Source of the DNA: Herbinix sp.
GTDB taxonomy: Bacteria > Bacillota > Clostridia > Lachnospirales > Lachnospiraceae
Assembly (NCBI GenBank): GCA_029238935.1
Contig: JAQZBN010000009.1
Span: 62,001-126,000 of the forward strand
DNA length: 64,000 nucleotides
Reading direction: 5' to 3'
In this document: positions 1-64,000 of the stretch, one piece after another
Layout: every line of letters starts with the position of its first letter
Numbering within the stretch: position 1 is the stretch's first letter
Translations under genes and position numbers: made by a program
The notes under the pieces: generated by a model
Seen by the model: only the letters and a program-made list of their open reading frames with translations
What the model was told of the DNA's origin: nothing
Databases searched by the model: none

Positions 1-2
1 GC

Positions 3-101
3 CCTTACCTACCGATTAGAGTAAAATTTGCAAGGGAAGATGCACTGGGGAATGCAGAAGATGCTGGAAGAGTATTTGCGGAGCTGGTATTGACAAAATA
101 A
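3..101 (+). CDS. C-terminal fragment of an unknown protein (5' end outside window)
   Basis: The third frame is open from the window edge to a TAA at 99-101 and gives 32 residues ending FAELVLTK. The other two forward frames stop within the first 25 bases. The fragment looks like ordinary soluble protein (REDALGNAEDAGRVFAEL), but it is too short for me to name a family. It is followed by 169 bases without a gene before ric. Confidence 0.45.
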   Translation, partial: PYLPIRVKFAREDALGNAEDAGRVFAELVLTK

Positions 102-270
102 AAAAAGTAATTTAATAAGATGAGAAGAAAATCAATTTTTATGATTATACACAAATTAGGATATGTATGATACTTATTTAGATGATATGTATATAGTTAA
201 TTTTACATTTTATATGAACTGAAATTTTGATGGAACCATTACATTTGCCATAAGAAAAGAGGATGAAAAT

Positions 271-972
271 ATGAAACAGTTAAATAGTTTATTAAGCATC
301 GGTGAAATCGTAACTATGATACCAAAAGCCAGTGATGTATTTAAGCATTACCGTATTGATTTTTGCTGTGGAGGGCATAGAACTTTACTGGATGCGATAA
401 AAGAACAGAGTATAAATCAACAAGAGATTATGGATCAATTAGAGAAAGCCTATGAAGAAACATTAAAGTATCAAAATCAAAAGGACTTTGCAAATATGCC
501 TTCTGGAGATTTGATCGATTATATCGTAAATACGCATCATATCTATGTCAAACGTGTTCTACCGGAAATCAGTGAGTTAACAACAACGATCATGAGAGTC
601 CACGGACCAAATCACAAGGAACTTTTTGATGTTCATAAGCTGTTCCACAATCTTAAGACGGAATTAGATCAGCATTTATTAAAAGAAGAAGTGATTTTAT
701 TTCCAATGATGAAAGAATATGAGAAACATAAATCCGATGAGATATTGAATCAAATAATTCAGGTAACCACGGAAACAGAAAATGAACATGATGCAGCTGG
801 AGATATGATTAAGAGCCTCCGTAAAATTACGGATGACTATCAAATACCCCAGGACGGCTGTGGTACATTCGTTAGAGCGTATGAGTTATTGGAAGAATTA
901 GAGCAGGATTTGTTCCAGCATATTCATCTGGAAAACAATATTTTATTTAAGAGACTGGGGATATTAGTTTAA
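271..972 (+). CDS. ric: Iron-sulfur cluster repair di-iron protein (RIC/ScdA family)
   Basis: A 233-residue cytosolic protein of the RIC (YtfE/ScdA) family, which repairs iron-sulfur clusters damaged by oxidative or nitrosative stress. The N-terminal ScdA_N domain (about residues 5-60) has the diagnostic FCCGG motif (DFCCGGHRTL). The rest is a hemerythrin-like four-helix bundle with the expected spaced His and Glu ligands (NTHHIYV, DQHLLKEEVILFP, ENEHDAAG, FQHIHLENNILF) for a di-iron centre. Length is normal for the family. The start at 271 has an AAGAGG-type ribosome binding site. It is a single gene, closed by a terminator at 1038-1083. The family assignment is secure; the stress role is family knowledge. 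Confidence 0.93.
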   Translation: MKQLNSLLSIGEIVTMIPKASDVFKHYRIDFCCGGHRTLLDAIKEQSINQQEIMDQLEKAYEETLKYQNQKDFANMPSGDLIDYIVNTHHIYVKRVLPEISELTTTIMRVHGPNHKELFDVHKLFHNLKTELDQHLLKEEVILFPMMKEYEKHKSDEILNQIIQVTTETENEHDAAGDMIKSLRKITDDYQIPQDGCGTFVRAYELLEELEQDLFQHIHLENNILFKRLGILV

Positions 973-1037
973 CTAGATGTTCTCGAGATATAAAGTTGGT
1001 TATAGGAATGTAAATTGAAGTAATAAAATTGGTTACC

Positions 1038-1083
1038 AAAAGCATTGAGAATGTTATATAAATAGCATTTTCAATGCTTTTTT
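1038..1083 (+). terminator. Intrinsic terminator after ric
   Basis: A 16-bp stem (arms 1038-1053 and 1066-1081, one G-U pair) with a 12-base loop runs into a T tract. It lies 65 bases after the ric stop. Confidence 0.8.
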
Positions 1084-1261
1084 AGTTTATGCTTAGAAAC
1101 GAATAATAATTAATGATAAATTATATTTATGAGAATTAAATTAATATGATTGATAAAGTGAATAAAAACATTTAAAATAAAAATGGATATTTTGCATTTT
1201 TATGACACTTTATGTAAAAAATAACCAACTAATCATACTACATATTTGGGGGACTAGTTTC

Positions 1262-3304
1262 ATGAAGATTAAAACAAAGATAGGTATTTTATTTTCCGTA
1301 TTACTGATTATTTATTTAATAGGGGTACAAGTATTTTTAAAGGTAACCAATGGTAATTTAAATCAAAATTTCAATAATCTCACCTCTGCACTCAGTACCG
1401 ATGCAGATCTAAAAGTTAGTGGACAATTAGAGAATATTACAAAACAAATTAGCCTTAGTATCGAATCAATAGAAAATCAAGTAGATGAAACAATGCTAAA
1501 TGCAGCCTATGTACTGAAAGAAATGGATGCTCAAAAGACGCTTACGAATGAAGAATTGGGGGTAATATGTAATCAACTTGGAATGAGTGATTTATATTTA
1601 ACTGATGAAAATGGTGTTTTTCTTGCATCAACAGAGAAAGCAGCGATAGGCCTTTCATTATTTACAATATGGGATGGATACAAGCAGCTGCTGGATGGAA
1701 AAGCAGATATATTACCTTCCACCTTAAAAATCAAAGAGGAAACAGGACAAATATTTAAATTTACAGCAATCGCAAGGAAAGATAATAAGGGTATCATAGA
1801 GGCAGCGCTGGATTCTAAAGTGGTAGAAGAAGCCTTAAATAGGTACGTAGATATTAACAACAGCAATGGGATCACCTCAATTGAAATCGTTGATAATACA
1901 GGCATGGTATTAACCCAAAACGTAAAATCAGGCTACAAATCAGATTGGACAAAAGGTCAGATAACAGAAAGTGATTTAGTACAACAAGTCTTCAAAGATG
2001 GAAAAGCTGTTATGAATATAGATGAAGTAAAGGGTGATTTATTCGCACCTGTAAACTATGGCAGTGAAATCAGATATGTAATGCATGTGGTAGTTGATAC
2101 TGCTGTATATTACAGCAATGTATCTACTGCTGAAAAGAGTCTGGAGACAAGCAAACAAAACGTTAGTTCCAATATTTTGTTATATGCTGGTATCCAGTTC
2201 ATAATTTTAATGTTGTTTCTAACTATCCTTTATGTCTATATAAACGTAGTATTGAAATCTATCAATAAGTTCTCATATGTTCTAAAATCGATCGGGAAAG
2301 ATAATAAAGATACACTGGATAAAATCAAAGTAAAAGATACCGAGTTAATTGAAATTCAAAATGGTATTCATCATGTAACTGAAAACTATGAAGAAATAAT
2401 TAATACAATTAAAACTAGTATAAGCAATGTATCTGGTCTGCAAGAAGAATACAGTGACAATATGGATCGTGTAAATGATACCATAAAACAAATATCCTCA
2501 TCATCGAGTGAAATGACTGCAACGAATGAAAAGGAAATAGCACAAATTGATGAAATTACAAAGGTAATGGGCACAATGATTAATACTTTAAATAATGTAA
2601 ATACTGCCACCCATTATCTGGAGGAAATGTTCCATAGCACTCACGAATATGTGAAGACAAGTGATGAAGGATTAAATAATATAACTGTCGCCATGGATAG
2701 AGTTGAAACTGAGGTTGAACATAGCCACCATAATATTAATCAATTGATTAACAGCTCTGATGAGATTGGTGAAATAATTGCATTTATTAATAATGTGACA
2801 TCACAGACTAACTTACTGGCACTGAATGCATCGATAGAAGCAGCAAGAGCCGGCGAAGCAGGAAAAGGATTTACAGTTGTAGCAGACCAAATAAGAAAAC
2901 TAGCCAAGGATAGTTCTAATGCTACGAACAGGATTGTTGAAATATTAGGAAAAATCAAGGAAGAGATTCAGTTAACGAAAGAAGGTAATCAGAATCAAAT
3001 TATAGTAATACATAATAGTAAGTCTGAAATTGATATAGCAAAAGATGCACTGAAAGCTTTGATCGATTTTACCTTAAAATCAGGCGATCAAGTGAAACAA
3101 GTGGCAAATAATGTGGAACGATTAAAACACAGTGAAAAAACGGTAGAAGCTGTTATTGAAAAAGTTAATCTTGCAATAGAAACAAATGCTGCAAATAGCG
3201 AGGAATTACAAGCTACAATAGAAGATTTAATGTCATCCATGGATTATCTGTCCATGTCGCTTAACAGCATTACTGAAGAAATAAGTAATCTGGAAAAACT
3301 GTAA
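1262..3304 (+). CDS. Methyl-accepting chemotaxis protein
   Basis: A 680-residue transmembrane chemoreceptor. An N-terminal membrane anchor ([20 protein letters not shown]) is followed by about 270 extracytoplasmic residues, probably a Cache-type ligand-binding domain, and a second membrane segment ([20 protein letters not shown]). The C-terminal half is the signalling coiled coil with the conserved hairpin tip around [20 protein letters not shown], followed by [20 protein letters not shown], which contacts CheA/CheW. I see no clear HAMP domain after the second membrane segment. An in-frame ATG lies 60 bases upstream at 1202, but 1262 gives a canonical [11 protein letters not shown] membrane start behind a GGGGGA site. 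The ligand cannot be read from sequence. Confidence 0.9.
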
Positions 3305-3390
3305 CAGGATGAAAGATGTTAATGAGCTTTAGATCAGAAGGAGGTTACACTGCTCCATTGTAATGAATTTTATTATAGAATAATCAAAAT

Positions 3391-3431
3391 GTGCTACAAG
3401 TCATGTATTGTATGGTTTGCAGCACTTTTTT
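3391..3431 (+). terminator. Intrinsic terminator after the chemoreceptor gene
   Basis: Stem GTGCTACAA / TTGCAGCAC with one mismatch, followed by six T residues (3426-3431). Confidence 0.7.
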
Positions 3432-3567
3432 GTTCTGAAACATATGGAAAAGTAATGATGAGCAATTCAAAAGAAACTAACTCAGTAACTTTTAACCTTA
3501 CAACTGGAGTAATCATATATCCTGATTCTATTCATATATTAAAATAAAATATTATCTGAGGCTTTTT

Positions 3568-4860
3568 ATGGATATATACGTAGTACAACCAGGGGATACC
3601 ATTGATACTATTGCAAATAGTTATGGGGTATCAGTTGATAAATTAATTCAAGACAATGAATTAACAGATCCAGATCAACTGGTTCCAGGTGAAACCATAG
3701 TGATTGTATATCCCAGTCAAACTTATACCGTACAAGAGGGAGATACCTTAGAAACGATTGCTGCTTCTTATAATGTATCAATAACTGAGCTATTAAGGAA
3801 TAATCCTGCAATAACTGAAAATAGTTCTATTTACCCGGGTGAAGTAATAACGATTAGCTATAACCGTACCGGAAATATCGCTACCCATGGTTATACCAAT
3901 ACTTTTATTGATAGAAAGATACTTAGAAAGACACTACCATACTTAACATATCTTACCATTTTTAATTATAGAACAATTAAAAACGGTGATATTATGGGTA
4001 GTGAGGAGGATATTGACATTATACAATTAGCTAAGGATTATGGTGTCATTCCTCTTATGCTTATTACTACTCTGTCGGTTCAAGGTGAGGTAGATATTGA
4101 ATTAACCTATGAAGTATTAATTAACGAAGAACTTCAAAATAGATTATTTGATAATGTATTACATATTGTAAAAGAAAGAGGATATTATGGGGTTAATATA
4201 TCAGCACAATTCATTAATGCAGAAAACCAAAGTCTTTTTAATGTCTACACCAAAAATCTTTCGGATCGCCTGAGACAGGAGGGGTATTTAACTGTAATTA
4301 CGATCAATCCAAGGATAGAAACCGTTAATAACGATGTGACTTTTGAAAATATTGATTATACGATTATAATGGGTAAAGTGGATTCGGCATTATTTTTACA
4401 ATATAAATGGGGTTATAGTTTTGGTCCTCCTTCACCGGTAAGTTCTATTGCTAATATGAATGTTTTTTTTAATTATATCCTTCACCAAGTACCACCTGAA
4501 AAGATTTTTGTTGGGATCCCAACTTTAGGCTATGATTGGGAACTCCCCTATGTGCCTGGATTTTCCAGGGCTAGTGCTCTGACGATTGAATCTGTTATGC
4601 GTCTGGCTCGAGTGGTTGGAGCTATCATTCAATTTGATGAAAGGTCTCAGACTCCTTATTTTCGATATGAAAACATGGGGGATAATGCACAACATGAAGT
4701 ATGGTTTGTAAATGCACTAACCTTTAATTCATTGATAAATATGTTGAAGGAGAAAGGAATACTGGGATCTGGCATATGGAATATAATGACATATTTTACC
4801 CAACTGTGGTTAGTGATTAACAGTCAATATGAAATAATTAAATTAATACCTGAATTTTAA
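3568..4860 (+). CDS. LysM protein with degenerate GH18 (SleL/YaaH-like) domain
   Basis: A 430-residue protein with two LysM peptidoglycan-binding domains (about residues 2-48 and 51-97; YVVQPGDTIDTIANSYGVS and YTVQEGDTLETIAASYNVS) and a GH18 chitinase-like TIM barrel (about 105-430) of the type found in spore cortex or coat glycosidases such as SleL. Barrel landmarks are present (LPYLTYLTIFNY, IPLMLITT, KIFVGIPTLGYDWELP, GSGIWNIM). The usual catalytic DGxDxDxE stretch is replaced at residues 205-214 by GYYGVNISAQ, so all three aspartates and the catalytic glutamate are missing. There is no signal peptide, as in spore-targeted LysM-GH18 proteins. It is probably a spore or cell-wall binding protein without hydrolase activity. 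The ribosome binding site (TGAGG) is weak. A terminator follows at 4903. Confidence 0.82.
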   Translation: MDIYVVQPGDTIDTIANSYGVSVDKLIQDNELTDPDQLVPGETIVIVYPSQTYTVQEGDTLETIAASYNVSITELLRNNPAITENSSIYPGEVITISYNRTGNIATHGYTNTFIDRKILRKTLPYLTYLTIFNYRTIKNGDIMGSEEDIDIIQLAKDYGVIPLMLITTLSVQGEVDIELTYEVLINEELQNRLFDNVLHIVKERGYYGVNISAQFINAENQSLFNVYTKNLSDRLRQEGYLTVITINPRIETVNNDVTFENIDYTIIMGKVDSALFLQYKWGYSFGPPSPVSSIANMNVFFNYILHQVPPEKIFVGIPTLGYDWELPYVPGFSRASALTIESVMRLARVVGAIIQFDERSQTPYFRYENMGDNAQHEVWFVNALTFNSLINMLKEKGILGSGIWNIMTYFTQLWLVINSQYEIIKLIPEF

Positions 4861-4902
4861 TCGTAAGCAAATATGGTTTATATCAAAATATATAATAAGC
4901 AT

Positions 4903-4942
4903 ACCTTCCGCTGGAATAATAAGTTCCTCGGAAGGTTTTTTT
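4903..4942 (+). terminator. Intrinsic terminator after the LysM/GH18-like gene
   Basis: Stem ACCTTCCG / CGGAAGGT (4903-4910 and 4929-4936), closing an 18-base loop and followed by a T tract. Confidence 0.85.
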
Positions 4943-5484
4943 GCTTTAATCACTGGATCTGTCATCTACAGTAGCATTGTATTTTTTGAAATTCCTATAA
5001 AAACTTTAAAAACACACATTTCATAGTTTATATGAACAGAAGAAACGACAATATCGTAGCTTCTTTCGAGTGAAAAAAAAGAGGAAGGAGGCATGTATTA
5101 AATATATGTAAAACACAGGATTACTGTTCTAAAGAATAGAACTTTTTTATATATTTTGTATATGAAGTAATAAAAAATGATCATATAAACAGCAAAATTA
5201 ACAAAAATGATAAAAAAAGGGACAAATAATAAATTGTAGGTAACTAGGATTATTTGATATGAAAAGATCTGAAAAAGCAGGTATGAACACCGGAAGAAGC
5301 AGATAACAAAAAATTAAAAATCATCTCCAAGCCAAAATAATATTTAGTCGACGCATCCCTAAATTTCTGATGTTTTATCAGATATTTTTGGTGAAAAGCT
5401 GGTGATTTTTAAATAAAGGGATGGAAAGTATTGAAAAAGAAGTACTGGATATCCCGGGATTTTAATATTAAAGGAGGGTTTTGT
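4943..5484 (+). promoter_or_regulatory. Long leader region of the family-5 ABC transporter operon, with two hairpin/U-tract elements
   Basis: This gene-free stretch of about 540 bases holds two terminator-like hairpins upstream of the transporter operon. The first has stem GTTCTA/TAGAAC (5126-5142) followed by six Ts. The second has stem TCTGAT/ATCAGA (5366-5382), extended by an AAAT/ATTT pair after a mismatch and followed by Ts to 5389. There is also an AGAAG/CTTCT hairpin near 5038-5065 and an AGGAAGGAGG stretch near 5082-5092 that leads only into a two-codon frame. I do not recognise a known riboswitch class. Confidence 0.4.
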
Positions 5485-7512
5485 ATGAAAAAGGCAATGC
5501 GTTCATTGCTGGCATACGTTGTAGCTTTAGTTCTTATGGCTACCATGCTTGCAGGCTGCCAAAGTCCGAAGAATGACACAGCCGAGACTGAGACGAATGA
5601 TACGGCGAGTGATACTGAGACTGGAACGGGGGACGATACAGCAGCTGAGACAGATACTGAAACTGGAACGGATGAAGAAGCTGCACCAACAGGAGAGATG
5701 ACTGAGGTAGGAACTCCAAGAAATGAAACACTTATTGTGGAATGTCAATCACCTACAGACACACCAGGACAGTTTAATTCTTATATGCAAGGAACCACGA
5801 TGGGCTTTGGTATTCATCAGCTTATGTCAGCAATGATGTGGGAAATTGATACTGTAAAAGGTGAGCAGTTTGGTGAAGTTGCGGATGGAATGCCTGTATC
5901 AAATGCTGATTTTACAGAACATACAGTTAAGATTCGTCAGGGAATTAAATGGTCTGATGGACAGGACTTAAATGCAGAAGATGTTGTATTTACCTTTAAT
6001 ATGATCATGACCAACCCTGGTATCAACCAGAACGCATATTACAATCAGGTATTCAAATCCGTTGAGAAAGTAGACGATTATACCGTTAAGTTTGTTACCA
6101 ATGAGTCTTTCCCACGTCTAGCACAGAAATTCGGTGTTACCATTTGGGGTAATGATTTAAGAATCGTTCCTGAGCACATCTATTCACAACAGACGGATGT
6201 TACAGAGTTTAAGGATTCTGATCCTGTTGTTGCTGGTCCATATACAGTAAAGGCTTATGATGAATTAGGAAAATGGATTTTATATGAACGTCGTGAAGAC
6301 TGGCAGGCTAGTACGGTAGGAGTTGTAACTGGAAAACAACCATTGGCTAAATACGTATGGTTCAGAAATCTTGGCGATGATACTACCCGCCAGATGAGTC
6401 TGATCAATAACGAAGTTGATATCCTCTGTGAAGTTACACCGGAAATGTTAGAGGTTATGACTGCACAGAATCCGAATATCGCATGCTGGTATAAAGATTT
6501 TCCTTATGCTACGAGTGATGATCCTTGCTCAAAAGGTATTCTTTTCTCCATGGGTAAAGGTGCACCTTATGACAACAAAGATTTCCGTTGGGGTATTGCT
6601 CTTGCAATGAACTTTGATGAGATATCACAAAACATATTTGACGGTATCGGTCGTTCTTCGCCGTTCCCTATGCTTACAAATACAAGTGCTTGTCAGGAGC
6701 TGTATGTTAAGCCTATCCTTCCATGGCTTGCAGATTTTGAACTTGATCTGGGCGATGGAACTACTGTAAAACCTTTTGACGATGGTTATGCAGAGAGAAT
6801 CGCTGCTACTCTTAGGGAAAAAGGTTATGATATCACCACGGATCACGATGCTCTTATTGATATGTTTGGTGTAGGATGCTGGAAATACGATCCTGCAGCA
6901 GCTGAGAAGCTACTTATGAAAGCAGGTCTTGAGAAGAAGGATGATGGCTGGTATTTTAACGGTAAACCATTCACATTTAATATGACTTATCTGGCTGATA
7001 CAGAAGCTCAAGCAGGTCGTGGTACTCAGGCAGCGTATGATCAGTTAACAAAATTTGGTTTTAATATTAACCTTGTCAGTGAATCCAGTGCAACATGGGA
7101 TACCAATGGTGTTACAGGACAATTTGATATTGGCGGATACTGGCCTACCGGTTTCATAACCAAAGATATCTACTCCCAGATCAATGGTTGGGATGCTGAT
7201 CTCATCGTTCCGATCGGAGAGAGAGGTTCAGGTCAGTCAGGTCGTTGGAATAACGCCAGAGCTACTGAGATCATTCATGAGTTGGCAAAACTTTCACCGG
7301 AAGATCCTAAATCATATGAATTAGGTATGGAATTCTTTAAGATATCAATCGAGGAACTTCCATTTATTGGTTTCCATTCTGGTGTTAAGTTTGTTCCTAC
7401 AAATAGTACTTACTGGAATAACTATCCAAATGCTGAAAACCCATACAATGGTCCATGGTGGTGGTGGAGCTGCTTTAAATATATAACTACAGAGATTTCA
7501 CCGGTTCAATAA
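5485..7512 (+). CDS. Family-5 ABC transporter solute-binding lipoprotein (oligopeptide or oligosaccharide)
   Basis: A 675-residue lipoprotein. The signal peptide ends in the lipobox MLAGC (Cys25), so the mature protein is anchored to the outer membrane face. A Thr/Asp/Glu-rich linker of about 50 residues follows, then an SBP_bac_5 domain with the usual blocks (VKIRQGIKWSDGQDLNAEDV, DPVVAGPYTVK, DFRWGIALAMNFDEI). ATG at 5485 is preceded by a near-perfect AAAGGAGG; a TTG start at 5431 would place charged residues before the signal peptide. It is the first gene of a five-gene import operon. Family-5 binding proteins take peptides, but in cellulolytic anaerobes and Thermotoga several bind oligosaccharides. 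The many Trp residues and the carbohydrate-rich setting leave the substrate open. Confidence 0.88.
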   Translation: MKKAMRSLLAYVVALVLMATMLAGCQSPKNDTAETETNDTASDTETGTGDDTAAETDTETGTDEEAAPTGEMTEVGTPRNETLIVECQSPTDTPGQFNSYMQGTTMGFGIHQLMSAMMWEIDTVKGEQFGEVADGMPVSNADFTEHTVKIRQGIKWSDGQDLNAEDVVFTFNMIMTNPGINQNAYYNQVFKSVEKVDDYTVKFVTNESFPRLAQKFGVTIWGNDLRIVPEHIYSQQTDVTEFKDSDPVVAGPYTVKAYDELGKWILYERREDWQASTVGVVTGKQPLAKYVWFRNLGDDTTRQMSLINNEVDILCEVTPEMLEVMTAQNPNIACWYKDFPYATSDDPCSKGILFSMGKGAPYDNKDFRWGIALAMNFDEISQNIFDGIGRSSPFPMLTNTSACQELYVKPILPWLADFELDLGDGTTVKPFDDGYAERIAATLREKGYDITTDHDALIDMFGVGCWKYDPAAAEKLLMKAGLEKKDDGWYFNGKPFTFNMTYLADTEAQAGRGTQAAYDQLTKFGFNINLVSESSATWDTNGVTGQFDIGGYWPTGFITKDIYSQINGWDADLIVPIGERGSGQSGRWNNARATEIIHELAKLSPEDPKSYELGMEFFKISIEELPFIGFHSGVKFVPTNSTYWNNYPNAENPYNGPWWWWSCFKYITTEISPVQ

Positions 7513-7613
7513 AAATAATTATATTATGTTACTAATCAGAATAAAAGGCATTCTTTTACTGCCGTATATGCGATTACAGATACTCTTCGTAACTGTAATA
7601 TAAATGTTATTGT

Positions 7614-7644
7614 TTACTGCCTGGTGACACTCACCGGGCAGTAA
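7614..7644 (+). other. Intercistronic RNA hairpin between binding protein and first permease
   Basis: A 14-bp stem (7614-7627 with 7631-7644, one G-U pair) closes a 3-base loop and is not followed by a T tract. In this position such hairpins commonly protect the upstream binding-protein message from 3' decay, so that more binding protein than permease is made. That role is inference here. Confidence 0.6.
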
Positions 7645-7693
7645 CAGCATTTAAGAAAAGTTGTCACGAATTTACTAAAAAGGAGTGGAGCCG

Positions 7694-8692
7694 TTGAAAT
7701 TTCGCAAATATTTTGGTCTAAGATTTTTAACTTATTTATTGACCGTTTGGATTGGTATTACCTTTATATTTTTTATACCTCGAATGTTTCCTTCCGATCC
7801 TGTTGAAAACATGATTGGTCAAATGCAATCCCGTTCCGGGCAAATGGATCCTGAACAAATGGAAGCACTTCGTTCACAACTCAGGGTTCAATTTGGTCTG
7901 GAAGGTTCCCTGCTTAAGCAATATGGAACTTTCCTTTGGGAAGGGCTATTACATTTTAATTTCGGTCCATCTCTGATGAGTTATCCCACTCCCGTAGGGG
8001 AGATCATCGGTATGTATTTGCCGTATACACTTTTTCTTTCACTGACGACTACCGTCATCGCATGGATCATAGGTAATACAATTGGTCTTCTTGCTGGTTT
8101 TCGAAAAAATAAACTTTCATCGAAGATTCTGGAGGGAATAGCCATATGTATCTATCCCGTTCCGTATTTTATTATAGCCCTGGTATTACAGATTGTATTT
8201 GCATTTGTTTTGGGATGGTTTCCTATTCAGGCTACGATAAACACGCAGGGAAATTTTGCAGTACTATTTGCTTCGCTCCTGAAAGCTTCTATTCTCCCGG
8301 CAGTGTCCATGCTACTAGTAGGTACAGGCTGGTGGATCATATCCATGAAATCCCTTGCAAGTACAACTGCGGAGGAAGATTTTGTCCTCTTCGCCCGGTA
8401 CAGAGGGCTCAAAGAGGGTAAAATCGGTACAGGTTACGTATTTCGAAATTCAATTCTGACTCAGGTTACTGCTTTGGCAATGAGTCTTGGCGGTGTATTC
8501 GGAGGATCTATCATGACGGAAATTGTATTCGGATATCCGGGTGTTGGTTCTCTGGTGCAAAAGGCTATCTTAATGTCAGACTATAACATGATACTTGGAT
8601 GTATCACAATTTCTATCGTAGCAATATCGACTGCAACATTGATCGTGGATTTGATATACCCGTTTATCGACCCACGGATTCGATACAATTAA
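7694..8692 (+). CDS. ABC transporter permease, DppB/OppB type
   Basis: A 332-residue inner-membrane permease of the BPD_transp_1 family with about six membrane segments and the N-terminal RFLTYLLTVWIGITFIFF helix typical of DppB. The EAA-type loop that contacts the ATPase is seen as ARYRGLKEGKIGTGYVFRNS, and the C terminus (IVDLIYPFIDPRIRYN) is the classic DppB ending. The TTG at 7694 lies 8 bases after AGGAG (7681-7685). The GTG at 7685 overlaps that site and cannot use it, so TTG is preferred. It forms the heteromeric channel with the next gene. Confidence 0.9.
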   Translation: MKFRKYFGLRFLTYLLTVWIGITFIFFIPRMFPSDPVENMIGQMQSRSGQMDPEQMEALRSQLRVQFGLEGSLLKQYGTFLWEGLLHFNFGPSLMSYPTPVGEIIGMYLPYTLFLSLTTTVIAWIIGNTIGLLAGFRKNKLSSKILEGIAICIYPVPYFIIALVLQIVFAFVLGWFPIQATINTQGNFAVLFASLLKASILPAVSMLLVGTGWWIISMKSLASTTAEEDFVLFARYRGLKEGKIGTGYVFRNSILTQVTALAMSLGGVFGGSIMTEIVFGYPGVGSLVQKAILMSDYNMILGCITISIVAISTATLIVDLIYPFIDPRIRYN

Positions 8693-8710
8693 GAGCAGGA
8701 GGTAGAGATT

Positions 8711-9547
8711 ATGAAGAAATTTTGGAAAAATGCGAACTTACGATTAAAAATAGGATTACTAATGACCGCTTTTTTTGTAATTATTGGATTTATCATCTTC
8801 TTATTGCCCCATATAAATCCGTTTACATTTAATTCTTATCCGAGTAAACTAAAACCTTCGCCACAGCATTGGCTGGGGACTACGAGTATGGGACAGGATG
8901 TTTTGTGGTTATTGATTGAAGCGATACATAATTCACTCGTGATCGGTCTTATAGTAGCTACCATAGGTACTGTTGCGGGAGTATTTATAGGGCTTCTGGC
9001 AGGATTTACAGGCGGAGTGCTTGATCGGGTTCTTACTGTTATTACCGATACTTTTATTGTAATACCTTCACTTCCGATCCTTATACTTATGACATCATTT
9101 ATGAAAGGATCTTCTACGGTTTTTGTTATGGCATTGGTGCTTGCGATGTTCGCCTGGGCTTGGCCAAGTCGACAGATTCGTTCGATGGCTCTATCCATGC
9201 GTGAGCGAGATTTTATCCATACTGCATGGTTTTCAGGTGAAGGTACCGTTCAAGTCGTCGTAACAGAGATACTTCCGTATGCTCTTACGTGGTCACTTTC
9301 TAACTTCATGAATGCAACTCTGGTTGCCATAGCTTCTGAATCAAGTCTTGCTGTTTTAGGTCTTTCACCCGGAAACCTTATTTCTTTGGGAAATATGATC
9401 CAGTGGGCAAGAGATCGTAACGCAATCTTTACAAAGCAATGGTTCTGGATAGGTTCTCCGATCGTAGCCACGGCTGTATTATTTATCGGACTGTTCCTTC
9501 TGATAACTGGTTATAATGATTATTTGTCAATGAAGAGAGGGAGGTAG
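8711..9547 (+). CDS. ABC transporter permease, DppC/OppC type
   Basis: A 278-residue permease with the DppC N-terminal pattern: one membrane segment (LLMTAFFVIIGFIIFLLPHI), then the conserved HWLGTTSMGQDVLWLLIEA block, then the transport domain. The EAA loop is seen around FIHTAWFSGEGTVQVVVTEILP. ATG follows AGGAGG 8 bases downstream and 18 bases after the previous stop. It pairs with the DppB-type permease. Confidence 0.9.
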   Translation: MKKFWKNANLRLKIGLLMTAFFVIIGFIIFLLPHINPFTFNSYPSKLKPSPQHWLGTTSMGQDVLWLLIEAIHNSLVIGLIVATIGTVAGVFIGLLAGFTGGVLDRVLTVITDTFIVIPSLPILILMTSFMKGSSTVFVMALVLAMFAWAWPSRQIRSMALSMRERDFIHTAWFSGEGTVQVVVTEILPYALTWSLSNFMNATLVAIASESSLAVLGLSPGNLISLGNMIQWARDRNAIFTKQWFWIGSPIVATAVLFIGLFLLITGYNDYLSMKRGR

Positions 9548-9550
9548 GAT

Positions 9551-10522
9551 ATGATAAAAATTGAACATTTATCCACCTCGTATTCAACAATCGACGGACC
9601 TGTTCATGTTATTAACGATGTGGATTTTGAAATATATGATAATGAAATTTTTGGAATAGCCGGTGAATCTGGCTGTGGTAAGACGACTTTATTAAAAGCT
9701 TTGTATGATATTATAGAGTATCCTCTGGTCATAGACTCTGGAAAACTTGTACTAAGCGGACTGAAAAATGGGAAAGAATTCTCATTTGAAACAGGTCAAA
9801 TAAGAAAGAACTGGTGGAACCATATTTCCTATGTACCTCAGGCGGCGCAGAGTGTTTTAAACCCGATCGTTCTGCTTAAGAATCAATTTTTAGATTCTAT
9901 TCCAAAAGCGGAAATAAAGAGAGAGCCGAAAGCTATTACAATCAAGCGGGTTGCCGACTATTTGGAAGAGCTCAGTCTCTCTCCGGACTTACTCAATGCT
10001 TATCCATTCCAACTTTCAGGAGGGATGAGGCAAAGAGTGATTATTGCATTGGCTACATTTATGTCACCGAATGTGGTTTTGGCAGATGAACCAACTACCG
10101 CTCTTGACGTTGTAGTGCAGAGGGGTATCCTTATGATGCTCATGCGTCTTCAAAAGATGCTTAAGAACACTATGGTGATCGTAAGTCATGATATGGGTGT
10201 ACATTATCAGTTAACGGACCGCATGGGTATCATGTATTCCGGAAGTATGATTGAGTTAGGAAAAACAGAAGAAATATTTGATAAACCAATCCATCCATAT
10301 ACGCAAATGTTAGTAGGAGCATTGCCGCGCGTTGGTGATAAGAGTCAGAAAACTGGTATACCGGGAAGACCTCCGGCACTTACAAACCCTCCTCCCGGAT
10401 GCAGGTTTGCACCACGTTGCCCTAAAGCGACAAATGAATGCAGGGAATCTATACCGAAGTTTCAAGAAGTGGAACAGGGGCGTTTCGCTGCCTGCCATAT
10501 GCTGAATAGGGGAGGAGTGTAA
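9551..10522 (+). CDS. ABC transporter ATP-binding protein, DppD/OppD type
   Basis: A 323-residue cytosolic ATPase. Walker A is GESGCGKTT, the signature is LSGGMRQR, Walker B is VVLADEPTTALD and the H-loop is VSHD. The C-terminal oligopeptide/dipeptide extension (TNPPPGCRFAPRCPKATNEC) has the Cys pattern that binds an iron-sulfur cluster in some DppD proteins. It starts 4 bases after the DppC-type stop and forms a heterodimer with the next gene product. Confidence 0.92.
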   Translation: MIKIEHLSTSYSTIDGPVHVINDVDFEIYDNEIFGIAGESGCGKTTLLKALYDIIEYPLVIDSGKLVLSGLKNGKEFSFETGQIRKNWWNHISYVPQAAQSVLNPIVLLKNQFLDSIPKAEIKREPKAITIKRVADYLEELSLSPDLLNAYPFQLSGGMRQRVIIALATFMSPNVVLADEPTTALDVVVQRGILMMLMRLQKMLKNTMVIVSHDMGVHYQLTDRMGIMYSGSMIELGKTEEIFDKPIHPYTQMLVGALPRVGDKSQKTGIPGRPPALTNPPPGCRFAPRCPKATNECRESIPKFQEVEQGRFAACHMLNRGGV

Positions 10523-10523
10523 G

Positions 10524-11501
10524 ATGTCTGAAAAACTGCTTGAAATAAAAAATGTCAGTAAAATTTTCCAGATTGGTGGAATACTTAGCAAAAAGAAATT
10601 GGTTGCTGTGGATGATGTCAGTATTACGATCGATGCTGGTAAGCCTGTGATACTTTCAATCGTAGGTGAGTCTGGCTGTGGCAAGTCTACGTTATGTAAG
10701 ATGATACTGAGGCTGCACGATCCTGATTTGGGTGATATAATGCTTTCCGGCAAATCATATAAAGATCATAAAGGGTACGATCCTTTTCAATTCCGATTGG
10801 ATGTACAACCGATATTTCAGAATCCTTATGAAGCTTTTTCAATGCGCAAGACAGTGGATACTTATCTATTCAATACGGCACTTCGGTTGAAGATTGCTAA
10901 AAATTATAAAGAGGCTGAAAAGATAGTTGATGATACATTAAAAAGTGTAGGTTTGTCACTTGAGGTTGTAAAGGGTAAATACCCTGCTCAGTTTTCTGGT
11001 GGTGAATTGCAGCGGGTATCGATCGCCAGAGCACTCATTACGAGACCAAAGCTTATCATAGCCGATGAACCGGTTGCTGCTATTGATGCGTCTATGAAGA
11101 TGAATATTGTAAATCTATTTAAAGAGTTAAAGGATAAGTACAATGTTTCTTTCATCTATGTTACCCATGATCTTTCGACGGCTTATTATGTATCTGACTA
11201 TATAGCAACTTTATATAGAGGCTGCGTAATAGAATATGGTCAAGCAAAAGAAATCATGGACGATCCGGCGCATCCGTATACGGAACTCTTGATGAATGCG
11301 GTACCAAGGGTAGGGGAGAAGTGGAATCAGGAATTAGTAATGCCTGACACGGAGGAGAAAGAATATGCGATTACATATTGTAAATTTGCTCCTCGTTGTG
11401 CGTATGCTACGGATGAATGCAGAAAGTCGAAGCCGGAGATGAAAGAGTTAAGCGGTGCACGGAAAGTGCTCTGTTTCCATCCGTTAATGGAAAACCGATG
11501 A
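10524..11501 (+). CDS. ABC transporter ATP-binding protein, DppF/OppF type
   Basis: A 325-residue ATPase with Walker A GESGCGKST, signature FSGGELQRVSIARAL, Walker B LIIADEPVAAID and H-loop VTHD. It has the C-terminal CKFAPRCAYATDEC extension of the oligopeptide subfamily. It begins 1 base after the DppD-type stop, so translation is probably coupled. It is the last gene of the transporter operon; no strong terminator lies directly behind it, but a 13-bp hairpin occurs at 11608-11647. Confidence 0.92.
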   Translation: MSEKLLEIKNVSKIFQIGGILSKKKLVAVDDVSITIDAGKPVILSIVGESGCGKSTLCKMILRLHDPDLGDIMLSGKSYKDHKGYDPFQFRLDVQPIFQNPYEAFSMRKTVDTYLFNTALRLKIAKNYKEAEKIVDDTLKSVGLSLEVVKGKYPAQFSGGELQRVSIARALITRPKLIIADEPVAAIDASMKMNIVNLFKELKDKYNVSFIYVTHDLSTAYYVSDYIATLYRGCVIEYGQAKEIMDDPAHPYTELLMNAVPRVGEKWNQELVMPDTEEKEYAITYCKFAPRCAYATDECRKSKPEMKELSGARKVLCFHPLMENR

Positions 11502-11607
11502 TTCTGTAGATTGGGATGCCGTAAAACCCATGGGTGTATTTGGTGCAGAGAGGTATGGGAATGACAGGACACAAAGGTTTAATAATATGAGATTTTGTAG
11601 CACAGCT

Positions 11608-11647
11608 TAGAACCCCCAATTCGAATAGGAGGACATTGGGGGTTCTA
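11608..11647. repeat. Perfect 13-bp inverted repeat after the transporter operon
   Basis: Arms 11608-11620 and 11635-11647 are perfectly complementary (TAGAACCCCCAAT and its complement) with a 14-base loop, which holds a Shine-Dalgarno-like AGGAGG. No T tract follows on either strand, so it is not a classical terminator. It may end transcription inefficiently or stabilise the operon's 3' end. Confidence 0.6.
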
Positions 11648-11770
11648 CATTAGATCTGTGAACTTTGCCTACATGATTGTGTTAGGGTTGTTTCGAATAG
11701 AATATAGTTGCAAAAATAAAAATATCTCGGTACAATGAAAGTATTCAATTTACTTGAAGGAGAGAAAATT

Positions 11771-11974
11771 ATGAAGATGAACGAAAATAAAATTATGGGC
11801 ATATTGGACAAATATGACGATGTGATAAGGAGTACAGGAGCATTTTTTTTAGAAGTAGATGATAACGAAGTATGCATTACTGATTCCTGCGAAGGAGTAG
11901 ATCTGATACCTTTAAATAAAGATATGTGTTCTAAGTTGGCGGCGTTATTTCAAGAACTTGGTGAAAATTTATAA
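11771..11974 (+). CDS. Small acidic hypothetical protein
   Basis: A 67-residue cytosolic protein (MKMNENKIMGILDKYDD...) that I do not recognise. ATG at 11771 has an AAGGAG site 8-10 bases upstream; an in-frame ATG at 11735 would place that site inside the gene. The protein is acidic, with the pattern FFLEVDDNEVCITDSCEG, and has no signal peptide or membrane segment. It sits alone with its own terminator, which supports it as a real gene. Confidence 0.65.
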   Translation: MKMNENKIMGILDKYDDVIRSTGAFFLEVDDNEVCITDSCEGVDLIPLNKDMCSKLAALFQELGENL

Positions 11975-11988
11975 TAAAAACTTCTTAC

Positions 11989-12025
11989 AAAGGATCACAT
12001 TAGAAATAATGTGGTCCTTATTTAT
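11989..12025 (+). terminator. Intrinsic terminator after the small acidic protein gene
   Basis: A 12- to 13-bp stem (AAGGATCACATT with AATGTGGTCCTT, one G-U pair) is followed by TTATTT. From here to 12449 I see no gene or other convincing element. Confidence 0.7.
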
Positions 12026-12449
12026 TGGTGCAACTGGCAGGCGAACGTTTCAGCTATTATAGATAAATATTAAGAATCATTATATAAACTGATGAGTGAA
12101 GTTCGTTAAGAAAATACGAAATCGTTAAATAATCATCCGCATTATAGTTAGTAAATATACATTAATAGTTGTCAATCGTACGTAATAATAGTTTCAATTG
12201 TTTATCCAATAATATTATGATATTATTGATTAATTACATAACTTTATCTCATAGAAAACTTGTTTGATTCGTTAAAACGAAGATGTAATAGGTTGGGAGG
12301 AATGGACTGATACCAATCTTAGGATTAAAGTGATGGTTCAGGTACAGGCCCAATAAGAAGCTTACAGATTTTTTGGAATAGCATTTAGGGTATGTGATTT
12401 TATTAAGATAGATTGAATTATTCTTTAGGAAAATGAAAGGTTGACAAAT

Positions 12450-13301
12450 ATGAACAGTTCCAATCAACATAAATACTTGCCCGCGTTCCTACCTGCGATG
12501 AATGCGGAAGAAACTTCATGGGCTATTATATTATTTGGTAAAAAACTATTAATGAGGATAGCAGAAGATAAATTATATATACCTGAAGTAAAAGAAGTAG
12601 CAGATATCTTAAAAGAAGATAAAAAAATGGAGTATATCGGCAGTTACGATGGTCATGATTGTTACTGCAAAAGACTAAATGAAGTAACGGAGTTACCGGA
12701 GAACTTAGAGCTGGTAGATCTGATGGAAATCACAAAAAGATCCGGGGATGCAGGTTTATTTATTCTTGCAGGGACTGCTAACCATATCTTACATTGGTAT
12801 AGCATGAATCAATATTGTGGCTGTTGCGGACATGAAACAGAAGATAAAAAAGACGAGAGAGCAAAAATATGTCCTAAGTGCGGTAATATCACATATCCTC
12901 GGATATCGCCTGCTGTCATAACAGCTGTTTTTCAAGAGGATAAGATTTTGCTTGCACATAATCGCAATTTTAGAAAAGGTTTGTATAGCCTTATTGCAGG
13001 CTATGTCGAGCCAGGTGAGACATTGGAACAGTGTGTAGTACGGGAAATACGTGAAGAGGTAGGTATTAATGTAAAGAATATCCAATACTTTAGCAGCCAG
13101 ACTTGGCCATTTCCTGAGTCTTTGATGATGGCTTTTACTGCTGAATATGAAAGTGGTGAAATAAAGGTTGATGAAAACGAAATAACTGATGCAGCATGGT
13201 ATCAAGCGGATAGTTTACCGGAAATACCATCCACCGATAGCATTGCTGGAAAGATGATACGATGGTATAGGGAACGTTTACGAACTATAAATAAGCAATA
13301 A
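12450..13301 (+). CDS. nudC: NAD+ diphosphatase (NudC-type NUDIX hydrolase)
   Basis: A 283-residue hydrolase that cleaves NAD(H) to NMN(H) and AMP and, in the NudC family, removes NAD caps from RNA. A zinc ribbon (CGCCG...CPKCG) precedes the NUDIX fold. The NUDIX box is complete: GYVEPGETLEQCVVREIREEVGI. The NudC family motif SQPWPFPxS appears as SQTWPFPES, with Pro replaced by Thr. ATG at 12450 is spaced 9 bases from GAAAGG; the in-frame TTG at 12441 directly abuts that site. It is a single gene. Confidence 0.9.
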   Translation: MNSSNQHKYLPAFLPAMNAEETSWAIILFGKKLLMRIAEDKLYIPEVKEVADILKEDKKMEYIGSYDGHDCYCKRLNEVTELPENLELVDLMEITKRSGDAGLFILAGTANHILHWYSMNQYCGCCGHETEDKKDERAKICPKCGNITYPRISPAVITAVFQEDKILLAHNRNFRKGLYSLIAGYVEPGETLEQCVVREIREEVGINVKNIQYFSSQTWPFPESLMMAFTAEYESGEIKVDENEITDAAWYQADSLPEIPSTDSIAGKMIRWYRERLRTINKQ

Positions 13302-13409
13302 GAATAGGATTTATATCTAATATTTTTATAAATTATTGAGGGATTTTTTGATATGACAATAAATCCTGTTCTGATATCATGAACTATAGAATAATCTAGG
13401 AGGAAATTA

Positions 13410-14012
13410 ATGAAAAATAGAAGAATATTATATATTTTTATAGTTTTAGTTATAACAATGCTTAATGCCTGTAACAGAATTACTTCTGATTCAGAAAACG
13501 TATATCTAATCGAAGATTATGATGTAAGTTTTACTTTCCCGGGGGATTGGGAAGATACGAAAGGAGAAGTATTTGATTTACAATGTACAGATGAGGATGC
13601 GTATGCTAGCATATTTGTCTATAATAAAATTGATCTGTCAGAAGGACAAACTACAGAAGACCTGTTCCATATACAAAATGAGGATCTTTTAGGAAAAAGA
13701 GAAAATGTTAAATTAGTATCGGAAGAGAATACCTATGAGACTGGAAATAAGCAAATTCATGAGGTGATGTATTCTGCTGAGCTAGATGGTATAAAAAACA
13801 ATTACTATTTTAATTTGATAGAATTTGATGAAGAAGCAGAGGTATTTGCTTGGGTTTTATTTACTTCTGTGCCATTGGAGACAAAAATTAATATGGATAC
13901 TTGGAAGAAGATCATATCTTCGGCTGAATATAGAAAATCCCAACAAACTGCAAATATGAATGTAGTCCATAAAGTGCTTCCTATTTCAAGAGAATATTTT
14001 GCTTTGAGATAA
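13410..14012 (+). CDS. Lipoprotein of unknown function
   Basis: A 200-residue protein with a lipoprotein signal peptide (lipobox MLNAC, Cys21), hence predicted on the outer face of the membrane. The mature part begins with YDVSFTFPGDWEDTKG, a beta-rich pattern shared with PsbP-like or stress-type lipoproteins of Firmicutes, but I cannot assign a family firmly. A strong AGGAGG precedes ATG. Neighbours (NudC, nitroreductase) do not suggest a role. Confidence 0.75.
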   Translation: MKNRRILYIFIVLVITMLNACNRITSDSENVYLIEDYDVSFTFPGDWEDTKGEVFDLQCTDEDAYASIFVYNKIDLSEGQTTEDLFHIQNEDLLGKRENVKLVSEENTYETGNKQIHEVMYSAELDGIKNNYYFNLIEFDEEAEVFAWVLFTSVPLETKINMDTWKKIISSAEYRKSQQTANMNVVHKVLPISREYFALR

Positions 14013-14166
14013 TATAAACAGAATTATTAATACGATAAGAATATGGTGGTTTCATACTATGCTAGTTTCGCCTCTTTTGTTTTAGTATTGAAATACTTAT
14101 GAATTAGCGAATTAAAACCATCATAAAAATTGGAATTGGTATGTAGATGAACTGGGTGGAGGATAT

Positions 14167-14748
14167 ATGATACTTGATTTATTAAACAAGAGATGTAGTG
14201 TAAGAAGCTTTGTTGATAAAAGTATTTCAGAAGAGGTGATCGATCGTATATTGGAAGCAGGTAGATTATCACCATCGGGCGGAAATGAACAGCCGTGGAA
14301 ATTTGGTGTGATAACGAATAAAGAATTGATCAATCATATTTCTGATATCGCATATCATCAGCATTGGATGAAAGAAGCACCACTATTAATTGTATTATGC
14401 ACCATGATTGTTGAGGATGAAAGAGGTGGAAGAGAGATTCAAAAACGTAGATTTCCATCATTCGCAGGAGAAATTGATCATCTAGGGAAAGAACTATATT
14501 CGAACCTTAATATGGAAGAGCATCAGACTAAGATAGCAGGAACGCAGATGGTATTGGCAGCTCTAGAAAATGATGTTTATTCTACATGGATTTCCTACTT
14601 TGATGTATACAAATTAAAAGAACTACTGAGGCTTCCCGAAAACTGCATTCCATCCGAAATGATTGCGTTCGGATATACGAATAATAGTATACATGGTAGA
14701 ATGAAAAAGTCAGTAGAGGAAATAACCTTTTATAATTATTATGAGTAA
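14167..14748 (+). CDS. Nitroreductase-family FMN oxidoreductase
   Basis: A 193-residue protein of the nitroreductase fold. The N-terminal RCSVRSFVDKSISEEVIDRI and the LSPSGGNEQPWKFGVI block bind FMN in this family. The central part is degenerate compared with NfsA/NfsB but the length is normal. GGAGG lies 6 bases before ATG. Such proteins reduce nitro compounds, quinones or flavins with NAD(P)H; the physiological substrate is unknown. Confidence 0.85.
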   Translation: MILDLLNKRCSVRSFVDKSISEEVIDRILEAGRLSPSGGNEQPWKFGVITNKELINHISDIAYHQHWMKEAPLLIVLCTMIVEDERGGREIQKRRFPSFAGEIDHLGKELYSNLNMEEHQTKIAGTQMVLAALENDVYSTWISYFDVYKLKELLRLPENCIPSEMIAFGYTNNSIHGRMKKSVEEITFYNYYE

Positions 14749-14864
14749 ATATACGCATCTGAAAAAATATGAATTATAAAATAAGAATCTGAAAACAATA
14801 AGCATTTGAATATAAATCTTTGAGAAAATATTTGGATAACAAAAAACGAAGAGGAGTTACCTAA

Positions 14865-15812
14865 ATGAATTTTAAGGTATTAATACCCCAAGATATTACG
14901 GAACCTGGTAAAAATTATTTGACGCGCCATGGCTGTGATATAGAGATACTAGAGGAGTATTCGGTAGAGAGTATATGCAATCATGTTTCGGATTGTGATG
15001 CTATTCTGGCGCGTACCGCATCTTATCCAAAAGAAGTTTTTGAACATGGAAAAAAACTAAAAGTTATTGCAAGGCATGGTGTGGGTTATGATAATATTGA
15101 TCTTGAAGCTGCTAATGCACATCATGTCAAGGTATGTTATACGCCTCTATCTAATTCCAATTCTGTTGCGGAACATACGATTGCATTGATATTGGCTTGT
15201 GCTAAAAATTTAGTATTTATGGACCAAAAAACTAGAAATGGTGAATGGAATCTTCGTAATGAAGTTCCTTCTGGTGATATAACCGGAAAGACCTTGGGTA
15301 TCATAGGTTACGGAAGAATTGGTAAACTGGTAGCCAGGAAAGCAGCTTTCGGTTTTGATATGAAAATTATCATTTACCGAACTCATAAGCAAGGAGAAGA
15401 ATTACCGGATTATGTCACAGAATGTAATTGCATTGATGATGTCTTTCTAAAAGCCGATTATGTTTCAATACATACTTCATTAAATGAAAATACGAAAAGC
15501 CTAGTCAATTCAGAACGATTATATCATATGAAAAATACTGCATTCTTAATCAATACATCCCGTGGGGCAGTAGTAGATGAGGAAGCTCTAGTGAATACTT
15601 TAAAGGAGAAAAAAATCGCAGGAGCTGGGTTGGATGTATTTATGAATGAACCTGCACCGAAAGAAAATCCGCTGTTTTTATTAGACAATGTCATTGTTTC
15701 ACCACATAATGCAGCATTAACCAAGGAATCTATGGATCGCATGGGGTTGGACGCTGCGAAGGGAATTGTGGAAGTATTATATAATAGACCTGTAACATGG
15801 GCGGTTAATTAG
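14865..15812 (+). CDS. D-isomer-specific 2-hydroxyacid dehydrogenase (phosphoglycerate dehydrogenase-like)
   Basis: A 315-residue NAD-dependent dehydrogenase. The catalytic domain is split around a Rossmann domain (GKTLGIIGYGRIGKLVARKA). Other conserved blocks are VARHGVGYDNIDLEAA, the NTSRGAVVDEEAL substrate loop, the GLDVFMNEP region and the catalytic His in SPHNAALT. The length matches short SerA-like enzymes without an ACT domain. No serine-pathway gene is adjacent, so the substrate (phosphoglycerate, hydroxypyruvate or another 2-keto acid) is open. Confidence 0.88.
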   Translation: MNFKVLIPQDITEPGKNYLTRHGCDIEILEEYSVESICNHVSDCDAILARTASYPKEVFEHGKKLKVIARHGVGYDNIDLEAANAHHVKVCYTPLSNSNSVAEHTIALILACAKNLVFMDQKTRNGEWNLRNEVPSGDITGKTLGIIGYGRIGKLVARKAAFGFDMKIIIYRTHKQGEELPDYVTECNCIDDVFLKADYVSIHTSLNENTKSLVNSERLYHMKNTAFLINTSRGAVVDEEALVNTLKEKKIAGAGLDVFMNEPAPKENPLFLLDNVIVSPHNAALTKESMDRMGLDAAKGIVEVLYNRPVTWAVN

Positions 15813-16024
15813 ATGCTTCTAGAGTATCATCGAATGTTCGAATGAGGAAATAGCTTTAGACCACAGATAAATAATATAACTACAAAAATGGAGCTCATTG
15901 ATTGGATCTTATATTCTAAATGATTGTAGTCTATGATAAAGTGAGTGAAGCAGATGGAAGAAGCTGTAAAAATCTATTGATAACGAATATAACAGCAATT
16001 GATTATTAATGATAGGAAGTTTTG

Positions 16025-16058
16025 GAGCTGGTAGCCACAAAAAATGGCATACCAGCTC
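16025..16058 (+). terminator. Terminator-like hairpin downstream of the dehydrogenase
   Basis: Stem GAGCTGGTAGCCA with TGGCATACCAGCTC (one bulged base) and a 7-base A-rich loop, followed by a weak T-rich run. It is 212 bases after the preceding stop; the bases between show nothing else. Confidence 0.5.
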
Positions 16059-16070
16059 TACTTTATTATT

Positions 16071-16258
16071 GCAGGAAGTTATAGATTTTTACAAGTCAAG
16101 TTATAGATTTTGCCAGAAGAAGTTATCTATTTTACAAGAAGAAGTTAAAGATTTTGGTTAAAGATTTTACCAGATGATATTATCGATTTTACATGAAGAA
16201 TATAAAGAGATTTTAGTTATAGATTTTTACAGATGAAGTTATAGATTTTTTTTTAGAT
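16071..16258. repeat. Degenerate 22-bp tandem repeat array
   Basis: About nine copies of a unit close to GAAGTTATAGATTTTACA follow each other. The GTT of each copy begins at 16078, 16100, 16122 and 16144, then about 16157, 16179, 16200, 16216 and 16238, so the period is mostly 22 bases with two shorter steps. T tracts recur every two helical turns, which could bend the DNA. The array ends about 85 bases upstream of the promoter for the small HTH gene. Confidence 0.8.
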
Positions 16259-16307
16259 TTCGCTCTTAGTTTCATATTACAGATGAAACTCGGTAACAAG
16301 ATAGAAA

Positions 16308-16371
16308 TGCAAAATAAACTTTGCAAAATATGCAAAACATACTTGACATTTTATGCAAAGTATACTATGCT
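16308..16371 (+). promoter_or_regulatory. Promoter with TGCAAA operator-like repeats
   Basis: TTGACA (16343-16348), 17-base spacer, TATGCT (16366-16371). Four copies of TGCAAA(A/G)(T/C)A lie at 16308, 16322, 16331 and 16354, the last inside the promoter spacer. This is a likely binding array for the HTH protein encoded just downstream, giving autorepression; that is inference. Confidence 0.7.
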
Positions 16372-16415
16372 AAAAGTGTAAAGCGAACTTAGCATTGAAA
16401 TGGAAGGTGATCAAA

Positions 16416-16619
16416 GTGAAAACATGTATCAGAGAACTTCGAAAGCAACACAAACTATCTCAAGAAGAACTTGCGCTTGCTGTAGGTACTACGCGGCAGA
16501 CTATTACGTCAATTGAAGTAGAAAAGTATACCGCGTCACTTGTTCTCGCATACAAAATTGCGCATTATTTTGGATTAACAATTGAAGAAGTCTTTGATTT
16601 TACAGACATTGAAATGTAA
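16416..16619 (+). CDS. Small XRE-family HTH regulator (YozG/YgzD-like)
   Basis: A 67-residue protein that is essentially one Cro/C1-type helix-turn-helix ([46 protein letters not shown]). GTG at 16416 is spaced correctly from GGAAGGTG. It precedes a gene for a four-helix membrane protein by 12 bases; this regulator plus DUF2178-like membrane protein pair is common in Firmicutes, where the regulator controls its own operon. Confidence 0.85.
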
Positions 16620-16631
16620 TAGGAGGTAAGT

Positions 16632-17081
16632 ATGGAGAGTTATAGAAAGAAAATTATTACTAATGTTAGGATAGGTATATTTATTATTTTGGCTGCTTTA
16701 AGCTTATGTATTTTTGATTTATTAATCAGTTTTGAACTCATATCATTTAAACCGAAAAATATCTTACTACTTAATTTTCAAACCGGTTTTCTTCTTGGCA
16801 TTGGAATGGTAGCCTTAGCATCAATGGTCAAATATAAAAACGTATTAAAAAATCCAACAAGGTTGCAAACTCTGTATAATGAGGAGCATGACGAACGTAT
16901 GCTTTTGATTGAGCAGAAGGCAGGAATGCCGATGTTATCTATTACATCAAGTATCATGATACTTGCTGGTATTGTAGCTGGTTATTTTAATATTATTGTT
17001 TTCTATACTTTAATTGCTGCTGGGACGGTTCAATTGATCTTTGGTTTAATAGTCAAGATTTATTATAGGAGGACTATTTAA
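16632..17081 (+). CDS. Four-TM membrane protein (DUF2178-like), partner of the small HTH regulator
   Basis: A 149-residue integral membrane protein. Predicted helices lie near residues 13-33, 48-66, 100-117 and 121-141. The cytoplasmic loop holds the conserved block NEEHDERMLLIEQKAGMPML. TAGGAGG lies 7 bases before ATG. Function unknown; co-transcription with the HTH gene is likely from the 12-base gap. Confidence 0.8.
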   Translation: MESYRKKIITNVRIGIFIILAALSLCIFDLLISFELISFKPKNILLLNFQTGFLLGIGMVALASMVKYKNVLKNPTRLQTLYNEEHDERMLLIEQKAGMPMLSITSSIMILAGIVAGYFNIIVFYTLIAAGTVQLIFGLIVKIYYRRTI

Positions 17082-17197
17082 TTCTAATAACCAGCCATAG
17101 TTGAAAGACGATAGATAGTATAGATAACTAGAAATATCATTCATAGATATCATTTGCTAATATTAATTAGATACAATGAGTATCGAAAGGATTAACC

Positions 17198-17422
17198 ATG
17201 AAAGAAAATATTGAAAGCAGTAATTTGAAATCGCAAGCACAGAATAATACACTAAATAAGGCTGACGAAATGAAAGACAGCTATATGGGTTTAGGTATGT
17301 TATTGGGAATGTTATTTGGTATCGCATTTGGAAAACTATTATTTGGTAACTTTACCATTGGAATGAGCATCGGTATGTTGATGGGAATGACAATAGGTTC
17401 ATCAATAAAGAAAAAGGAATAA
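17198..17422 (+). CDS. Small glycine-zipper-like membrane protein
   Basis: A 74-residue protein with a polar N-terminal third and a Gly/Met/Leu-rich C-terminal half (GLGMLLGMLFGIAFGKLLFG and NFTIGMSIGMLMGMTIG) able to form a hairpin of two closely packed membrane helices. GAAAGGA precedes ATG. It lies 116 bases after the DUF2178-like gene and may share its regulation. Function unknown. Confidence 0.7.
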   Translation: MKENIESSNLKSQAQNNTLNKADEMKDSYMGLGMLLGMLFGIAFGKLLFGNFTIGMSIGMLMGMTIGSSIKKKE

Positions 17423-17427
17423 ATATA

Positions 17428-17462
17428 AGCCTTTTGCCTTAGTTTACTGAGAGCAAAAGGCT
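17428..17462 (+). terminator. Terminator-like hairpin after the glycine-zipper gene
   Basis: Perfect 10-bp stem AGCCTTTTGC / GCAAAAGGCT with a 15-base loop; the following bases are only weakly T-rich. Confidence 0.55.
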
Positions 17463-17592
17463 CATTCTATGTGAAAAGTTATCGGATTCTGATAGGGATT
17501 AACCTTAAAGATAATAAAATCATTTCAATAAATGCTGGTGTAATTTTATAATAACTCAACCCTTAGTTGAAGAAAACTAAACTTAATTGTTA

Positions 17593-17620
17593 TTGAGAGA
17601 TCAATATGGTTTGTTATAAT
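17593..17620 (+). promoter_or_regulatory. Promoter of the HTH/PRTase-like regulator
   Basis: TTGAGA (17593-17598), 16-base spacer, TATAAT (17615-17620). The predicted start near 17628 excludes the in-frame upstream start at 17606 and supports translation from 17675. Confidence 0.65.
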
Positions 17621-17674
17621 AAAGATGTAAAAGAGCTCTTTACTAATCATAGTTTAGTCCAGGGAGGTAATTAT

Positions 17675-18502
17675 ATGGTTTCGATCGGAGATAAAATAAA
17701 GTATTTGAGAAAGCATAAGAATATCACGCAAGAAGAGTTAGCCGATCTATTACACATTTCATTTCAAGCGGTAAGCAAATGGGAAAACGGAGTGGCACAA
17801 CCGGATATCTCAATGATTCCTGTGATTGCTAATTATTTTGGGGTGACAATAGACGAATTATTCGGATACAAACTCAATGCAATGACACATAAGGAACGGT
17901 TTATACAGTTCATGGTGAACAATGGAGCATTAAAGATTAATTCGATTCAGACAGATTTTAATAAAGACTATAATTTTATGATCAATACCGAACAATTTGA
18001 TACAAATGCTCAAATATCAAAAATAGGAGTATTTTTTGCAGATGCTATTCGAGAAAATAATCTAGAATTTGATACATTAATTGGATTGGCATACCATGGA
18101 ATAGCATTTTCAACTGCAACGAGTACCGCTTTGTTTGATAAGTACGGCATGACGATAAATTATTGCTACGATAGGCTGGTACCGGATAGTAGAGGTCGAA
18201 TCATATGTGGTCATACATTACAAGAGAATGAAAAAGTTGTAATTATTGATGACTTGATTTTTTCTGGGAAAACGTTAATAGAAAGAATAGATCAATTAAA
18301 AAAGACAGTCAATATTGATGTAATCGCTGTAATTGTCATAGCGGATTGCATGACAATGATAGATGATAAGGTAAAGACCGGTGCACAAATGATAGAAGAA
18401 AAGTATGGTATTAAAGTGTTCTCTATAATAACAAAGAATGATATTATCAATGCCATTCATAATGATGTAATTACAAGCAAAGAATATTTAGTAAAAATAT
18501 AG
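17675..18502 (+). CDS. XRE-HTH fused to an orotate phosphoribosyltransferase-like (PyrE) domain, putative nucleotide/PRPP-sensing regulator
   Basis: A 275-residue two-domain protein. Residues 1-65 are a canonical XRE helix-turn-helix (ITQEELADLLHISFQAVSKWENG). Residues about 72-270 follow the PyrE fold: ERFIQFMVNNGALK at its start, FDTLIGLAYHGIAFSTATS matching the GPAYKGI block, NYCYDR matching the flexible-loop entry, the PRPP-binding loop VIIDDLIFSGKT (189-200), and EEKYGIKVFSIITKNDIINAI like the PyrE C terminus. The catalytic loop RKEAKDHGEGG is replaced by RLVPDSRGRIICG, with its lysines and histidine lost, and the KSGR substrate motif is absent. The PRPP site is kept but catalysis is probably lost, as in PurR-type regulators. 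GGGAGG precedes ATG. It is a single gene. Confidence 0.85.
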   Translation: MVSIGDKIKYLRKHKNITQEELADLLHISFQAVSKWENGVAQPDISMIPVIANYFGVTIDELFGYKLNAMTHKERFIQFMVNNGALKINSIQTDFNKDYNFMINTEQFDTNAQISKIGVFFADAIRENNLEFDTLIGLAYHGIAFSTATSTALFDKYGMTINYCYDRLVPDSRGRIICGHTLQENEKVVIIDDLIFSGKTLIERIDQLKKTVNIDVIAVIVIADCMTMIDDKVKTGAQMIEEKYGIKVFSIITKNDIINAIHNDVITSKEYLVKI

Positions 18503-18533
18503 CTTTATAATAACGATATAATAGATTTATAAG

Positions 18534-18584
18534 AATAGGGGTAAAAGAGACTAAAATGTAAGTCCTCTTTTACCCCTATTTTTT
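18534..18584. terminator. Strong intrinsic terminator
   Basis: A stem of about 15 bp (AATAGGGGTAAAAGA with its complement, 18534-18548 and 18566-18580) followed by TTTT. It ends the HTH/PRTase gene and may act in both directions; the decarboxylase beta gene converges from the other side. Confidence 0.85.
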
Positions 18585-18673
18585 GTAGTATATATGGTTA
18601 TCTTGAGTCTATAATCGGTTGATATTACGATCAGAGAAGGATTATTAACCATCAATTTAAAGGAAGAACCTAA

Positions 18674-19882
18674 CTACATATTCGAAATAATTGTTACATA
18701 AATACCCGTAAGAATTGCGGTTGTTATAACACCGCAGATATTAGCACTGAGTGCATACTCCATAACAAAGCTCATTTTATTTACCTTAGAAACTTCCTTT
18801 TGTGCAACCTTGGCAGTGGTAGGAACACAAGAAACACCGGCGATACCAACAACAGGGTTGAAATTTTTCTTGGTGAAAAAGTATACTATGTAACCACCAA
18901 GAATTCCACCAATACCGGACAATAAAAGTGCCAGCATACCAAGAAGTAAAAGGATTAAAATCTTAGGATTTAATATCGTTCTTGCATCACATAAAACTCC
19001 AAGCATTAAACCAAGGAAGAATGTTGCGGAATACAGGAAGATATTCTCAATTAACTTAGCATATTTATCGAGACCGGATTCACGAATGGCGATACCAACA
19101 AAAAAGCTTAAGAATAACGGAGCTGCAACCGGAAATAGCAGACACAAAACGGTATTTGCAACCACAGCGAAGATCAACTTCTCTTTGGATGTGATTTTAC
19201 TTACCTTTTCTGATTTCGTTTCAATCACTTGCCCACGAAGATGCTTTGGTATCATAAGACGAATTAAGAAGGGATATCCTCCATAGGTCAAACTAAGATA
19301 CAAATAAGCAACAATAGTGATTGGTACAAACAAATCCTTTGCTAAAGTCAAAGAAGTAAAGAGTACCATTGGTCCATCGGCTCCTCCGATGATGGATACG
19401 GCTGCCGCTTCACCATTGGATAATCCAAATAATTTAGCGATCGGGAAAGTTGCTACAGTACCAAGTTCAGCAAACATAGCAATAACCATTCCAATAAAGG
19501 GATGAGCAAGTACCATACCAATATCGGTAATTACACCGATGCCCATAAATACTAAACAGGCAATTAAACCATTACTGAAGGTAAACGTATAAATCGGCTG
19601 AAGGAAATCAATTTGCATGATATTCATCAATTGGTCGGTGTCTGTAACCATTGGATCAATGAAGAGGTTACCGATTTGATTCGGTCCAAGAAACAGAACA
19701 CCGGAATTAATGGCTGACATACCAAATCCCATAGGTACCATGATCAAAGGTTCCAATATATTCTTTGCTCCGAGATAAACTAACAAACAACCAAATAGTA
19801 TTAGTACAATACGAAAAATAACAATTTCAGGTTCTTGAGCAAACATTGTGCCAATACCCTGGAATAAATCTAAAATATTCAT
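18674..19882 (-). CDS. Sodium ion-translocating decarboxylase beta subunit (OadB/GcdB/MmdB family)
   Basis: A 402-residue integral membrane protein that couples decarboxylation of carboxybiotin to Na+ export. Family landmarks are PMGFGMSAINSG near the start, IIGGADGPMVLFTS with the essential Asp for Na+ and carboxybiotin, and GIAGVSCVPTTAKVAQKE near the end, with about ten membrane segments. ATG at 19882 is 8 bases from AAGGACAGG; the GTG at 19891 abuts the site. A 45-residue membrane protein is encoded 79 bases upstream on the same strand. The alpha (carboxyltransferase) and biotin-carrier subunits are not in the window, so the acid substrate is unknown. Confidence 0.93.
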   Translation of the reverse strand: MNILDLFQGIGTMFAQEPEIVIFRIVLILFGCLLVYLGAKNILEPLIMVPMGFGMSAINSGVLFLGPNQIGNLFIDPMVTDTDQLMNIMQIDFLQPIYTFTFSNGLIACLVFMGIGVITDIGMVLAHPFIGMVIAMFAELGTVATFPIAKLFGLSNGEAAAVSIIGGADGPMVLFTSLTLAKDLFVPITIVAYLYLSLTYGGYPFLIRLMIPKHLRGQVIETKSEKVSKITSKEKLIFAVVANTVLCLLFPVAAPLFLSFFVGIAIRESGLDKYAKLIENIFLYSATFFLGLMLGVLCDARTILNPKILILLLLGMLALLLSGIGGILGGYIVYFFTKKNFNPVVGIAGVSCVPTTAKVAQKEVSKVNKMSFVMEYALSANICGVITTAILTGIYVTIISNM

Positions 19883-19961
19883 AAATAACACCTGTCCTTC
19901 TTTGAATTCCTTTGTTATAATAAAGGAAATAATTTCATGCTATAATTATTCTGGAGGGAAT

Positions 19962-20099
19962 TTACTCCTTTATTTCTGTGGGAGTTTTTGAGAAATACTT
20001 AATGGTATCTAATAGCAATTTTATTAAGAGGGATATTCCCATTGATATAACAAACCCGATTCCGAAGACTTGTAAAGGGATTAATATTGATGTTGTCAT
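19962..20099 (-). CDS. 45-residue OadG-like small membrane subunit
   Basis: A short gene with the sequence start MTTSILIPLQVFGIGF, one membrane helix (about residues 5-30) and a charged C-terminal tail (KYFSKTPTEIKE). ATG at 20099 is preceded by AAGGAG with good spacing. It lies directly upstream of the decarboxylase beta gene on the same strand. Gamma (OadG) subunits of these pumps are small one-helix proteins encoded beside the beta subunit, so this is very probably the complex-assembly subunit, in a reduced form without the Pro-rich, metal-binding C terminus. Confidence 0.75.
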   Translation of the reverse strand: MTTSILIPLQVFGIGFVISMGISLLIKLLLDTIKYFSKTPTEIKE

Positions 20100-20116
20100 A
20101 ATTGATATCTCCTTAT

Positions 20117-20210
20117 CCAATATTTATTCATGTTAGTATTATATATTGGAATAGGAAAGATGGCGAATATATAGAATAAATACATCGGATATATAAAATA
20201 AATATATTGG
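20117..20210. promoter_or_regulatory. Divergent control region with tandem 22-bp repeats (probable LysR operator)
   Basis: Two adjoining 22-base direct repeats (20167-20188 and 20189-20210) agree at 19 of 22 positions; both start ATATATA, contain AATAAATA and end in GG. An inverted copy of the AATAAATATTGG part is seen at 20117-20128. This sits between the LysR gene and the divergent small-subunit/beta-subunit genes, where LysR regulators bind. Confidence 0.65.
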
Positions 20211-20234
20211 AAAATAGTTACAAAGGAGATCATA

Positions 20235-21131
20235 ATGGATTTGCATTATTTAGAGATATTTAATACGGTGGCGAAGCATGTCAGTTTTAAACGTGCATCC
20301 GAAATCCTTCACATTAGTCAACCTGCTCTATCGATCCAGATTAAAAAGCTGGAAAGTCAGACAGGTCTGAGACTCTTTTATAAAATAGGCAATAAGATGT
20401 ATCTAAGTGATGATGGAATTATGCTCTATGAATATACGAAAAAAATTTTTACAATCATAGATGAGATGGAACAAAATATATCCAATCAGCAGGAGTTCAT
20501 CGGTGGTACGATTCAACTTGGTGGTAGTAATACACCGGGGACTTATATTCTACCCACAGTCATTGGTGAGATGAAAAAGCTATATCCATCAGTAACGGTA
20601 AATCTTCATATTGCGGATACCTCAGAGATCACTACCATGATTGAAAATGGTACTCTGGATCTTGCAGTCAATGGAGGTAATGGTAATTATAATAGTAATA
20701 TTGTTGTAGAAAAACTATTGGATGACAGACTGGTAATTGTTGCATCACCGAAGAATTCTCTTTGTGAGAAAGAGTGTGTGGATGTAGAGGATTTGTCTGA
20801 AATCAGTTTTATTGCCCATAATACAACCTCCCAACTTTATACCTGGTTTAAGAAGTTTATTGATGAATTTCAAATTCCCGAAAACATCAGTATGCATTTT
20901 GGAAGTATCGATGCGATCAAGCATGCAGTGTATGCTGATCTTGGTATATCCATTATTCCTTATTATTCAGCCAAGCTGGAGATTGAAATGGGGTTATTAA
21001 AGGAACTGAAGATGAACAAAGGAGATTTTCATTATCCTTACAGTTTAATTTATCATAAAAATAAATATCTGTCTGCTACTACAAAACGTTTTATAGAGAT
21101 ATTAAATAGCGTTTGTAAAGCAAATTATTGA
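20235..21131 (+). CDS. LysR-family transcriptional regulator
   Basis: A 298-residue regulator. The N-terminal winged HTH (MDLHYLEIFNTVAKHVSFKR, then AS..LHISQPALSIQIKKLE) is canonical, and the C-terminal half is a periplasmic-binding-protein-like effector domain (GTIQLGGSNTPGTYILPTVI). GGAG lies before ATG. It is divergent from the Na+ decarboxylase subunits, with repeats between them, so control of that operon in response to a carboxylic acid is the natural inference. Confidence 0.9.
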   Translation: MDLHYLEIFNTVAKHVSFKRASEILHISQPALSIQIKKLESQTGLRLFYKIGNKMYLSDDGIMLYEYTKKIFTIIDEMEQNISNQQEFIGGTIQLGGSNTPGTYILPTVIGEMKKLYPSVTVNLHIADTSEITTMIENGTLDLAVNGGNGNYNSNIVVEKLLDDRLVIVASPKNSLCEKECVDVEDLSEISFIAHNTTSQLYTWFKKFIDEFQIPENISMHFGSIDAIKHAVYADLGISIIPYYSAKLEIEMGLLKELKMNKGDFHYPYSLIYHKNKYLSATTKRFIEILNSVCKANY

Positions 21132-21229
21132 CATAAATCTTAAAGCTTATGTTTTTGATGAACAGGAATGGGTGGAAGAGAATTGAAGCTGAACTTTAGG
21201 GATTTGGTATTACCAAAAGGAGAGACTGA

Positions 21230-21571
21230 ATGAATATACAGATTTATGGAACTGGAAAATGTTTTGATACAAAAAAGGCAGATCGTTATTTTAAAGAGCT
21301 GGGAGTGAAATTCCAAACCATTGATTTGATTAATTATGGAATGAGCAAAGGGGAATATCAAAGTGTAAAGCAAGCAGTCGGAGGGATGGATGCCATGATC
21401 AATATCGAAGGAAAAGACAAAGACCTTCTTGCATTGCTAAGATACCTGTCAGAAGAGGATAAAGAAGCAAAACTGCTTGAAAATCCCAAACTATTTCGTA
21501 CTCCCATCGTTCGTAACGGGAAAAAAGCTACGGTTGGATATCAGCCGGAGATATGGAAGACTTGGGAATAA
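21230..21571 (+). CDS. ArsC/Spx-family thioredoxin-fold protein
   Basis: A 113-residue protein of the ArsC/YffB family. The N-terminal IYGTGKCFDTKKADRYFKEL keeps the single active Cys10 and the KK that follows it; the ending RTPIVRNGKKATVGYQPEIW has the cis-Pro RxPI motif. Only one Cys is present at the active site, as in glutathione- or thioredoxin-dependent ArsC-like reductases. AAAGGAG precedes ATG. Whether it reduces arsenate is not shown; no arsenic genes are nearby. Confidence 0.85.
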   Translation: MNIQIYGTGKCFDTKKADRYFKELGVKFQTIDLINYGMSKGEYQSVKQAVGGMDAMINIEGKDKDLLALLRYLSEEDKEAKLLENPKLFRTPIVRNGKKATVGYQPEIWKTWE

Positions 21572-21715
21572 CAGAATTATGAAAAAGTAAATTAGAAAGA
21601 ATAATAGAAACTATAAATGCAATAAAACAATAAAAACCACACAATAAAACAATAATACAATAAAGCAATAATGAAACTGTATACACTAAAATAATAGAAA
21701 CAATAGAATAACGAA

Positions 21716-21810
21716 TAATAAAAACCTGAATTCGGTTATGATGTACATGTGGTCAATTGATAGGACAATTGTCTACATGAAATAAGTCATCCGTTTTCAG
21801 GTTTTTATTA
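21716..21810. repeat. 95-base element with 15-bp perfect terminal inverted repeats and an inner hairpin
   Basis: Terminal arms TAATAAAAACCTGAA (21716-21730) and its exact complement (21796-21810) enclose 65 bases that contain a second imperfect 14-bp hairpin (about 21746-21779, CAATTG core). The right arm is T-rich, so the element can serve as a terminator on the plus strand; it also has the shape of a short MITE. The preceding 21590-21720 is low-complexity CAATAA-rich sequence. The rest of the gap up to 22069 shows nothing definite. Confidence 0.55.
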
Positions 21811-22069
21811 TAATTGCGAATTCTGGGAAGCAGAGTTATAATAAATATGGAAATTATTTACTTATTTGATCATGCGTATTAATTACTAAATAAAAGGGCT
21901 TATTAAAAGGATAAAGAGTATTATGAAAGTTTTGAACTGACTAGAGGACGGTTACATTGATATAGATCGAGAAGCAAGATGTTTTATCCAAAGATTTAAG
22001 TTGGTATCAAAAATATACACATAGAATGATAAAAGTTATTAAATATCCGGAAAGGCTTGGTGCAAAATC

Positions 22070-23686
22070 ATGTATAAGGTTCTTATAGCAGATGATGAAG
22101 ATAAGGTATGTAAACTAATCTATCATCTTGTGGATTGGGAGCAATTTGGCTTAACTGTGGCAGCAATGGTCAACGACGGTGTATCAGCTCTTCAATTTAT
22201 TCAGGAGGAAAAACCGGATATTGTAATTACAGATATTCGTATGCCGGGATATGATGGGATTGAATTAATCCGAAAAGCGAAGGAATACAATCCTGAGATA
22301 AACTTTATCATTGTAAGTGGTTACCGTCATTTTGATTATGCTCATAATGCGATCAAGTACGGAGTTGAGGATTATTTATTAAAGCCCTTAAAAAAGGCTG
22401 AATTTATCACTACATTAACCAAGATGGTGCAAAAGAAAGAGACTATGATGCAATTGGTCCATGAAACTGAAGATTATAAGAGAAGAGTAAACCAGGGTGA
22501 TCAAATGATGAAGCAGACCTTTCTTGATCGGCTTCTAATAAACCCATCCTTCATAAAATCAGGGATTACAAGAGAAATGATTAATACAGAATTTCATTGT
22601 AATTTTATAAACGGCTATTACCAAGGTATTATCATAAAGCCAGATTTGACCATAGAAAATGAAGGGGAGCAAACCTATGATCTCTTGTTGGAAAAAGGAA
22701 AGGATATCGCCGTAAAACAGTTCGCTCAATGTTATCAGGAAGTCATTATAACCATTGCAAAAGAAGGAATTATATGCATCCTTAACGATACAATGGAACA
22801 AATGCAAGGCATACGTAAATACTTAAAGCAAATCCGAAGTGATATATTACATATGAGAGATGTGTTTTTAAATGTTAGAGTTACGATAGGAATCGGTGAA
22901 GCGGTAACAGAAATCACAGAAATTGCGGCTACCCTAAGAGGAGCAAAATCAGCAGTCCTAAATCGACTTCTTCAGGGAACCGGTCATTTGTTATCCGGAA
23001 TAAATGAAACACAAGGCGCTGTATCCCCTTATGATTTGATCGATAGTAATTTTCGAACTAAATTATTGATTTGCATAGAGACATTAAATAGTGATGGTAT
23101 CACCTCTCTAATCAATGAACTGATGGAAAAGTTATTTCATATGAAAAAAGTTGATGGAGAACTAATCTTTACGATGTGCTGTGAAATCTATGATATCTTC
23201 GCATTCGGTATGGCAAAGGATTATAACGTGGGGAAAGATGTGATAAACAAAGAGGAGTATGAACGACAATTTTATCACTGTGATACAGTTCAAGAAGTCT
23301 TTCAGCAACTGATTGTTGTAATGACAACGAAACTGGAACAGCTTAATTTAGAAAAGCAATTAGCAGATAAGAAACCAATCCGCTTGGCAAAGCAGTATAT
23401 CAAAGAAAAATACCAACAACCGATTACTTTGGATGAAATCAGTAATGAGATTGGTTTTAATCCTACCTATTTTTCTACGTTGTTTAAAAAGGAGACAGGA
23501 CAAAATTTTCTCGAATATCTGACGGATACGAGAATACAGGCAGCTAAGCAGTTACTGGCAGATACGGACAGAACAGTAATTCAAGTATCAGAGGAAGTCG
23601 GATATACGGATCTAAAGTATTTCACAAAATTATTTAAGAAGTCAACCGGTTTAACACCTTCTGAATATCGTAAATTATATTATTAA
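22070..23686 (+). CDS. YesN-type response regulator with AraC DNA-binding domain
   Basis: A 538-residue regulator. The N-terminal receiver (residues 1-120) has the acidic pair ADDED, phosphoacceptor Asp in DIVITDIRMPGYDG, the conserved VSGY and Lys in LLKPLKK. A linker of about 300 residues leads to a C-terminal AraC-type double HTH (LAKQYIKEKYQQPITLDEIS to TPSEYRKLYY). It is followed after 14 bases by the kinase gene. In this family the regulator activates sugar transport and glycoside hydrolase genes, which fits the neighbours. Confidence 0.92.
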   Translation: MYKVLIADDEDKVCKLIYHLVDWEQFGLTVAAMVNDGVSALQFIQEEKPDIVITDIRMPGYDGIELIRKAKEYNPEINFIIVSGYRHFDYAHNAIKYGVEDYLLKPLKKAEFITTLTKMVQKKETMMQLVHETEDYKRRVNQGDQMMKQTFLDRLLINPSFIKSGITREMINTEFHCNFINGYYQGIIIKPDLTIENEGEQTYDLLLEKGKDIAVKQFAQCYQEVIITIAKEGIICILNDTMEQMQGIRKYLKQIRSDILHMRDVFLNVRVTIGIGEAVTEITEIAATLRGAKSAVLNRLLQGTGHLLSGINETQGAVSPYDLIDSNFRTKLLICIETLNSDGITSLINELMEKLFHMKKVDGELIFTMCCEIYDIFAFGMAKDYNVGKDVINKEEYERQFYHCDTVQEVFQQLIVVMTTKLEQLNLEKQLADKKPIRLAKQYIKEKYQQPITLDEISNEIGFNPTYFSTLFKKETGQNFLEYLTDTRIQAAKQLLADTDRTVIQVSEEVGYTDLKYFTKLFKKSTGLTPSEYRKLYY

Positions 23687-23700
23687 TCAAGGAGAGGTTT

Positions 23701-24723
23701 ATGAAAATCAACAAACCCTTAGCAGAGAAAAGTGCATATCTTTTTCTCTGTCTGATTGGCATCCTAGGTCTGCAAACCAGTTACCTTCTTTATACCTTGA
23801 TGACCTCAATGGAGAAGATGCCTTTCGGATATCTGGTCATGATAGGAATTGCTATAGTTCTTGTGATCATTCTTTCCTTTGGCTATTCTTTTGTATTTCT
23901 TCCGTATCTTAGAATTCAAAAGACTATGCGGTTATTTTGTCAGGGGCATACGTACGAGCAGCTATTTCAGATGAAGGATACCTTCTGTCGCGATATGCCT
24001 TTGATGATGCAACGGATGAATGAACTGCTAGATAAGCAAACAGCAATTAAAATGTCTAAAAAACAAGCAGAGTATCTGGCGTTGCAAAATCAGATCAACC
24101 CACATTTTCTCTATAATACGTTGGAAGCCATACGAGGAGATGCCCTGGATGCGGGGATGATGAATATTGCGGAAACGACAGAAGCCTTAGCAACCTTTTT
24201 TCGTTATACCATAACTGAGGTTGAAAATCTGGTTACCTTAGAGGACGAACTTGAAAACGTAGAAAATTATTTTATTATTCAACAATATCGCTTTGGGGAA
24301 AAACTCAATATGAGGATTAATACCGGAGAAGACTTAAGTGTACTGCAATCACAACTTCCAAAACTTACGTTACAGCCGATTATTGAAAATGCAGTGTTTC
24401 ATGGACTGGAATGTAAACGGGGAGTTGGTACTATCCGCATTAATATCGAAACGACAAGGACAAAGTTATTGATCAGCATCATTGATGATGGGGTTGGGAT
24501 TGAGGAGGAACAGTTAGAACTGATTAATGAAAGGCTAAATCATATCGAGATGAATTATGAAAATGATAGGGAAGAAAAACGGGGCGGCATTGCATTACGT
24601 AATGTCAGCAGTAGAATTAAGCTACTCTTTGGAGAAGAATATGGGCTTCATATCTATAGTAATCAGAATATGGGAACGAATGTCAGAATCACATTACCTT
24701 TCATCATAAAACAAAAATCATAG
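23701..24723 (+). CDS. YesM/LytS-type sensor histidine kinase lacking an extracellular sensor domain
   Basis: A 340-residue membrane kinase. Two membrane segments (about 11-34 and 43-68) are joined by only about 8 residues, so there is no extracytoplasmic sensor, unlike typical YesM kinases. The His_kinase domain has the phosphoacceptor in QNQINPHFLYNTLEAIRGDA (His135), N box IIENAVFHG, D box DDGVGI and the GGIALRNVSSRI G box. Short-loop kinases of other families (BceS-like) take their signal from a partner transporter; the two ABC genes downstream make that plausible here. AAGGAGAGG precedes ATG. Confidence 0.9.
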   Translation: MKINKPLAEKSAYLFLCLIGILGLQTSYLLYTLMTSMEKMPFGYLVMIGIAIVLVIILSFGYSFVFLPYLRIQKTMRLFCQGHTYEQLFQMKDTFCRDMPLMMQRMNELLDKQTAIKMSKKQAEYLALQNQINPHFLYNTLEAIRGDALDAGMMNIAETTEALATFFRYTITEVENLVTLEDELENVENYFIIQQYRFGEKLNMRINTGEDLSVLQSQLPKLTLQPIIENAVFHGLECKRGVGTIRINIETTRTKLLISIIDDGVGIEEEQLELINERLNHIEMNYENDREEKRGGIALRNVSSRIKLLFGEEYGLHIYSNQNMGTNVRITLPFIIKQKS

Positions 24724-24734
24724 GAGGTGTACCT

Positions 24735-26171
24735 ATGCTTGAGGAAATACTTCGCATTGACAATGGAAGCTTGGTGCGAAATGGTCATATGTTGCTAAAA
24801 AGTTTGTATCTCCAGGCCTTTAAGGGAGAGATTTTGGGTTTGATCTCCGATAATATTATGGAAAAGCAGGGTATTCTGGATCTGCTTGGCGGTGCGGTAC
24901 CCTTTGAAAATGGTATGGTTTCTTTTGATGAAAGACGGATACAGGAGGAAGATATTACGCAAGTGTTTAAGAATAAAATTGCAGTAATTGAAAGTAAGAG
25001 TAAATTGGTTAACAACCTTACGATAGCAGAAAATATCTTTGTGGTTCGAGGAGGTTTTAAGAAATATTTTGTACATAAAAGATTACTTTATAAGCAGGCA
25101 GGAGGATTACTATCAAATTTTCACATGGCAATTCCACCGGATATGTATGCAGGCAAATTAACTCCACTTGAGCGATGTATGGTAGAATTAATCAAGGCTT
25201 ATGCTACGGGGCACCGGCTCATTGTGTTCAGTGATTTTACAAGTTTTCTTAGTAATATCGAACTGGAGAAGGTATTAAATATTATCATTTGGCTAAAGAA
25301 ACAAGGGGTCGGGTTCATCATGATCGAAAATTACGATGATGCTCTCATACAATATTCTGATCGTCTGGTGGTAGTTCAAAATGGAAAAACAATACGGATG
25401 TTTGATAAAGATGATACGGATATGGAGAAAATCACAGACCTTTTGATGGGAAATAAAAAATGGGAGAAAGTTGGGGAATCCCTAAAGCAATTCGATGAAA
25501 AGAGATTAGGATACAAATTAAATCCTAAAGTATTTGAATTAACGAATGTCACCTCTGAGCATATTAAGGATCTCTCGTTTCATCTACATTCTGGTGAAAT
25601 GATTAATGTATTATATCAGGAGGAGGAAAGCGGTGAAGAGTTTTTTCAGATACTTAAGGGAGAGCGTAAGTGTAAATGGGGAGAGATAAGATTATCAGCA
25701 AGAGAGTATCAACCTACTGGCTTATGGGATGCGATCCGACAAGGAGTCTGTTTTATCGAAGAAGATCCAATATCATCAATGCTGTTCTATGACATGAGTG
25801 TGATGGACAACCTTTGTTTTACGATGTCGAATAAGGTGAAAGGTTTATGGATCTTTCGAAAATACAAAAAAAGCATGGAGAAGCATCTGGAATTACAATT
25901 TGGTCAGAAGATACTTCACACGCCGATGAATAAATTAGATCCGGTGACACTTCAGAAGCTTGCATATAGCAAATGGTTATTGTATCTACCTAAAATTATT
26001 GTATGTAAGAAGCCATTTTCAGCAGTGGATGTGCATATGAGAGAGGTGACAGAACAACTTTTAATAACATATGCAGAGAAAGGAATTGCGGTGATCATAC
26101 TGACATCAAACAGCTTCGAAGCTCAGTTTATGGGAACTAGAATAATACAGCTGAGAGGCTCTATTTCATAA
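24735..26171 (+). CDS. Tandem ABC-type protein with all ATPase motifs degraded (pseudo-RbsA)
   Basis: A 478-residue protein that aligns end to end with sugar ABC ATPases of the RbsA/MglA class but lacks every catalytic motif in both halves. In half 1 Walker A (GENGAGKST in the true ATPase encoded next) is SDNIMEKQG, Walker B MDEPT is FSDFT, and the H-loop His is replaced (IENYDD for ISHRLE). In half 2 LSGGNQQK is LDPVTLQK and FDEPTRGID is CKKPFSAVD. It starts 11 bases after the kinase gene with AGGAGGTG, so it belongs to the two-component operon rather than to the transporter alone. It is probably a non-hydrolysing adaptor linking transporter and kinase; that is inference. Confidence 0.85.
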   Translation: MLEEILRIDNGSLVRNGHMLLKSLYLQAFKGEILGLISDNIMEKQGILDLLGGAVPFENGMVSFDERRIQEEDITQVFKNKIAVIESKSKLVNNLTIAENIFVVRGGFKKYFVHKRLLYKQAGGLLSNFHMAIPPDMYAGKLTPLERCMVELIKAYATGHRLIVFSDFTSFLSNIELEKVLNIIIWLKKQGVGFIMIENYDDALIQYSDRLVVVQNGKTIRMFDKDDTDMEKITDLLMGNKKWEKVGESLKQFDEKRLGYKLNPKVFELTNVTSEHIKDLSFHLHSGEMINVLYQEEESGEEFFQILKGERKCKWGEIRLSAREYQPTGLWDAIRQGVCFIEEDPISSMLFYDMSVMDNLCFTMSNKVKGLWIFRKYKKSMEKHLELQFGQKILHTPMNKLDPVTLQKLAYSKWLLYLPKIIVCKKPFSAVDVHMREVTEQLLITYAEKGIAVIILTSNSFEAQFMGTRIIQLRGSIS

Positions 26172-26208
26172 CCTAATTATAGTAAATATGCATAATAAAC
26201 GTAAACAT

Positions 26209-26257
26209 AGGGGGTCAATCATCATGGAAATAACCAATATCCAAAGATTGCCCCCCT
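26209..26257 (+). other. Hairpin between the two-component operon and the sugar transporter genes
   Basis: Arms AGGGGGTCAATC (26209-26220) and GATTGCCCCCCT (26246-26257) pair with one bulge around a 25-base loop; no T tract follows. It may be a partial transcription stop or RNA-processing site that sets transporter expression apart from the regulators. A 22-codon frame starting at 26224 inside it has only a weak ribosome site, and I do not call it a gene. Confidence 0.45.
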
Positions 26258-26378
26258 CTTTCAAAAGAGTGTCTGTTGTAGGAAATAGATAAAAATGTTA
26301 ATTTATTAATAGAAAAGAGATCTTAATTTGATTTATCTTCCCAAACTGCTTACAGCAGTGGTGAAAAGGAGAATAGGG

Positions 26379-27899
26379 ATGGGAGACTATATCGTTGAAT
26401 TAGACCATATCGGGAAGTCCTTTCCCGGGGTAAAGGCTTTGGATGATGTGCAATTTCATTTAAAACCTGGAGAAGTTCATGCGTTATTAGGGGAGAATGG
26501 AGCAGGAAAATCAACCCTAATGAAAATATTATGTGGAATTTATGAAAGGGATTGCGGGGAGTTTTCTGTGGACGGGAAAGAGATTCATTCCTTTTCACCG
26601 AAAATCGCTCAAGCGCTTGGAATTGCAATCATCCATCAAGAATTAAATATGTGTTCCCACTTAACCGTGGCAGAAAATATTTTTTTAGCACGGGAAGAGT
26701 TAAGCTTTGGTCTGATCAATCAAAAGTCCTTAAATGATAAAGCGAAGCAAGTATTGCATAAATTAAAACTAAACATCGATCCCACTACCATGGTCGGAAA
26801 ATTACCCATCTCTAAGCAGCAAATGGTAGAGATTGCAAAGGCTTTATCAACCAATGCAAGAATTCTTATTATGGATGAACCAACCTCTGCATTGACGGAG
26901 AATGAAATCAAAGAGCTATTTCGTATCATACGAGAACTTAAGGCAGAAGGAAAAGCGATTGTATATATATCCCATCGTTTGGAAGAACTGAAAGAAATAG
27001 TAGATCGGATCACCATATTACGGGATGGGAAGTATGTAACAACGAGAAATTTTACCGATACCTCCATTCCTGAGATTATAAGTTTCATGGTAGGAAGAGA
27101 GATAAAGGAAAAATATCCAAGAGTTGAACGGAAGCGGGGAAATAAAATATTAGAAGTGAAACATCTTCAAGCCGGAATGGTAAAAGATGTAAGCTTTGAT
27201 CTATATGAAGGAGAAATTATCGGGTTTGCCGGTTTAATGGGAGCAGGACGGACGGAACTGGTAAGAGCCATCTTTGGAGCAGATCGGATAGAGAGCGGTG
27301 ATATTTTTCTGGAAGGGACGAAAGTGGTAATCAAGTCACCGATGGATGCCATCCGTGTTGGGATTGTCTGTGCCCCGGAGGATCGAAAGAAAGAGGGACT
27401 TTGCACCGAATTAACCATCCGGGAGAATATAGGTCTTGCAAATCTGGATACGATTTGCAATAGGGTTGGGTTGATTCATGAGAAAAAAGAAATTGAACTT
27501 ACCCACAGGGCTATACAAGATTTAAAGATAAAAACCCCTTCTATAACGCAGGAAGTGAAGAATTTGTCTGGTGGAAACCAGCAAAAAATAGTTGTGGGTA
27601 AATGGCTGGTACGTAAAGCCAGAGTGGTTATCTTTGATGAGCCGACCAGAGGGATCGATGTAGCTGCTAAGGTAGAGATCTACAATCTCATGAACCAATT
27701 AAAGGAAGAGGGGATTGGTGTTATCTTTGTCTCATCGGAACTACCGGAGATTTTAGGTATGAGTGATAAGATCATTGTCATGTGTGATGGAAGAATAACC
27801 GGAGAGATCGCTAGAAGGGATGCAACTCAGGATATTATTTTAAGCTATGCAACGCAATACCGGGTGAAGAAGGAGGTTAACGGATATGGAGGCAAATAA
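26379..27899 (+). CDS. Sugar ABC transporter ATP-binding protein (RbsA/MglA/XylG class)
   Basis: A 506-residue cytosolic protein of two fused ABC domains. Half 1: Walker A GENGAGKST, LPISKQQMVEIAKAL signature, Walker B ILIMDEPTSAL, H-loop ISHRLEE. Half 2: the class-typical variant Walker A GLMGAGRTEL, signature LSGGNQQK and FDEPTRGID. ATG at 26379 follows AAAAGGAG; an in-frame start at 26328 lacks a site. The gene overlaps the permease gene by 14 bases. It powers import of a monosaccharide, probably a pentose or similar sugar given the GH51 gene nearby. Confidence 0.94.
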   Translation: MGDYIVELDHIGKSFPGVKALDDVQFHLKPGEVHALLGENGAGKSTLMKILCGIYERDCGEFSVDGKEIHSFSPKIAQALGIAIIHQELNMCSHLTVAENIFLAREELSFGLINQKSLNDKAKQVLHKLKLNIDPTTMVGKLPISKQQMVEIAKALSTNARILIMDEPTSALTENEIKELFRIIRELKAEGKAIVYISHRLEELKEIVDRITILRDGKYVTTRNFTDTSIPEIISFMVGREIKEKYPRVERKRGNKILEVKHLQAGMVKDVSFDLYEGEIIGFAGLMGAGRTELVRAIFGADRIESGDIFLEGTKVVIKSPMDAIRVGIVCAPEDRKKEGLCTELTIRENIGLANLDTICNRVGLIHEKKEIELTHRAIQDLKIKTPSITQEVKNLSGGNQQKIVVGKWLVRKARVVIFDEPTRGIDVAAKVEIYNLMNQLKEEGIGVIFVSSELPEILGMSDKIIVMCDGRITGEIARRDATQDIILSYATQYRVKKEVNGYGGK

Positions 27900-28899
27900 A
27901 CAATCGATAGTAAAACGCTTTTTAGCTATTCGGGGCATGGGGCAGGTAATCTCTGTTACTGTAGCTTTGGTTATTATGATCATCGTATTTGGTATCATTA
28001 ATCCAATGTTCTTCTCCGGGAATAATACCGCGAATCTGCTTCGTCAGGTAGCACCGATCCTAATCATCGGAATCGGTCAATCGTTTGTGCTGATCACCGG
28101 AGGAATTGATTTGTCGATTGGTTCTGTTGCAGGTATGTCCTGCATGATGTCAGCAACTTTAATGACAGCCGGAAAGATGAATGCAATCTCTGCATCGATT
28201 ATTACCTTACTATGCTGCTGCGCTATTGGTTTTATTAATGGTTTATTGATTGCGAAAACAAAGCTTCCTGCATTCATTGCTACCCTGGGTACGATGATCA
28301 TTGCCAGGGGTATTGCTCAGTTGGTCAATGGTAATATGAATACGGATAGTATTAATTCGGATGTATTTCGGGATATTTTTTATTATGGTGAATTCCTGGG
28401 AATTTTTACACCAATTTGGATCGCCTTTCTGCTCTTTGTTGTATTTGCAGTGATACTCGCCAAGACCCGTACTGGTCGTCATACTTACGCCATTGGCAGC
28501 AATTATGAAGCAGCCAAATTATCCGGAGTAAATGCGGTGGTGGCACAAACAAAGGTGTATGTCTTCTCCTCCTTTCTTGCCTGTATCGTAGGTTTTATAC
28601 TGACTGCCCAAAGTGGTATGGGAAGTATGGATGCCGGAAATGGCTATGAACTAAATGCGGTTGCTGCTTCCGTTATCGGAGGTGTTAGTACAATGGGAGG
28701 TCAGGGCATGTTGTTTGGAACGGTTATTGGAGCTTTTATTTGGGGTGTACTAAATAATGGACTGCAATTTGCTGGAGCTCCGCTGGCGTTTCGAAATCTG
28801 GTAATCGGAGTAGTAGTCATCATATCCGTTTTAATTGACCGGGTTGCCAGAGGAAATTTAAGCGGAAAGAAATTATTTGCTTTAAAGAGATCAAAATAG
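27886..28899 (+). CDS. Sugar ABC transporter permease (RbsC class)
   Basis: A 337-residue membrane protein with 8-10 helices and the family blocks GIDLSIGSVAGMS, KTKLPAFIATLGTM and YAIGSNYEAAKLSGVN, the last being the ATPase-contact loop. ATG at 27886 lies inside the end of the ATPase gene and has a perfect AAGGAGGT, so the overlap is real and indicates coupled translation. Confidence 0.94.
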   Translation: MEANKQSIVKRFLAIRGMGQVISVTVALVIMIIVFGIINPMFFSGNNTANLLRQVAPILIIGIGQSFVLITGGIDLSIGSVAGMSCMMSATLMTAGKMNAISASIITLLCCCAIGFINGLLIAKTKLPAFIATLGTMIIARGIAQLVNGNMNTDSINSDVFRDIFYYGEFLGIFTPIWIAFLLFVVFAVILAKTRTGRHTYAIGSNYEAAKLSGVNAVVAQTKVYVFSSFLACIVGFILTAQSGMGSMDAGNGYELNAVAASVIGGVSTMGGQGMLFGTVIGAFIWGVLNNGLQFAGAPLAFRNLVIGVVVIISVLIDRVARGNLSGKKLFALKRSK

Positions 28900-28930
28900 T
28901 ATATCAACCGCTGCAGCGGTTTTTGATATA
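28900..28930 (+). other. Palindromic hairpin between permease and binding-protein genes
   Basis: The sequence TATATCAA, then CCGCTGCAGCGG, then TTTTTGATATA is nearly self-complementary over 31 bases. It may protect the message of the downstream binding protein or attenuate transcription; five Ts follow the GC-rich core. Confidence 0.5.
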
Positions 28931-28965
28931 GGAAAAGTATGAATTAGAAAAGAGGAGGAACTGGT

Positions 28966-29910
28966 ATGAAAACAAGAAAGGCAATTGCTTTGCTACTTGT
29001 GATGGCGATGACAGTATCATTATTTCTTACTGGATGTGGAAAAAATAATGATGATACAACTACTTCAGCAAATGCAAACGGTGATTACAAGGTTTACTTA
29101 ATTACGATGGATAAAATGGATCAACACTGGGTTTCCGTTGATAAAGGGGCTTCTAATATGGCGGATATATGTGGTGTTGCTTATAAATGGGATGCTCCCG
29201 ATAAAAAAGATAATGCAAAGCAAATTGAATGTGTAAATAATGCGGTAGCCGATGGTGCGGACTTGATTTTATTAGCCGCTAATGATCCGGTAGCGATCTC
29301 TACAGCAGTAGCAGACGCAAAAGCAAAAGATGTTAAAATCATTTACGTTGACTCACCGGCAAACGAAGAAGCAATCGCTACCTTATCAACAGATAATTAT
29401 GGTGCCGGAAAAACAGCAGGTGAAACCATGTTAAAAGAGTTAGATGCAGCAGGTAAGTCCAGCGGTTCCATTGGTATTATCAGCGTTAATACAGCAACCA
29501 ATTCCACAATGAATAGAGAAGCAGGTTTCCGTGCAGCGATTGAAGCAGACGGAAGATTTACCCTTCTGACCACTGAATACAAAGACGGCGACGCAGCAGC
29601 ATCACAGGAAGCAGCAGCTGGCTTTATCACAGGTAATGCTGATTTAGTAGGTCTCTTTGGAGCTAATGAAGGCTCAACAGTTGGCGTTGGTAATGCGATC
29701 AAAGCAAATAACGGCGGTATCATAGGGATTGGATTTGATAAGTCCGATGCAATCATGGATTTATTAAAAGACGGTAGCTTAAAAGCAGCTATGGCGCAAA
29801 ATCCTTATACCATGGGATATCTTGGTATGGCTCAAGCAGTTGCAGCATTAAATGGATACAGTACAGGTCCGGCTACGATTGATACCGGTGTTGCTGTTCT
29901 TACCAAATAA
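28966..29910 (+). CDS. Sugar ABC transporter solute-binding lipoprotein (RbsB class)
   Basis: A 314-residue lipoprotein with lipobox LTGC (Cys25). The mature part is a Peripla_BP_4 fold (VYLITMDKMDQHWVSVDKGA, then VADGADLILLAANDPVAIST, GIISVNTATNSTMNREAGF and GIIGIGFDKSDAIMDLLKDG). AGAGGAGG precedes ATG. It delivers the sugar to the RbsC-type permease. The ligand cannot be read from the sequence; the linked GH51 points to arabinose-type sugars. Confidence 0.92.
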   Translation: MKTRKAIALLLVMAMTVSLFLTGCGKNNDDTTTSANANGDYKVYLITMDKMDQHWVSVDKGASNMADICGVAYKWDAPDKKDNAKQIECVNNAVADGADLILLAANDPVAISTAVADAKAKDVKIIYVDSPANEEAIATLSTDNYGAGKTAGETMLKELDAAGKSSGSIGIISVNTATNSTMNREAGFRAAIEADGRFTLLTTEYKDGDAAASQEAAAGFITGNADLVGLFGANEGSTVGVGNAIKANNGGIIGIGFDKSDAIMDLLKDGSLKAAMAQNPYTMGYLGMAQAVAALNGYSTGPATIDTGVAVLTK

Positions 29911-29932
29911 TAATATAAGCAGGATAGAAAGA

Positions 29933-29980
29933 TGGAAGCTTATTCATCATTGGAAAGATGAGTGAGCTTCCACTTTATTT
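29933..29980. terminator. Terminator between convergent binding-protein and MFS genes
   Basis: Stem TGGAAGCT / AGCTTCCA with an inner CATC/GATG extension (29933-29972), followed by TTTATTTAT on the plus strand. It probably serves both genes. Confidence 0.65.
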
Positions 29981-29996
29981 ATATGTAAGTTAAGAA

Positions 29997-31202
29997 TTAT
30001 TCCTTCGCCATTCGAAAGTTCATTTTTCTCTGATAGATAGCCATCACCATAGCAATCAAACCAGCGGTGATTAATACGATCAATGACATAATCAGATAGG
30101 AAGAACGTAATCCAAAGAGATCAACCATAAAGCCGCCAACGATGTTACCAATAATACTTCCTATGCCTGCCTGTATAATTGTTAAGGTGCTTTGCCCCTG
30201 GGACTGCTTCTCATGTTTTACATTTTCACTAATGAATATGGCGCAGCTATAGTAGATAGTCATATATGTGATACCTTGAAACATTTGGCCAAAATAGATA
30301 CAGGCAATCGCATTACCGGTGATGACAAAGATACGGATACTCATAAGGATGCAGGAGATAAAGATTAACTTCATCGGTCCAACTTTCTTCACCAACTTGT
30401 TTATGATAAAAAGAATTGGAACTTCACTCAATGCAGCAATACAATTAATTATTCCTATGGTACGACCACTGTAACCTAATTCCAAGGTATAGACGTTAAT
30501 AAAAGCGTTATAAAAACTAAGTCCTACCTGACTTATGAGAGCAAAAGCTAAAACAAAATAGATTTGTTTTGTATGAAAGATACTTAATATACCCCGTTCT
30601 CTCGGATTATCCAGTTGCTTGACTTTCACTTCTGAAACGCTACGTGCTTCGTTCTCTTCTTTTGATAACCGTCTAGTAAAGAAAAATAAAATTGCATAAC
30701 CAATAAATCCCAATAAAAACTGGGCAGATGGCTTTTTGGTTAGAAAACCTCCAGCAAGTATAACTGAAATGGCAAACCCTAAGGTTCCTCCCATACGGAT
30801 TTTTGCAAAATCAAATTGATATTTGATCGAATTCTTTATGATAATAGCATCACTCAAAGGAACAATGGAAGTGGTAAAAGTGGTTAATAATATTGTGGCA
30901 ATAAAAAAGGTAAGAAAGGTATTACCGATATAATAACTGAAGATTGCGAGACCGCTTCCTGCTGCTACGAAAGATAGTACATCCTTTCTTCGTCCCGTTC
31001 GGTCGCTGATTAATGCCCATAGTGGCTGAATAAAGATGGAGACAACAGGCCCAATCGTTAATAACATACCAATTTTTACTGCACTAATTCCGTTTTGCGA
31101 ATAGTATGCACTTAAATAAGGAGTATAAACGGAAGCCGCATAAAGAAAGGTATTTATCATCAATAGGTTAAAGCCAATCGCATTGGCTGATTTCGTTTTC
31201 AT
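29997..31202 (-). CDS. MFS transporter (LacY/nucleoside-symporter-like, MFS_1_like)
   Basis: A 401-residue protein with 12 predicted membrane helices. The ISDRTGRRKDVLSF loop after helix 2 is the conserved MFS motif, and the N-terminal NTFLYAASVYTPYLSAYYSQNGISAVKIGML pattern resembles the sugar or nucleoside H+ symporter branch. ATG at 31202 has AAGGAG 7 bases before it; in-frame upstream starts lack one. It lies between the ABC sugar transporter and GH51, so transport of an oligosaccharide or arabinoside is plausible. Confidence 0.85.
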   Translation of the reverse strand: MKTKSANAIGFNLLMINTFLYAASVYTPYLSAYYSQNGISAVKIGMLLTIGPVVSIFIQPLWALISDRTGRRKDVLSFVAAGSGLAIFSYYIGNTFLTFFIATILLTTFTTSIVPLSDAIIIKNSIKYQFDFAKIRMGGTLGFAISVILAGGFLTKKPSAQFLLGFIGYAILFFFTRRLSKEENEARSVSEVKVKQLDNPRERGILSIFHTKQIYFVLAFALISQVGLSFYNAFINVYTLELGYSGRTIGIINCIAALSEVPILFIINKLVKKVGPMKLIFISCILMSIRIFVITGNAIACIYFGQMFQGITYMTIYYSCAIFISENVKHEKQSQGQSTLTIIQAGIGSIIGNIVGGFMVDLFGLRSSYLIMSLIVLITAGLIAMVMAIYQRKMNFRMAKE

Positions 31203-31413
31203 AGAGTTTCTCCTTGAGGCCATGATAGGATGATTTTTACAGTAAATATATAATTTGTTATTATAACATGACGCTGGAAGGTTTACCATAGAAATATGTA
31301 TGGAGTATAAACTGGCATAATATCATATTTTGCTGCAAAGATCTTAACTCAGTTATTATATAATCTATGAAAAGGAAGACTTATGTTATACAATTTTTAT
31401 AGAAAAGTGTTAA

Positions 31414-33030
<1,617 letters not shown>

Positions 33031-33306
33031 TATAGTAAAATCCCGAATAAAGTATCTTAATAGGTGAAATGCTTTTAAATTGATAGTAAGGATACCTTGA
33101 TAAACAGCAAAGGATCTTACACACTATAAGAATATAAAAGGGATATATAAATTAAGCAGGTAATATTGCTATATGCGTCTTAAAAGATGGATGATCTTAG
33201 AATGTGTATAAAAATAATTAACTGCATGTGTTATACCATAACATAAGAAAATTAGTCTCATCTTTGAACGGGATAACAAGATGTATTGTTTGGGTGGTGC
33301 AGGAAT

Positions 33307-34923
33307 ATGGACAGAAGTGCGAATATAAGAATAATCCAAGGGTATGAGTCCCATGAGATCGGCTGTTCCCCTGGTAAAAGTTTGATGGAGGCGTTGTTGG
33401 ATGAAGGAATTTATATCAACGCCTCTTGTGGAGGAAATGGTACCTGTGGAAAGTGCGGTGTGATAGTCCTAGAAGGAAATCTATCAATTACTTCTCAGGA
33501 TCATAGCTTATTTCATGAAAGTGAACTTAGAAAAGGATATCGTCTTTCTTGTCAAGCGTATCCCACTACTCCCTGTACAATCAAACTTCAAACAGGGGAT
33601 GAAACAGGTTTTGAAGCAATTACCGGCTTTTCGAAGTCAGAAGTGACCGAAGAAACAGAAATCACAAAAGTTACAAAAGTTATAGAAGTTACAGGTAATC
33701 AGGAGGATGGTTATGGAATAGCCATAGATCTTGGAACTACCACAATTGCATTTGTACTTGTGAATCTTCGCAATGCTCAGGTTATCGCATCTCATTCAAC
33801 AGTGAATAAGCAAAGAGCATATGGTGCCGATGTGATATCCAGAATACAAGCATCTAGTGAAGGAAAAGGGCAAATGCTTCGTAGGATTGTCCAGAAGGAT
33901 TTGCTGAATGGTATAAATGAAGTTTTTAGATTAAGTAATATAGAAAAAGAATATTTAAAACATATCACAATCGCAGGAAATACAACAATGGGACATCTGT
34001 TGTTAGGGTATTCCTGTGAAAGTCTTGGAATTTATCCCTATACCCCGGTGAACATCGGTATTACGACTTTAGATTTTTGTGAAGTGTTTCAGACAGAGGA
34101 TTATAACATTCCCGTAACACTGCTTCCAGGTATTTCAACCTTTGTTGGAGCTGATATTACAGCCGGTTTACTGTATTGTGATTTTGATCAAAAAGAAGAG
34201 ATTTGCTTACTCATTGATCTGGGGACAAATGGAGAAATGGCGATTGGTAATAAGGAGCGGATTTTAGTATGTTCGACGGCAGCTGGACCTGCTTTTGAAG
34301 GTGGAAATATCTCCTGTGGTGTTGGAAGCATACCTGGAGCAATCTGCAGTATCAATATCCAGCCGGATGGAAACCACTTACAAACGATACAGGATCAGTC
34401 TCCAATTGGGATATGCGGTACAGGAGTAGTAGAAATTGCATCGGAACTTCTTCGGAATGGCATTATGGATGAGACTGGGTTATTAGAGGAGCCGTATTTT
34501 GAAACCGGATATCTACTGGAGGGTGTGGAGACCGATTCTCCTTCTGCATTCGGGAAAATTATTTTTACCCAAAAGGATATCAGGGAGCTACAACTGGCAA
34601 AAGCAGCGATTCGGGCGGGAGTGGAACTTCTGATCCAAAGATATGGTGTAACCTATGAAGAGATTGCAACGATCTATCTTGCCGGTGGTTTTGGATATAA
34701 GATTGACATTTCGAAAGCAGTTCATATCGGACTTCTTCCGAAAGAGTTTCTTGGAAAGATAAAAACCATAGGAAACAGTTCTTTGGCAGGAGCTTCCCTG
34801 TATTTGACCGAGAAAGGAAATGGGGATCGGCTGAATGATATTATAAGAAGATCAGAAGAGGTTTCCTTATCCAAGGACCAGGATTTTTATGATTTATATA
34901 TTCGATCGATGAATTTTGAATGA
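33307..34923 (+). CDS. RACo-like ferredoxin/ASKHA protein (corrinoid-protein reductive activator family)
   Basis: A 538-residue protein. Residues about 1-95 form a plant-type [2Fe-2S] ferredoxin (SCGGNGTCGKCG with the fourth Cys in LSCQAYP). A short Thr/Val/Glu-rich linker leads to a DUF4445 ASKHA ATPase domain (YGIAIDLGTTTIAFVLVNL, ITIAGNTTMGHLLLG, LLIDLGTNGEMAIG, IYLAGGFGYKIDISKA). Members such as RACo and RamA spend ATP to re-reduce Co(II) in corrinoid methyl-transfer proteins. No corrinoid protein or methyltransferase is in this window, so its target lies elsewhere or is new. The start is ATG at 33307 behind CAGGA. Confidence 0.88.
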   Translation: MDRSANIRIIQGYESHEIGCSPGKSLMEALLDEGIYINASCGGNGTCGKCGVIVLEGNLSITSQDHSLFHESELRKGYRLSCQAYPTTPCTIKLQTGDETGFEAITGFSKSEVTEETEITKVTKVIEVTGNQEDGYGIAIDLGTTTIAFVLVNLRNAQVIASHSTVNKQRAYGADVISRIQASSEGKGQMLRRIVQKDLLNGINEVFRLSNIEKEYLKHITIAGNTTMGHLLLGYSCESLGIYPYTPVNIGITTLDFCEVFQTEDYNIPVTLLPGISTFVGADITAGLLYCDFDQKEEICLLIDLGTNGEMAIGNKERILVCSTAAGPAFEGGNISCGVGSIPGAICSINIQPDGNHLQTIQDQSPIGICGTGVVEIASELLRNGIMDETGLLEEPYFETGYLLEGVETDSPSAFGKIIFTQKDIRELQLAKAAIRAGVELLIQRYGVTYEEIATIYLAGGFGYKIDISKAVHIGLLPKEFLGKIKTIGNSSLAGASLYLTEKGNGDRLNDIIRRSEEVSLSKDQDFYDLYIRSMNFE

Positions 34924-34935
34924 ATGATGTGATAG

Positions 34936-35010
34936 AAAACTCCTTTGTATGGATAATTATTTGGCTTGCTGGTTAAATAGTTTACCATATATTTGGAGTT
35001 TCTCTATTTG
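34936..35010 (+). terminator. Terminator-like hairpin after the RACo-like gene
   Basis: AAACTCC (34937-34943) pairs with GGAGTTT (34995-35001) with an inner TATGG/CCATA pairing, followed by T-rich sequence. The loop is long, so confidence is limited. Confidence 0.4.
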
Positions 35011-35017
35011 TATATTT

Positions 35018-35090
35018 CTGATTATATAAACGTAAGAAAATTAGTGTAATGTTGCTGATTTTATATACGTAAGAAAATTAGTGTTATGTT
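35018..35090. repeat. Tandem direct repeat of 36 bases
   Basis: Copies at 35018-35053 and 35055-35090 agree at 33 of 36 positions and share CGTAAGAAAATTAGTGT. They lie in the 404-base gap before the Gfo/Idh gene; the rest of the gap is AT-rich with no other element I can support. Confidence 0.8.
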
Positions 35091-35327
35091 ATACTTAGAT
35101 TTCAAGATTATAGATCACAGGAAGATAGAAAATTTTATATTGGTAGATAGAAAAAAATAAGGGTTATCTTTATTTTTTTATTTGTAATATTTAAATAAAA
35201 CCATTTAAAAAAAGGACAAAAAGTAATATAATGATAGAAATTTCATAATTATACCATGCTTTCCTAGAATCATGGATAATTTAATAATTATAAATAAATT
35301 ATGGACAATTTACAGGAGGAATGTAAT

Positions 35328-36407
35328 ATGCAACGGAGTGACGGAATGAATTATGCACCGAAGGGAAAGCCATCCCCGGTGGTAAAAAAAGGAGAGTTCG
35401 CATTTGCAGCAATTGCATTGGATCATGGTCATATTTATGGTATGTGTAACGGGTTAACAGAAGCAGGAGCAGATTTAAAGTGGGTATATGATCCCGATCC
35501 GGAGAAGGTTGCACAGTTTTGCAAAGCATTTCCGGGGGTAAGGGCAGCGCAAAGTGAAGAAGAAATCCTAATGGATCCCGAGGTAAAATTGGTTGCAGGA
35601 GCAGCAGTTACCAATAAACGCTGCGAACTGGGTCTTCGAGTGATGGATGCCGGTAAGGATTATTTTACAGATAAATCCCCTTTAACTTCCTTAGAACAGC
35701 TGGCTGCAGCCAAAGAAAAGGTGAAAACAACCGGCAAGAAGTATATGGTTTATTACAGTGAACGACTCCATGTAGAAAGTGCAATTTATGCTGGTGATTT
35801 AATCAAAGAGGGTGCAATTGGACAAGTAATCCAGGTATTAGGATTAGGACCCCACCGATTAAATGCTAAGCAAAGACCGGACTGGTTCTTCAAGAAGGAG
35901 CAATATGGTGGCATACTCTGTGATATCGGCAGTCATCAGATCGAACAGTTTTTATACTATAGCGGAGCGAAAGATGCTCAGGTTGTAAGAAGCCAGATCG
36001 GTAATTATAATCATCCGGAGTATCCGGAGTTGGATGACTTTGGTGATTGCAATATAGTCGGAGATAATGGAGCAAGTAATTATTTTCGTGTTGATTGGTT
36101 CACACCGGATGGTTTATCTACCTGGGGAGATGGAAGAACAATATTACTAGGAACAGAAGGCTACATAGAATTACGCAAATATGTAAATGTCGGTATGTCC
36201 GCAACTCCGGATCATGTGTTCCTCGTAAATGGCAAAGGAGAGCATCATATCGAAGTATCAGGTCAAGTTGGCTTCCCGTATTTTGGCCAATTGATATTGG
36301 ATTGTTTAAACAGAACGGAACATGCCATGACACAGGAACATGCATTTAAAGCAGCAGAGCTCTGTGTCAAAGCACAGATGGCAGCAGTTGAACTGACAGG
36401 AAGATAA
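35328..36407 (+). CDS. Gfo/Idh/MocA-family NAD(P)-dependent oxidoreductase
   Basis: A 359-residue enzyme. The Rossmann half begins FAFAAIALDHGHIYGMCNGL and continues WVYDPDPEKVAQFCKAFPG; the motif DYFTDKSPLTSLEQL corresponds to the EKP catalytic segment, with Lys retained as DKSP. The C-terminal half is the alpha/beta dimer domain (YGGILCDIGSHQIEQFLYYSG). ATG at 35328 is 7 bases from AGGAGGA; the ATG at 35301 has no site. Such enzymes oxidise or reduce sugars, inositols or related compounds; the substrate is unknown. Confidence 0.88.
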   Translation: MQRSDGMNYAPKGKPSPVVKKGEFAFAAIALDHGHIYGMCNGLTEAGADLKWVYDPDPEKVAQFCKAFPGVRAAQSEEEILMDPEVKLVAGAAVTNKRCELGLRVMDAGKDYFTDKSPLTSLEQLAAAKEKVKTTGKKYMVYYSERLHVESAIYAGDLIKEGAIGQVIQVLGLGPHRLNAKQRPDWFFKKEQYGGILCDIGSHQIEQFLYYSGAKDAQVVRSQIGNYNHPEYPELDDFGDCNIVGDNGASNYFRVDWFTPDGLSTWGDGRTILLGTEGYIELRKYVNVGMSATPDHVFLVNGKGEHHIEVSGQVGFPYFGQLILDCLNRTEHAMTQEHAFKAAELCVKAQMAAVELTGR

Positions 36408-36460
36408 GTACACCATTGTTAATAAGCTTTCTATCCTCAAATGGATTGAATGAAATGCCA

Positions 36461-36489
36461 TTGACTTTCTAAGGAAAAACTACTATACT
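36461..36489 (+). promoter_or_regulatory. Promoter of the NifH-like/amidohydrolase operon
   Basis: TTGACT (36461-36466), 17-base spacer, TATACT (36484-36489), 40 bases before the ATG. It separates this operon from the Gfo/Idh gene upstream. Confidence 0.7.
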
Positions 36490-36529
36490 CAGATGCAATT
36501 ATGAGATTAGGATAGAAGAAGGAAAATCA

Positions 36530-37402
36530 ATGGATCGTAAAACAAAAAGAATTGGTATCTTAGGAAGAGTAGGAGTCGGCAAATCGATCATAGCATCCAA
36601 CTTAAGTGAGGCTTTGGTAAGGGAAGGCTATAAAGTATTATTAATAGGAACGGATATCAGTTTAAGCTCCACTTTACTGGTGCGGGGGTTTGCTGATATC
36701 CCGTCCGTATTGCAGGATTATCGGGAAAAATATTCAATCCGTTTACAGGACTATATCATAAAGAGCCAGATTGGCGTTTATTGTATGGAGCTTGGTAGTA
36801 TAGAACCGGGATCCGGCTGTTTGGCAAAAGGACTCAGTCACATTGATGAGATGTTAACGGCACAGGGTGTATTAGAGGAATATCAGATAGATTATATTCT
36901 GTATGATATTGCCGGTGATGTTGCCTGCACAGGTTTCATATTACCCATCCGGGAAGGGGTTATGGATCAGTGCTTAATTATAACAAACGGCAATATGGCA
37001 TCTCTTAGTACGGCAAATACGTTACTTTCCGGGATAACGAAGAAAGGACTCATTCCCAGTAATACATGTTTGGTAGGTAATCTATCCGATGTATTTCATA
37101 CAAGATCTTTTCTTACTGAGTATGCAGAGATAGTAAATATCCCGATTCTTTCCTTTATTGAATTTTCTCCTATTATGAGAGATAGCTATTTGGCTGAGAA
37201 GACAATCTATCAAATAAATCCTGAATCATCTATGGTGGAGGCATTTCGTGACATGGCACTTTCCATGATTGATATGGAGGAAAAGACCAAGATGAAACCA
37301 TTTGAACAAAGAAGCTTGCTCCAATGGCAGCAAGCATGGAAAAAGAAGGAATTAGATTATAACAGGGGCATAATTGACGTTGACTATTCTTCGAATATAT
37401 AA
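36530..37402 (+). CDS. NifH-like (nitrogenase iron protein/BchL/CfbC superfamily) ATPase
   Basis: A 290-residue P-loop protein that follows NifH through its length. The P-loop is GRVGVGKS (12-19), with Arg where NifH has the signature Lys of GKGGIGKS. Both bridging-cluster cysteines are in place: Cys97 in EPGSGCLAKG and Cys133 in YDIAGDVACTGFILPIRE, the latter nearly identical to NifH DVLGDVVCGGFAMPIRE. So a dimer with a shared [4Fe-4S] cluster that passes electrons on ATP hydrolysis is expected. About 40 extra C-terminal residues are Lys/Gln-rich. There is no NifD/NifK/NifE/NifN-like partner in the window, and the next gene, 12 bases downstream, is an amidohydrolase. Its function is unknown; it is not evidence for N2 fixation. 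Confidence 0.85.
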   Translation: MDRKTKRIGILGRVGVGKSIIASNLSEALVREGYKVLLIGTDISLSSTLLVRGFADIPSVLQDYREKYSIRLQDYIIKSQIGVYCMELGSIEPGSGCLAKGLSHIDEMLTAQGVLEEYQIDYILYDIAGDVACTGFILPIREGVMDQCLIITNGNMASLSTANTLLSGITKKGLIPSNTCLVGNLSDVFHTRSFLTEYAEIVNIPILSFIEFSPIMRDSYLAEKTIYQINPESSMVEAFRDMALSMIDMEEKTKMKPFEQRSLLQWQQAWKKKELDYNRGIIDVDYSSNI

Positions 37403-37414
37403 GGAGTACAAAAA

Positions 37415-38767
37415 ATGCTTGATCTGGCAATAAATAATGGTACCGTAATCGATACCGTGTCCTTGCAACAAAGAGCCTTTCATATCGGTATTAAGAAAGG
37501 CAAAATAGTGGAATTATCGAAGGAACCATTATGTGCGCAGATCATCATTGATGCACAGAACCTGATCGTAAGTCCGGGTTTTATTGATCCTCATGGCCAT
37601 ATCGATGGTTATGAGTATTCCTATGAATTATCTGCATGCCAGGGTATTACGACCACGGTAGGTGGTAATTGTGGATTAAGTCCAATTAATATCAGTGAGT
37701 TTTTTGCTAAAGAAGATCAGAAAGGTTGCCCAATTAATCAGGCGGAGTTAATAGGTCATTCTTTTTCCTTACGAAAAGCAGTGGGTATCAAAGATGTTTA
37801 TCAGAAGGCAGAGAAAGACCAAATACAGAAGATGAAAGAATTGGCACAAAAAGCTCTGGCTGATGGTGCCTGCGGTATTTCCTTAGGGTTAGATTATTCA
37901 CCGGGTGCTTCCTTTGAGGAAATCCTTACCTTAGCGCAAGTTTGTGCGGAATATAATCGTATTCTGCCGGTACATACAAGATTATTTACCTCCTACGATA
38001 TGAATTCTCTTTATGAGGTACTTGAAATCTCAAAGAGAACGGGAGTCAAATTATTGATCTCTCATTTTGTATATCAGTACGGAGAAGGTATTATGGAGGA
38101 AGCTCTTTCGATTGTGGATAAAGCAATCGCTCAAGGTATTCCAGTTACCATTGACAGTGGTATGTATACAGATTGGGCTACGGCAATCGGAACAGCAACC
38201 TTTGACGAACAAGTACTTAAAGACAATAGTGTTGCCTTTTCCCATCTTATTGTTGCAACTGGAGAATATTACGGAAATGTACTAAACCGTGAAATCTATA
38301 CAAAATTGCGTACAAGTAATCCAAATGAATCAATTATATGTAGATCTGGCCATCCGGATAGTGTATATCAATGCCTTAAAAAATCCTATTGCATCCCTTC
38401 CACAGATATCGGAAATTATAAGCAAGGGGAAGGACATCCGCAAATCGCCGGAACCTTTCCGAAATACATCAAAGAAATGGTGAGAGAGCGGAAGGAATTA
38501 TCGCTGGAAGAAGCCATTGCAAAAGCTACGTTGCTTCCGGCACAATTATTTGGATTTTTGGATAAGGGTAAATTGGAGATTGGAGCAGATGCGGATATAA
38601 CCATCTTTGATTATTATGCGCTTGAAGATAAAGCACGCTTTCCGGGAGAAGGATTTCCGGATGCAAAGCCAAAAGGCATTCCTTATGTAATCGTAAATGG
38701 AGAATTGGTAGTAGACAATTGTGTTTATACCGGCAGAAAAGCAGGAAAAAACATTCGCTTTCTATGA
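37415..38767 (+). CDS. Amidohydrolase, D-aminoacylase (N-acyl-D-amino-acid deacylase)-like
   Basis: A 450-residue metal-dependent hydrolase of the D-aminoacylase branch. The first metal motif is FIDPHGHIDG; GITTTVGGNCGLSPINI is the family-typical segment with the metal-binding Cys; later ligands are in LPVHTRLF and LLISHFVYQYG, and HPQIAGTFPKYI and GKLEIGADADITIFD close the fold. AAGGAG lies before ATG. It is co-transcribed with the NifH-like gene. The family removes acyl groups from D-amino acids but also contains hydrolases of other cyclic or linear amides, so the substrate is unsettled. Confidence 0.86.
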   Translation: MLDLAINNGTVIDTVSLQQRAFHIGIKKGKIVELSKEPLCAQIIIDAQNLIVSPGFIDPHGHIDGYEYSYELSACQGITTTVGGNCGLSPINISEFFAKEDQKGCPINQAELIGHSFSLRKAVGIKDVYQKAEKDQIQKMKELAQKALADGACGISLGLDYSPGASFEEILTLAQVCAEYNRILPVHTRLFTSYDMNSLYEVLEISKRTGVKLLISHFVYQYGEGIMEEALSIVDKAIAQGIPVTIDSGMYTDWATAIGTATFDEQVLKDNSVAFSHLIVATGEYYGNVLNREIYTKLRTSNPNESIICRSGHPDSVYQCLKKSYCIPSTDIGNYKQGEGHPQIAGTFPKYIKEMVRERKELSLEEAIAKATLLPAQLFGFLDKGKLEIGADADITIFDYYALEDKARFPGEGFPDAKPKGIPYVIVNGELVVDNCVYTGRKAGKNIRFL

Positions 38768-38917
38768 TTATTATCCTATAAATAAGAGGTAAGGCATATT
38801 GAGTAAAATTAAATGTTAGGTTAAAATGACCTTATAGAATTAATAAAAGATACCTATAGAATAGTAATATATGCCGACAATACAAATTTAGAAAGAAATA
38901 AATAAATGATCTATTTT

Positions 38918-38960
38918 AAGAGAGTGGTTATTGAAATTATCAATAACCATTCTTGTTTTA
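38918..38960. terminator. Bidirectional terminator between amidohydrolase and PilZ genes
   Basis: A 14-bp stem (38921-38934 and 38940-38953, one G-U pair), 5-base loop and T-rich flanks. It abuts the stop of the convergent PilZ gene. Confidence 0.75.
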
Positions 38961-39635
38961 TTATCGAATCGATGCACGAGGGTTATCTCGTTTTACAGTA
39001 GAAGGAGGATTGTTTTTCATACGAAGCAATTCATTCTGTCTTTTTGCTATGTATTTTGACAATTGCATATTAATATCATGTAACTTACAACCATAAATAT
39101 AGGAATGAATATTTTCTTGAAACTCTTTTCGAATCACAAACCCATAGAGACTTATATTACTTATACCATCTTGAATTTTGAAATGTACTACAAGACTAAG
39201 GTCAATTTCTTCTTCAGTAACAAAACCAACTCCAGTTTCACTGATGTCTTTCACTAGAACGGTTAGAGTAGAAATTCCGGTTGGTGTATTGATGCTCATC
39301 GGCATTTCTTCCCCTATATATAAACGGTACGCGCCTCTATGGTGAAAAAGTTCTCCCTCCCCGGATAATTCTATACGATGATAGGGTTTGTTATTATATT
39401 TAATCAACTTAACCGTTACATTTTCCCATATAAATAATTTATCTTCCATTTGATAATAAAAATTTATCGTGCACTTCTCTGAAAACCCCAAAGTTTGATC
39501 ATTTATTGTAAACGCTGATACCATCACGGTATTCCCATTGACAGATACGATTTCCTTTTTAAAGTTTATCGTATTACCAGAGTATTTTACTTCCAGCTCC
39601 ATTATCTTTCCAGTTAAGATTTCGTTAATCAACAA
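38961..39635 (-). CDS. PilZ-domain c-di-GMP receptor (YcgR-like)
   Basis: A 224-residue protein with an N-terminal YcgR-like beta domain (residues about 1-95) and a C-terminal PilZ domain. The c-di-GMP motifs are intact: RGAYR (RxxxR) and DISETGVGF (D/NxSxxG). In motile clostridia such proteins act on flagellar motors. It probably starts at the TTG at 39635, 7 bases after GGAGG on the minus strand; an ATG at 39602 is the alternative. It is a single gene. Confidence 0.88.
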   Translation of the reverse strand: MLINEILTGKIMELEVKYSGNTINFKKEIVSVNGNTVMVSAFTINDQTLGFSEKCTINFYYQMEDKLFIWENVTVKLIKYNNKPYHRIELSGEGELFHHRGAYRLYIGEEMPMSINTPTGISTLTVLVKDISETGVGFVTEEEIDLSLVVHFKIQDGISNISLYGFVIRKEFQENIHSYIYGCKLHDINMQLSKYIAKRQNELLRMKNNPPSTVKRDNPRASIR

Positions 39636-40037
39636 GGCTACACCTCCAAGTACAGTACTAGTATAAGTATATTATAATTTATTACAATTTTCAATCAATT
39701 CTATTATTTTATGGCAAAATAGTGCAAAATATGAAATAGGAAACACAAAGCATTAAGTTTGGAGATACTATAATACAATCTGGAAGAGACGAAAAAGCTT
39801 AAGTGAGACTATAAAGACCGATACAATAAATTGATAAAAAATATTAATTATATCATTCTTAGCTTGGTTATATAATAACACATCTTATAATAAACTTCCT
39901 AAAGATATGGAAATAGTAACAACTGACTGGGGTTTTAATTAATAAAACATTGAAATAGGATAGATGAATACGTAGTGTTGTTATGTTAACATAATTAATA
40001 AGTGTGCATAGGATCAGGATAAATCGATAACATTATA

Positions 40038-40066
40038 TTGACAAGTTTTAGGCCTGCTGTTATCAT
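40038..40066 (+). promoter_or_regulatory. glnA promoter
   Basis: Consensus TTGACA (40038-40043), 17-base spacer, TATCAT (40061-40066). The predicted start is near 40073, directly before the leader hairpin. Upstream, 39660-40030 is AT-rich and shows no gene. Confidence 0.75.
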
Positions 40067-40077
40067 GTAAGAAACGT

Positions 40078-40117
40078 GGGCAACGAGGTTCCGTCACAGG
40101 AAGTCATTGCCCTTTTT
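40078..40117 (+). terminator. Leader terminator (attenuator) of glnA
   Basis: GGGCAA (40078-40083) pairs with TTGCCC (40107-40112), followed by five Ts. Inside, TTCC/GGAA (40089-40092 and 40099-40102) closes a six-base loop GTCACA. It lies between the glnA promoter and its ribosome site, so readthrough must be controlled. The gene after glnA encodes an ANTAR antiterminator, whose family binds hexaloop hairpins; this loop, however, does not fit the A1/G4 rule. Confidence 0.65.
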
Positions 40118-40154
40118 CTATGTAACTTTATATAAAACCATAAGGAGTGATATT

Positions 40155-41486
40155 ATGAAGCATTACACGAAACAAGATATTATAAGAATGGTAGAAGAAG
40201 ATGACGTAGAATTTATACGATTACAATTTACTGATATGTTTGGAAATCTAAAAAATGTTGCAGTGACCACCGGTCAATTAGAGAAAGTTTTAAATAATGA
40301 ATGTATGTTTGACGGATCCTCCATCGAAGGCTTTGTAAGAATAGAAGAATCAGATATGTATTTACATCCGGATTTAGATACCTATGTAACCTTCCCATGG
40401 AGACCACAGCAGGGGAAGGTCGCAAGACTGATCTGTGATGTCTATAATGTAGATGGAACGCCTTTTGCCGGAGATCCAAGATATGTCTTAAAGAGAGCTA
40501 TTAAAGAAGCTCAGGAGATGGGATATACCTTTAATGTAGGACCGGAGCTGGAATTCTTTTTGTTTCATTTAGGTGAGAATGGCCAGGCAACAACAATTTC
40601 TCATGAAAGAGCCGGTTATTTTGATTTAGGCCCATTAGATCTTGGTGAAAATGCAAGACGTGAAGTGGTACTTACGTTAGAGGATATGGGAATTGAAGTC
40701 GAGGCCTCTCATCATGAAGTAGCACCGGCTCAACATGAGATAGATATTAAGTACAGTGATGCACTAGCAACTGCTGATAATATCATGACATTTAAGTTGG
40801 TAGTTCGTACCATTGCAAAACGTCATGGACTTCATGCTACTTTTATGCCAAAGCCTAAGTATGGTGTCGATGGTTCCGGCATGCATATTAACATGTCTCT
40901 TATGAAAGAGGGTAAAAATATATTCGATGATCCAAACCAACCCTTAGGGTTAAGTGAAGATGCCTATCATTTTATGGCTGGTATTATGAAGCATATTGAA
41001 TCTATGACAGCCATCACGAATCCATTGATTAACTCCTATAAAAGACTGGTGCCTAATTATGAAGCACCGGTTCATATTGCTTGGTCAGCATCCAACCGTA
41101 GTCCATTGATTCGTATTCCATCCGGTAGAGGAAATTCCACCAGATTAGAACTTAGATGTCCGGATCCTGCAGCTAATCCATATTTGGCACTTGCGGTTTG
41201 TCTGAGTGCAGGACTTGATGGTATTCGTAACAAGCTAAACCCACCACAAAGCTTAGATCGTAATTTATTCACTATGACGAAAGAAGAGAGAGATACCCTA
41301 GGCGTAAAAAGTCTGCCAATGGATCTTGATGAAGCGATTCGAGCACTTGAAAGCAGTAGTTTTATTAAAGATGTTCTGGGTGATCATATCAGTAATAAAT
41401 ATATTGATGCTAAGAAAGCGGAATGGGATACGTACCGTACTCAGGTAACGCAATGGGAGATAGATCAATATTTATACCGTATCTAA
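40155..41486 (+). CDS. glnA: Glutamine synthetase type I (alpha subgroup)
   Basis: A 443-residue enzyme that makes glutamine from glutamate, ammonia and ATP as a dodecamer. Conserved blocks are [34 protein letters not shown] and [30 protein letters not shown]. The length and the lack of the adenylylation insert place it in GSI-alpha, regulated by feedback rather than by AMP addition. ATG at 40155 follows AAGGAGTGA. It is preceded by an attenuator-like leader and followed by the NitR-like gene. Confidence 0.97.
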
Positions 41487-41542
41487 GCTTCCAAGTTAAT
41501 TTCAAAGGGAGACAAAAAGCTTGGAAACGGAGGTGAACAGAT

Positions 41543-42085
41543 GTGCTCAGTATAATCATAGGATTTCCAAAGGCGGAAGATGCGGTTAATATAAAGAATG
41601 TACTAATACGAAATGGTTATGATGTTTGTGACACCTGTACTTCCGGTGCACAAATTATCAGTCGTGCGATTGACTTAGATGAGGGTATTGTTCTTTGCGG
41701 TTATCAATTTTCAGATATGCATTACAGTGAATTGAATAATTATCTGCCAAAAGGCTTCGAGATGCTTCTCGTTGCTTCCTCTGAAAAATTGGAGCTTTGT
41801 CAGGATAATGGTATCGTCTGTTTACGTATGCCGTTTAAAACGTACGATTTACTTAATACACTTCAAATGATGACATATCAATATCAAAGAAAAAAGAAAA
41901 AGGAGAAAGAAAAGCCTAAGATAAGATCGGAAGAAGAAAAAGCGATTATATATAAAGCCAAGCTGGTTCTTATGGATCGAAATAATATGACAGAAGAAGA
42001 GGCTCATCGTTACATACAGAAAAATAGTATGGACAGTGGGACGAATATGGTTGAGATGTCAGAAATGATTTTGAAAATGTTTTAA
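41543..42085 (+). CDS. nitR: NitR-like ANTAR RNA-binding antitermination regulator
   Basis: A 180-residue protein with a receiver-like N-terminal domain (about 1-112), a charged linker (KKKKEKEKPKIRSEEEK) and an ANTAR domain (AKLVLMDRNNMTEEEAHRYIQKNS). ANTAR proteins bind paired hexaloop hairpins in nascent RNA and prevent termination. The phosphoacceptor Asp seems missing: the strand ends IVLCGYQFSD instead of the IxLxDxxMP pattern, so control is probably not by phosphorylation. GTG at 41543 lies behind GGAGGTGA; the ATG at 41541 stops after four codons. The glnA-nitR-glt association is known in Clostridium. Likely targets here are the glnA and gltB leaders. Confidence 0.85.
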   Translation: MLSIIIGFPKAEDAVNIKNVLIRNGYDVCDTCTSGAQIISRAIDLDEGIVLCGYQFSDMHYSELNNYLPKGFEMLLVASSEKLELCQDNGIVCLRMPFKTYDLLNTLQMMTYQYQRKKKKEKEKPKIRSEEEKAIIYKAKLVLMDRNNMTEEEAHRYIQKNSMDSGTNMVEMSEMILKMF

Positions 42086-42099
42086 CATAAAAAGAAGTC

Positions 42100-42128
42100 T
42101 TTACCATCAGGAGGGTATTTGCTATAAT
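42100..42128 (+). promoter_or_regulatory. Promoter of dapF-dapL
   Basis: TTTACC (42100-42105), 17-base spacer, TATAAT (42123-42128), 45 bases before the chosen dapF start. Confidence 0.6.
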
Positions 42129-42173
42129 ATTAATGGTAGGAAATGTTTCCTCATGGAAAGGCTGGGCTTATAT

Positions 42174-43007
42174 ATGAAGTTTACAAAAATGCATGGCTGT
42201 GGGAATGATTATGTCTATGTCGATTGTACCAAAGAGATGATAGAACATGTTCCGGAAACAGCAAGAAAAGTAAGTGACAGACATTTTGGCATAGGATCCG
42301 ATGGACTTATCCTGATAAGACCTTCCGATAAGGCTGATTTTATGATGGATATGTATAATTATGATGGTTCCAGAGCTCAGATGTGTGGAAATGGGATACG
42401 TTGTGTAGCAAAATATGTGTATGATCATAATTTAACCGATAAGGATCACATTACAATAGAAACCTTAAGCGGAATAAAAGAATTACAGCTGCAAACCAAA
42501 GAGGGTAAGGTTACCTCTGTAACGGTTAATATGGGTAATCCAATTACAAAACCATCTCTAGTTCCGGTAATCTCGGATCAGGAGATCGTTATAAAACAAC
42601 CAATTATTGTTGGTGATGCTACGTATGAAGTTACCTGTATTTCCATGGGTAATCCCCATGCCGTTGTATTTGTAGATGATACTACAACAATTCCTATTGA
42701 ACAGATTGGACCATTATTTGAACATCATCCGATGTTTCCCGAACGTATCAATACTGAATTTGTACATGTAGTGGATCGTTCAACCATAGATATGAGAGTA
42801 TGGGAAAGAGGATCCGGCGAAACCCTTGCCTGCGGAACCGGAGCCTGTGCCAGTGCAGTAGCTTGTATTTTAAATGATTATACGGATCATGAAGTAACAG
42901 TTCATTTGCTTGGCGGCGATTTAAGCATACGATATGATAAAATCAGTAATACTGTATATATGACCGGACCGGCTACCACAGTATTTCATGGTGAAATTGA
43001 TATATAA
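42174..43007 (+). CDS. dapF: Diaminopimelate epimerase
   Basis: A 277-residue enzyme that converts LL- to meso-diaminopimelate for peptidoglycan and lysine. Both catalytic cysteines are present (MCGNGIRC and GETLACGTGACA). The family start MKFTKMHGCGNDYVYVDC fixes ATG at 42174, with AAAGG about 12 bases before; the ATG at 42153 adds seven non-conserved residues. The dapL gene follows after 12 bases. Confidence 0.95.
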   Translation: MKFTKMHGCGNDYVYVDCTKEMIEHVPETARKVSDRHFGIGSDGLILIRPSDKADFMMDMYNYDGSRAQMCGNGIRCVAKYVYDHNLTDKDHITIETLSGIKELQLQTKEGKVTSVTVNMGNPITKPSLVPVISDQEIVIKQPIIVGDATYEVTCISMGNPHAVVFVDDTTTIPIEQIGPLFEHHPMFPERINTEFVHVVDRSTIDMRVWERGSGETLACGTGACASAVACILNDYTDHEVTVHLLGGDLSIRYDKISNTVYMTGPATTVFHGEIDI

Positions 43008-43019
43008 AGGAGAGAACTT

Positions 43020-44234
43020 ATGTTTAAGATTAATGAAAATTATCTGAAATTACCGGGAAGCTATCTGTTTTCTACGATAGGTCGCAAGGTAAAAGAATTT
43101 ACCTTAGAAAATCCCGATAAAAAAATCATTCGTTTAGGAATAGGGGATGTGACATTACCATTAGCACCTGCTGTTATTTCAGCTCTCCATAATGCTGTGG
43201 ATGAGATGGCCAATAAAGATACCTTCAAGGGATATCCTCCTGAACTTGGATATGAATTTTTACGCCAAGCAATTGCTGATCATGATTTTAAATCCAGAGG
43301 TGTAACGATTGCTTTGGATGAAATCTTTATTAGTGATGGTGCTAAAAGTGACTCCGGTAATATTGGTGAGATTTTTGATGTCGATAATAAGATTGCAGTA
43401 TGCGATCCGGTATATCCAGTATATGTAGATTCAAATGTTATGGCAGGAAGAACCGGAGAATACCTACCGGATCTTGGTAAGTGGACCAATGTAATTTATA
43501 TGCCTTGTACAAAAGAAACCAATTTTGCTCCTGAATTACCAAAAGAAGAGCCGGATATCATATATCTTTGCTTCCCTAACAATCCTACCGGTTCAACAAT
43601 CACAAAAGCTGAACTACAAAAATGGGTAGATTATGCGAATAAAGTTGGCGCAGTAATTATATATGATGCTGCCTATGAAGCATATATTTCCGAGGAAAAT
43701 GTACCTCATACGATCTATGAATGTGAAGGAGCAAAAACCTGTGCTATAGAGATCAGAAGCTTTTCTAAGAATGCAGGTTTTACCGGAACTAGACTTGGAT
43801 TTACGGTTATCCCGAAGGAGTTAAAATCCGGTGATGTAATGTTGAATAGCTTATGGGCTAGACGCCACGGCACTAAATTCAACGGTGCTCCTTATATTAT
43901 ACAGGCTGCCGGTGCTTCTATTTATACAGAAGAAGGCAAGAGACAAACGAAGGAACAGATTGCATATTATATGAATAATGCGAAAGTAATCAGAGAAGGT
44001 TTATCGGCTGCCGGTTACAGTGTATCCGGTGGTGTAAATGCCCCATATATCTGGTTAAAGACACCGGATAGTATGACTTCTTGGGAATTCTTCGACTATC
44101 TTCTTAAGGAAGCGAATGTGGTTGGTACTCCAGGTTCAGGCTTTGGACCAAGTGGAGAAGGATATTTTAGACTGACAGCCTTCGGTACCTATGAAAATAC
44201 CTTAGAAGCGATTGAGCGGATTAAAAGATTATAG
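43020..44234 (+). CDS. dapL: LL-diaminopimelate aminotransferase
   Basis: A 404-residue PLP enzyme that makes LL-DAP directly from tetrahydrodipicolinate with glutamate as amino donor. The PLP Lys is in [16 protein letters not shown]; the N-terminal block [13 protein letters not shown] and the [16 protein letters not shown] segment are DapL-specific. AAAGGAG precedes ATG. With dapF it gives the short aminotransferase route to meso-DAP. Confidence 0.96.
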
Positions 44235-44242
44235 AGATTATT

Positions 44243-44286
44243 TACCCTTAGGAAATAAGAGATACTTGTTTTCTGAGGGTATTTTT
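44243..44286 (+). terminator. Terminator after dapL
   Basis: TACCCTTAGGAAA pairs with TTTTCTGAGGGTA around a loop of about 12 bases and is followed by TTTTT. Confidence 0.75.
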
Positions 44287-44363
44287 ATGTCTAATATCAG
44301 CTAATCCTCTCTTATCATCTTTTGTATATATTGCCAAATAATAGGAATAATAACATTTGAAGA

Positions 44364-44392
44364 TTGATAAATTTTACCTAAGCTGTTATACT
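44364..44392 (+). promoter_or_regulatory. Promoter of the LD-carboxypeptidase gene
   Basis: TTGATA (44364-44369), 17-base spacer, TATACT (44387-44392). Confidence 0.6.
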
Positions 44393-44424
44393 TTACTATA
44401 GACTTTTTTAGGAGGACAGGATTT

Positions 44425-45453
44425 ATGATTTACCCGTTACCATTAGAAAAAGGTTACCGAATTGGAGTGACCGCACCGTCCGATGGCATAGCGAAGGAGG
44501 TGGATTTTGCTCGTTTTGATAGTGCAGTGAAGCACTTTTATGAACTAGGATATCCTGTTACGGAGACTGCTCATGTCAGAAGAAGCGAAAAGGGAAGAAG
44601 CTGTGATGGTAATACAAGAGCAAAGGAACTTTTAGAACTAGTGCAAGACGATCAGGTGCGTGTTATCATTGCTGCCAGTGGGGGAGATTACCTGGTTGAG
44701 ATGCTGTCTCATCTTGATCTGGAGGTATTGAAAGATAATCCAAAATGGATGCAAGGGTTTTCTGATATTACAGGCCTTAGTTTTACTGTGACGACAAATC
44801 TGGATATAGCGACTATTTATGCGAATAATTTTGGTAGTTTTGGCATGAAGAATTGGCATAATTCTCTTGTTCAAAATATAAGAATATTAGAAGGCCAGGA
44901 TATTGTTCAGGAGAGTTTCGATTTCTTCCAAGACGGTTTCATCGAGCGAATTACCGGTCTTGAAGAATTTGCGGCGGATAAAGAAGTACAGTGGAAGATT
45001 TTGCATCCGTCAGAAGGTAAAGAGAAAGATGAGATGATGTTATCCGGCAGAGCAATTGGCGGATGCCTTGATGTTTTGTTAAATCTGGTTGGTACAAGAT
45101 TTGATACCACTAAGAAGTTTGTAGAGAAATATCAATCGGATGGTATCCTATGGTATTTGGAAAGCTTTGCTCTGGGAAGCGAATCCTTGGTTCGAGGTTT
45201 GTGGCAGTTGAAGGAGGCAGGCTGGTTTCAGAATGCGGTTGGATTTATCTTTGGAAGACCGTGTTTTTATCATACAGATACAGATACAACCTATGAGGAA
45301 GCAATTATTTCTGCTATTGGAGAGTTGGGGTTACCGATCATACTGGAAGCGGATATAGGACATAAACCGCCTCAGTTAACAATGATGAATGGAGCAATTG
45401 CAACGGTTTACAGTAAGGATGGTAAAGGTAATATCACTTTTAAAAGAAGGTAG
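44425..45453 (+). CDS. LD-carboxypeptidase / MccF-like peptidase, family S66
   Basis: A 342-residue cytosolic serine peptidase of the S66 family (LdcA/MccF). The nucleophile Ser113 is in QGFSDITGL; the Glu and His of the triad are expected in ILWYLESFAL and ADIGHKPPQL. LdcA members trim the terminal D-Ala of tetrapeptides during murein recycling; MccF members cleave microcin-like peptide nucleotides. The LTA-synthase-type gene follows after 9 bases, and dapF-dapL precede, so a cell-wall role is favoured. AGGAGG precedes ATG. Confidence 0.9.
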   Translation: MIYPLPLEKGYRIGVTAPSDGIAKEVDFARFDSAVKHFYELGYPVTETAHVRRSEKGRSCDGNTRAKELLELVQDDQVRVIIAASGGDYLVEMLSHLDLEVLKDNPKWMQGFSDITGLSFTVTTNLDIATIYANNFGSFGMKNWHNSLVQNIRILEGQDIVQESFDFFQDGFIERITGLEEFAADKEVQWKILHPSEGKEKDEMMLSGRAIGGCLDVLLNLVGTRFDTTKKFVEKYQSDGILWYLESFALGSESLVRGLWQLKEAGWFQNAVGFIFGRPCFYHTDTDTTYEEAIISAIGELGLPIILEADIGHKPPQLTMMNGAIATVYSKDGKGNITFKRR

Positions 45454-45462
45454 GCCTGGTGT

Positions 45463-47688
45463 ATGGGGGAACAGCAAAAAAAAGGAGATATGGATCATAA
45501 GGTAGATGACCAGAAAGAAGAGCCGAAAGATAAAAAAAAGGAAGTATATTTGAAAATAGAAATTCCTTCCTGGAAAGAGATTAAGAGTAATATGGAACAT
45601 AGGATAAAGGACAAAATTATTCCGACGATAAAAAAAATTCCTCAGAGTGATATTTTCTATTTGTTGCTTTTTTTTCCGGGAATGTTAATTTATTTAGAGA
45701 TGATATTTCATTTGTTAAATTACCGAAGTTTGGATGGGAAGATCATATTGCCTATTTTATTCGCAATTCCAGTCGGTATCATTTTAACGATTCTATGTAC
45801 ACTATTTGAACGACGTGTGAACTTAGCCATTTTGTGGGTATTAGTAAGTATAATCTGCCTCCTGTTTAGTATGGAGCGAGTATATTTTTATGTATTTAAG
45901 GTATATTTCTCCTTCCAATCCGTAGGAATGGCAGGTGATGCAATCTCAGAATTTAATAATGACATCTTATTGGCAATCAAAGAAAATTTCTTTGGATTAT
46001 TGTTGTTATTTATTCCACTTCCTGTACTTGGCTTGCTTTTATATAATGGTGCAGAGGTTGAACAAAGGAAACTTCGGCAACAGGGGTTGCTCCTATATAC
46101 AGCGGTCATATTCCAGATTCTGGCTTTAGGAGTATTGCTTCTTTATGGTAGAGGGGATTATTCTCCCTTTGATTTATATCATAATACAAAAGTTCCCGAA
46201 CTATGCGGTAAACAATTGGGTTTAACTACGATGGTACGATTTGATGTTGCAAAGGCGATTCGTGGTGAGAAAGAATTGGTGCTTGCCAATACACCAACAG
46301 CCAAGTGGGATGAGGGGACGGATCCTGTTATTTCAGAATCACCTAAACCGCAACAGGAAGCTCCGGTTACCATAATTCCAAGTAAACCAAATTCAACCCC
46401 GACGCCATCTCCTTTACCTACTCCAACACCCATCGATACTTCGCCTAACGTTATGGATATTGATTTTGCTAAATTGGCAGAGGGAGAATCAAATGATACC
46501 ATACGAACGCTTCACGAATATTTTGCCTCTGTACAGCCTACCAATAAGAATGAATATACCGGAATGTTTGAGGGTTATAATCTCATTATGATAACAGCAG
46601 AAGGTTTCTCACCTTATGCAGTGGATAAGAATGTAACACCAACTTTGTATAAATTAACGCATGAAGGTTTTGTATTTACAAACTTTTATACAGCGCTGTG
46701 GCAGACGAGCACCAGTGATGGTGAATATGTTGCCTGTACTGGACTCATCCCGGTGGGAACCAGAAGCATGTATAATTCCAGAAACAATCTTCTTCCATTC
46801 TGTCTAGGCAATCAGTTTAATTTGCTGGGAGTGAAAAGTAAAGCATATCACAATCACACTTATACCTATTATCAGCGGAATGAAACGCACCCCAATATGG
46901 GATATCAGTTTATCGCCAATGGAAACGGTATGGAGTTAGAACACCCTGATGTATGGCCTGAATCCGACTTGGAGATGATGGAAACAACGATTGATGATTA
47001 CATCAAAGAGGATCAGTTTCATGTATATTACCTAACCGTAAGTGGGCATATGAATTACACCTTTTCCGGTAACAGTATGGCATATAAAAACCGGGGATTG
47101 GTTGAAGATTTACCTTATTCCAGTGATGCAAAAGCGTATATTGCCTGTCAGGCTGAACTTGATCGTGCTCTTAAGCTTTTGCTTGAAAAACTAGAGGAAT
47201 ATGGAGTAGCAGATAAGACAGTAATCGCACTCAGTGCGGATCATTATCCCTATGGTTGGGAGAAGAAAAATATCGATGAAATCGCCGGACGGGTGGTAGA
47301 CCCGAATTTTGAGATTTATCGCAATCATTTTATCTTATGGAATGCAGCCATGAAGGACAATATTATAGTTGATAAACCTTGTTCGAGTATGGATATACTA
47401 CCAACCTTATCTAATTTATTTGGTATCACCTATGATTCTCGTTTGCTTATGGGTCAGGATATCTTTTCTGATTCGGATCCATTGGTAGTTTTATCAAATC
47501 GTAGTTTTATTACCGATAAAGTCATGTATAACTCGGAAACCGGAAAAATAACGAAGTTAATCGATGGGGATCTTCCCGATAATTATATCGTAACTTTAAA
47601 TGCAATAGTAAAAAACAAATTTAAGGTTTCGCAAAGCATTTTAGAACAGGATTATTACAGGGAGGTATTTCCCAACTATCCAAAGTAG
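45463..47688 (+). CDS. LTA synthase-type membrane sulfatase-fold phosphotransferase
   Basis: A 741-residue membrane protein. A charged cytoplasmic N terminus of about 65 residues precedes five membrane segments (about residues 68-240), then a Pro/Thr linker (TPTPSPLPTPTPIDTSP), then an extracellular sulfatase-fold domain. The catalytic Thr is in LWQTSTSDGEY, with metal ligands in ITAEGFSPY and SADHYPYGW. Related enzymes polymerise glycerol phosphate from phosphatidylglycerol on lipid anchors. The start at 45463 has a moderate site (AAGGTAGG); an ATG at 45490 is too close to its AAAGGAG. Confidence 0.88.
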   Translation: MGEQQKKGDMDHKVDDQKEEPKDKKKEVYLKIEIPSWKEIKSNMEHRIKDKIIPTIKKIPQSDIFYLLLFFPGMLIYLEMIFHLLNYRSLDGKIILPILFAIPVGIILTILCTLFERRVNLAILWVLVSIICLLFSMERVYFYVFKVYFSFQSVGMAGDAISEFNNDILLAIKENFFGLLLLFIPLPVLGLLLYNGAEVEQRKLRQQGLLLYTAVIFQILALGVLLLYGRGDYSPFDLYHNTKVPELCGKQLGLTTMVRFDVAKAIRGEKELVLANTPTAKWDEGTDPVISESPKPQQEAPVTIIPSKPNSTPTPSPLPTPTPIDTSPNVMDIDFAKLAEGESNDTIRTLHEYFASVQPTNKNEYTGMFEGYNLIMITAEGFSPYAVDKNVTPTLYKLTHEGFVFTNFYTALWQTSTSDGEYVACTGLIPVGTRSMYNSRNNLLPFCLGNQFNLLGVKSKAYHNHTYTYYQRNETHPNMGYQFIANGNGMELEHPDVWPESDLEMMETTIDDYIKEDQFHVYYLTVSGHMNYTFSGNSMAYKNRGLVEDLPYSSDAKAYIACQAELDRALKLLLEKLEEYGVADKTVIALSADHYPYGWEKKNIDEIAGRVVDPNFEIYRNHFILWNAAMKDNIIVDKPCSSMDILPTLSNLFGITYDSRLLMGQDIFSDSDPLVVLSNRSFITDKVMYNSETGKITKLIDGDLPDNYIVTLNAIVKNKFKVSQSILEQDYYREVFPNYPK

Positions 47689-47725
47689 CAATTAAAATTT
47701 ATTATTATATTTTTAATATTTTTAC

Positions 47726-47754
47726 TTGCCAAGGTTAATAATATGTGTTAATAT
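47726..47754 (+). promoter_or_regulatory. Promoter-like element ahead of the T-box leader
   Basis: TTGCCA (47726-47731), 17-base spacer, TAATAT (47749-47754). If used, the RNA would begin just before the hairpin at 47765. Confidence 0.5.
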
Positions 47755-47764
47755 AAGTCATCAG

Positions 47765-47800
47765 CAAAGGTGTTGTTTCAACAATACCTTTGTCTTTTTT
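47765..47800 (+). terminator. Hairpin with U-tract between the LTA-synthase-type gene and the T-box
   Basis: A 12-bp stem (47765-47776 with 47781-47792, one G-U pair) on a tetraloop, followed by seven Ts. The simplest reading is the terminator of the upstream gene. It also lies directly downstream of the promoter-like element at 47726. Confidence 0.75.
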
Positions 47801-47829
47801 TAAAGAAGACATGGAAAAAGGCTAAGAAA

Positions 47830-48124
47830 GAGACTTTATTTTATTGAATCATTGATTGACAGGAATGGTGAGCCACCGACTGAGAGCACACCTTGGATGA
47901 TAGGTAGAATAAGGAACACTCTGGAGCTCGTGAATTGAACGAATAGTAGGTTCATGCGTCGCACGCGTTAAGTGTTTTGTTATCAAACTGATATTAGTCG
48001 GTGAGATAGCAGTGAAAAGAGGAGAGCAATGCTCTCAATGCGGGTGGTACCGCGGGAAAATTAAAATTCTCGTCCCGAAGGAATGTGATTAATCATAAAT
48101 CATGATCCTTCGGGACTTTTTTAT
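47830..48124 (+). promoter_or_regulatory. T-box riboswitch controlling aspS2-gatCAB
   Basis: A tRNA-sensing leader. The T-box core GGGTGGTACCGCG is at 48042-48054. The terminator is GTCCCGAAGGA with its complement (48072-48114) followed by Ts. In the Stem I region AAGGAACACT at 47911-47920 is the likely specifier: it offers AAC (Asn, 47915-47917) and, one base earlier, GAA (Glu, 47914-47916). The downstream genes form Asn-tRNA(Asn) by transamidation, so sensing of uncharged tRNA(Asn), and possibly tRNA(Glu), fits. Confidence 0.93.
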
Positions 48125-48188
48125 TGGTTAATCCGTGGCTTTTGGCCAAATAAATAAATATGGTAAAGCTCAATGGAAGGAGAAAAAA

Positions 48189-49523
48189 ATGGAATTTGTA
48201 ACTGGAGTTAAGAAGAAGGAAACCTATGAAATCAATGATATTCTTGATAGGGAGATCACCGGTAATGTCAGTATGAACGGTGCAATTCATACGATTCGTG
48301 ATATGGGTGAATTTGCATTTATCGTATTACGGAATAGACAAGGATTAGTACAATGTGTTTATGAAGAAGGAATAACAGACTTTTCTGTAAAAGATTTAAA
48401 AGAAGGTATGACAGTTTTAGCAGAGGGTATGATTCATAAAGAAGAAAGAGCACCGCAGGGTTTTGAATTACGACTTGTTAAAATGGCAGTGTTATCAGAG
48501 CCACAAAAAGATACCATGATGCCACTTCCTATCTCTAAATGGAAATTAAAGACTTCGTTGGAGACAAAGCTGGCATATCGCCCAGTATCCTTACGAAATA
48601 TCAGAGAAAGAGCGATCTTTAAACTGCAGGAGGGAATCGTTAGAGGCTTCCGTGATTTTCTTTATTCGGAGGATTTTACTGAAATCAGAACGCCCAAAAT
48701 TGTTGCCGGTAATGCAGAAGGCGGAGCGAATGTATTTAAATTAGAGTACTTTGGGAAGAAAGCTTTTCTAGCTCAGAGCCCTCAATTCTATAAACAAACA
48801 ATGGTCGGAGTATATGACAGAGTCTTCGAGGCTGCACCGGTATTCCGTGCAGAAAAGCATAACACAACAAGACATTTAAATGAATATACCAGCCTTGATT
48901 TTGAAATGGGCTATATCAAAGGATTTGAGGATATCATGGATATGGAGGCTTCGATGCTATCCTATACGTTCTCATTCCTACAGGAAAAATACGCAAAAGA
49001 GTTAAATCTCTTAAATGTTACACTTCCTGATGTGAGTAAAATCCCTGCTGTCCGCTTTGATGAAGCAAAGGTTCTTGTTTCTGAAAAATATGACCGGAAA
49101 ATAAAAAATCCTTATGACTTAGAGCCGGAAGAAGAAGTATTAATTGGCCGGTATTTCAAAGAAGAGTTTGGTAGTGACTTTGTATTTGTAACACACTATC
49201 CATCAAAGAAAAGACCATTTTATGCAATGGATGACCCAACGGATTCAAAATTCACTTTAAGCTTTGATATGCTATTCCGTGGTATGGAGATAACAACCGG
49301 TGGTCAGAGAATTCATGACTACGATCAACAGGTAAATAAGATGATTGCAAGAGGGATGGATCCGGAAGATTTTACAAATTTCCTAATGATCCACAAACAT
49401 GGTATGCCGCCCCATGGTGGTCTTGGTATAGGCTTGGAACGTTTGACGATGAAACTGTTAGATGAGCAAAATGTCAGGGAGACAACATTATTTCCTCGTG
49501 ATGTATCAAGATTGGAACCTTAA
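48189..49523 (+). CDS. aspS: Archaeal-type (AspS2) non-discriminating aspartyl-tRNA synthetase
   Basis: A 444-residue class II synthetase. It lacks the GAD insert of the roughly 590-residue bacterial AspRS and follows the archaeal type. It has an OB-fold anticodon domain (about 25-110), motif 2 FEAAPVFRAEKHNTTRHLNE and motif 3 GGLGIGLERLTM. The anticodon-domain Trp typical of discriminating archaeal enzymes (GWVH) is Ala here (GAIH), in line with relaxed recognition of tRNA(Asn). With GatCAB downstream it should charge tRNA(Asn) with Asp. ATG at 48189 follows GGAAGGAG; the in-frame ATG at 48161 region lacks a site. Confidence 0.92.
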   Translation: MEFVTGVKKKETYEINDILDREITGNVSMNGAIHTIRDMGEFAFIVLRNRQGLVQCVYEEGITDFSVKDLKEGMTVLAEGMIHKEERAPQGFELRLVKMAVLSEPQKDTMMPLPISKWKLKTSLETKLAYRPVSLRNIRERAIFKLQEGIVRGFRDFLYSEDFTEIRTPKIVAGNAEGGANVFKLEYFGKKAFLAQSPQFYKQTMVGVYDRVFEAAPVFRAEKHNTTRHLNEYTSLDFEMGYIKGFEDIMDMEASMLSYTFSFLQEKYAKELNLLNVTLPDVSKIPAVRFDEAKVLVSEKYDRKIKNPYDLEPEEEVLIGRYFKEEFGSDFVFVTHYPSKKRPFYAMDDPTDSKFTLSFDMLFRGMEITTGGQRIHDYDQQVNKMIARGMDPEDFTNFLMIHKHGMPPHGGLGIGLERLTMKLLDEQNVRETTLFPRDVSRLEP

Positions 49524-49554
49524 GAGGTAGAATGGAAAGAAAGGAACTTATAGT

Positions 49555-49842
49555 ATGACGATTAATGAAGATACCATAAAATATGTAGCTGCTTTGGCAA
49601 AGCTTACCGTGTCGGAGGAAGAGAAGACGGGTGTAGCAAAGGATTTGGAAAAGATACTGGATTATATCGCTACCATGGATGGGCTTAACACAGAAGGTGT
49701 AGAACCAATGTCCCATGTTTCGCCGGTAAAGAATGTATTCCGGGAAGATATCATTACGAACCAAAATGACAGGGATAATTTGCTTGCCAATGCTCCAAAG
49801 CAAAAGGATGGCTGTTTTGTCGTTCCTAAAACAGTAGAATAG
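49555..49842 (+). CDS. gatC: Asp/Glu-tRNA amidotransferase subunit C
   Basis: A 95-residue GatC that stabilises the GatA-GatB interface. Typical blocks are [36 protein letters not shown] and the C-terminal [19 protein letters not shown] precedes ATG. It lies 31 bases after aspS and 14 before gatA. Confidence 0.95.
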
Positions 49843-49856
49843 GTGGTGGAAGACAG

Positions 49857-51347
49857 ATGAAGGATATTACAAGTTACTCTGCCCTAGAACTGGGCAAATT
49901 GATTAAGAATAAGGAAATAACCGTGGAAGAAGCGGTTATGGCTCAAATAGATGTGATGAAACAAAGGGAATCCTCCTATCATTGCTATATTACAATTATG
50001 GAAGAAGCAGCACTGCAAAGGGCAAGAGATGTACAAAAACTTATCGATTCCGGTGAACTTAATGATTCACCTTTAGCAGGAGTACCGGTAGCAATCAAAG
50101 ATAATATCTGTACGAAAGGTACCCTTACTTCATGTGCATCCAAGATTTTATCTAATTTTAAACCTCCTTATGACGCAACTGTAATTGAGAGACTAAATAA
50201 AGCAGGAGCAGTCATCATAGGAAAAACCAACATGGATGAATTCGCTATGGGAAGTACAACGGAGACCTCCTATTTCGGAGAAACAAAAAATCCTTGGGAA
50301 GTAACCCATGTTCCCGGTGGTTCCAGTGGTGGGTCTGCCGCAGCTGTTGCTGCAGAGGAAACCTTCTATGCATTGGGTTCGGATACCGGTGGTTCCATCC
50401 GTCAACCAGCTGCTTATTGTGGCGTTACAGGGATTAAACCCACCTATGGTACAGTTTCCCGTTATGGTTTAATAGCCTATGCGTCCTCGCTAGATCAGAT
50501 TGGACCAATCGGACGCAATATATCAGATTGTACTGCTGCCCTAGAGATAATCTCCGGTCATGATCCCAAGGATTCTACCTCAACGGATCAAAACTCTTTT
50601 ACTTATATGGATGCATTAGTGGATGATGTACAGGGAATGAAGATTGGAATTCCAAAGGGTTATCTAGGAGCAGGTCTTGAAGAAGAAATTAAAGAAAGTA
50701 TTTACAAAGCAGCAGAAGTTTTTCGCAGTAAAGGTGCTATTGTTGAGGAATTTGATCTGGATGCGGTGGATTTTGCTGTTCCTTCCTATTATGTAGTTGC
50801 ATGTGCGGAAGCTAGTTCTAATCTATCCCGATTTGACGGAGTAAAATATGGATATCGTTCGGAGAAGGCAGAAGGATTACAAGACCTCTATAAGAATACC
50901 AGAAGCGAAGGCTTTGGTATGGAAGTAAAACGAAGAATGATGATTGGTGCCTTCGTATTAAGCTCCGGTTATTTTGATGCTTTTTATAATAAAGCCTTAA
51001 AGGTGAGAGCTAAGATTAATGAAGGCTTCCAGAAAGCATTTGAACAATATGATATCATCCTAGGACCAACCGCACCGGAGACTGCACCGGTATTAGGAGA
51101 AAGTCTGAGCGATCCTCTTAAGATGTATCTATCCGATATCTACACCGTATCGGTGAATCTGGCAGGACTTCCTGCAGTAAGTTTACCTTGTGGAGTAGAT
51201 AAAAAAGGTCTTCCCATTGGTATGCAATTGATTGGAAAACATTACGGAGAAAAAGACATCATCCGTGCGGCTTATAGCTTTGAACAATCATATAGTTATG
51301 TAAGACCGGTTAAGCTTGGATCAAATGGTAAGGAGGTAACAATATGA
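49857..51347 (+). CDS. gatA: Asp/Glu-tRNA amidotransferase subunit A (glutaminase)
   Basis: A 496-residue amidase-signature enzyme that releases ammonia from glutamine. The Ser-cisSer-Lys triad is visible: Lys in VPVAIKDNICTKG and the serines in VPGGSSGGSAAAVAA, plus YALGSDTGGSIRQPA. Its stop overlaps the gatB start by 4 bases (ATGA), so translation is coupled. Confidence 0.96.
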   Translation: MKDITSYSALELGKLIKNKEITVEEAVMAQIDVMKQRESSYHCYITIMEEAALQRARDVQKLIDSGELNDSPLAGVPVAIKDNICTKGTLTSCASKILSNFKPPYDATVIERLNKAGAVIIGKTNMDEFAMGSTTETSYFGETKNPWEVTHVPGGSSGGSAAAVAAEETFYALGSDTGGSIRQPAAYCGVTGIKPTYGTVSRYGLIAYASSLDQIGPIGRNISDCTAALEIISGHDPKDSTSTDQNSFTYMDALVDDVQGMKIGIPKGYLGAGLEEEIKESIYKAAEVFRSKGAIVEEFDLDAVDFAVPSYYVVACAEASSNLSRFDGVKYGYRSEKAEGLQDLYKNTRSEGFGMEVKRRMMIGAFVLSSGYFDAFYNKALKVRAKINEGFQKAFEQYDIILGPTAPETAPVLGESLSDPLKMYLSDIYTVSVNLAGLPAVSLPCGVDKKGLPIGMQLIGKHYGEKDIIRAAYSFEQSYSYVRPVKLGSNGKEVTI

Positions 51348-52780
51348 AAGCATATGAAACCGTCATCGGATTGGAAGTCCATGTAGAGCTGGCAACCAAG
51401 ACAAAGATATTTTGCTCCTGTACCACACAGTTTGGTGGGGACCCGAATACCCATTGCTGTCCTGTATGTACCGGTATGCCAGGAACTCTTCCTGTGCTAA
51501 ATAAGCAGGTTGTGGACTATGCGATTGCGGCAGGCCTTGCACTGAATTGTACCATAACACAGAAGTGTAAGTTCGACCGTAAGAATTATTTTTACCCAGA
51601 TCTACCTAAGGCATATCAGATTTCCCAACTCTATCTACCGATTTGTCGCAACGGTGGAATAGAGATTGAAACGGAAACCGGCAAGAAAACGATTGGTATC
51701 CATGAAATCCATATGGAAGAGGATGCAGGTAAGTTAGTCCATGATCCTTGGGAAGATTGTACTTTAGTAGATTATAATCGATGTGGCGTACCACTCATTG
51801 AAATTGTTAGTGAACCGGATATGAGATCTGCTGCGGAAGTAATAGCTTACCTGGAGAAATTAAAATTAATTCTGCAATATCTGGGAGTTTCCGATTGCAA
51901 GATGCAGGAAGGCTCCTTAAGAGCAGACATTAACTTATCCGTTCGAGAAGTCGGTGCAAAAGAGTTCGGTACAAGAACCGAGATGAAAAATATGAACTCC
52001 TTTAAAGCGATTGCAAGAGCAATTGAAGGAGAGCGGAAGCGTCAGATTGAATTACTGGAATATGGTAAGAAGGTTATTCAAGAAACCAGACGATGGGATG
52101 ATAATAAGGATACCAGCTTTGCTATGCGTTCCAAAGAGGATGCACAGGATTATCGTTATTTTCCTGAGCCGGATTTGCCTCCCATTGATATCAGTGATGA
52201 ATGGTTGCAGGAAGTAAGAAGCCGTCAACCGGAGCTTCGGGATGAGAAAATGCTCCGTTACGAGAAAGAATTTGATATTCCTACCTATGATGCCGGAATT
52301 ATTACCGGAGTAAAGAAACTAGCGGACCTTTTTGAAGAGACCGTTGCAATCTGCGGTAAACCAAAAGAAGTATCTAATTGGTTGATGGTTGAGACGATGC
52401 GTTTATTAAAAGAACAGGAGATGGAAGCCGAGAATATTCTATTTACTCCGGTTCGGTTAGCAAAATTAATCCAAATGATTGAGGAAGGCAAGATCAATCG
52501 AAGCGTCGCTAAGGAAGTATTTGAGAATATCTTCAAAGAGAATGTTGATCCTTTGGATTATGTAGAAAAACATGGATTGGGAATGGTATCGGACGATGGA
52601 TTGTTACGTAGTTCGATCGAGCAGATTTTATCCGATAATCCTCAGTCCATCGCTGACTATAAAAGCGGTAAAACGAAGGCCTTTGGATTCTTAGTAGGTC
52701 AGACTATGAAGGAAATGAAAGGGAAAGCGGATCCTGGAAAGATTAATCAAATTCTAAAAGAATTATTGGATGAAAAATAA
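51344..52780 (+). CDS. gatB: Asp/Glu-tRNA amidotransferase subunit B
   Basis: A 478-residue subunit that binds mischarged tRNA and activates its Asp or Glu. Conserved features are YETVIGLEVHVELATKTKIFC at the start, the zinc cysteines FCSCTTQFGGDPNTHCCPVC, RKNYFYPDLPKAYQISQ and the C-terminal GatB/YqeY tail domain. GGAGG lies before ATG. It is the last gene of the T-box operon. Confidence 0.96.
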   Translation: MKAYETVIGLEVHVELATKTKIFCSCTTQFGGDPNTHCCPVCTGMPGTLPVLNKQVVDYAIAAGLALNCTITQKCKFDRKNYFYPDLPKAYQISQLYLPICRNGGIEIETETGKKTIGIHEIHMEEDAGKLVHDPWEDCTLVDYNRCGVPLIEIVSEPDMRSAAEVIAYLEKLKLILQYLGVSDCKMQEGSLRADINLSVREVGAKEFGTRTEMKNMNSFKAIARAIEGERKRQIELLEYGKKVIQETRRWDDNKDTSFAMRSKEDAQDYRYFPEPDLPPIDISDEWLQEVRSRQPELRDEKMLRYEKEFDIPTYDAGIITGVKKLADLFEETVAICGKPKEVSNWLMVETMRLLKEQEMEAENILFTPVRLAKLIQMIEEGKINRSVAKEVFENIFKENVDPLDYVEKHGLGMVSDDGLLRSSIEQILSDNPQSIADYKSGKTKAFGFLVGQTMKEMKGKADPGKINQILKELLDEK

Positions 52781-52892
52781 TCCTTTTTTGGTAATAATAC
52801 GATTGTATCTTGTTATAAACTAAGATATAATTGGGTTAAGCTATATGATGAGTAAACGAACTATAAATCGAACGAAAAGGGGAGAAGATTGC

Positions 52893-53243
52893 ATGCTGGA
52901 AAAAAGAAAAGAGAAAAGAATGCCGATAACACTATCGCTGGAAATCTCTAATCTCTATAAGCAGGATAATGTGTTGGTGGATCATTTAATTGCTCCTATC
53001 GAGGTGGTTGATATTTCCAAGTCGGGAATAGGGTTTATATCACAGAGTGTAATCCCTATTGGTTATTACTTTAATGCAAATATTAACCTCGGTAATGATT
53101 CTGATATCATTCATTGCGTTGTAAAAGTTATATGGAAAGAACAGGCTAAGGATAATTACACTCATTATGGTTGTGAATTTGTAGGTATGGCATCCATTCT
53201 ATCCTATATCTTTGAAGAATATGATAAGAGTCTTGGTGAGTAA
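52893..53243 (+). CDS. Short PilZ-domain protein
   Basis: A 116-residue single-domain PilZ protein. RKEKRMP contains the RxxxR arginines and VVDISKSGIGF the D/NxSxxG motif, so c-di-GMP binding is expected. ATG at 52893 has GGGGAG 8 bases upstream; the ATG at 52845 has none. It converges with the FliK-like gene, a second link to motility beside the PilZ gene at 38961. Confidence 0.85.
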   Translation: MLEKRKEKRMPITLSLEISNLYKQDNVLVDHLIAPIEVVDISKSGIGFISQSVIPIGYYFNANINLGNDSDIIHCVVKVIWKEQAKDNYTHYGCEFVGMASILSYIFEEYDKSLGE

Positions 53244-53297
53244 AATGTTATTCTCCTAATCGTTCTATAAGCTAGAGGGTTAGGAGCGGAATAAAAG

Positions 53298-53340
53298 AAG
53301 CTGTAATAGGAGAGATTACTTTCCCTATTACAGCTTTTTT
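53298..53340. terminator. Terminator between PilZ and FliK-like genes
   Basis: A 13-bp perfect stem (AAGCTGTAATAGG with its complement, 53298-53310 and 53324-53336) followed by Ts. It reaches the stop of the minus-strand gene and may act both ways. Confidence 0.85.
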
Positions 53341-55198
53341 ATGTTCTAATATCAAAAGTATACCGGTCTAATTGAGAATGAGGTTGGTTGTGCTTTAAGA
53401 TATCCTGTGTGAAATCTAGTCTTTCATAAGTCTCCTCGATCGAAGCATTTAATTGATATCCTTTTTTTTCCAACGCTTTTTCCAGCAAAGGAAGATTCTC
53501 TTTCATAATGGTTCTGGATAATGCTGATTCAAGGTAGAAGGTTGCCTTTATATTTCGCTCTTTTAGTGTAATGTGAATATCTGCGTCCCCGAGGGAAGGC
53601 ATAGTAAGATGAAGAAGGACGGTGAAAGCTTCTCCAACCATTTGTTTTCCCCGCTTCCTTGAAAATACGTAAAGATCTCCATGGGCATTCTTTTCTTTCC
53701 CTTGGAGAGGTAATTGAACATAAGAAAATAACTCCTGAAGGGATTTCATAAAATTAACATTATCTTGAAGTTTATCTCCCTGGGAGGTAATCTTGGCAGC
53801 ATCCTCTAACTCTGGATGGTTTTTTACCATTTCTTTCAATTTATCGATATCAGTTTGAAGGGTCTCGTAATAATTCCTAATATGATCCGCTTTTTCTAGT
53901 CGATCCGGAGTCAAAAACCAACGATGCCTTAGGCCTTCTTCCAATAATTTATGGTAGACTGGTGAACTTAGAAGGGAAGGAAGAATATCACCACCGACAT
54001 GGGGAAGCTTTTGACCTAACAAAGTAATGAGTTCAGGAAGGGTAGCAGTCCCTGCTTTGATTTGATCTTTCAACTGATCCGGTAGTTCCAAAGGTTGCAG
54101 AATATCTGATAGCTGAACAAGTTCTGATTTATTGAAAATTACTCCAACCTCGCCTCTGCTTTGTTGATTTCGGAAGATGAGATCCGAGATCCGGTCAAAC
54201 AATTGATATCCTGCATCCAAAAACGGCTCGGTTGCTTGGTTCTTAATCCCAATCAAAGATTGCATAAGCTCCTGTAAGGATATGGTACCATTTTGCAGTT
54301 TGGGTAAATTGGGATCCTCATTTATATGGGTGAATGCTGAATGACGATCCTCTGATTTCTGACGAATATAGTATTCTACTTGTAAGAGCTCATCCTTATT
54401 AAGATAATCTGCGGCAGGTAACTCTGATGCTAAGGGGGTATCTTCCACGGCAATATCGGATTGTAATAGGTGCAATAAATCTCCGTGTATTTGTGCACTT
54501 AATTCTGATTTCCCATTTTGAGTATTCAAAAGAGAGGTGATATTCGGAAGAAGTTCATGAAAAGCCTCACTTAGTTGGTGGGTTCTGGTCTGATATGCTT
54601 CATATTGACTTATATTTTCTTTTGTGATAGGAATGTTCAGTTTGTGCATAAGAACAAGTGCTTGCGGAGTTATTTCCTTATGACTATGAGACAGACGAAT
54701 CAATTGCTGTAGGGTCTGCTTATCCACCGACATCCTCTGATTTAATAATTCAAGAACAATTGCTATGTTCTGTTCTGTTTTCGATAAACCAGCAGCAATC
54801 AAAGCTTTTTCCGCCGTTGAATCCAGTAATGGTTTGGACTCTTTGGGAATATACTGTAGTACTAACCGATCCGGATGAGCTTCGGTTACCACGAATACTG
54901 CTTCCTCACCTATGGAAAGACTGTTCACACCATGAAGTCTTGCAGTTAGTACTTGCTGACTATTCTCAACACGGATACTGACTTCCTGATACCTGTGATC
55001 AACGATTTCACCTTTGATCAACTGTCCCTGCTTCACTTCAGAAAGGTGAAATTCTCGCTGTTTCCCTTCGGAGGAAGGATTGAAAGTATTCTTAACTGAG
55101 TCATCGGATGCATAATTATACTTATTTGACGTACTTGATGTAATTTTATTCTTGTTGGAAGCGGATGAATGAGAAAAGCCTGTTTGGTTTAAATCCAT
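53339..55198 (-). CDS. FliK-like (flagellar hook-length control C-terminal domain) protein
   Basis: A 619-residue cytosolic protein. Residues 1-50 are Ser/Asn-rich, residues about 50-115 look like a small beta domain (LSEVKQGQLIKGEIVDHRYQ), and the middle is helical and Gln/Leu-rich. The C-terminal 100 residues (LHLTMPSLGDADIHITLKER, then FYLESALSRTIMKENLPLLEKALEKKGY) resemble the Flg_hook domain of FliK. No other flagellar gene is adjacent, so it may be an isolated FliK paralogue. AAGGTGG precedes ATG at 55198. Confidence 0.7.
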   Translation of the reverse strand: MDLNQTGFSHSSASNKNKITSSTSNKYNYASDDSVKNTFNPSSEGKQREFHLSEVKQGQLIKGEIVDHRYQEVSIRVENSQQVLTARLHGVNSLSIGEEAVFVVTEAHPDRLVLQYIPKESKPLLDSTAEKALIAAGLSKTEQNIAIVLELLNQRMSVDKQTLQQLIRLSHSHKEITPQALVLMHKLNIPITKENISQYEAYQTRTHQLSEAFHELLPNITSLLNTQNGKSELSAQIHGDLLHLLQSDIAVEDTPLASELPAADYLNKDELLQVEYYIRQKSEDRHSAFTHINEDPNLPKLQNGTISLQELMQSLIGIKNQATEPFLDAGYQLFDRISDLIFRNQQSRGEVGVIFNKSELVQLSDILQPLELPDQLKDQIKAGTATLPELITLLGQKLPHVGGDILPSLLSSPVYHKLLEEGLRHRWFLTPDRLEKADHIRNYYETLQTDIDKLKEMVKNHPELEDAAKITSQGDKLQDNVNFMKSLQELFSYVQLPLQGKEKNAHGDLYVFSRKRGKQMVGEAFTVLLHLTMPSLGDADIHITLKERNIKATFYLESALSRTIMKENLPLLEKALEKKGYQLNASIEETYERLDFTQDILKHNQPHSQLDRYTFDIRT

Positions 55199-55371
55199 CT
55201 GCAGCCCACCTTTCTTTTATACTCTATTCATTATATCGACGCCTTTTCGCCTATGGTTTATGGTTTTAGCAAAAATACTTTATCTTATACCTGAATTCCA
55301 TAAAAGAATAGTACAATAATTGATTGATTTGCTAAGTTAATAATTATAACATATTTTCTAATAAAATTTTC

Positions 55372-55400
55372 TTGCAATTCAATTCATTATATATTATAAT
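55372..55400 (+). promoter_or_regulatory. gltB promoter P1
   Basis: TTGCAA (55372-55377), 17-base spacer, TATAAT (55395-55400). RNA would start near 55407, just before the attenuator hairpin. Confidence 0.7.
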
Positions 55401-55407
55401 CAGTTCA

Positions 55408-55465
55408 CAAAAACGACGGCGTTTTTAGATTTTACAGGTGGAATCTAAGAATGCCTATTTTTTTA
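55408..55465 (+). terminator. Attenuator-like leader of gltBD with ANTAR-type hexaloop
   Basis: A 13-bp stem (55419-55431 with 55442-55454, two G-U pairs) followed by CTATTTTTTT forms an intrinsic terminator. Two inner T-G pairs would leave the six-base loop ACAGGT (55434-55439), which has A at position 1 and G at position 4 as in ANTAR-bound hexaloops. Upstream, AAAAAC (55410-55415) can pair with GTTTTT (55421-55426) around GACGGC; that first hairpin takes bases needed for the lower terminator stem, so the two structures exclude each other. Confidence 0.7.
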
Positions 55466-55520
55466 CCCTTTATTTGTTAAATACGTCAACAATAATTGGT
55501 TATAGTGTCAAATGATACTT

Positions 55521-55550
55521 TTGCCAGCAGAAACTCTTTTATACTATAAT
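55521..55550 (+). promoter_or_regulatory. Possible second gltB promoter P2
   Basis: TTGCCA (55521-55526), 18-base spacer, TATAAT (55545-55550), downstream of the attenuator. If active, it would give transcription independent of the leader. Confidence 0.5.
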
Positions 55551-55621
55551 ACAGTATGAAGCAGTTGGGCATCTTGGTGAGACATAATAGAATAGATAAT
55601 ATTTAGAAAAGAGGATTGCTT

Positions 55622-58600
55622 ATGAAGGAAATGAAAGCAGATGTAGACCAGGTCCAGCAAAGCTTATATGATCCTAGCTTTGAACATGATAATTGTGGTA
55701 TCGGTGCAGTTGTCCACATGAAGGGTTTAAAAACCCATGATACTGTAGCAAATGCTCTTAAGATTGTAGAGAATTTAGAACATCGTGCAGGAAAAGATGC
55801 AAATGGACAAACGGGTGATGGAGTAGGTATCCTTCTTCAGATTTCTCATAAATTCTTTACTAAGGCAGTAGAACCCTTAGGAATTGAACTTGGCTCGGAA
55901 CGTGAATACGGTGTAGGAATGTTCTTTTTCCCGCAAGATGAGTTAAAACGTAATCAAGCGAAGAAAATGTTTGAAATCATCGTAGAAAAAGAGGGATTGA
56001 AATTCTTAGGATGGAGAGAGGTACCGAACAAACCTCAAACCTTAGGTGAGAGAGCAATTGAATGTATGCCGTTCATCCTTCAATGTTTTATTAAAAAACC
56101 AACGAATGTAAAAAAAGGCCTTGATTTTGACCGTAAATTATATATTGTAAGAAGAATCTTTGAACAAAGTAATGACAATACTTATGTAGTTTCTTTATCT
56201 AGTCGTACCATTGTTTACAAAGGTATGTTCCTTGTACATCAACTTCGGTCATTCTTTGAAGATTTACAGGACGAAAACTATGATAGTGCTATAGCAATCG
56301 TGCACTCCCGTTTCTCCACCAATACAAATCCCAGCTGGCAGAGAGCACATCCGAACCGTTTGATTGTTCACAATGGGGAAATCAATACCATTCGTGGGAA
56401 TGCGGATAAGATGCTTGCCAGAGAAGAGACAATGGAATCAGAACACTTAAAGGGAGAACTTCATAAAGTACTTCCTGTTGTAAATACCGAAGGCTCTGAT
56501 TCAGCAATGCTGGATAATACGTTAGAGTTTCTTATCATGAGCGGAATGGAATTGCCCCTTGCCGTTATGATTACCATTCCGGAACCATGGAGCTATGATA
56601 CAAGTATCAATTCTGAGAAGAAGGATTTTTATCAATATTATGCTACCATGATGGAACCCTGGGATGGACCAGCTTCCATTCTATTCTCCGACGGTGATAT
56701 GATGGGAGCCATTCTTGACCGTAACGGATTAAGACCTTCCCGTTACTATATTACCAATGATGATTATCTTATTCTTTCTTCTGAAGTAGGTGTATTAGAT
56801 ATACCAGCAGATAAAATCATTAAAAAAGAAAGACTTCGTCCCGGTAAGATGTTACTTGTGGATACCATAAAGGGTAAGTTAATTGATGATGAGGACTTAA
56901 AAAATTACTACGCAAGCAAGCAACCCTATGGTGAGTGGTTGGATAGCAACTTAGTAATGTTAAAAAATCTGCATATTCCAAATAAAAAAGTCGTTGAGTA
57001 TAGTAATGAAGAACTGGCTAGATTACAAAAAGCTTTTGGATATACCTATGAGGACTATAAATCCACCATTCTGCCGATGGCTAAGAATGGTCAGGAAGCG
57101 GTTGCAGCAATGGGTGTGGATTCACCAATCCCTGTATTATCAAAAAATAATCCTCCATTATTTACGTATTTTAAACAGCTGTTTGCTCAGGTAACCAATC
57201 CTCCGATTGATGCAATTCGTGAAGAAATCGTTACCTCCACTTCAGTTTATATCGGTGAAGACGGGAACCTGCTGGAGGAAAAGGCAGAGAACTGTAAAGT
57301 TCTTAAGATTAATAACCCGATATTAACAAATACAGATTTATTAAAGATCAAGCATATGAAGATAAAAGGCTTTAAAGTTGAAGTGATTCCTATGATTTAT
57401 TACAAGAATACTTCCTTAGAAAAAGCTATAGATCATCTCTGTGTCGAAGCAGACCGCGTATATAAAGAAGGAGCTAATGTTCTGATTTTATCAGACCGTG
57501 GTGTGGATGAAAATCACGTAGCAATTCCTTCTTTATTAGCAGTATCCGCATTACAACAACATCTGGTTCGTACAAAGAAGAGAACTGCGGTAGCTATGAT
57601 TGTAGAAAGTGCAGATCCAAGAGATGTTCATCATTTTGCAACCCTGTTAGGTTACGGTGCTTGTGCGGTAAATCCATATTTAGCACAAGAGACCATCCGT
57701 CAATTGATTCATGATAATTTACTGGATAAGGATTATTATGCTGCGGTGGATGACTATAATAAAGCAGTTCTAAAAGGTATCATTAAGATTGCTTCTAAGA
57801 TGGGTATCTCGACAATCCAGTCCTATCAAGGATCCAAAATATTTGAAGCAATCGGTATCTGTAAGGAAGTAATAGATAAATATTTTACCGGGACAGTGAG
57901 TCGTATCGGAGGCATTACTCTTACGGATATGCAGGAGCAGGTGGATAACCTACATTCCATGGCCTTTGATCCTCTGGGATTAAATCTTGATTTAACCTTA
58001 GACAGCGATGGCTCCCATAAGCTTCGCAGCGGGAAGGAAGAGCATCTTTATAATCCAAAAACAATACATTTACTGCAGCAGTCAACCCGTACCGGCAGTT
58101 ATGATATGTTTAAAGAATATTCTAAGATTGTGGAAGAGGAAGATGCTAAGATTCATCTCAGAGGTTTATTAGAGTTTAATTATCCCGAATCAGGAATCTC
58201 TCTGGATGAAGTTGAAAGCGTAGAATCAATTGTAAAACATTTTAAAACTGGCGCTATGTCCTATGGATCTATCTCCAAAGAAGCCCATGAGACATTAGCA
58301 ATTGCCATGAACCGTCTGGGAGGCAAATCAAATAGCGGTGAAGGCGGTGAAAGTCTTGAGCGTCTGACTGTAGGGGAAGATGGTATCAACCGTTGTTCTG
58401 CAATCAAGCAGGTAGCATCCGGACGATTTGGCGTTACCAGCGAATATTTGGTTAGTGCGAAAGAAATCCAGATTAAGATGGCGCAAGGTGCAAAACCAGG
58501 AGAAGGTGGTCAGTTACCTGCAGAGAAAGTATATCCTTGGATCGCAAAAACCAGACATTCAACACCTGGGGTTGGATTAATCTCTCCTCCGCCTCATCAT

Positions 58601-60175
58601 GATATCTATTCCATCGAGGATTTGGCTCAATTAATATATGACTTAAAGAACTCAAATAAAGAAGCTAGAATTTCTGTAAAATTAGTATCCGAAGCAGGTG
58701 TAGGTACGGTAGCAGCCGGTGTTGCAAAAGCAGGAGCTGGAGTAATCTTAATCTCCGGCTACGACGGTGGTACCGGAGCGGCTCCTCGTACTTCCATCTA
58801 CAATGCAGGACTTCCTTGGGAACTTGGATTAGCAGAGACACATCAGACCTTAATTATGAATGGACTCCGGTCTAAAGTAGTCATTGAAACCGACGGTAAA
58901 TTAATGAATGGCCGTGATGTAGTGATTGCAGCATTATTAGGTGCAGAGGAGTTCGGATTTGCAACAGCTCCACTGGTAACTCTAGGTTGTGTTATGATGA
59001 GAGTATGTAATCTTGACACATGTCCGGTTGGCGTAGCTACTCAAAATCCGGAACTTCGTAAGAACTTCAAAGGAAAGCCAGAGTATGTTGAGAACTTCAT
59101 GCGCTTTGTGGCACAGGAGCTTCGCGAATACATGGCAAAGCTGGGTATTCGGACTCTGAACGAATTAGTAGGACGTACCGATCTATTGAAAGTAAAAGAC
59201 TCAAATGATTTAAACGACAGAGCAAAGAAAGTGGATTTAAGCGCTGTTCTTAATAATCCATATAGCGAAGCAGGTAAATCAGTTCATTATAATCCAGATC
59301 AAAAATATGATTTTGAGCTGGATAAGACAGTGGATGAGAGAGTGCTCTTAAAGAAATTCAAGTTAAATGATAAGCACAGCCAGAAGATTAAAGTCCAAAT
59401 CTCAAACACAGATCGTACCTTTGGTACTATTTTGGGTTCAGAGATTACGAAGAAGCATGGAACTAACTTAAAGGAAGATACCTATATAGTAGAATGTCAT
59501 GGTAGCGGCGGCCAGAGCTTTGGTGCATTCATTCCACAGGGACTTACGATTGAGCTGGAGGGTGACAGCAACGATTACTTCGGTAAAGGTTTATCCGGTG
59601 GAAAACTTATAGCATATCCTCCGAAGGGAAGTACTTTTAAAGCGGATGAGAATATTATCATTGGTAATGTTGCACTCTACGGTGCAACCAGCGGTAAAGC
59701 TTTCATTAACGGAGTTTCAGGGGAACGTTTCTGCGTTCGTAATTCCGGTGCAACTGCAGTTGTCGAAGGCGTAGGCGATCATGGCTGCGAATATATGACA
59801 GGTGGTAGAGTTGTTGTTCTTGGTAAAACCGGGAAAAATTTTGCAGCCGGTATGAGTGGCGGTATTGCATATGTTCTGGATGAAGATAGTAATTTATACA
59901 AAAAGCTGAATAAGGGAATGGTTTCCTTTGAAGCAGTAACAGAAAAATACGATGTGCTTGAGCTTAAGGAAATGATAACAGAGCACGTGAAATATTCAAA
60001 TTCGGAAAAGGGTAAGGAAATACTAGATAATTTCTCAGAGTACTTACCGAAATTTAAAAAGATTATTCCTCATGATTACAGACGTATGCTTCAGACCATT
60101 GTACAAATGGAAGAAAAAGGCTTAAACAGTGAACAGGCACAAATTGAGGCATTCTTTGCCAATACCAGAGGATAG
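55622..60175 (+). CDS. gltB: Glutamate synthase (NADPH) large subunit
   Basis: A 1517-residue enzyme that transfers the amide of glutamine to 2-oxoglutarate. The class II glutaminase domain matures at Cys25 (EHDNCGIGAVV) after removal of a 24-residue propeptide. Then come the central domain, the FMN/2-oxoglutarate domain (SYGSISKEAHETLAIAMN) and the [3Fe-4S] Cys cluster in GCVMMRVCNLDTCPVG, and the C-terminal GXGXG beta helix (GLSGGKLIAYPPKGSTF). ATG at 55622 is 8 bases from AGAGGA; the TTG at 55616 is unlikely. gltD follows after 12 bases. Confidence 0.97.
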   Translation: MKEMKADVDQVQQSLYDPSFEHDNCGIGAVVHMKGLKTHDTVANALKIVENLEHRAGKDANGQTGDGVGILLQISHKFFTKAVEPLGIELGSEREYGVGMFFFPQDELKRNQAKKMFEIIVEKEGLKFLGWREVPNKPQTLGERAIECMPFILQCFIKKPTNVKKGLDFDRKLYIVRRIFEQSNDNTYVVSLSSRTIVYKGMFLVHQLRSFFEDLQDENYDSAIAIVHSRFSTNTNPSWQRAHPNRLIVHNGEINTIRGNADKMLAREETMESEHLKGELHKVLPVVNTEGSDSAMLDNTLEFLIMSGMELPLAVMITIPEPWSYDTSINSEKKDFYQYYATMMEPWDGPASILFSDGDMMGAILDRNGLRPSRYYITNDDYLILSSEVGVLDIPADKIIKKERLRPGKMLLVDTIKGKLIDDEDLKNYYASKQPYGEWLDSNLVMLKNLHIPNKKVVEYSNEELARLQKAFGYTYEDYKSTILPMAKNGQEAVAAMGVDSPIPVLSKNNPPLFTYFKQLFAQVTNPPIDAIREEIVTSTSVYIGEDGNLLEEKAENCKVLKINNPILTNTDLLKIKHMKIKGFKVEVIPMIYYKNTSLEKAIDHLCVEADRVYKEGANVLILSDRGVDENHVAIPSLLAVSALQQHLVRTKKRTAVAMIVESADPRDVHHFATLLGYGACAVNPYLAQETIRQLIHDNLLDKDYYAAVDDYNKAVLKGIIKIASKMGISTIQSYQGSKIFEAIGICKEVIDKYFTGTVSRIGGITLTDMQEQVDNLHSMAFDPLGLNLDLTLDSDGSHKLRSGKEEHLYNPKTIHLLQQSTRTGSYDMFKEYSKIVEEEDAKIHLRGLLEFNYPESGISLDEVESVESIVKHFKTGAMSYGSISKEAHETLAIAMNRLGGKSNSGEGGESLERLTVGEDGINRCSAIKQVASGRFGVTSEYLVSAKEIQIKMAQGAKPGEGGQLPAEKVYPWIAKTRHSTPGVGLISPPPHHDIYSIEDLAQLIYDLKNSNKEARISVKLVSEAGVGTVAAGVAKAGAGVILISGYDGGTGAAPRTSIYNAGLPWELGLAETHQTLIMNGLRSKVVIETDGKLMNGRDVVIAALLGAEEFGFATAPLVTLGCVMMRVCNLDTCPVGVATQNPELRKNFKGKPEYVENFMRFVAQELREYMAKLGIRTLNELVGRTDLLKVKDSNDLNDRAKKVDLSAVLNNPYSEAGKSVHYNPDQKYDFELDKTVDERVLLKKFKLNDKHSQKIKVQISNTDRTFGTILGSEITKKHGTNLKEDTYIVECHGSGGQSFGAFIPQGLTIELEGDSNDYFGKGLSGGKLIAYPPKGSTFKADENIIIGNVALYGATSGKAFINGVSGERFCVRNSGATAVVEGVGDHGCEYMTGGRVVVLGKTGKNFAAGMSGGIAYVLDEDSNLYKKLNKGMVSFEAVTEKYDVLELKEMITEHVKYSNSEKGKEILDNFSEYLPKFKKIIPHDYRRMLQTIVQMEEKGLNSEQAQIEAFFANTRG

Positions 60176-60187
60176 GAGGGGATTACA

Positions 60188-61690
60188 ATGGGAAAACCAA
60201 CAGGATTTATGGAATATGAGCGGAAAGTCGGTAAGTCCGACAAACCCAAGGATAGAATAAAACACTTTAATGAATTCCATCAAACGTTATCTAAGGATGA
60301 AAGAAAATGCCAGGCAGCTCGTTGTATGGAGTGCGGTATACCCTTTTGTCAGTCAGGTATTATGCTTGGCGGTATGACCTCAGGATGCCCGCTCAATAAT
60401 TTGATACCGGAATGGAATGACTTAATCTATACAGGTAATTGGAAAGAGGCATTAAATCGTCTTTTAAAGACGAATAATTTCCCGGAGTTTACAGCTAGGG
60501 TTTGCCCTGCTCCTTGTGAAGCTTCCTGTACCTGTGGACTTAATGGAGATCCAGTTTCAATTAAAGAGAATGAATATGCGATCATTGAATATGGATTCGA
60601 GCATGGTTTAATGGAAGCAAATCCTCCAAAAGTTAGAACTGGAAAAAAGATTGCTATCATTGGATCAGGCCCCGCTGGTCTAGCTGCTGCGGATCAGTTA
60701 AATAGAAGAGGTCACATTGTAACTGTATTTGAACGTTCGGATCGCATCGGTGGGTTAATGATGTATGGTATTCCTAATATGAAGCTGGAGAAGCATATCA
60801 TTGACCGTAAGGTTGCCATCATGAGGGAAGAAGGAGTTACTTTTATTACCGGTGCTGACGTTGGCTCAAACTACAAAGCAAGTAAAATTGTGAAAGAGTT
60901 TGACAGAGTTATTTTAGCTTGCGGTGCTTCTAATCCTAGAGATATCAAAGTTACCGGAAGAGAAGCTAAGGGAATTTACTTTGCAGTGGATTATCTTACT
61001 TCAGCAACCAAAGATCTCTTACAACAGGGTACTACTTTCCTTGATAAGCTTGAGAGTTTTACGATCTCAGCAAAGGATAAGAAAGTTCTCGTGATCGGTG
61101 GCGGTGACACCGGAAATGACTGTGTTGGAACAGCAGTAAGACAGGGAGCAGTATCGGTACTTCAGTTAGAGATGATGCCAAAGCTTCCGGATCAGAGGGC
61201 AGAGAACAATCCTTGGCCAGAATGGCCTAAAGTTTGTAAGACAGACTACGGTCAGGAAGAAGCAGCTTTCGTCTATGGTCAGGACCCGAGAGCTTATCAG
61301 ACAACGGTAAAGGAATTTATTGCTGGTGAAGATGGTAATGTATGTAAAGTAAAACTTGTTCGTCTTGAAAGCAAATTTAACGAAGAGACGAAACGTTTCT
61401 CTCTGGAAGAGGTACTGGGAAGCGAATACGAGGTAGAAGTTGACCTTGTATTCATTGCTGCAGGATTTTTAGGCACTCAAAGTTATGTAGCAGATGCTTT
61501 TGGTGTTGAACTGGATGGAAGAACCAACGTAAAGACGGAACAAGGGAAGTATCAGACGAATGTAGATAATATATTCGTATCGGGTGATATGCACCGTGGG
61601 CAGTCCTTGGTAGTATGGGCAATCCGTGAAGGTCGTGAGGCAGCCAGAGCAGTTGATGCTCATTTGATGGGATACAGTAGCTTGGCATAA
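60188..61690 (+). CDS. gltD: Glutamate synthase (NADPH) small subunit
   Basis: A 500-residue flavoprotein that feeds NADPH electrons to GltB. N-terminal cysteines for two [4Fe-4S] clusters (CQAARCMECGIPFC and CPAPCEASCTCG), FAD site AIIGSGPAGLAAADQL and NADPH site VLVIGGGDTGNDCVGTA are all present. GGAGGGG precedes ATG. Confidence 0.96.
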   Translation: MGKPTGFMEYERKVGKSDKPKDRIKHFNEFHQTLSKDERKCQAARCMECGIPFCQSGIMLGGMTSGCPLNNLIPEWNDLIYTGNWKEALNRLLKTNNFPEFTARVCPAPCEASCTCGLNGDPVSIKENEYAIIEYGFEHGLMEANPPKVRTGKKIAIIGSGPAGLAAADQLNRRGHIVTVFERSDRIGGLMMYGIPNMKLEKHIIDRKVAIMREEGVTFITGADVGSNYKASKIVKEFDRVILACGASNPRDIKVTGREAKGIYFAVDYLTSATKDLLQQGTTFLDKLESFTISAKDKKVLVIGGGDTGNDCVGTAVRQGAVSVLQLEMMPKLPDQRAENNPWPEWPKVCKTDYGQEEAAFVYGQDPRAYQTTVKEFIAGEDGNVCKVKLVRLESKFNEETKRFSLEEVLGSEYEVEVDLVFIAAGFLGTQSYVADAFGVELDGRTNVKTEQGKYQTNVDNIFVSGDMHRGQSLVVWAIREGREAARAVDAHLMGYSSLA

Positions 61691-61726
61691 TCCGGTATGT
61701 AAATATGGAATAATGATATATAGCAG

Positions 61727-61770
61727 GACACCTGCATGTGCATCTTTGGAAGCTGGCAGGTGTCTTTTTT
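61727..61770 (+). terminator. Terminator after gltD
   Basis: Perfect 9-bp stem GACACCTGC / GCAGGTGTC with a 20-base loop, followed by six Ts. Confidence 0.85.
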
Positions 61771-61885
61771 ATGGAGTTCTTAAGGAAATTTCGGTCTGAT
61801 TTTAACAAAACCAACAAAAAACGACAGAATGCAGATAAATAATAGTTGTAATTCTGACTATTTTATATTAAAATTACGAATGGCG

Positions 61886-61924
61886 TTTGTTAGAATATAA
61901 CAGTATTGATAACTATTATCAATA
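61886..61924. promoter_or_regulatory. Inverted repeats upstream of the pflB promoter (possible redox-regulator sites)
   Basis: TTGTTA-GAATA-TAACAG (61887-61903) resembles the Rex half-site pair TTGTTA/TAACAA, with a spacer one base short. TATTGATA-5-TATCAATA (61904-61924) is a perfect 8-bp inverted repeat. Both lie just upstream of the -35 box. A NADH-sensing repressor would make sense for pflB, but the match is imperfect. Confidence 0.45.
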
Positions 61925-61929
61925 AAATA

Positions 61930-61958
61930 TTGACAAGATAAGTTGTTAGCGATATGAT
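61930..61958 (+). promoter_or_regulatory. pflB promoter
   Basis: Consensus TTGACA (61930-61935), 17-base spacer, TATGAT (61953-61958). It gives a leader of about 155 bases. Confidence 0.75.
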
Positions 61959-61992
61959 ATAGACAGAAAGTTCGATTCGGTGTAAAGTATCA

Positions 61993-62066
61993 TGTGAGCA
62001 AAATGAATACCATATCTATTATGATTTCGAATGAGTTTACTATATATGGTATTGATTTTACTCACA
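61993..62066 (+). other. Long imperfect hairpin in the pflB leader
   Basis: Arms 61994-62015 and 62044-62065 pair at 20 of 22 positions (for example GTGAG with CTCAC and AATACCATAT with ATATGGTATT) around a 28-base loop, with no T tract. It lies between the promoter and the ribosome site. It could stabilise the abundant pflB mRNA or serve as an RNA or DNA control site. Confidence 0.7.
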
Positions 62067-62119
62067 ATATACCTAATAAGCCGAATAAAACATTATACTT
62101 AATTTTAAGGAGGATTATC

Positions 62120-64000
62120 ATGAGACAAGAATGGTATGATTTTAATCCGGGAAGCTGGACTACAGACATTAATGTGAGAAGCTTTATTCAACATAACTAT
62201 ACACCCTATGAAGGGGATGATTCCTTCCTGGTAGGACCTACGAAGCGAACATCTGAATTGTGGGATGAAGTAATGGAACTCATGAAGGAAGAAACTAAGA
62301 AGGGGATTATTGATGTTGAAACTTCAAAACCTTCTACGATCACTACCTTTGGAGCAGGTTATCTGGATAAAGAGAGAGAAGTTATTGTCGGATATCAAAC
62401 AGATAAACCATTAAAGCGCGGCATTATGCCAAATGGCGGTGTACGTGTTGTAAAAAGTGCATTAGAAGCCTATGGTTATGAATTAGACAAGAAAACAGAA
62501 GAAATCTATACACAAAACAGAAAAACACATAATGACGGTGTATTCGATGCCTATACTGACGCGATGAAAAAGGCAAGACATACTGGTATTATTACTGGTC
62601 TTCCGGATGCTTATGGTCGTGGTCGTATCATAGGTGATTACAGAAGAGTAGCACTTTATGGTGTAGACTTCTTAATCGAAGAAAAATTAAACGAAAAGAA
62701 ATTACTTGAGATCCCGATTTTAGAATCACCGGATATCCGCTTAAGAGAAGAAATCTCTGAGCAGATTAAGGCATTAAAACAATTAAAAGAAATGGCTGCT
62801 GCTTATGGATTTGATATTAGTCAGCCAGCAAAGAATTCCTTTGAAGCTACTCAGTGGACTTATTTTGCATATCTTGGTGCGATTAAAGAACAAGATGGTG
62901 CAGCAATGAGTCTTGGTAGAGTATCTACCTTCCTTGATATTTATTATGAAAGAGATCTGAAAAACGGATTAATTACCGAAGATGAAGTTCAAGAATTAAT
63001 GGATCAATTCGTTATGAAATTAAGAATGGTTCGTTTCTTAAGAACTCCTTCCTATAATGATTTATTCTCCGGAGATCCTACTTGGGTAACAGAAACCATC
63101 GGTGGTATGGGCCTTGACGGTAGAACCTTAGTAACCAAGAGTAGCTATCGTATTCTTCATACTCTATATAATTTAGGACCTGCTCCGGAACCAAACTTAA
63201 CGGTACTATGGTCCGTATTCTTACCAGAACCATTTAAGAAGTTCTGTTCCAAGGTTTCTATCGATACCAGCTCTATTCAGTATGAGAGCGATGATATCAT
63301 GAGAGAACGTTGGGGTGATGATTATGGTATTGCCTGCTGCGTATCCGCAATGAGAATTGGTAAGCAAATGCAGTTCTTTGGTGCCAGAGCAAACCTTGCA
63401 AAGGCTTTATTATATGCGATCAATGGTGGTAAAGATGAGAAATCAGGTGAACAGGTTGCACCTATGTTTGCACCGGTAACCGGAGATTATTTAGATTATG
63501 AAGAGGTAATGAAGAAATTTGATCAAACCTTAGATTGGTTATCTGAACTTTATATCAACACATTAAATGTAATTCATTTCATGCATGATAAATATAATTA
63601 CGAAAGACTTCAGATGGCGCTTCATGATATTAACATTCTGCGTACCGAAGCTTGTGGTATCGCCGGTTTATCAGTAGTAGCAGACTCCCTTTCCGCAATC
63701 AAACATGCGAAGGTAAAAGTAATTCGTAATGAAGCAGGTCTTGCAGTAGATTATGAGATCGAAGGAGAATATCCTGCATATGGTAATAATGATGATCGTG
63801 TCGATCAAATTGCAGTAGATTTAGTAGAACGCTTTATGAATAAACTTCGTAAGGTTAAGACTTATCGTGATGCGTTGCAGACGTTATCTGTACTTACCAT
63901 TACTTCTAACGTAGTATATGGTAAGAAAACAGGTAGTACTCCGGATGGACGTAAGGCAGGAGAACCATTTGCACCAGGTGCAAACCCGATGCACGGAAGA
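62120..64000 (+). CDS. pflB: Pyruvate formate-lyase (3' end beyond window)
   Basis: The first 627 codons of a glycyl-radical enzyme that splits pyruvate into acetyl-CoA and formate. The paired catalytic cysteines are in [14 protein letters not shown]; other PFL blocks are [61 protein letters not shown] and [23 protein letters not shown], which runs to the window end. The radical Gly lies beyond the window. AAGGAGG precedes ATG. The gene makes formate and acetyl-CoA during anaerobic sugar fermentation. Confidence 0.97.

Follow-up and report, generated by a model that had tools for sequence, protein, structure and literature searches.

In the Bce-type systems of Bacillota (BceAB-BceRS), a histidine kinase without a sensing domain reads an ABC transporter (PMC10314905, available part), and the transporter carries an unusually large extracytoplasmic loop (PMC3023708, available part). 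In PstSCAB-PhoU-PhoR, a kinase without a periplasmic sensor is thought to read the conformation of the transporter, and PstB variants that no longer transport (Q160K and E179Q) continue to signal, in opposite senses (PMC5775613, available part). The clostridial sugar system CuaD-CuaS-CuaR has a kinase adjoining a sugar importer (PMC10384115, available part). Among the matches listed from the openly licensed literature, no description was found of the system reported here, a triad of a response regulator (RR), a sensorless kinase (HK) and a catalytically dead tandem RbsA-like protein (dABC). Together with XylFII-LytS-YesN it belongs to the binding-protein three-component systems, where an extracellular domain of the kinase is met by the binding protein; the kinase described below has no such domain.

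The triad lies in a window of 64,000 nucleotides from Herbinix sp., the window being the whole stretch of DNA that was analysed (Table 1). Unlike Bce-type systems, where the ATPase works, the operon combines a PF06580-type kinase with an RbsABC importer and adds a dead ATPase as a separate protein, and the adjoining transporter is composed of ABC_tran, BPD_transp_2 and Peripla_BP_4 proteins, not of BceAB with a large extracellular domain. PstSCAB-PhoU-PhoR differs in employing the PhoU adaptor and a working PstB rather than a dead nucleotide-binding domain (NBD) paralogue; none of the six operon proteins of the window has a Pfam match to PhoU. dABC resembles RbsA, XylG and AraG in fold, length and full-length alignment but differs in the loss of its ATP site and in belonging to a clade separate from the RbsAs.

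Table 1. Features of the triad and importer genes, numbered from the first letter of the window.
Feature	Position	Strand	Evidence
RR, AraC-type response regulator (YesN-like), triad gene 1	22070..23686	+	Response_reg 8.9e-26, HTH_18 8.7e-23 (Pfam)
HK, sensorless YesM/LytS-type histidine kinase, triad gene 2	23701..24723	+	His_kinase PF06580 1.6e-24, HATPase_c 9.6e-11
HK codons 36-41, short inter-helix loop without space for a sensor domain	23806..23823	+	AF2 model
dABC, catalytically dead tandem RbsA-like protein, triad gene 3	24735..26171	+	motif tables, AF2, Foldseek
dABC half 1, former Walker A SDNIMEKQG, destroyed except Lys44	24846..24872	+	
dABC Asn100, half 1, in the helical subdomain that follows the Q-loop	25032..25034	+	kept in 93% of dABCs, 96% in RbsA
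dABC half 1, former Walker B LIVFSDFTSFL, with S for D and D for E	25218..25250	+	
dABC Asn359, equivalent place in half 2	25809..25811	+	kept in 100% (rounded) of dABCs and RbsAs
dABC half 2, former signature LDPVTLQ to Walker B IIVCKKPFSAVD	25935..26030	+	
Inverted repeat in the gap between triad and transporter genes; a candidate for an attenuator or a boundary, but no called terminator	26210..26255	+	
Intact RbsA-type tandem ATPase	26328..27899	+	606 bits against the RbsA model; motif table
RbsC-type permease	27886..28899	+	BPD_transp_2 4.2e-42
RbsB-type sugar-binding lipoprotein	28966..29910	+	Peripla_BP_4 6.5e-44

The dABC gene starts 11 bases beyond the stop codon of HK, and the start of RbsA is ambiguous, an ATG at 26379 being as likely as the TTG at 26328. 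The inverted repeat has a folding z of -2.2, with an equally good fold in 3 of 200 shuffles; a promoter and terminator scan and an Rfam search gave no useful result. An assembly artefact was rejected as the cause of this arrangement, since the full gene order recurs in isolate genomes such as those of Mobilisporobacter senegalensis (L100), Anaerocolumna aminovalerica (L171), Diplocloster modestus (L114), Robinsoniella peoriensis (L126), Caproiciproducens faecalis (L103) and Paenibacillus dakarensis (L123).

The window HK matches His_kinase (86.4 bits) and HATPase_c (42.5 bits) above both cut-offs and is thus of the YesM/LytS type. Hydropathy predicts two membrane helices joined by a loop of 6-8 residues, and the AF2 model (pLDDT 85.5) places them at 7-35 and 42-80, with 6 residues between; neither reveals an extracellular domain. 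The window HK thus bears the hallmarks of an intramembrane-sensing kinase: two helices, a very short loop and the lack of a sensor domain. Two predicted helices are found in 138 of 157 kinase ORFs, with a median loop of 8 residues and at most 18 in 135 of the 138, the exceptions being L207 (26), L239 (218) and L254 (24). Resolution is poor at the base of the kinase tree, whose triad group includes two long-loop kinases, and this tree was not used to prove order. The sequence-only reading of this DNA had described a kinase with two helices, a very short loop and no extracellular sensor, a full-length RbsA-like protein 11 bases after it and an intact RbsA-RbsC-RbsB set beyond. Hydropathy and AF2 bear out the first, coordinates and whole-length alignment the second, and domain matches and motifs the third.

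dABC matches ABC_tran weakly (27.7 bits) and aligns over its full length with the RbsA, XylG and AraG NCBIfam models, far under their cut-offs (the best three models give 152 to 155 bits, with cut-offs of 689 to 745; 152 against 745 for RbsA). Its AF2 model (pLDDT 87.7) has the tandem NBD fold, and the best solved Foldseek match is the tandem NBD protein DppD (8wdb_D, TM 0.70 by query length). Set against the RbsA of the same operon, the motifs pair as SDNIMEKQG/GENGAGKST, LIVFSDFTSFL/ILIMDEPTSAL, IMIENYD/VYISHRL, LDPVTLQ/LSGGNQQ and IIVCKKPFSAVD/VVIFDEPTRGID. Two motifs of the intact window RbsA, LPISKQQ in the first signature and SSEL in the second H-loop, are already non-canonical, and therefore only one canonical ATP site was available for dABC to lose. 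The earlier statement that all motifs are destroyed in both halves thus needs narrowing: the parts of the canonical site are gone, save for the lone Lys44 of the former P-loop. The same holds beyond the window, as the canonical site is intact in none of 140 dABCs (window dABC included, L207 left out) and in 126 of 126 RbsAs from the same loci. The Asp of Walker B 2 is missing in all 140; 58 still have Lys at its Walker A 1 column, and 4 retain K, D and E together in half 1.

Motif loss and high divergence (mean distance 1.88, a value that no other of the six operon proteins reaches) could mark dABC as a functionless, decaying duplicate of RbsA. This reading is scarcely credible and pseudogene decay was rejected on dN/dS and residue conservation: dN lies far below dS in the 14 pairs listed of 40 close dABC pairs (e.g., 0.07 versus 1.35), which shows purifying selection in close pairs, and dABCs share newly conserved residues (E4, R7, F351, Y411, R413 and F428). 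Full-length ORFs in more than 100 loci, and the falling of the 59 dABCs in the tree into one group, likewise speak against decay. Outside the motifs, 31 of 53 RbsA-conserved columns are also lost in dABC, and therefore much of RbsA's surface is altered, which speaks against docking of dABC in RbsA's place. The segments bearing Asn100 and Asn359 presumably face the permease, as in other ABC importers, and the retention of both residues favours such docking. A PDB search with the intact RbsA, a possible source of contact residues from an RbsA-RbsC complex, returned no chain at 1e-40.

The dABC family is widespread in Bacillota. Its pattern of degeneration and the order of the genes are repeated in more than 100 loci and are for this reason more than chance. 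From 142 loci in total, the 19 found via the kinase and the hand-counted L207 were set aside for linkage; in the remaining 122, found by dABC alone, HK lies immediately upstream of dABC in 117 and RR plus HK in 113. The co-occurrence of dABC with short-loop kinases, proposed earlier as a check, is borne out by genome counts as well: at a score of at least 355 bits each, dABC is present in 37 of the 397 genomes searched, the kinase in 37 and both in 35. A reverse search, with the kinase as query and directed at loci without a strong dABC match, covered two batches of 20 loci. In the first, every kinase has a dABC gene as a neighbour, one of these genes being a fragment; in the second, of lower scores, dABC is the next gene downstream in 15 loci, and the remaining five show a fusion, pieces, a relative that is half degraded or a dABC at another place in the operon. 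The family does not end at the score gap of 316-355 bits in the dABC search, as more divergent dABCs, down to 84 bits against the dABC profile (L245), are reached only via the kinase. In L246, HK and half 1 of dABC are fused in a single 616-residue ORF (dABC match 6.4e-29). L143 and L205 also carry sets resembling binding-protein three-component systems, that of L143 beside the dABC triad. Plasmid-borne relatives were discarded as candidates: 1873 records match, all below 60% identity, and the five listed stand at about 25%, a level shared by ordinary RbsA-like proteins.

The importer is a nearly constant neighbour. RbsA and RbsC are both present in 78 of 84 long-flank loci found by dABC. At the thresholds used, 13 of the 142 loci have neither; 10 of these have less than 7 kb on one side, while L079, L177 and L200 do not. 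An extra RbsC-type permease directly follows dABC, alongside an RbsA-RbsC-RbsB set, in L048, L172, L227, L236 and L237 (L236 and L237 being close kin), and the diverged permeases of L227, L236 and L237 retain the cytoplasmic G-x-N...SG loop. RbsB-RbsC without RbsA in the stretch read occurs in L040, L228, L245 and L252, with L245 and L228 in the same genome. Ten neighbours checked as hidden permeases comprise one permease (L227) and three binding proteins; the other six were rejected as Fic, xylose isomerase-like, ROK or radical-SAM proteins.

This proximity, together with the fold shared with RbsA, would also suit a brake on transport, whereby uptake is lowered because dABC and RbsA compete for the permease, the kinase merely setting the supply of dABC. 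The brake is quite unlikely, as it has no need for a sensorless kinase and sits poorly with a dABC encoded directly behind RR-HK and, in L246, half fused to the kinase.

Partial distance correlations over 120 loci place dABC between RR-HK and RbsC/RbsA, although such correlations cannot prove contact. HK-dABC (0.28), RR-dABC (0.26), dABC-RbsC (0.33) and dABC-RbsA (0.24) contrast with -0.02 to 0.06 for HK or RR versus RbsA, RbsB or RbsC (HK-RbsB 0.06, HK-RbsC 0.04) and -0.07 for dABC-RbsB. The pattern mostly persists with equal columns and matched rates; HK-RbsC rises to 0.14 when rates are matched. In the subset with the transporter upstream of the triad (n=36), dABC-RbsC is 0.54 and HK-dABC falls to -0.04, with wide intervals. 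The rise of HK-RbsC under matched rates would fit a kinase whose two helices directly sense RbsB, the permease or a membrane signal, with dABC only stabilizing it, and BceS, also devoid of a dedicated sensing domain, touches its transporter by membrane helices (PMC10314905, available part). Such direct sensing is nonetheless very improbable given a loop this short and the near absence of HK links to RbsB and RbsC in the main network.

Alternatively, dABC may partner the kinase alone, without contacting a permease: it would act as a scaffold, or it would sense a cytosolic ligand, either a sugar phosphate or a nucleotide, bound in its old nucleotide cleft. The HK link is the strictest of all and the only one found as a fusion, the half 1 ATP-site residues kept in some members might permit nucleotide binding, and L079, L177 and L200 have no nearby permease. 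This option is unlikely, if one to be kept in mind, given that the network ties dABC to RbsC and RbsA, and given the dedicated permeases, the RbsB-RbsC loci without RbsA and the frequency of RbsA plus RbsC. It is most likely that dABC sits on the RbsC-type permease in RbsA's place and relays the state of the permease to the sensorless kinase.

In that arrangement, dABC would retain the tandem-NBD fold and part of the permease-meeting face without an ATP cycle, dock on the RbsC-type permease dimer in place of RbsA, and hold the kinase, as the fusion and strict adjacency suggest. Sugar-loaded RbsB would meet the permease and change its shape, dABC would pass this change on to the kinase, and the AraC-type regulator, once phosphorylated, would then switch the RbsABC importer and its sugar genes. 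The whole scheme, RR-HK-dABC as a dedicated signalling module with an importer copy bearing a dead motor as its receptor, is judged probable: the loss of the motifs, purifying selection, conservation, linkage and the fusion are observed, and docking, the direction of the signal and the ligand are inferred. A broader proposal is more tentative and somewhat doubtful: a new class of bacterial sugar receptors may have arisen from a converted ABC importer, in which RbsB and the permease sense and the motor has given way to a dead tandem ATPase that gates the sensorless histidine kinase. The permease of some lineages might be a dedicated, perhaps non-transporting copy (L227, L236, L237), and in L246 the dead half is joined to the kinase.

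dABCs form a clade apart from the RbsAs (SH-aLRT 99), together with L207, L239 and L254. L239 and L254 have half-degraded ATP motifs, while L207, the first to branch, has near-intact ones in an operon of like kind. It is the single homologue found of the sort that the sequence-only reading had named as telling against a dead ABC protein linking permease and kinase. The fusion, the distance network, the dedicated permeases and the RbsA-less loci favour such a link, whereas the near-intact motifs of L207 weigh against it. Because it branches first in the tree, we read L207 as an early stage, not as a refutation. Since this first-branching member keeps near-intact motifs, death of the ATPase is derived and not required throughout the clade; given also the loop of L239, neither a dead ATPase nor a short loop is essential across it.

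If correct, this mechanism would explain what many sensorless YesM-type kinases of Bacillota listen to. A tandem ABC family that resembles transporter ATPases without an ATP site also means that counts of sugar importers may include signalling parts. Finally, the ladder from L207 through L239 and L254 to the dead dABCs makes the conversion of a motor into an adaptor directly testable.

The window operon joins an AraC-type (YesN-like) response regulator (RR), a sensorless YesM/LytS-type histidine kinase (HK) and a tandem RbsA-like protein with a dead ATP site (dABC) to an intact ATPase (RbsA), permease (RbsC) and sugar-binding lipoprotein (RbsB). The kinase carries His_kinase (PF06580) and HATPase_c domains behind an N-terminal hairpin of two helices (residues 7-35 and 42-80 of the AF2 model), and its stop codon lies 11 bases from the dABC start. 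The dABC matches ABC_tran weakly and aligns over its whole length with the RbsA, XylG and AraG models at about one fifth of their cut-offs. Its AF2 model (37 sequences, pLDDT 87.7, pTM 0.78) is a tandem NBD whose best solved match is DppD, an importer tandem ATPase. Annotation of the window and comparison of the motifs confirm the locus as the sequence-only reading had described it, with its destroyed motifs, kinase and gene set. The genome assembly comprises 157 contigs, at 95% completeness and 8% contamination.

An inverted repeat between dABC and RbsA (folding z -2.2, no terminator call) may permit separate control of the RR-HK-dABC triad and the transporter. An arabinofuranosidase gene (NCBIfam ArfA), lying 1.6 kb downstream of RbsB with an opposite-strand MFS gene in between, offers a hint only of the sugar ligand. 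Genes for a RACo-type activator, a Gfo/Idh/MocA oxidoreductase, a NifH-like protein and an amidohydrolase follow in a row and perhaps belong to a corrinoid-linked pathway. The window also contains an ORF of 1519 residues.

Coordinates of features in the window and in homologous loci of other genomes (L numbers)
Locus	Coordinates	Strand	Feature
Window	22070-29910	+	RR, HK, dABC, RbsA, RbsC, RbsB, in that order
Window	26210-26255		Inverted repeat
Window	31486-33030		Arabinofuranosidase gene
Window	33286-38767		Activator to amidohydrolase gene row
Window	55616-60175		Long ORF
L143	10001-20300		dABC triad and adjoining sensor kinase set
L207	8572-10023		Protein in dABC position
L227	7314-8222		Diverged RbsC-like permease between dABC and RbsB gene
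L236	6440-7345		Diverged RbsC-like permease between dABC and RbsB gene
L237	10867-11790		Diverged RbsC-like permease between dABC and RbsB gene
L060	4416-6260		Tandem-Peripla_BP_4 RbsB
L146	5295-7175		Tandem-Peripla_BP_4 RbsB
L203	13143-14999		Tandem-Peripla_BP_4 RbsB

The dABC is a real family and no accident. With the window protein as query, 397 genomes of the same taxonomic family yielded 29 relatives (L011-L039), all with ruined motifs. The dABC profile A1 found at least 45 places in at least 37 of the 397 genomes at ≥355 bits, counts that are lower bounds given four candidates scored per genome; the next places reached at most 316 bits. Matches at 1e-90 occurred in 16 of 392 genomes at order level, some of them scoring where ordinary RbsAs lie, and at 1e-98 in 7 of 398 at phylum level, own genome included. 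A scan of named genomes gave 294 relatives of a dABC subgroup, and titles among the best 80 of these include Lachnospiraceae, Oscillospiraceae, Clostridiaceae, Caloramator, Tepidanaerobacter, Paenibacillus and others.

The canonical ATP site (Walker A Lys, Walker B Asp and Glu, H-loop His, signature Gly-Gly) was scored in 140 dABCs, with the window included and L207, ORFs below 441 residues and L236-L255 set aside, after alignment with 126 RbsAs. It is complete in none of the 140 dABCs versus all 126 RbsAs of the same loci. The second Walker B Asp is missing from every dABC, the first Walker A Lys stands at its column in 58, and four have the half-1 Lys, Asp and Glu together. RbsA columns at least 85% conserved are kept by at least half of the dABCs in 8 of 46 cases inside the motifs and 22 of 53 outside (Fisher p 0.015, the columns not being independent). 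N100 (kept in 93%) and N359 (100%) each follow the Q-loop of their half, in a segment that faces the permease in known importers. E4, R7, F351, Y411, R413 and F428 are newly conserved. Of 40 close pairs, the 14 listed have dN far below dS (0.07 and 1.35 for L041/L042), with dS saturated in one of the 14.

Profiles made from the first 40 of 157 regions were used to annotate them all; 152 contain a dABC, leaving 142 loci once identical ones, though not near-identical ones, were removed. HK lies directly upstream of dABC in 137 of the 142 and is preceded by RR in 133. Leaving out L207, which was counted by hand, and 19 loci reached by way of the kinase gives 117 and 113 of 122. Among the 84 of these whose flanks both exceed 7 kb, HK is present in 81, RR with HK in 79, RbsA in 80, RbsC in 79 and both transporter genes in 78. 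The five exceptions for HK comprise two contig ends (L175, L193) and three loci (L118, L120, L121) where dABC precedes RR-HK with one gene of ~680-750 residues between, on the same strand. HK lacks a called adjoining RR at two further contig ends (L062, L122) and beside split or broken genes (L054, L177, the latter with both RR and kinase broken). Neither RbsA nor RbsC was detected at the thresholds used in 13 of the 142 loci, 10 of which have one flank below 7 kb; in L044, RbsA is cut at the region edge. In L079, L177 and L200 the stretch read has no RbsC-type permease, and these triads perhaps partner a distant transporter. All six genes occur in 120 loci, with the transporter downstream in A-C-B (57) or B-A-C (20) order, upstream (36) or divergent (7). 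A triad kinase is missing from the stretch read of four RbsA loci found as weak hits (L071, L072, L073, L076). The triad of L143 adjoins a set of binding protein, long sensor kinase and RR with its own RbsB-RbsA-RbsC, placing two sensing modes side by side.

The reverse search gave the same association. At 1e-85, the kinase profile A3 found 94 places, spread over 60 of the 397 genomes; at ≥355 bits it marked 37 genomes, 35 of them among the 37 dABC genomes (Fisher 2e-45). On inspection, dABC adjoins the kinase in both kinase-only genomes (L215, L216), and of the two genomes with dABC only, one has a split kinase (L054) and the other a contig end (L193). By coordinates, 43 of the 94 A3 places touch a member of the A1 set (45 dABC places at ≥355 bits). 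From the remaining 51, 41 were fetched: L207 and two batches of 20. A dABC gene stands beside the kinase throughout the first batch (a 151-residue fragment in L214). In the second, lower-scoring batch, where contig ends truncate L238 and L241, dABC is directly downstream and the best model in 15 (L254 only just, 266 vs 263 bits); the other five hold a half-degraded RbsA-like protein (L239), pieces (L242), a fusion (L246), a 238-residue piece adjoining RR (L247) and the row dABC-RbsB-RbsC-RR-HK (L252). Hydropathy of 157 kinase ORFs indicates two helices in 138, one in 11 and none in 8, several of the latter two classes being truncated or misstarted. The median loop in the 138 is 8 residues, and all loops are ≤18 except in L254 (24), L207 (26) and L239 (218). 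Co-occurrence of the pseudo-ABC protein with short-loop kinases, as proposed from the sequence, is thereby upheld.

Partial correlation of distance matrices over the 120 six-gene loci places dABC between RR-HK and RbsC/RbsA. Links run within the triad (RR-HK 0.52, HK-dABC 0.28, RR-dABC 0.26), from dABC to RbsC (0.33) and RbsA (0.24) but not RbsB (-0.07), and within the transporter (RbsA-RbsC 0.33, RbsA-RbsB 0.32, RbsC-RbsB 0.46), whereas RR or HK against RbsA, RbsB or RbsC gives -0.02 to 0.06. Rate matching, thinning, the use of ranks and equalised column numbers leave the main lines intact; HK-RbsC climbs to 0.11 when ranks are used and to 0.14 when rates are matched. Adjacency alone would predict a dABC-RbsB link in B-A-C order, where -0.02 was observed in a subset (20 loci) too small for firm values, and an RbsB-RR link in transporter-upstream order, where 0.06 was observed. 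In that upstream order (n=36), dABC-RbsC reaches 0.54 (0.11-0.80), two of these loci (L048, L172) also carrying a permease after dABC. Counter to the main pattern are HK-dABC in upstream order (-0.04) and dABC-RbsA in A-C-B order (-0.05).

Several loci rearrange these parts. A single ORF in L246 fuses a triad-type kinase (residues 28-363) to dABC half 1 (400-614, 6.4e-29), next to a short RR of 253 residues and an RbsB-RbsC-RbsA set. A second RbsC-type permease directly follows dABC, besides the RbsA-RbsC-RbsB set, in L048, L172, L227, L236 and L237, of which L236 and L237 are closely related. In L227, L236 and L237 this permease has diverged strongly (profile score 118-132) yet is still BPD_transp_2; it retains the cytoplasmic G-x-N...SG loop, and the DLSxG motif of the membrane region has become DLAFA or DLSFA. 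In these three loci it is perhaps non-transporting. L040, the best-scoring relative of the window dABC in the 397-genome search, has the order RR-HK-dABC-RbsB-RbsC, followed by amidase and lanthionine genes, with no RbsA within 9 kb on either side. The regions of L228 and L245, which belong to one genome, and of L252 likewise contain no RbsA over the stretch read. In L251, the RbsB-RbsC pair next to dABC has no RbsA with it, and a complete set lies further along. In several upstream-transporter loci, RbsB consists of two tandem Peripla_BP_4 domains in one ~600-residue chain (three checked).

A tree of 88 proteins groups the 59 dABCs together (SH-aLRT 93). The clade that encloses them (SH-aLRT 99) also takes in L207, L239 and L254, which branch off successively, although long branches leave the exact order unsure. 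The ATP motifs of the L207 protein are near-intact: it retains GENGAGKST, LLILDEPAHPF, LLITHNI, GLSGSGKST and LSGGNQQ, with Glu replaced by Gln in the second Walker B, and is reminiscent of a trapped ATPase; the ATP motifs of L239 and L254 are half-degraded. Because of this branching and these motif states, the kinase partnership seems older than the loss of ATPase function.

The proposal that dABC docks on the permease or the kinase and reports transporter state is supported in its main line and unproven. The most economical model assembles a receptor from importer parts, in which RbsB and an RbsC-type dimer would do the sensing, dABC would occupy the place of RbsA, and the kinase would read dABC. 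E. coli PstB variants incapable of transport still signal (PMC5775613), so signalling of this kind is possible through a dead ATPase. No description of a dead-ATPase adaptor family was found in the open-licence literature among the matches listed. The RR-HK-dABC triad would represent a novel, as yet unproven, form of transporter-coupled signalling with a dedicated family of dead-ATPase adaptors.
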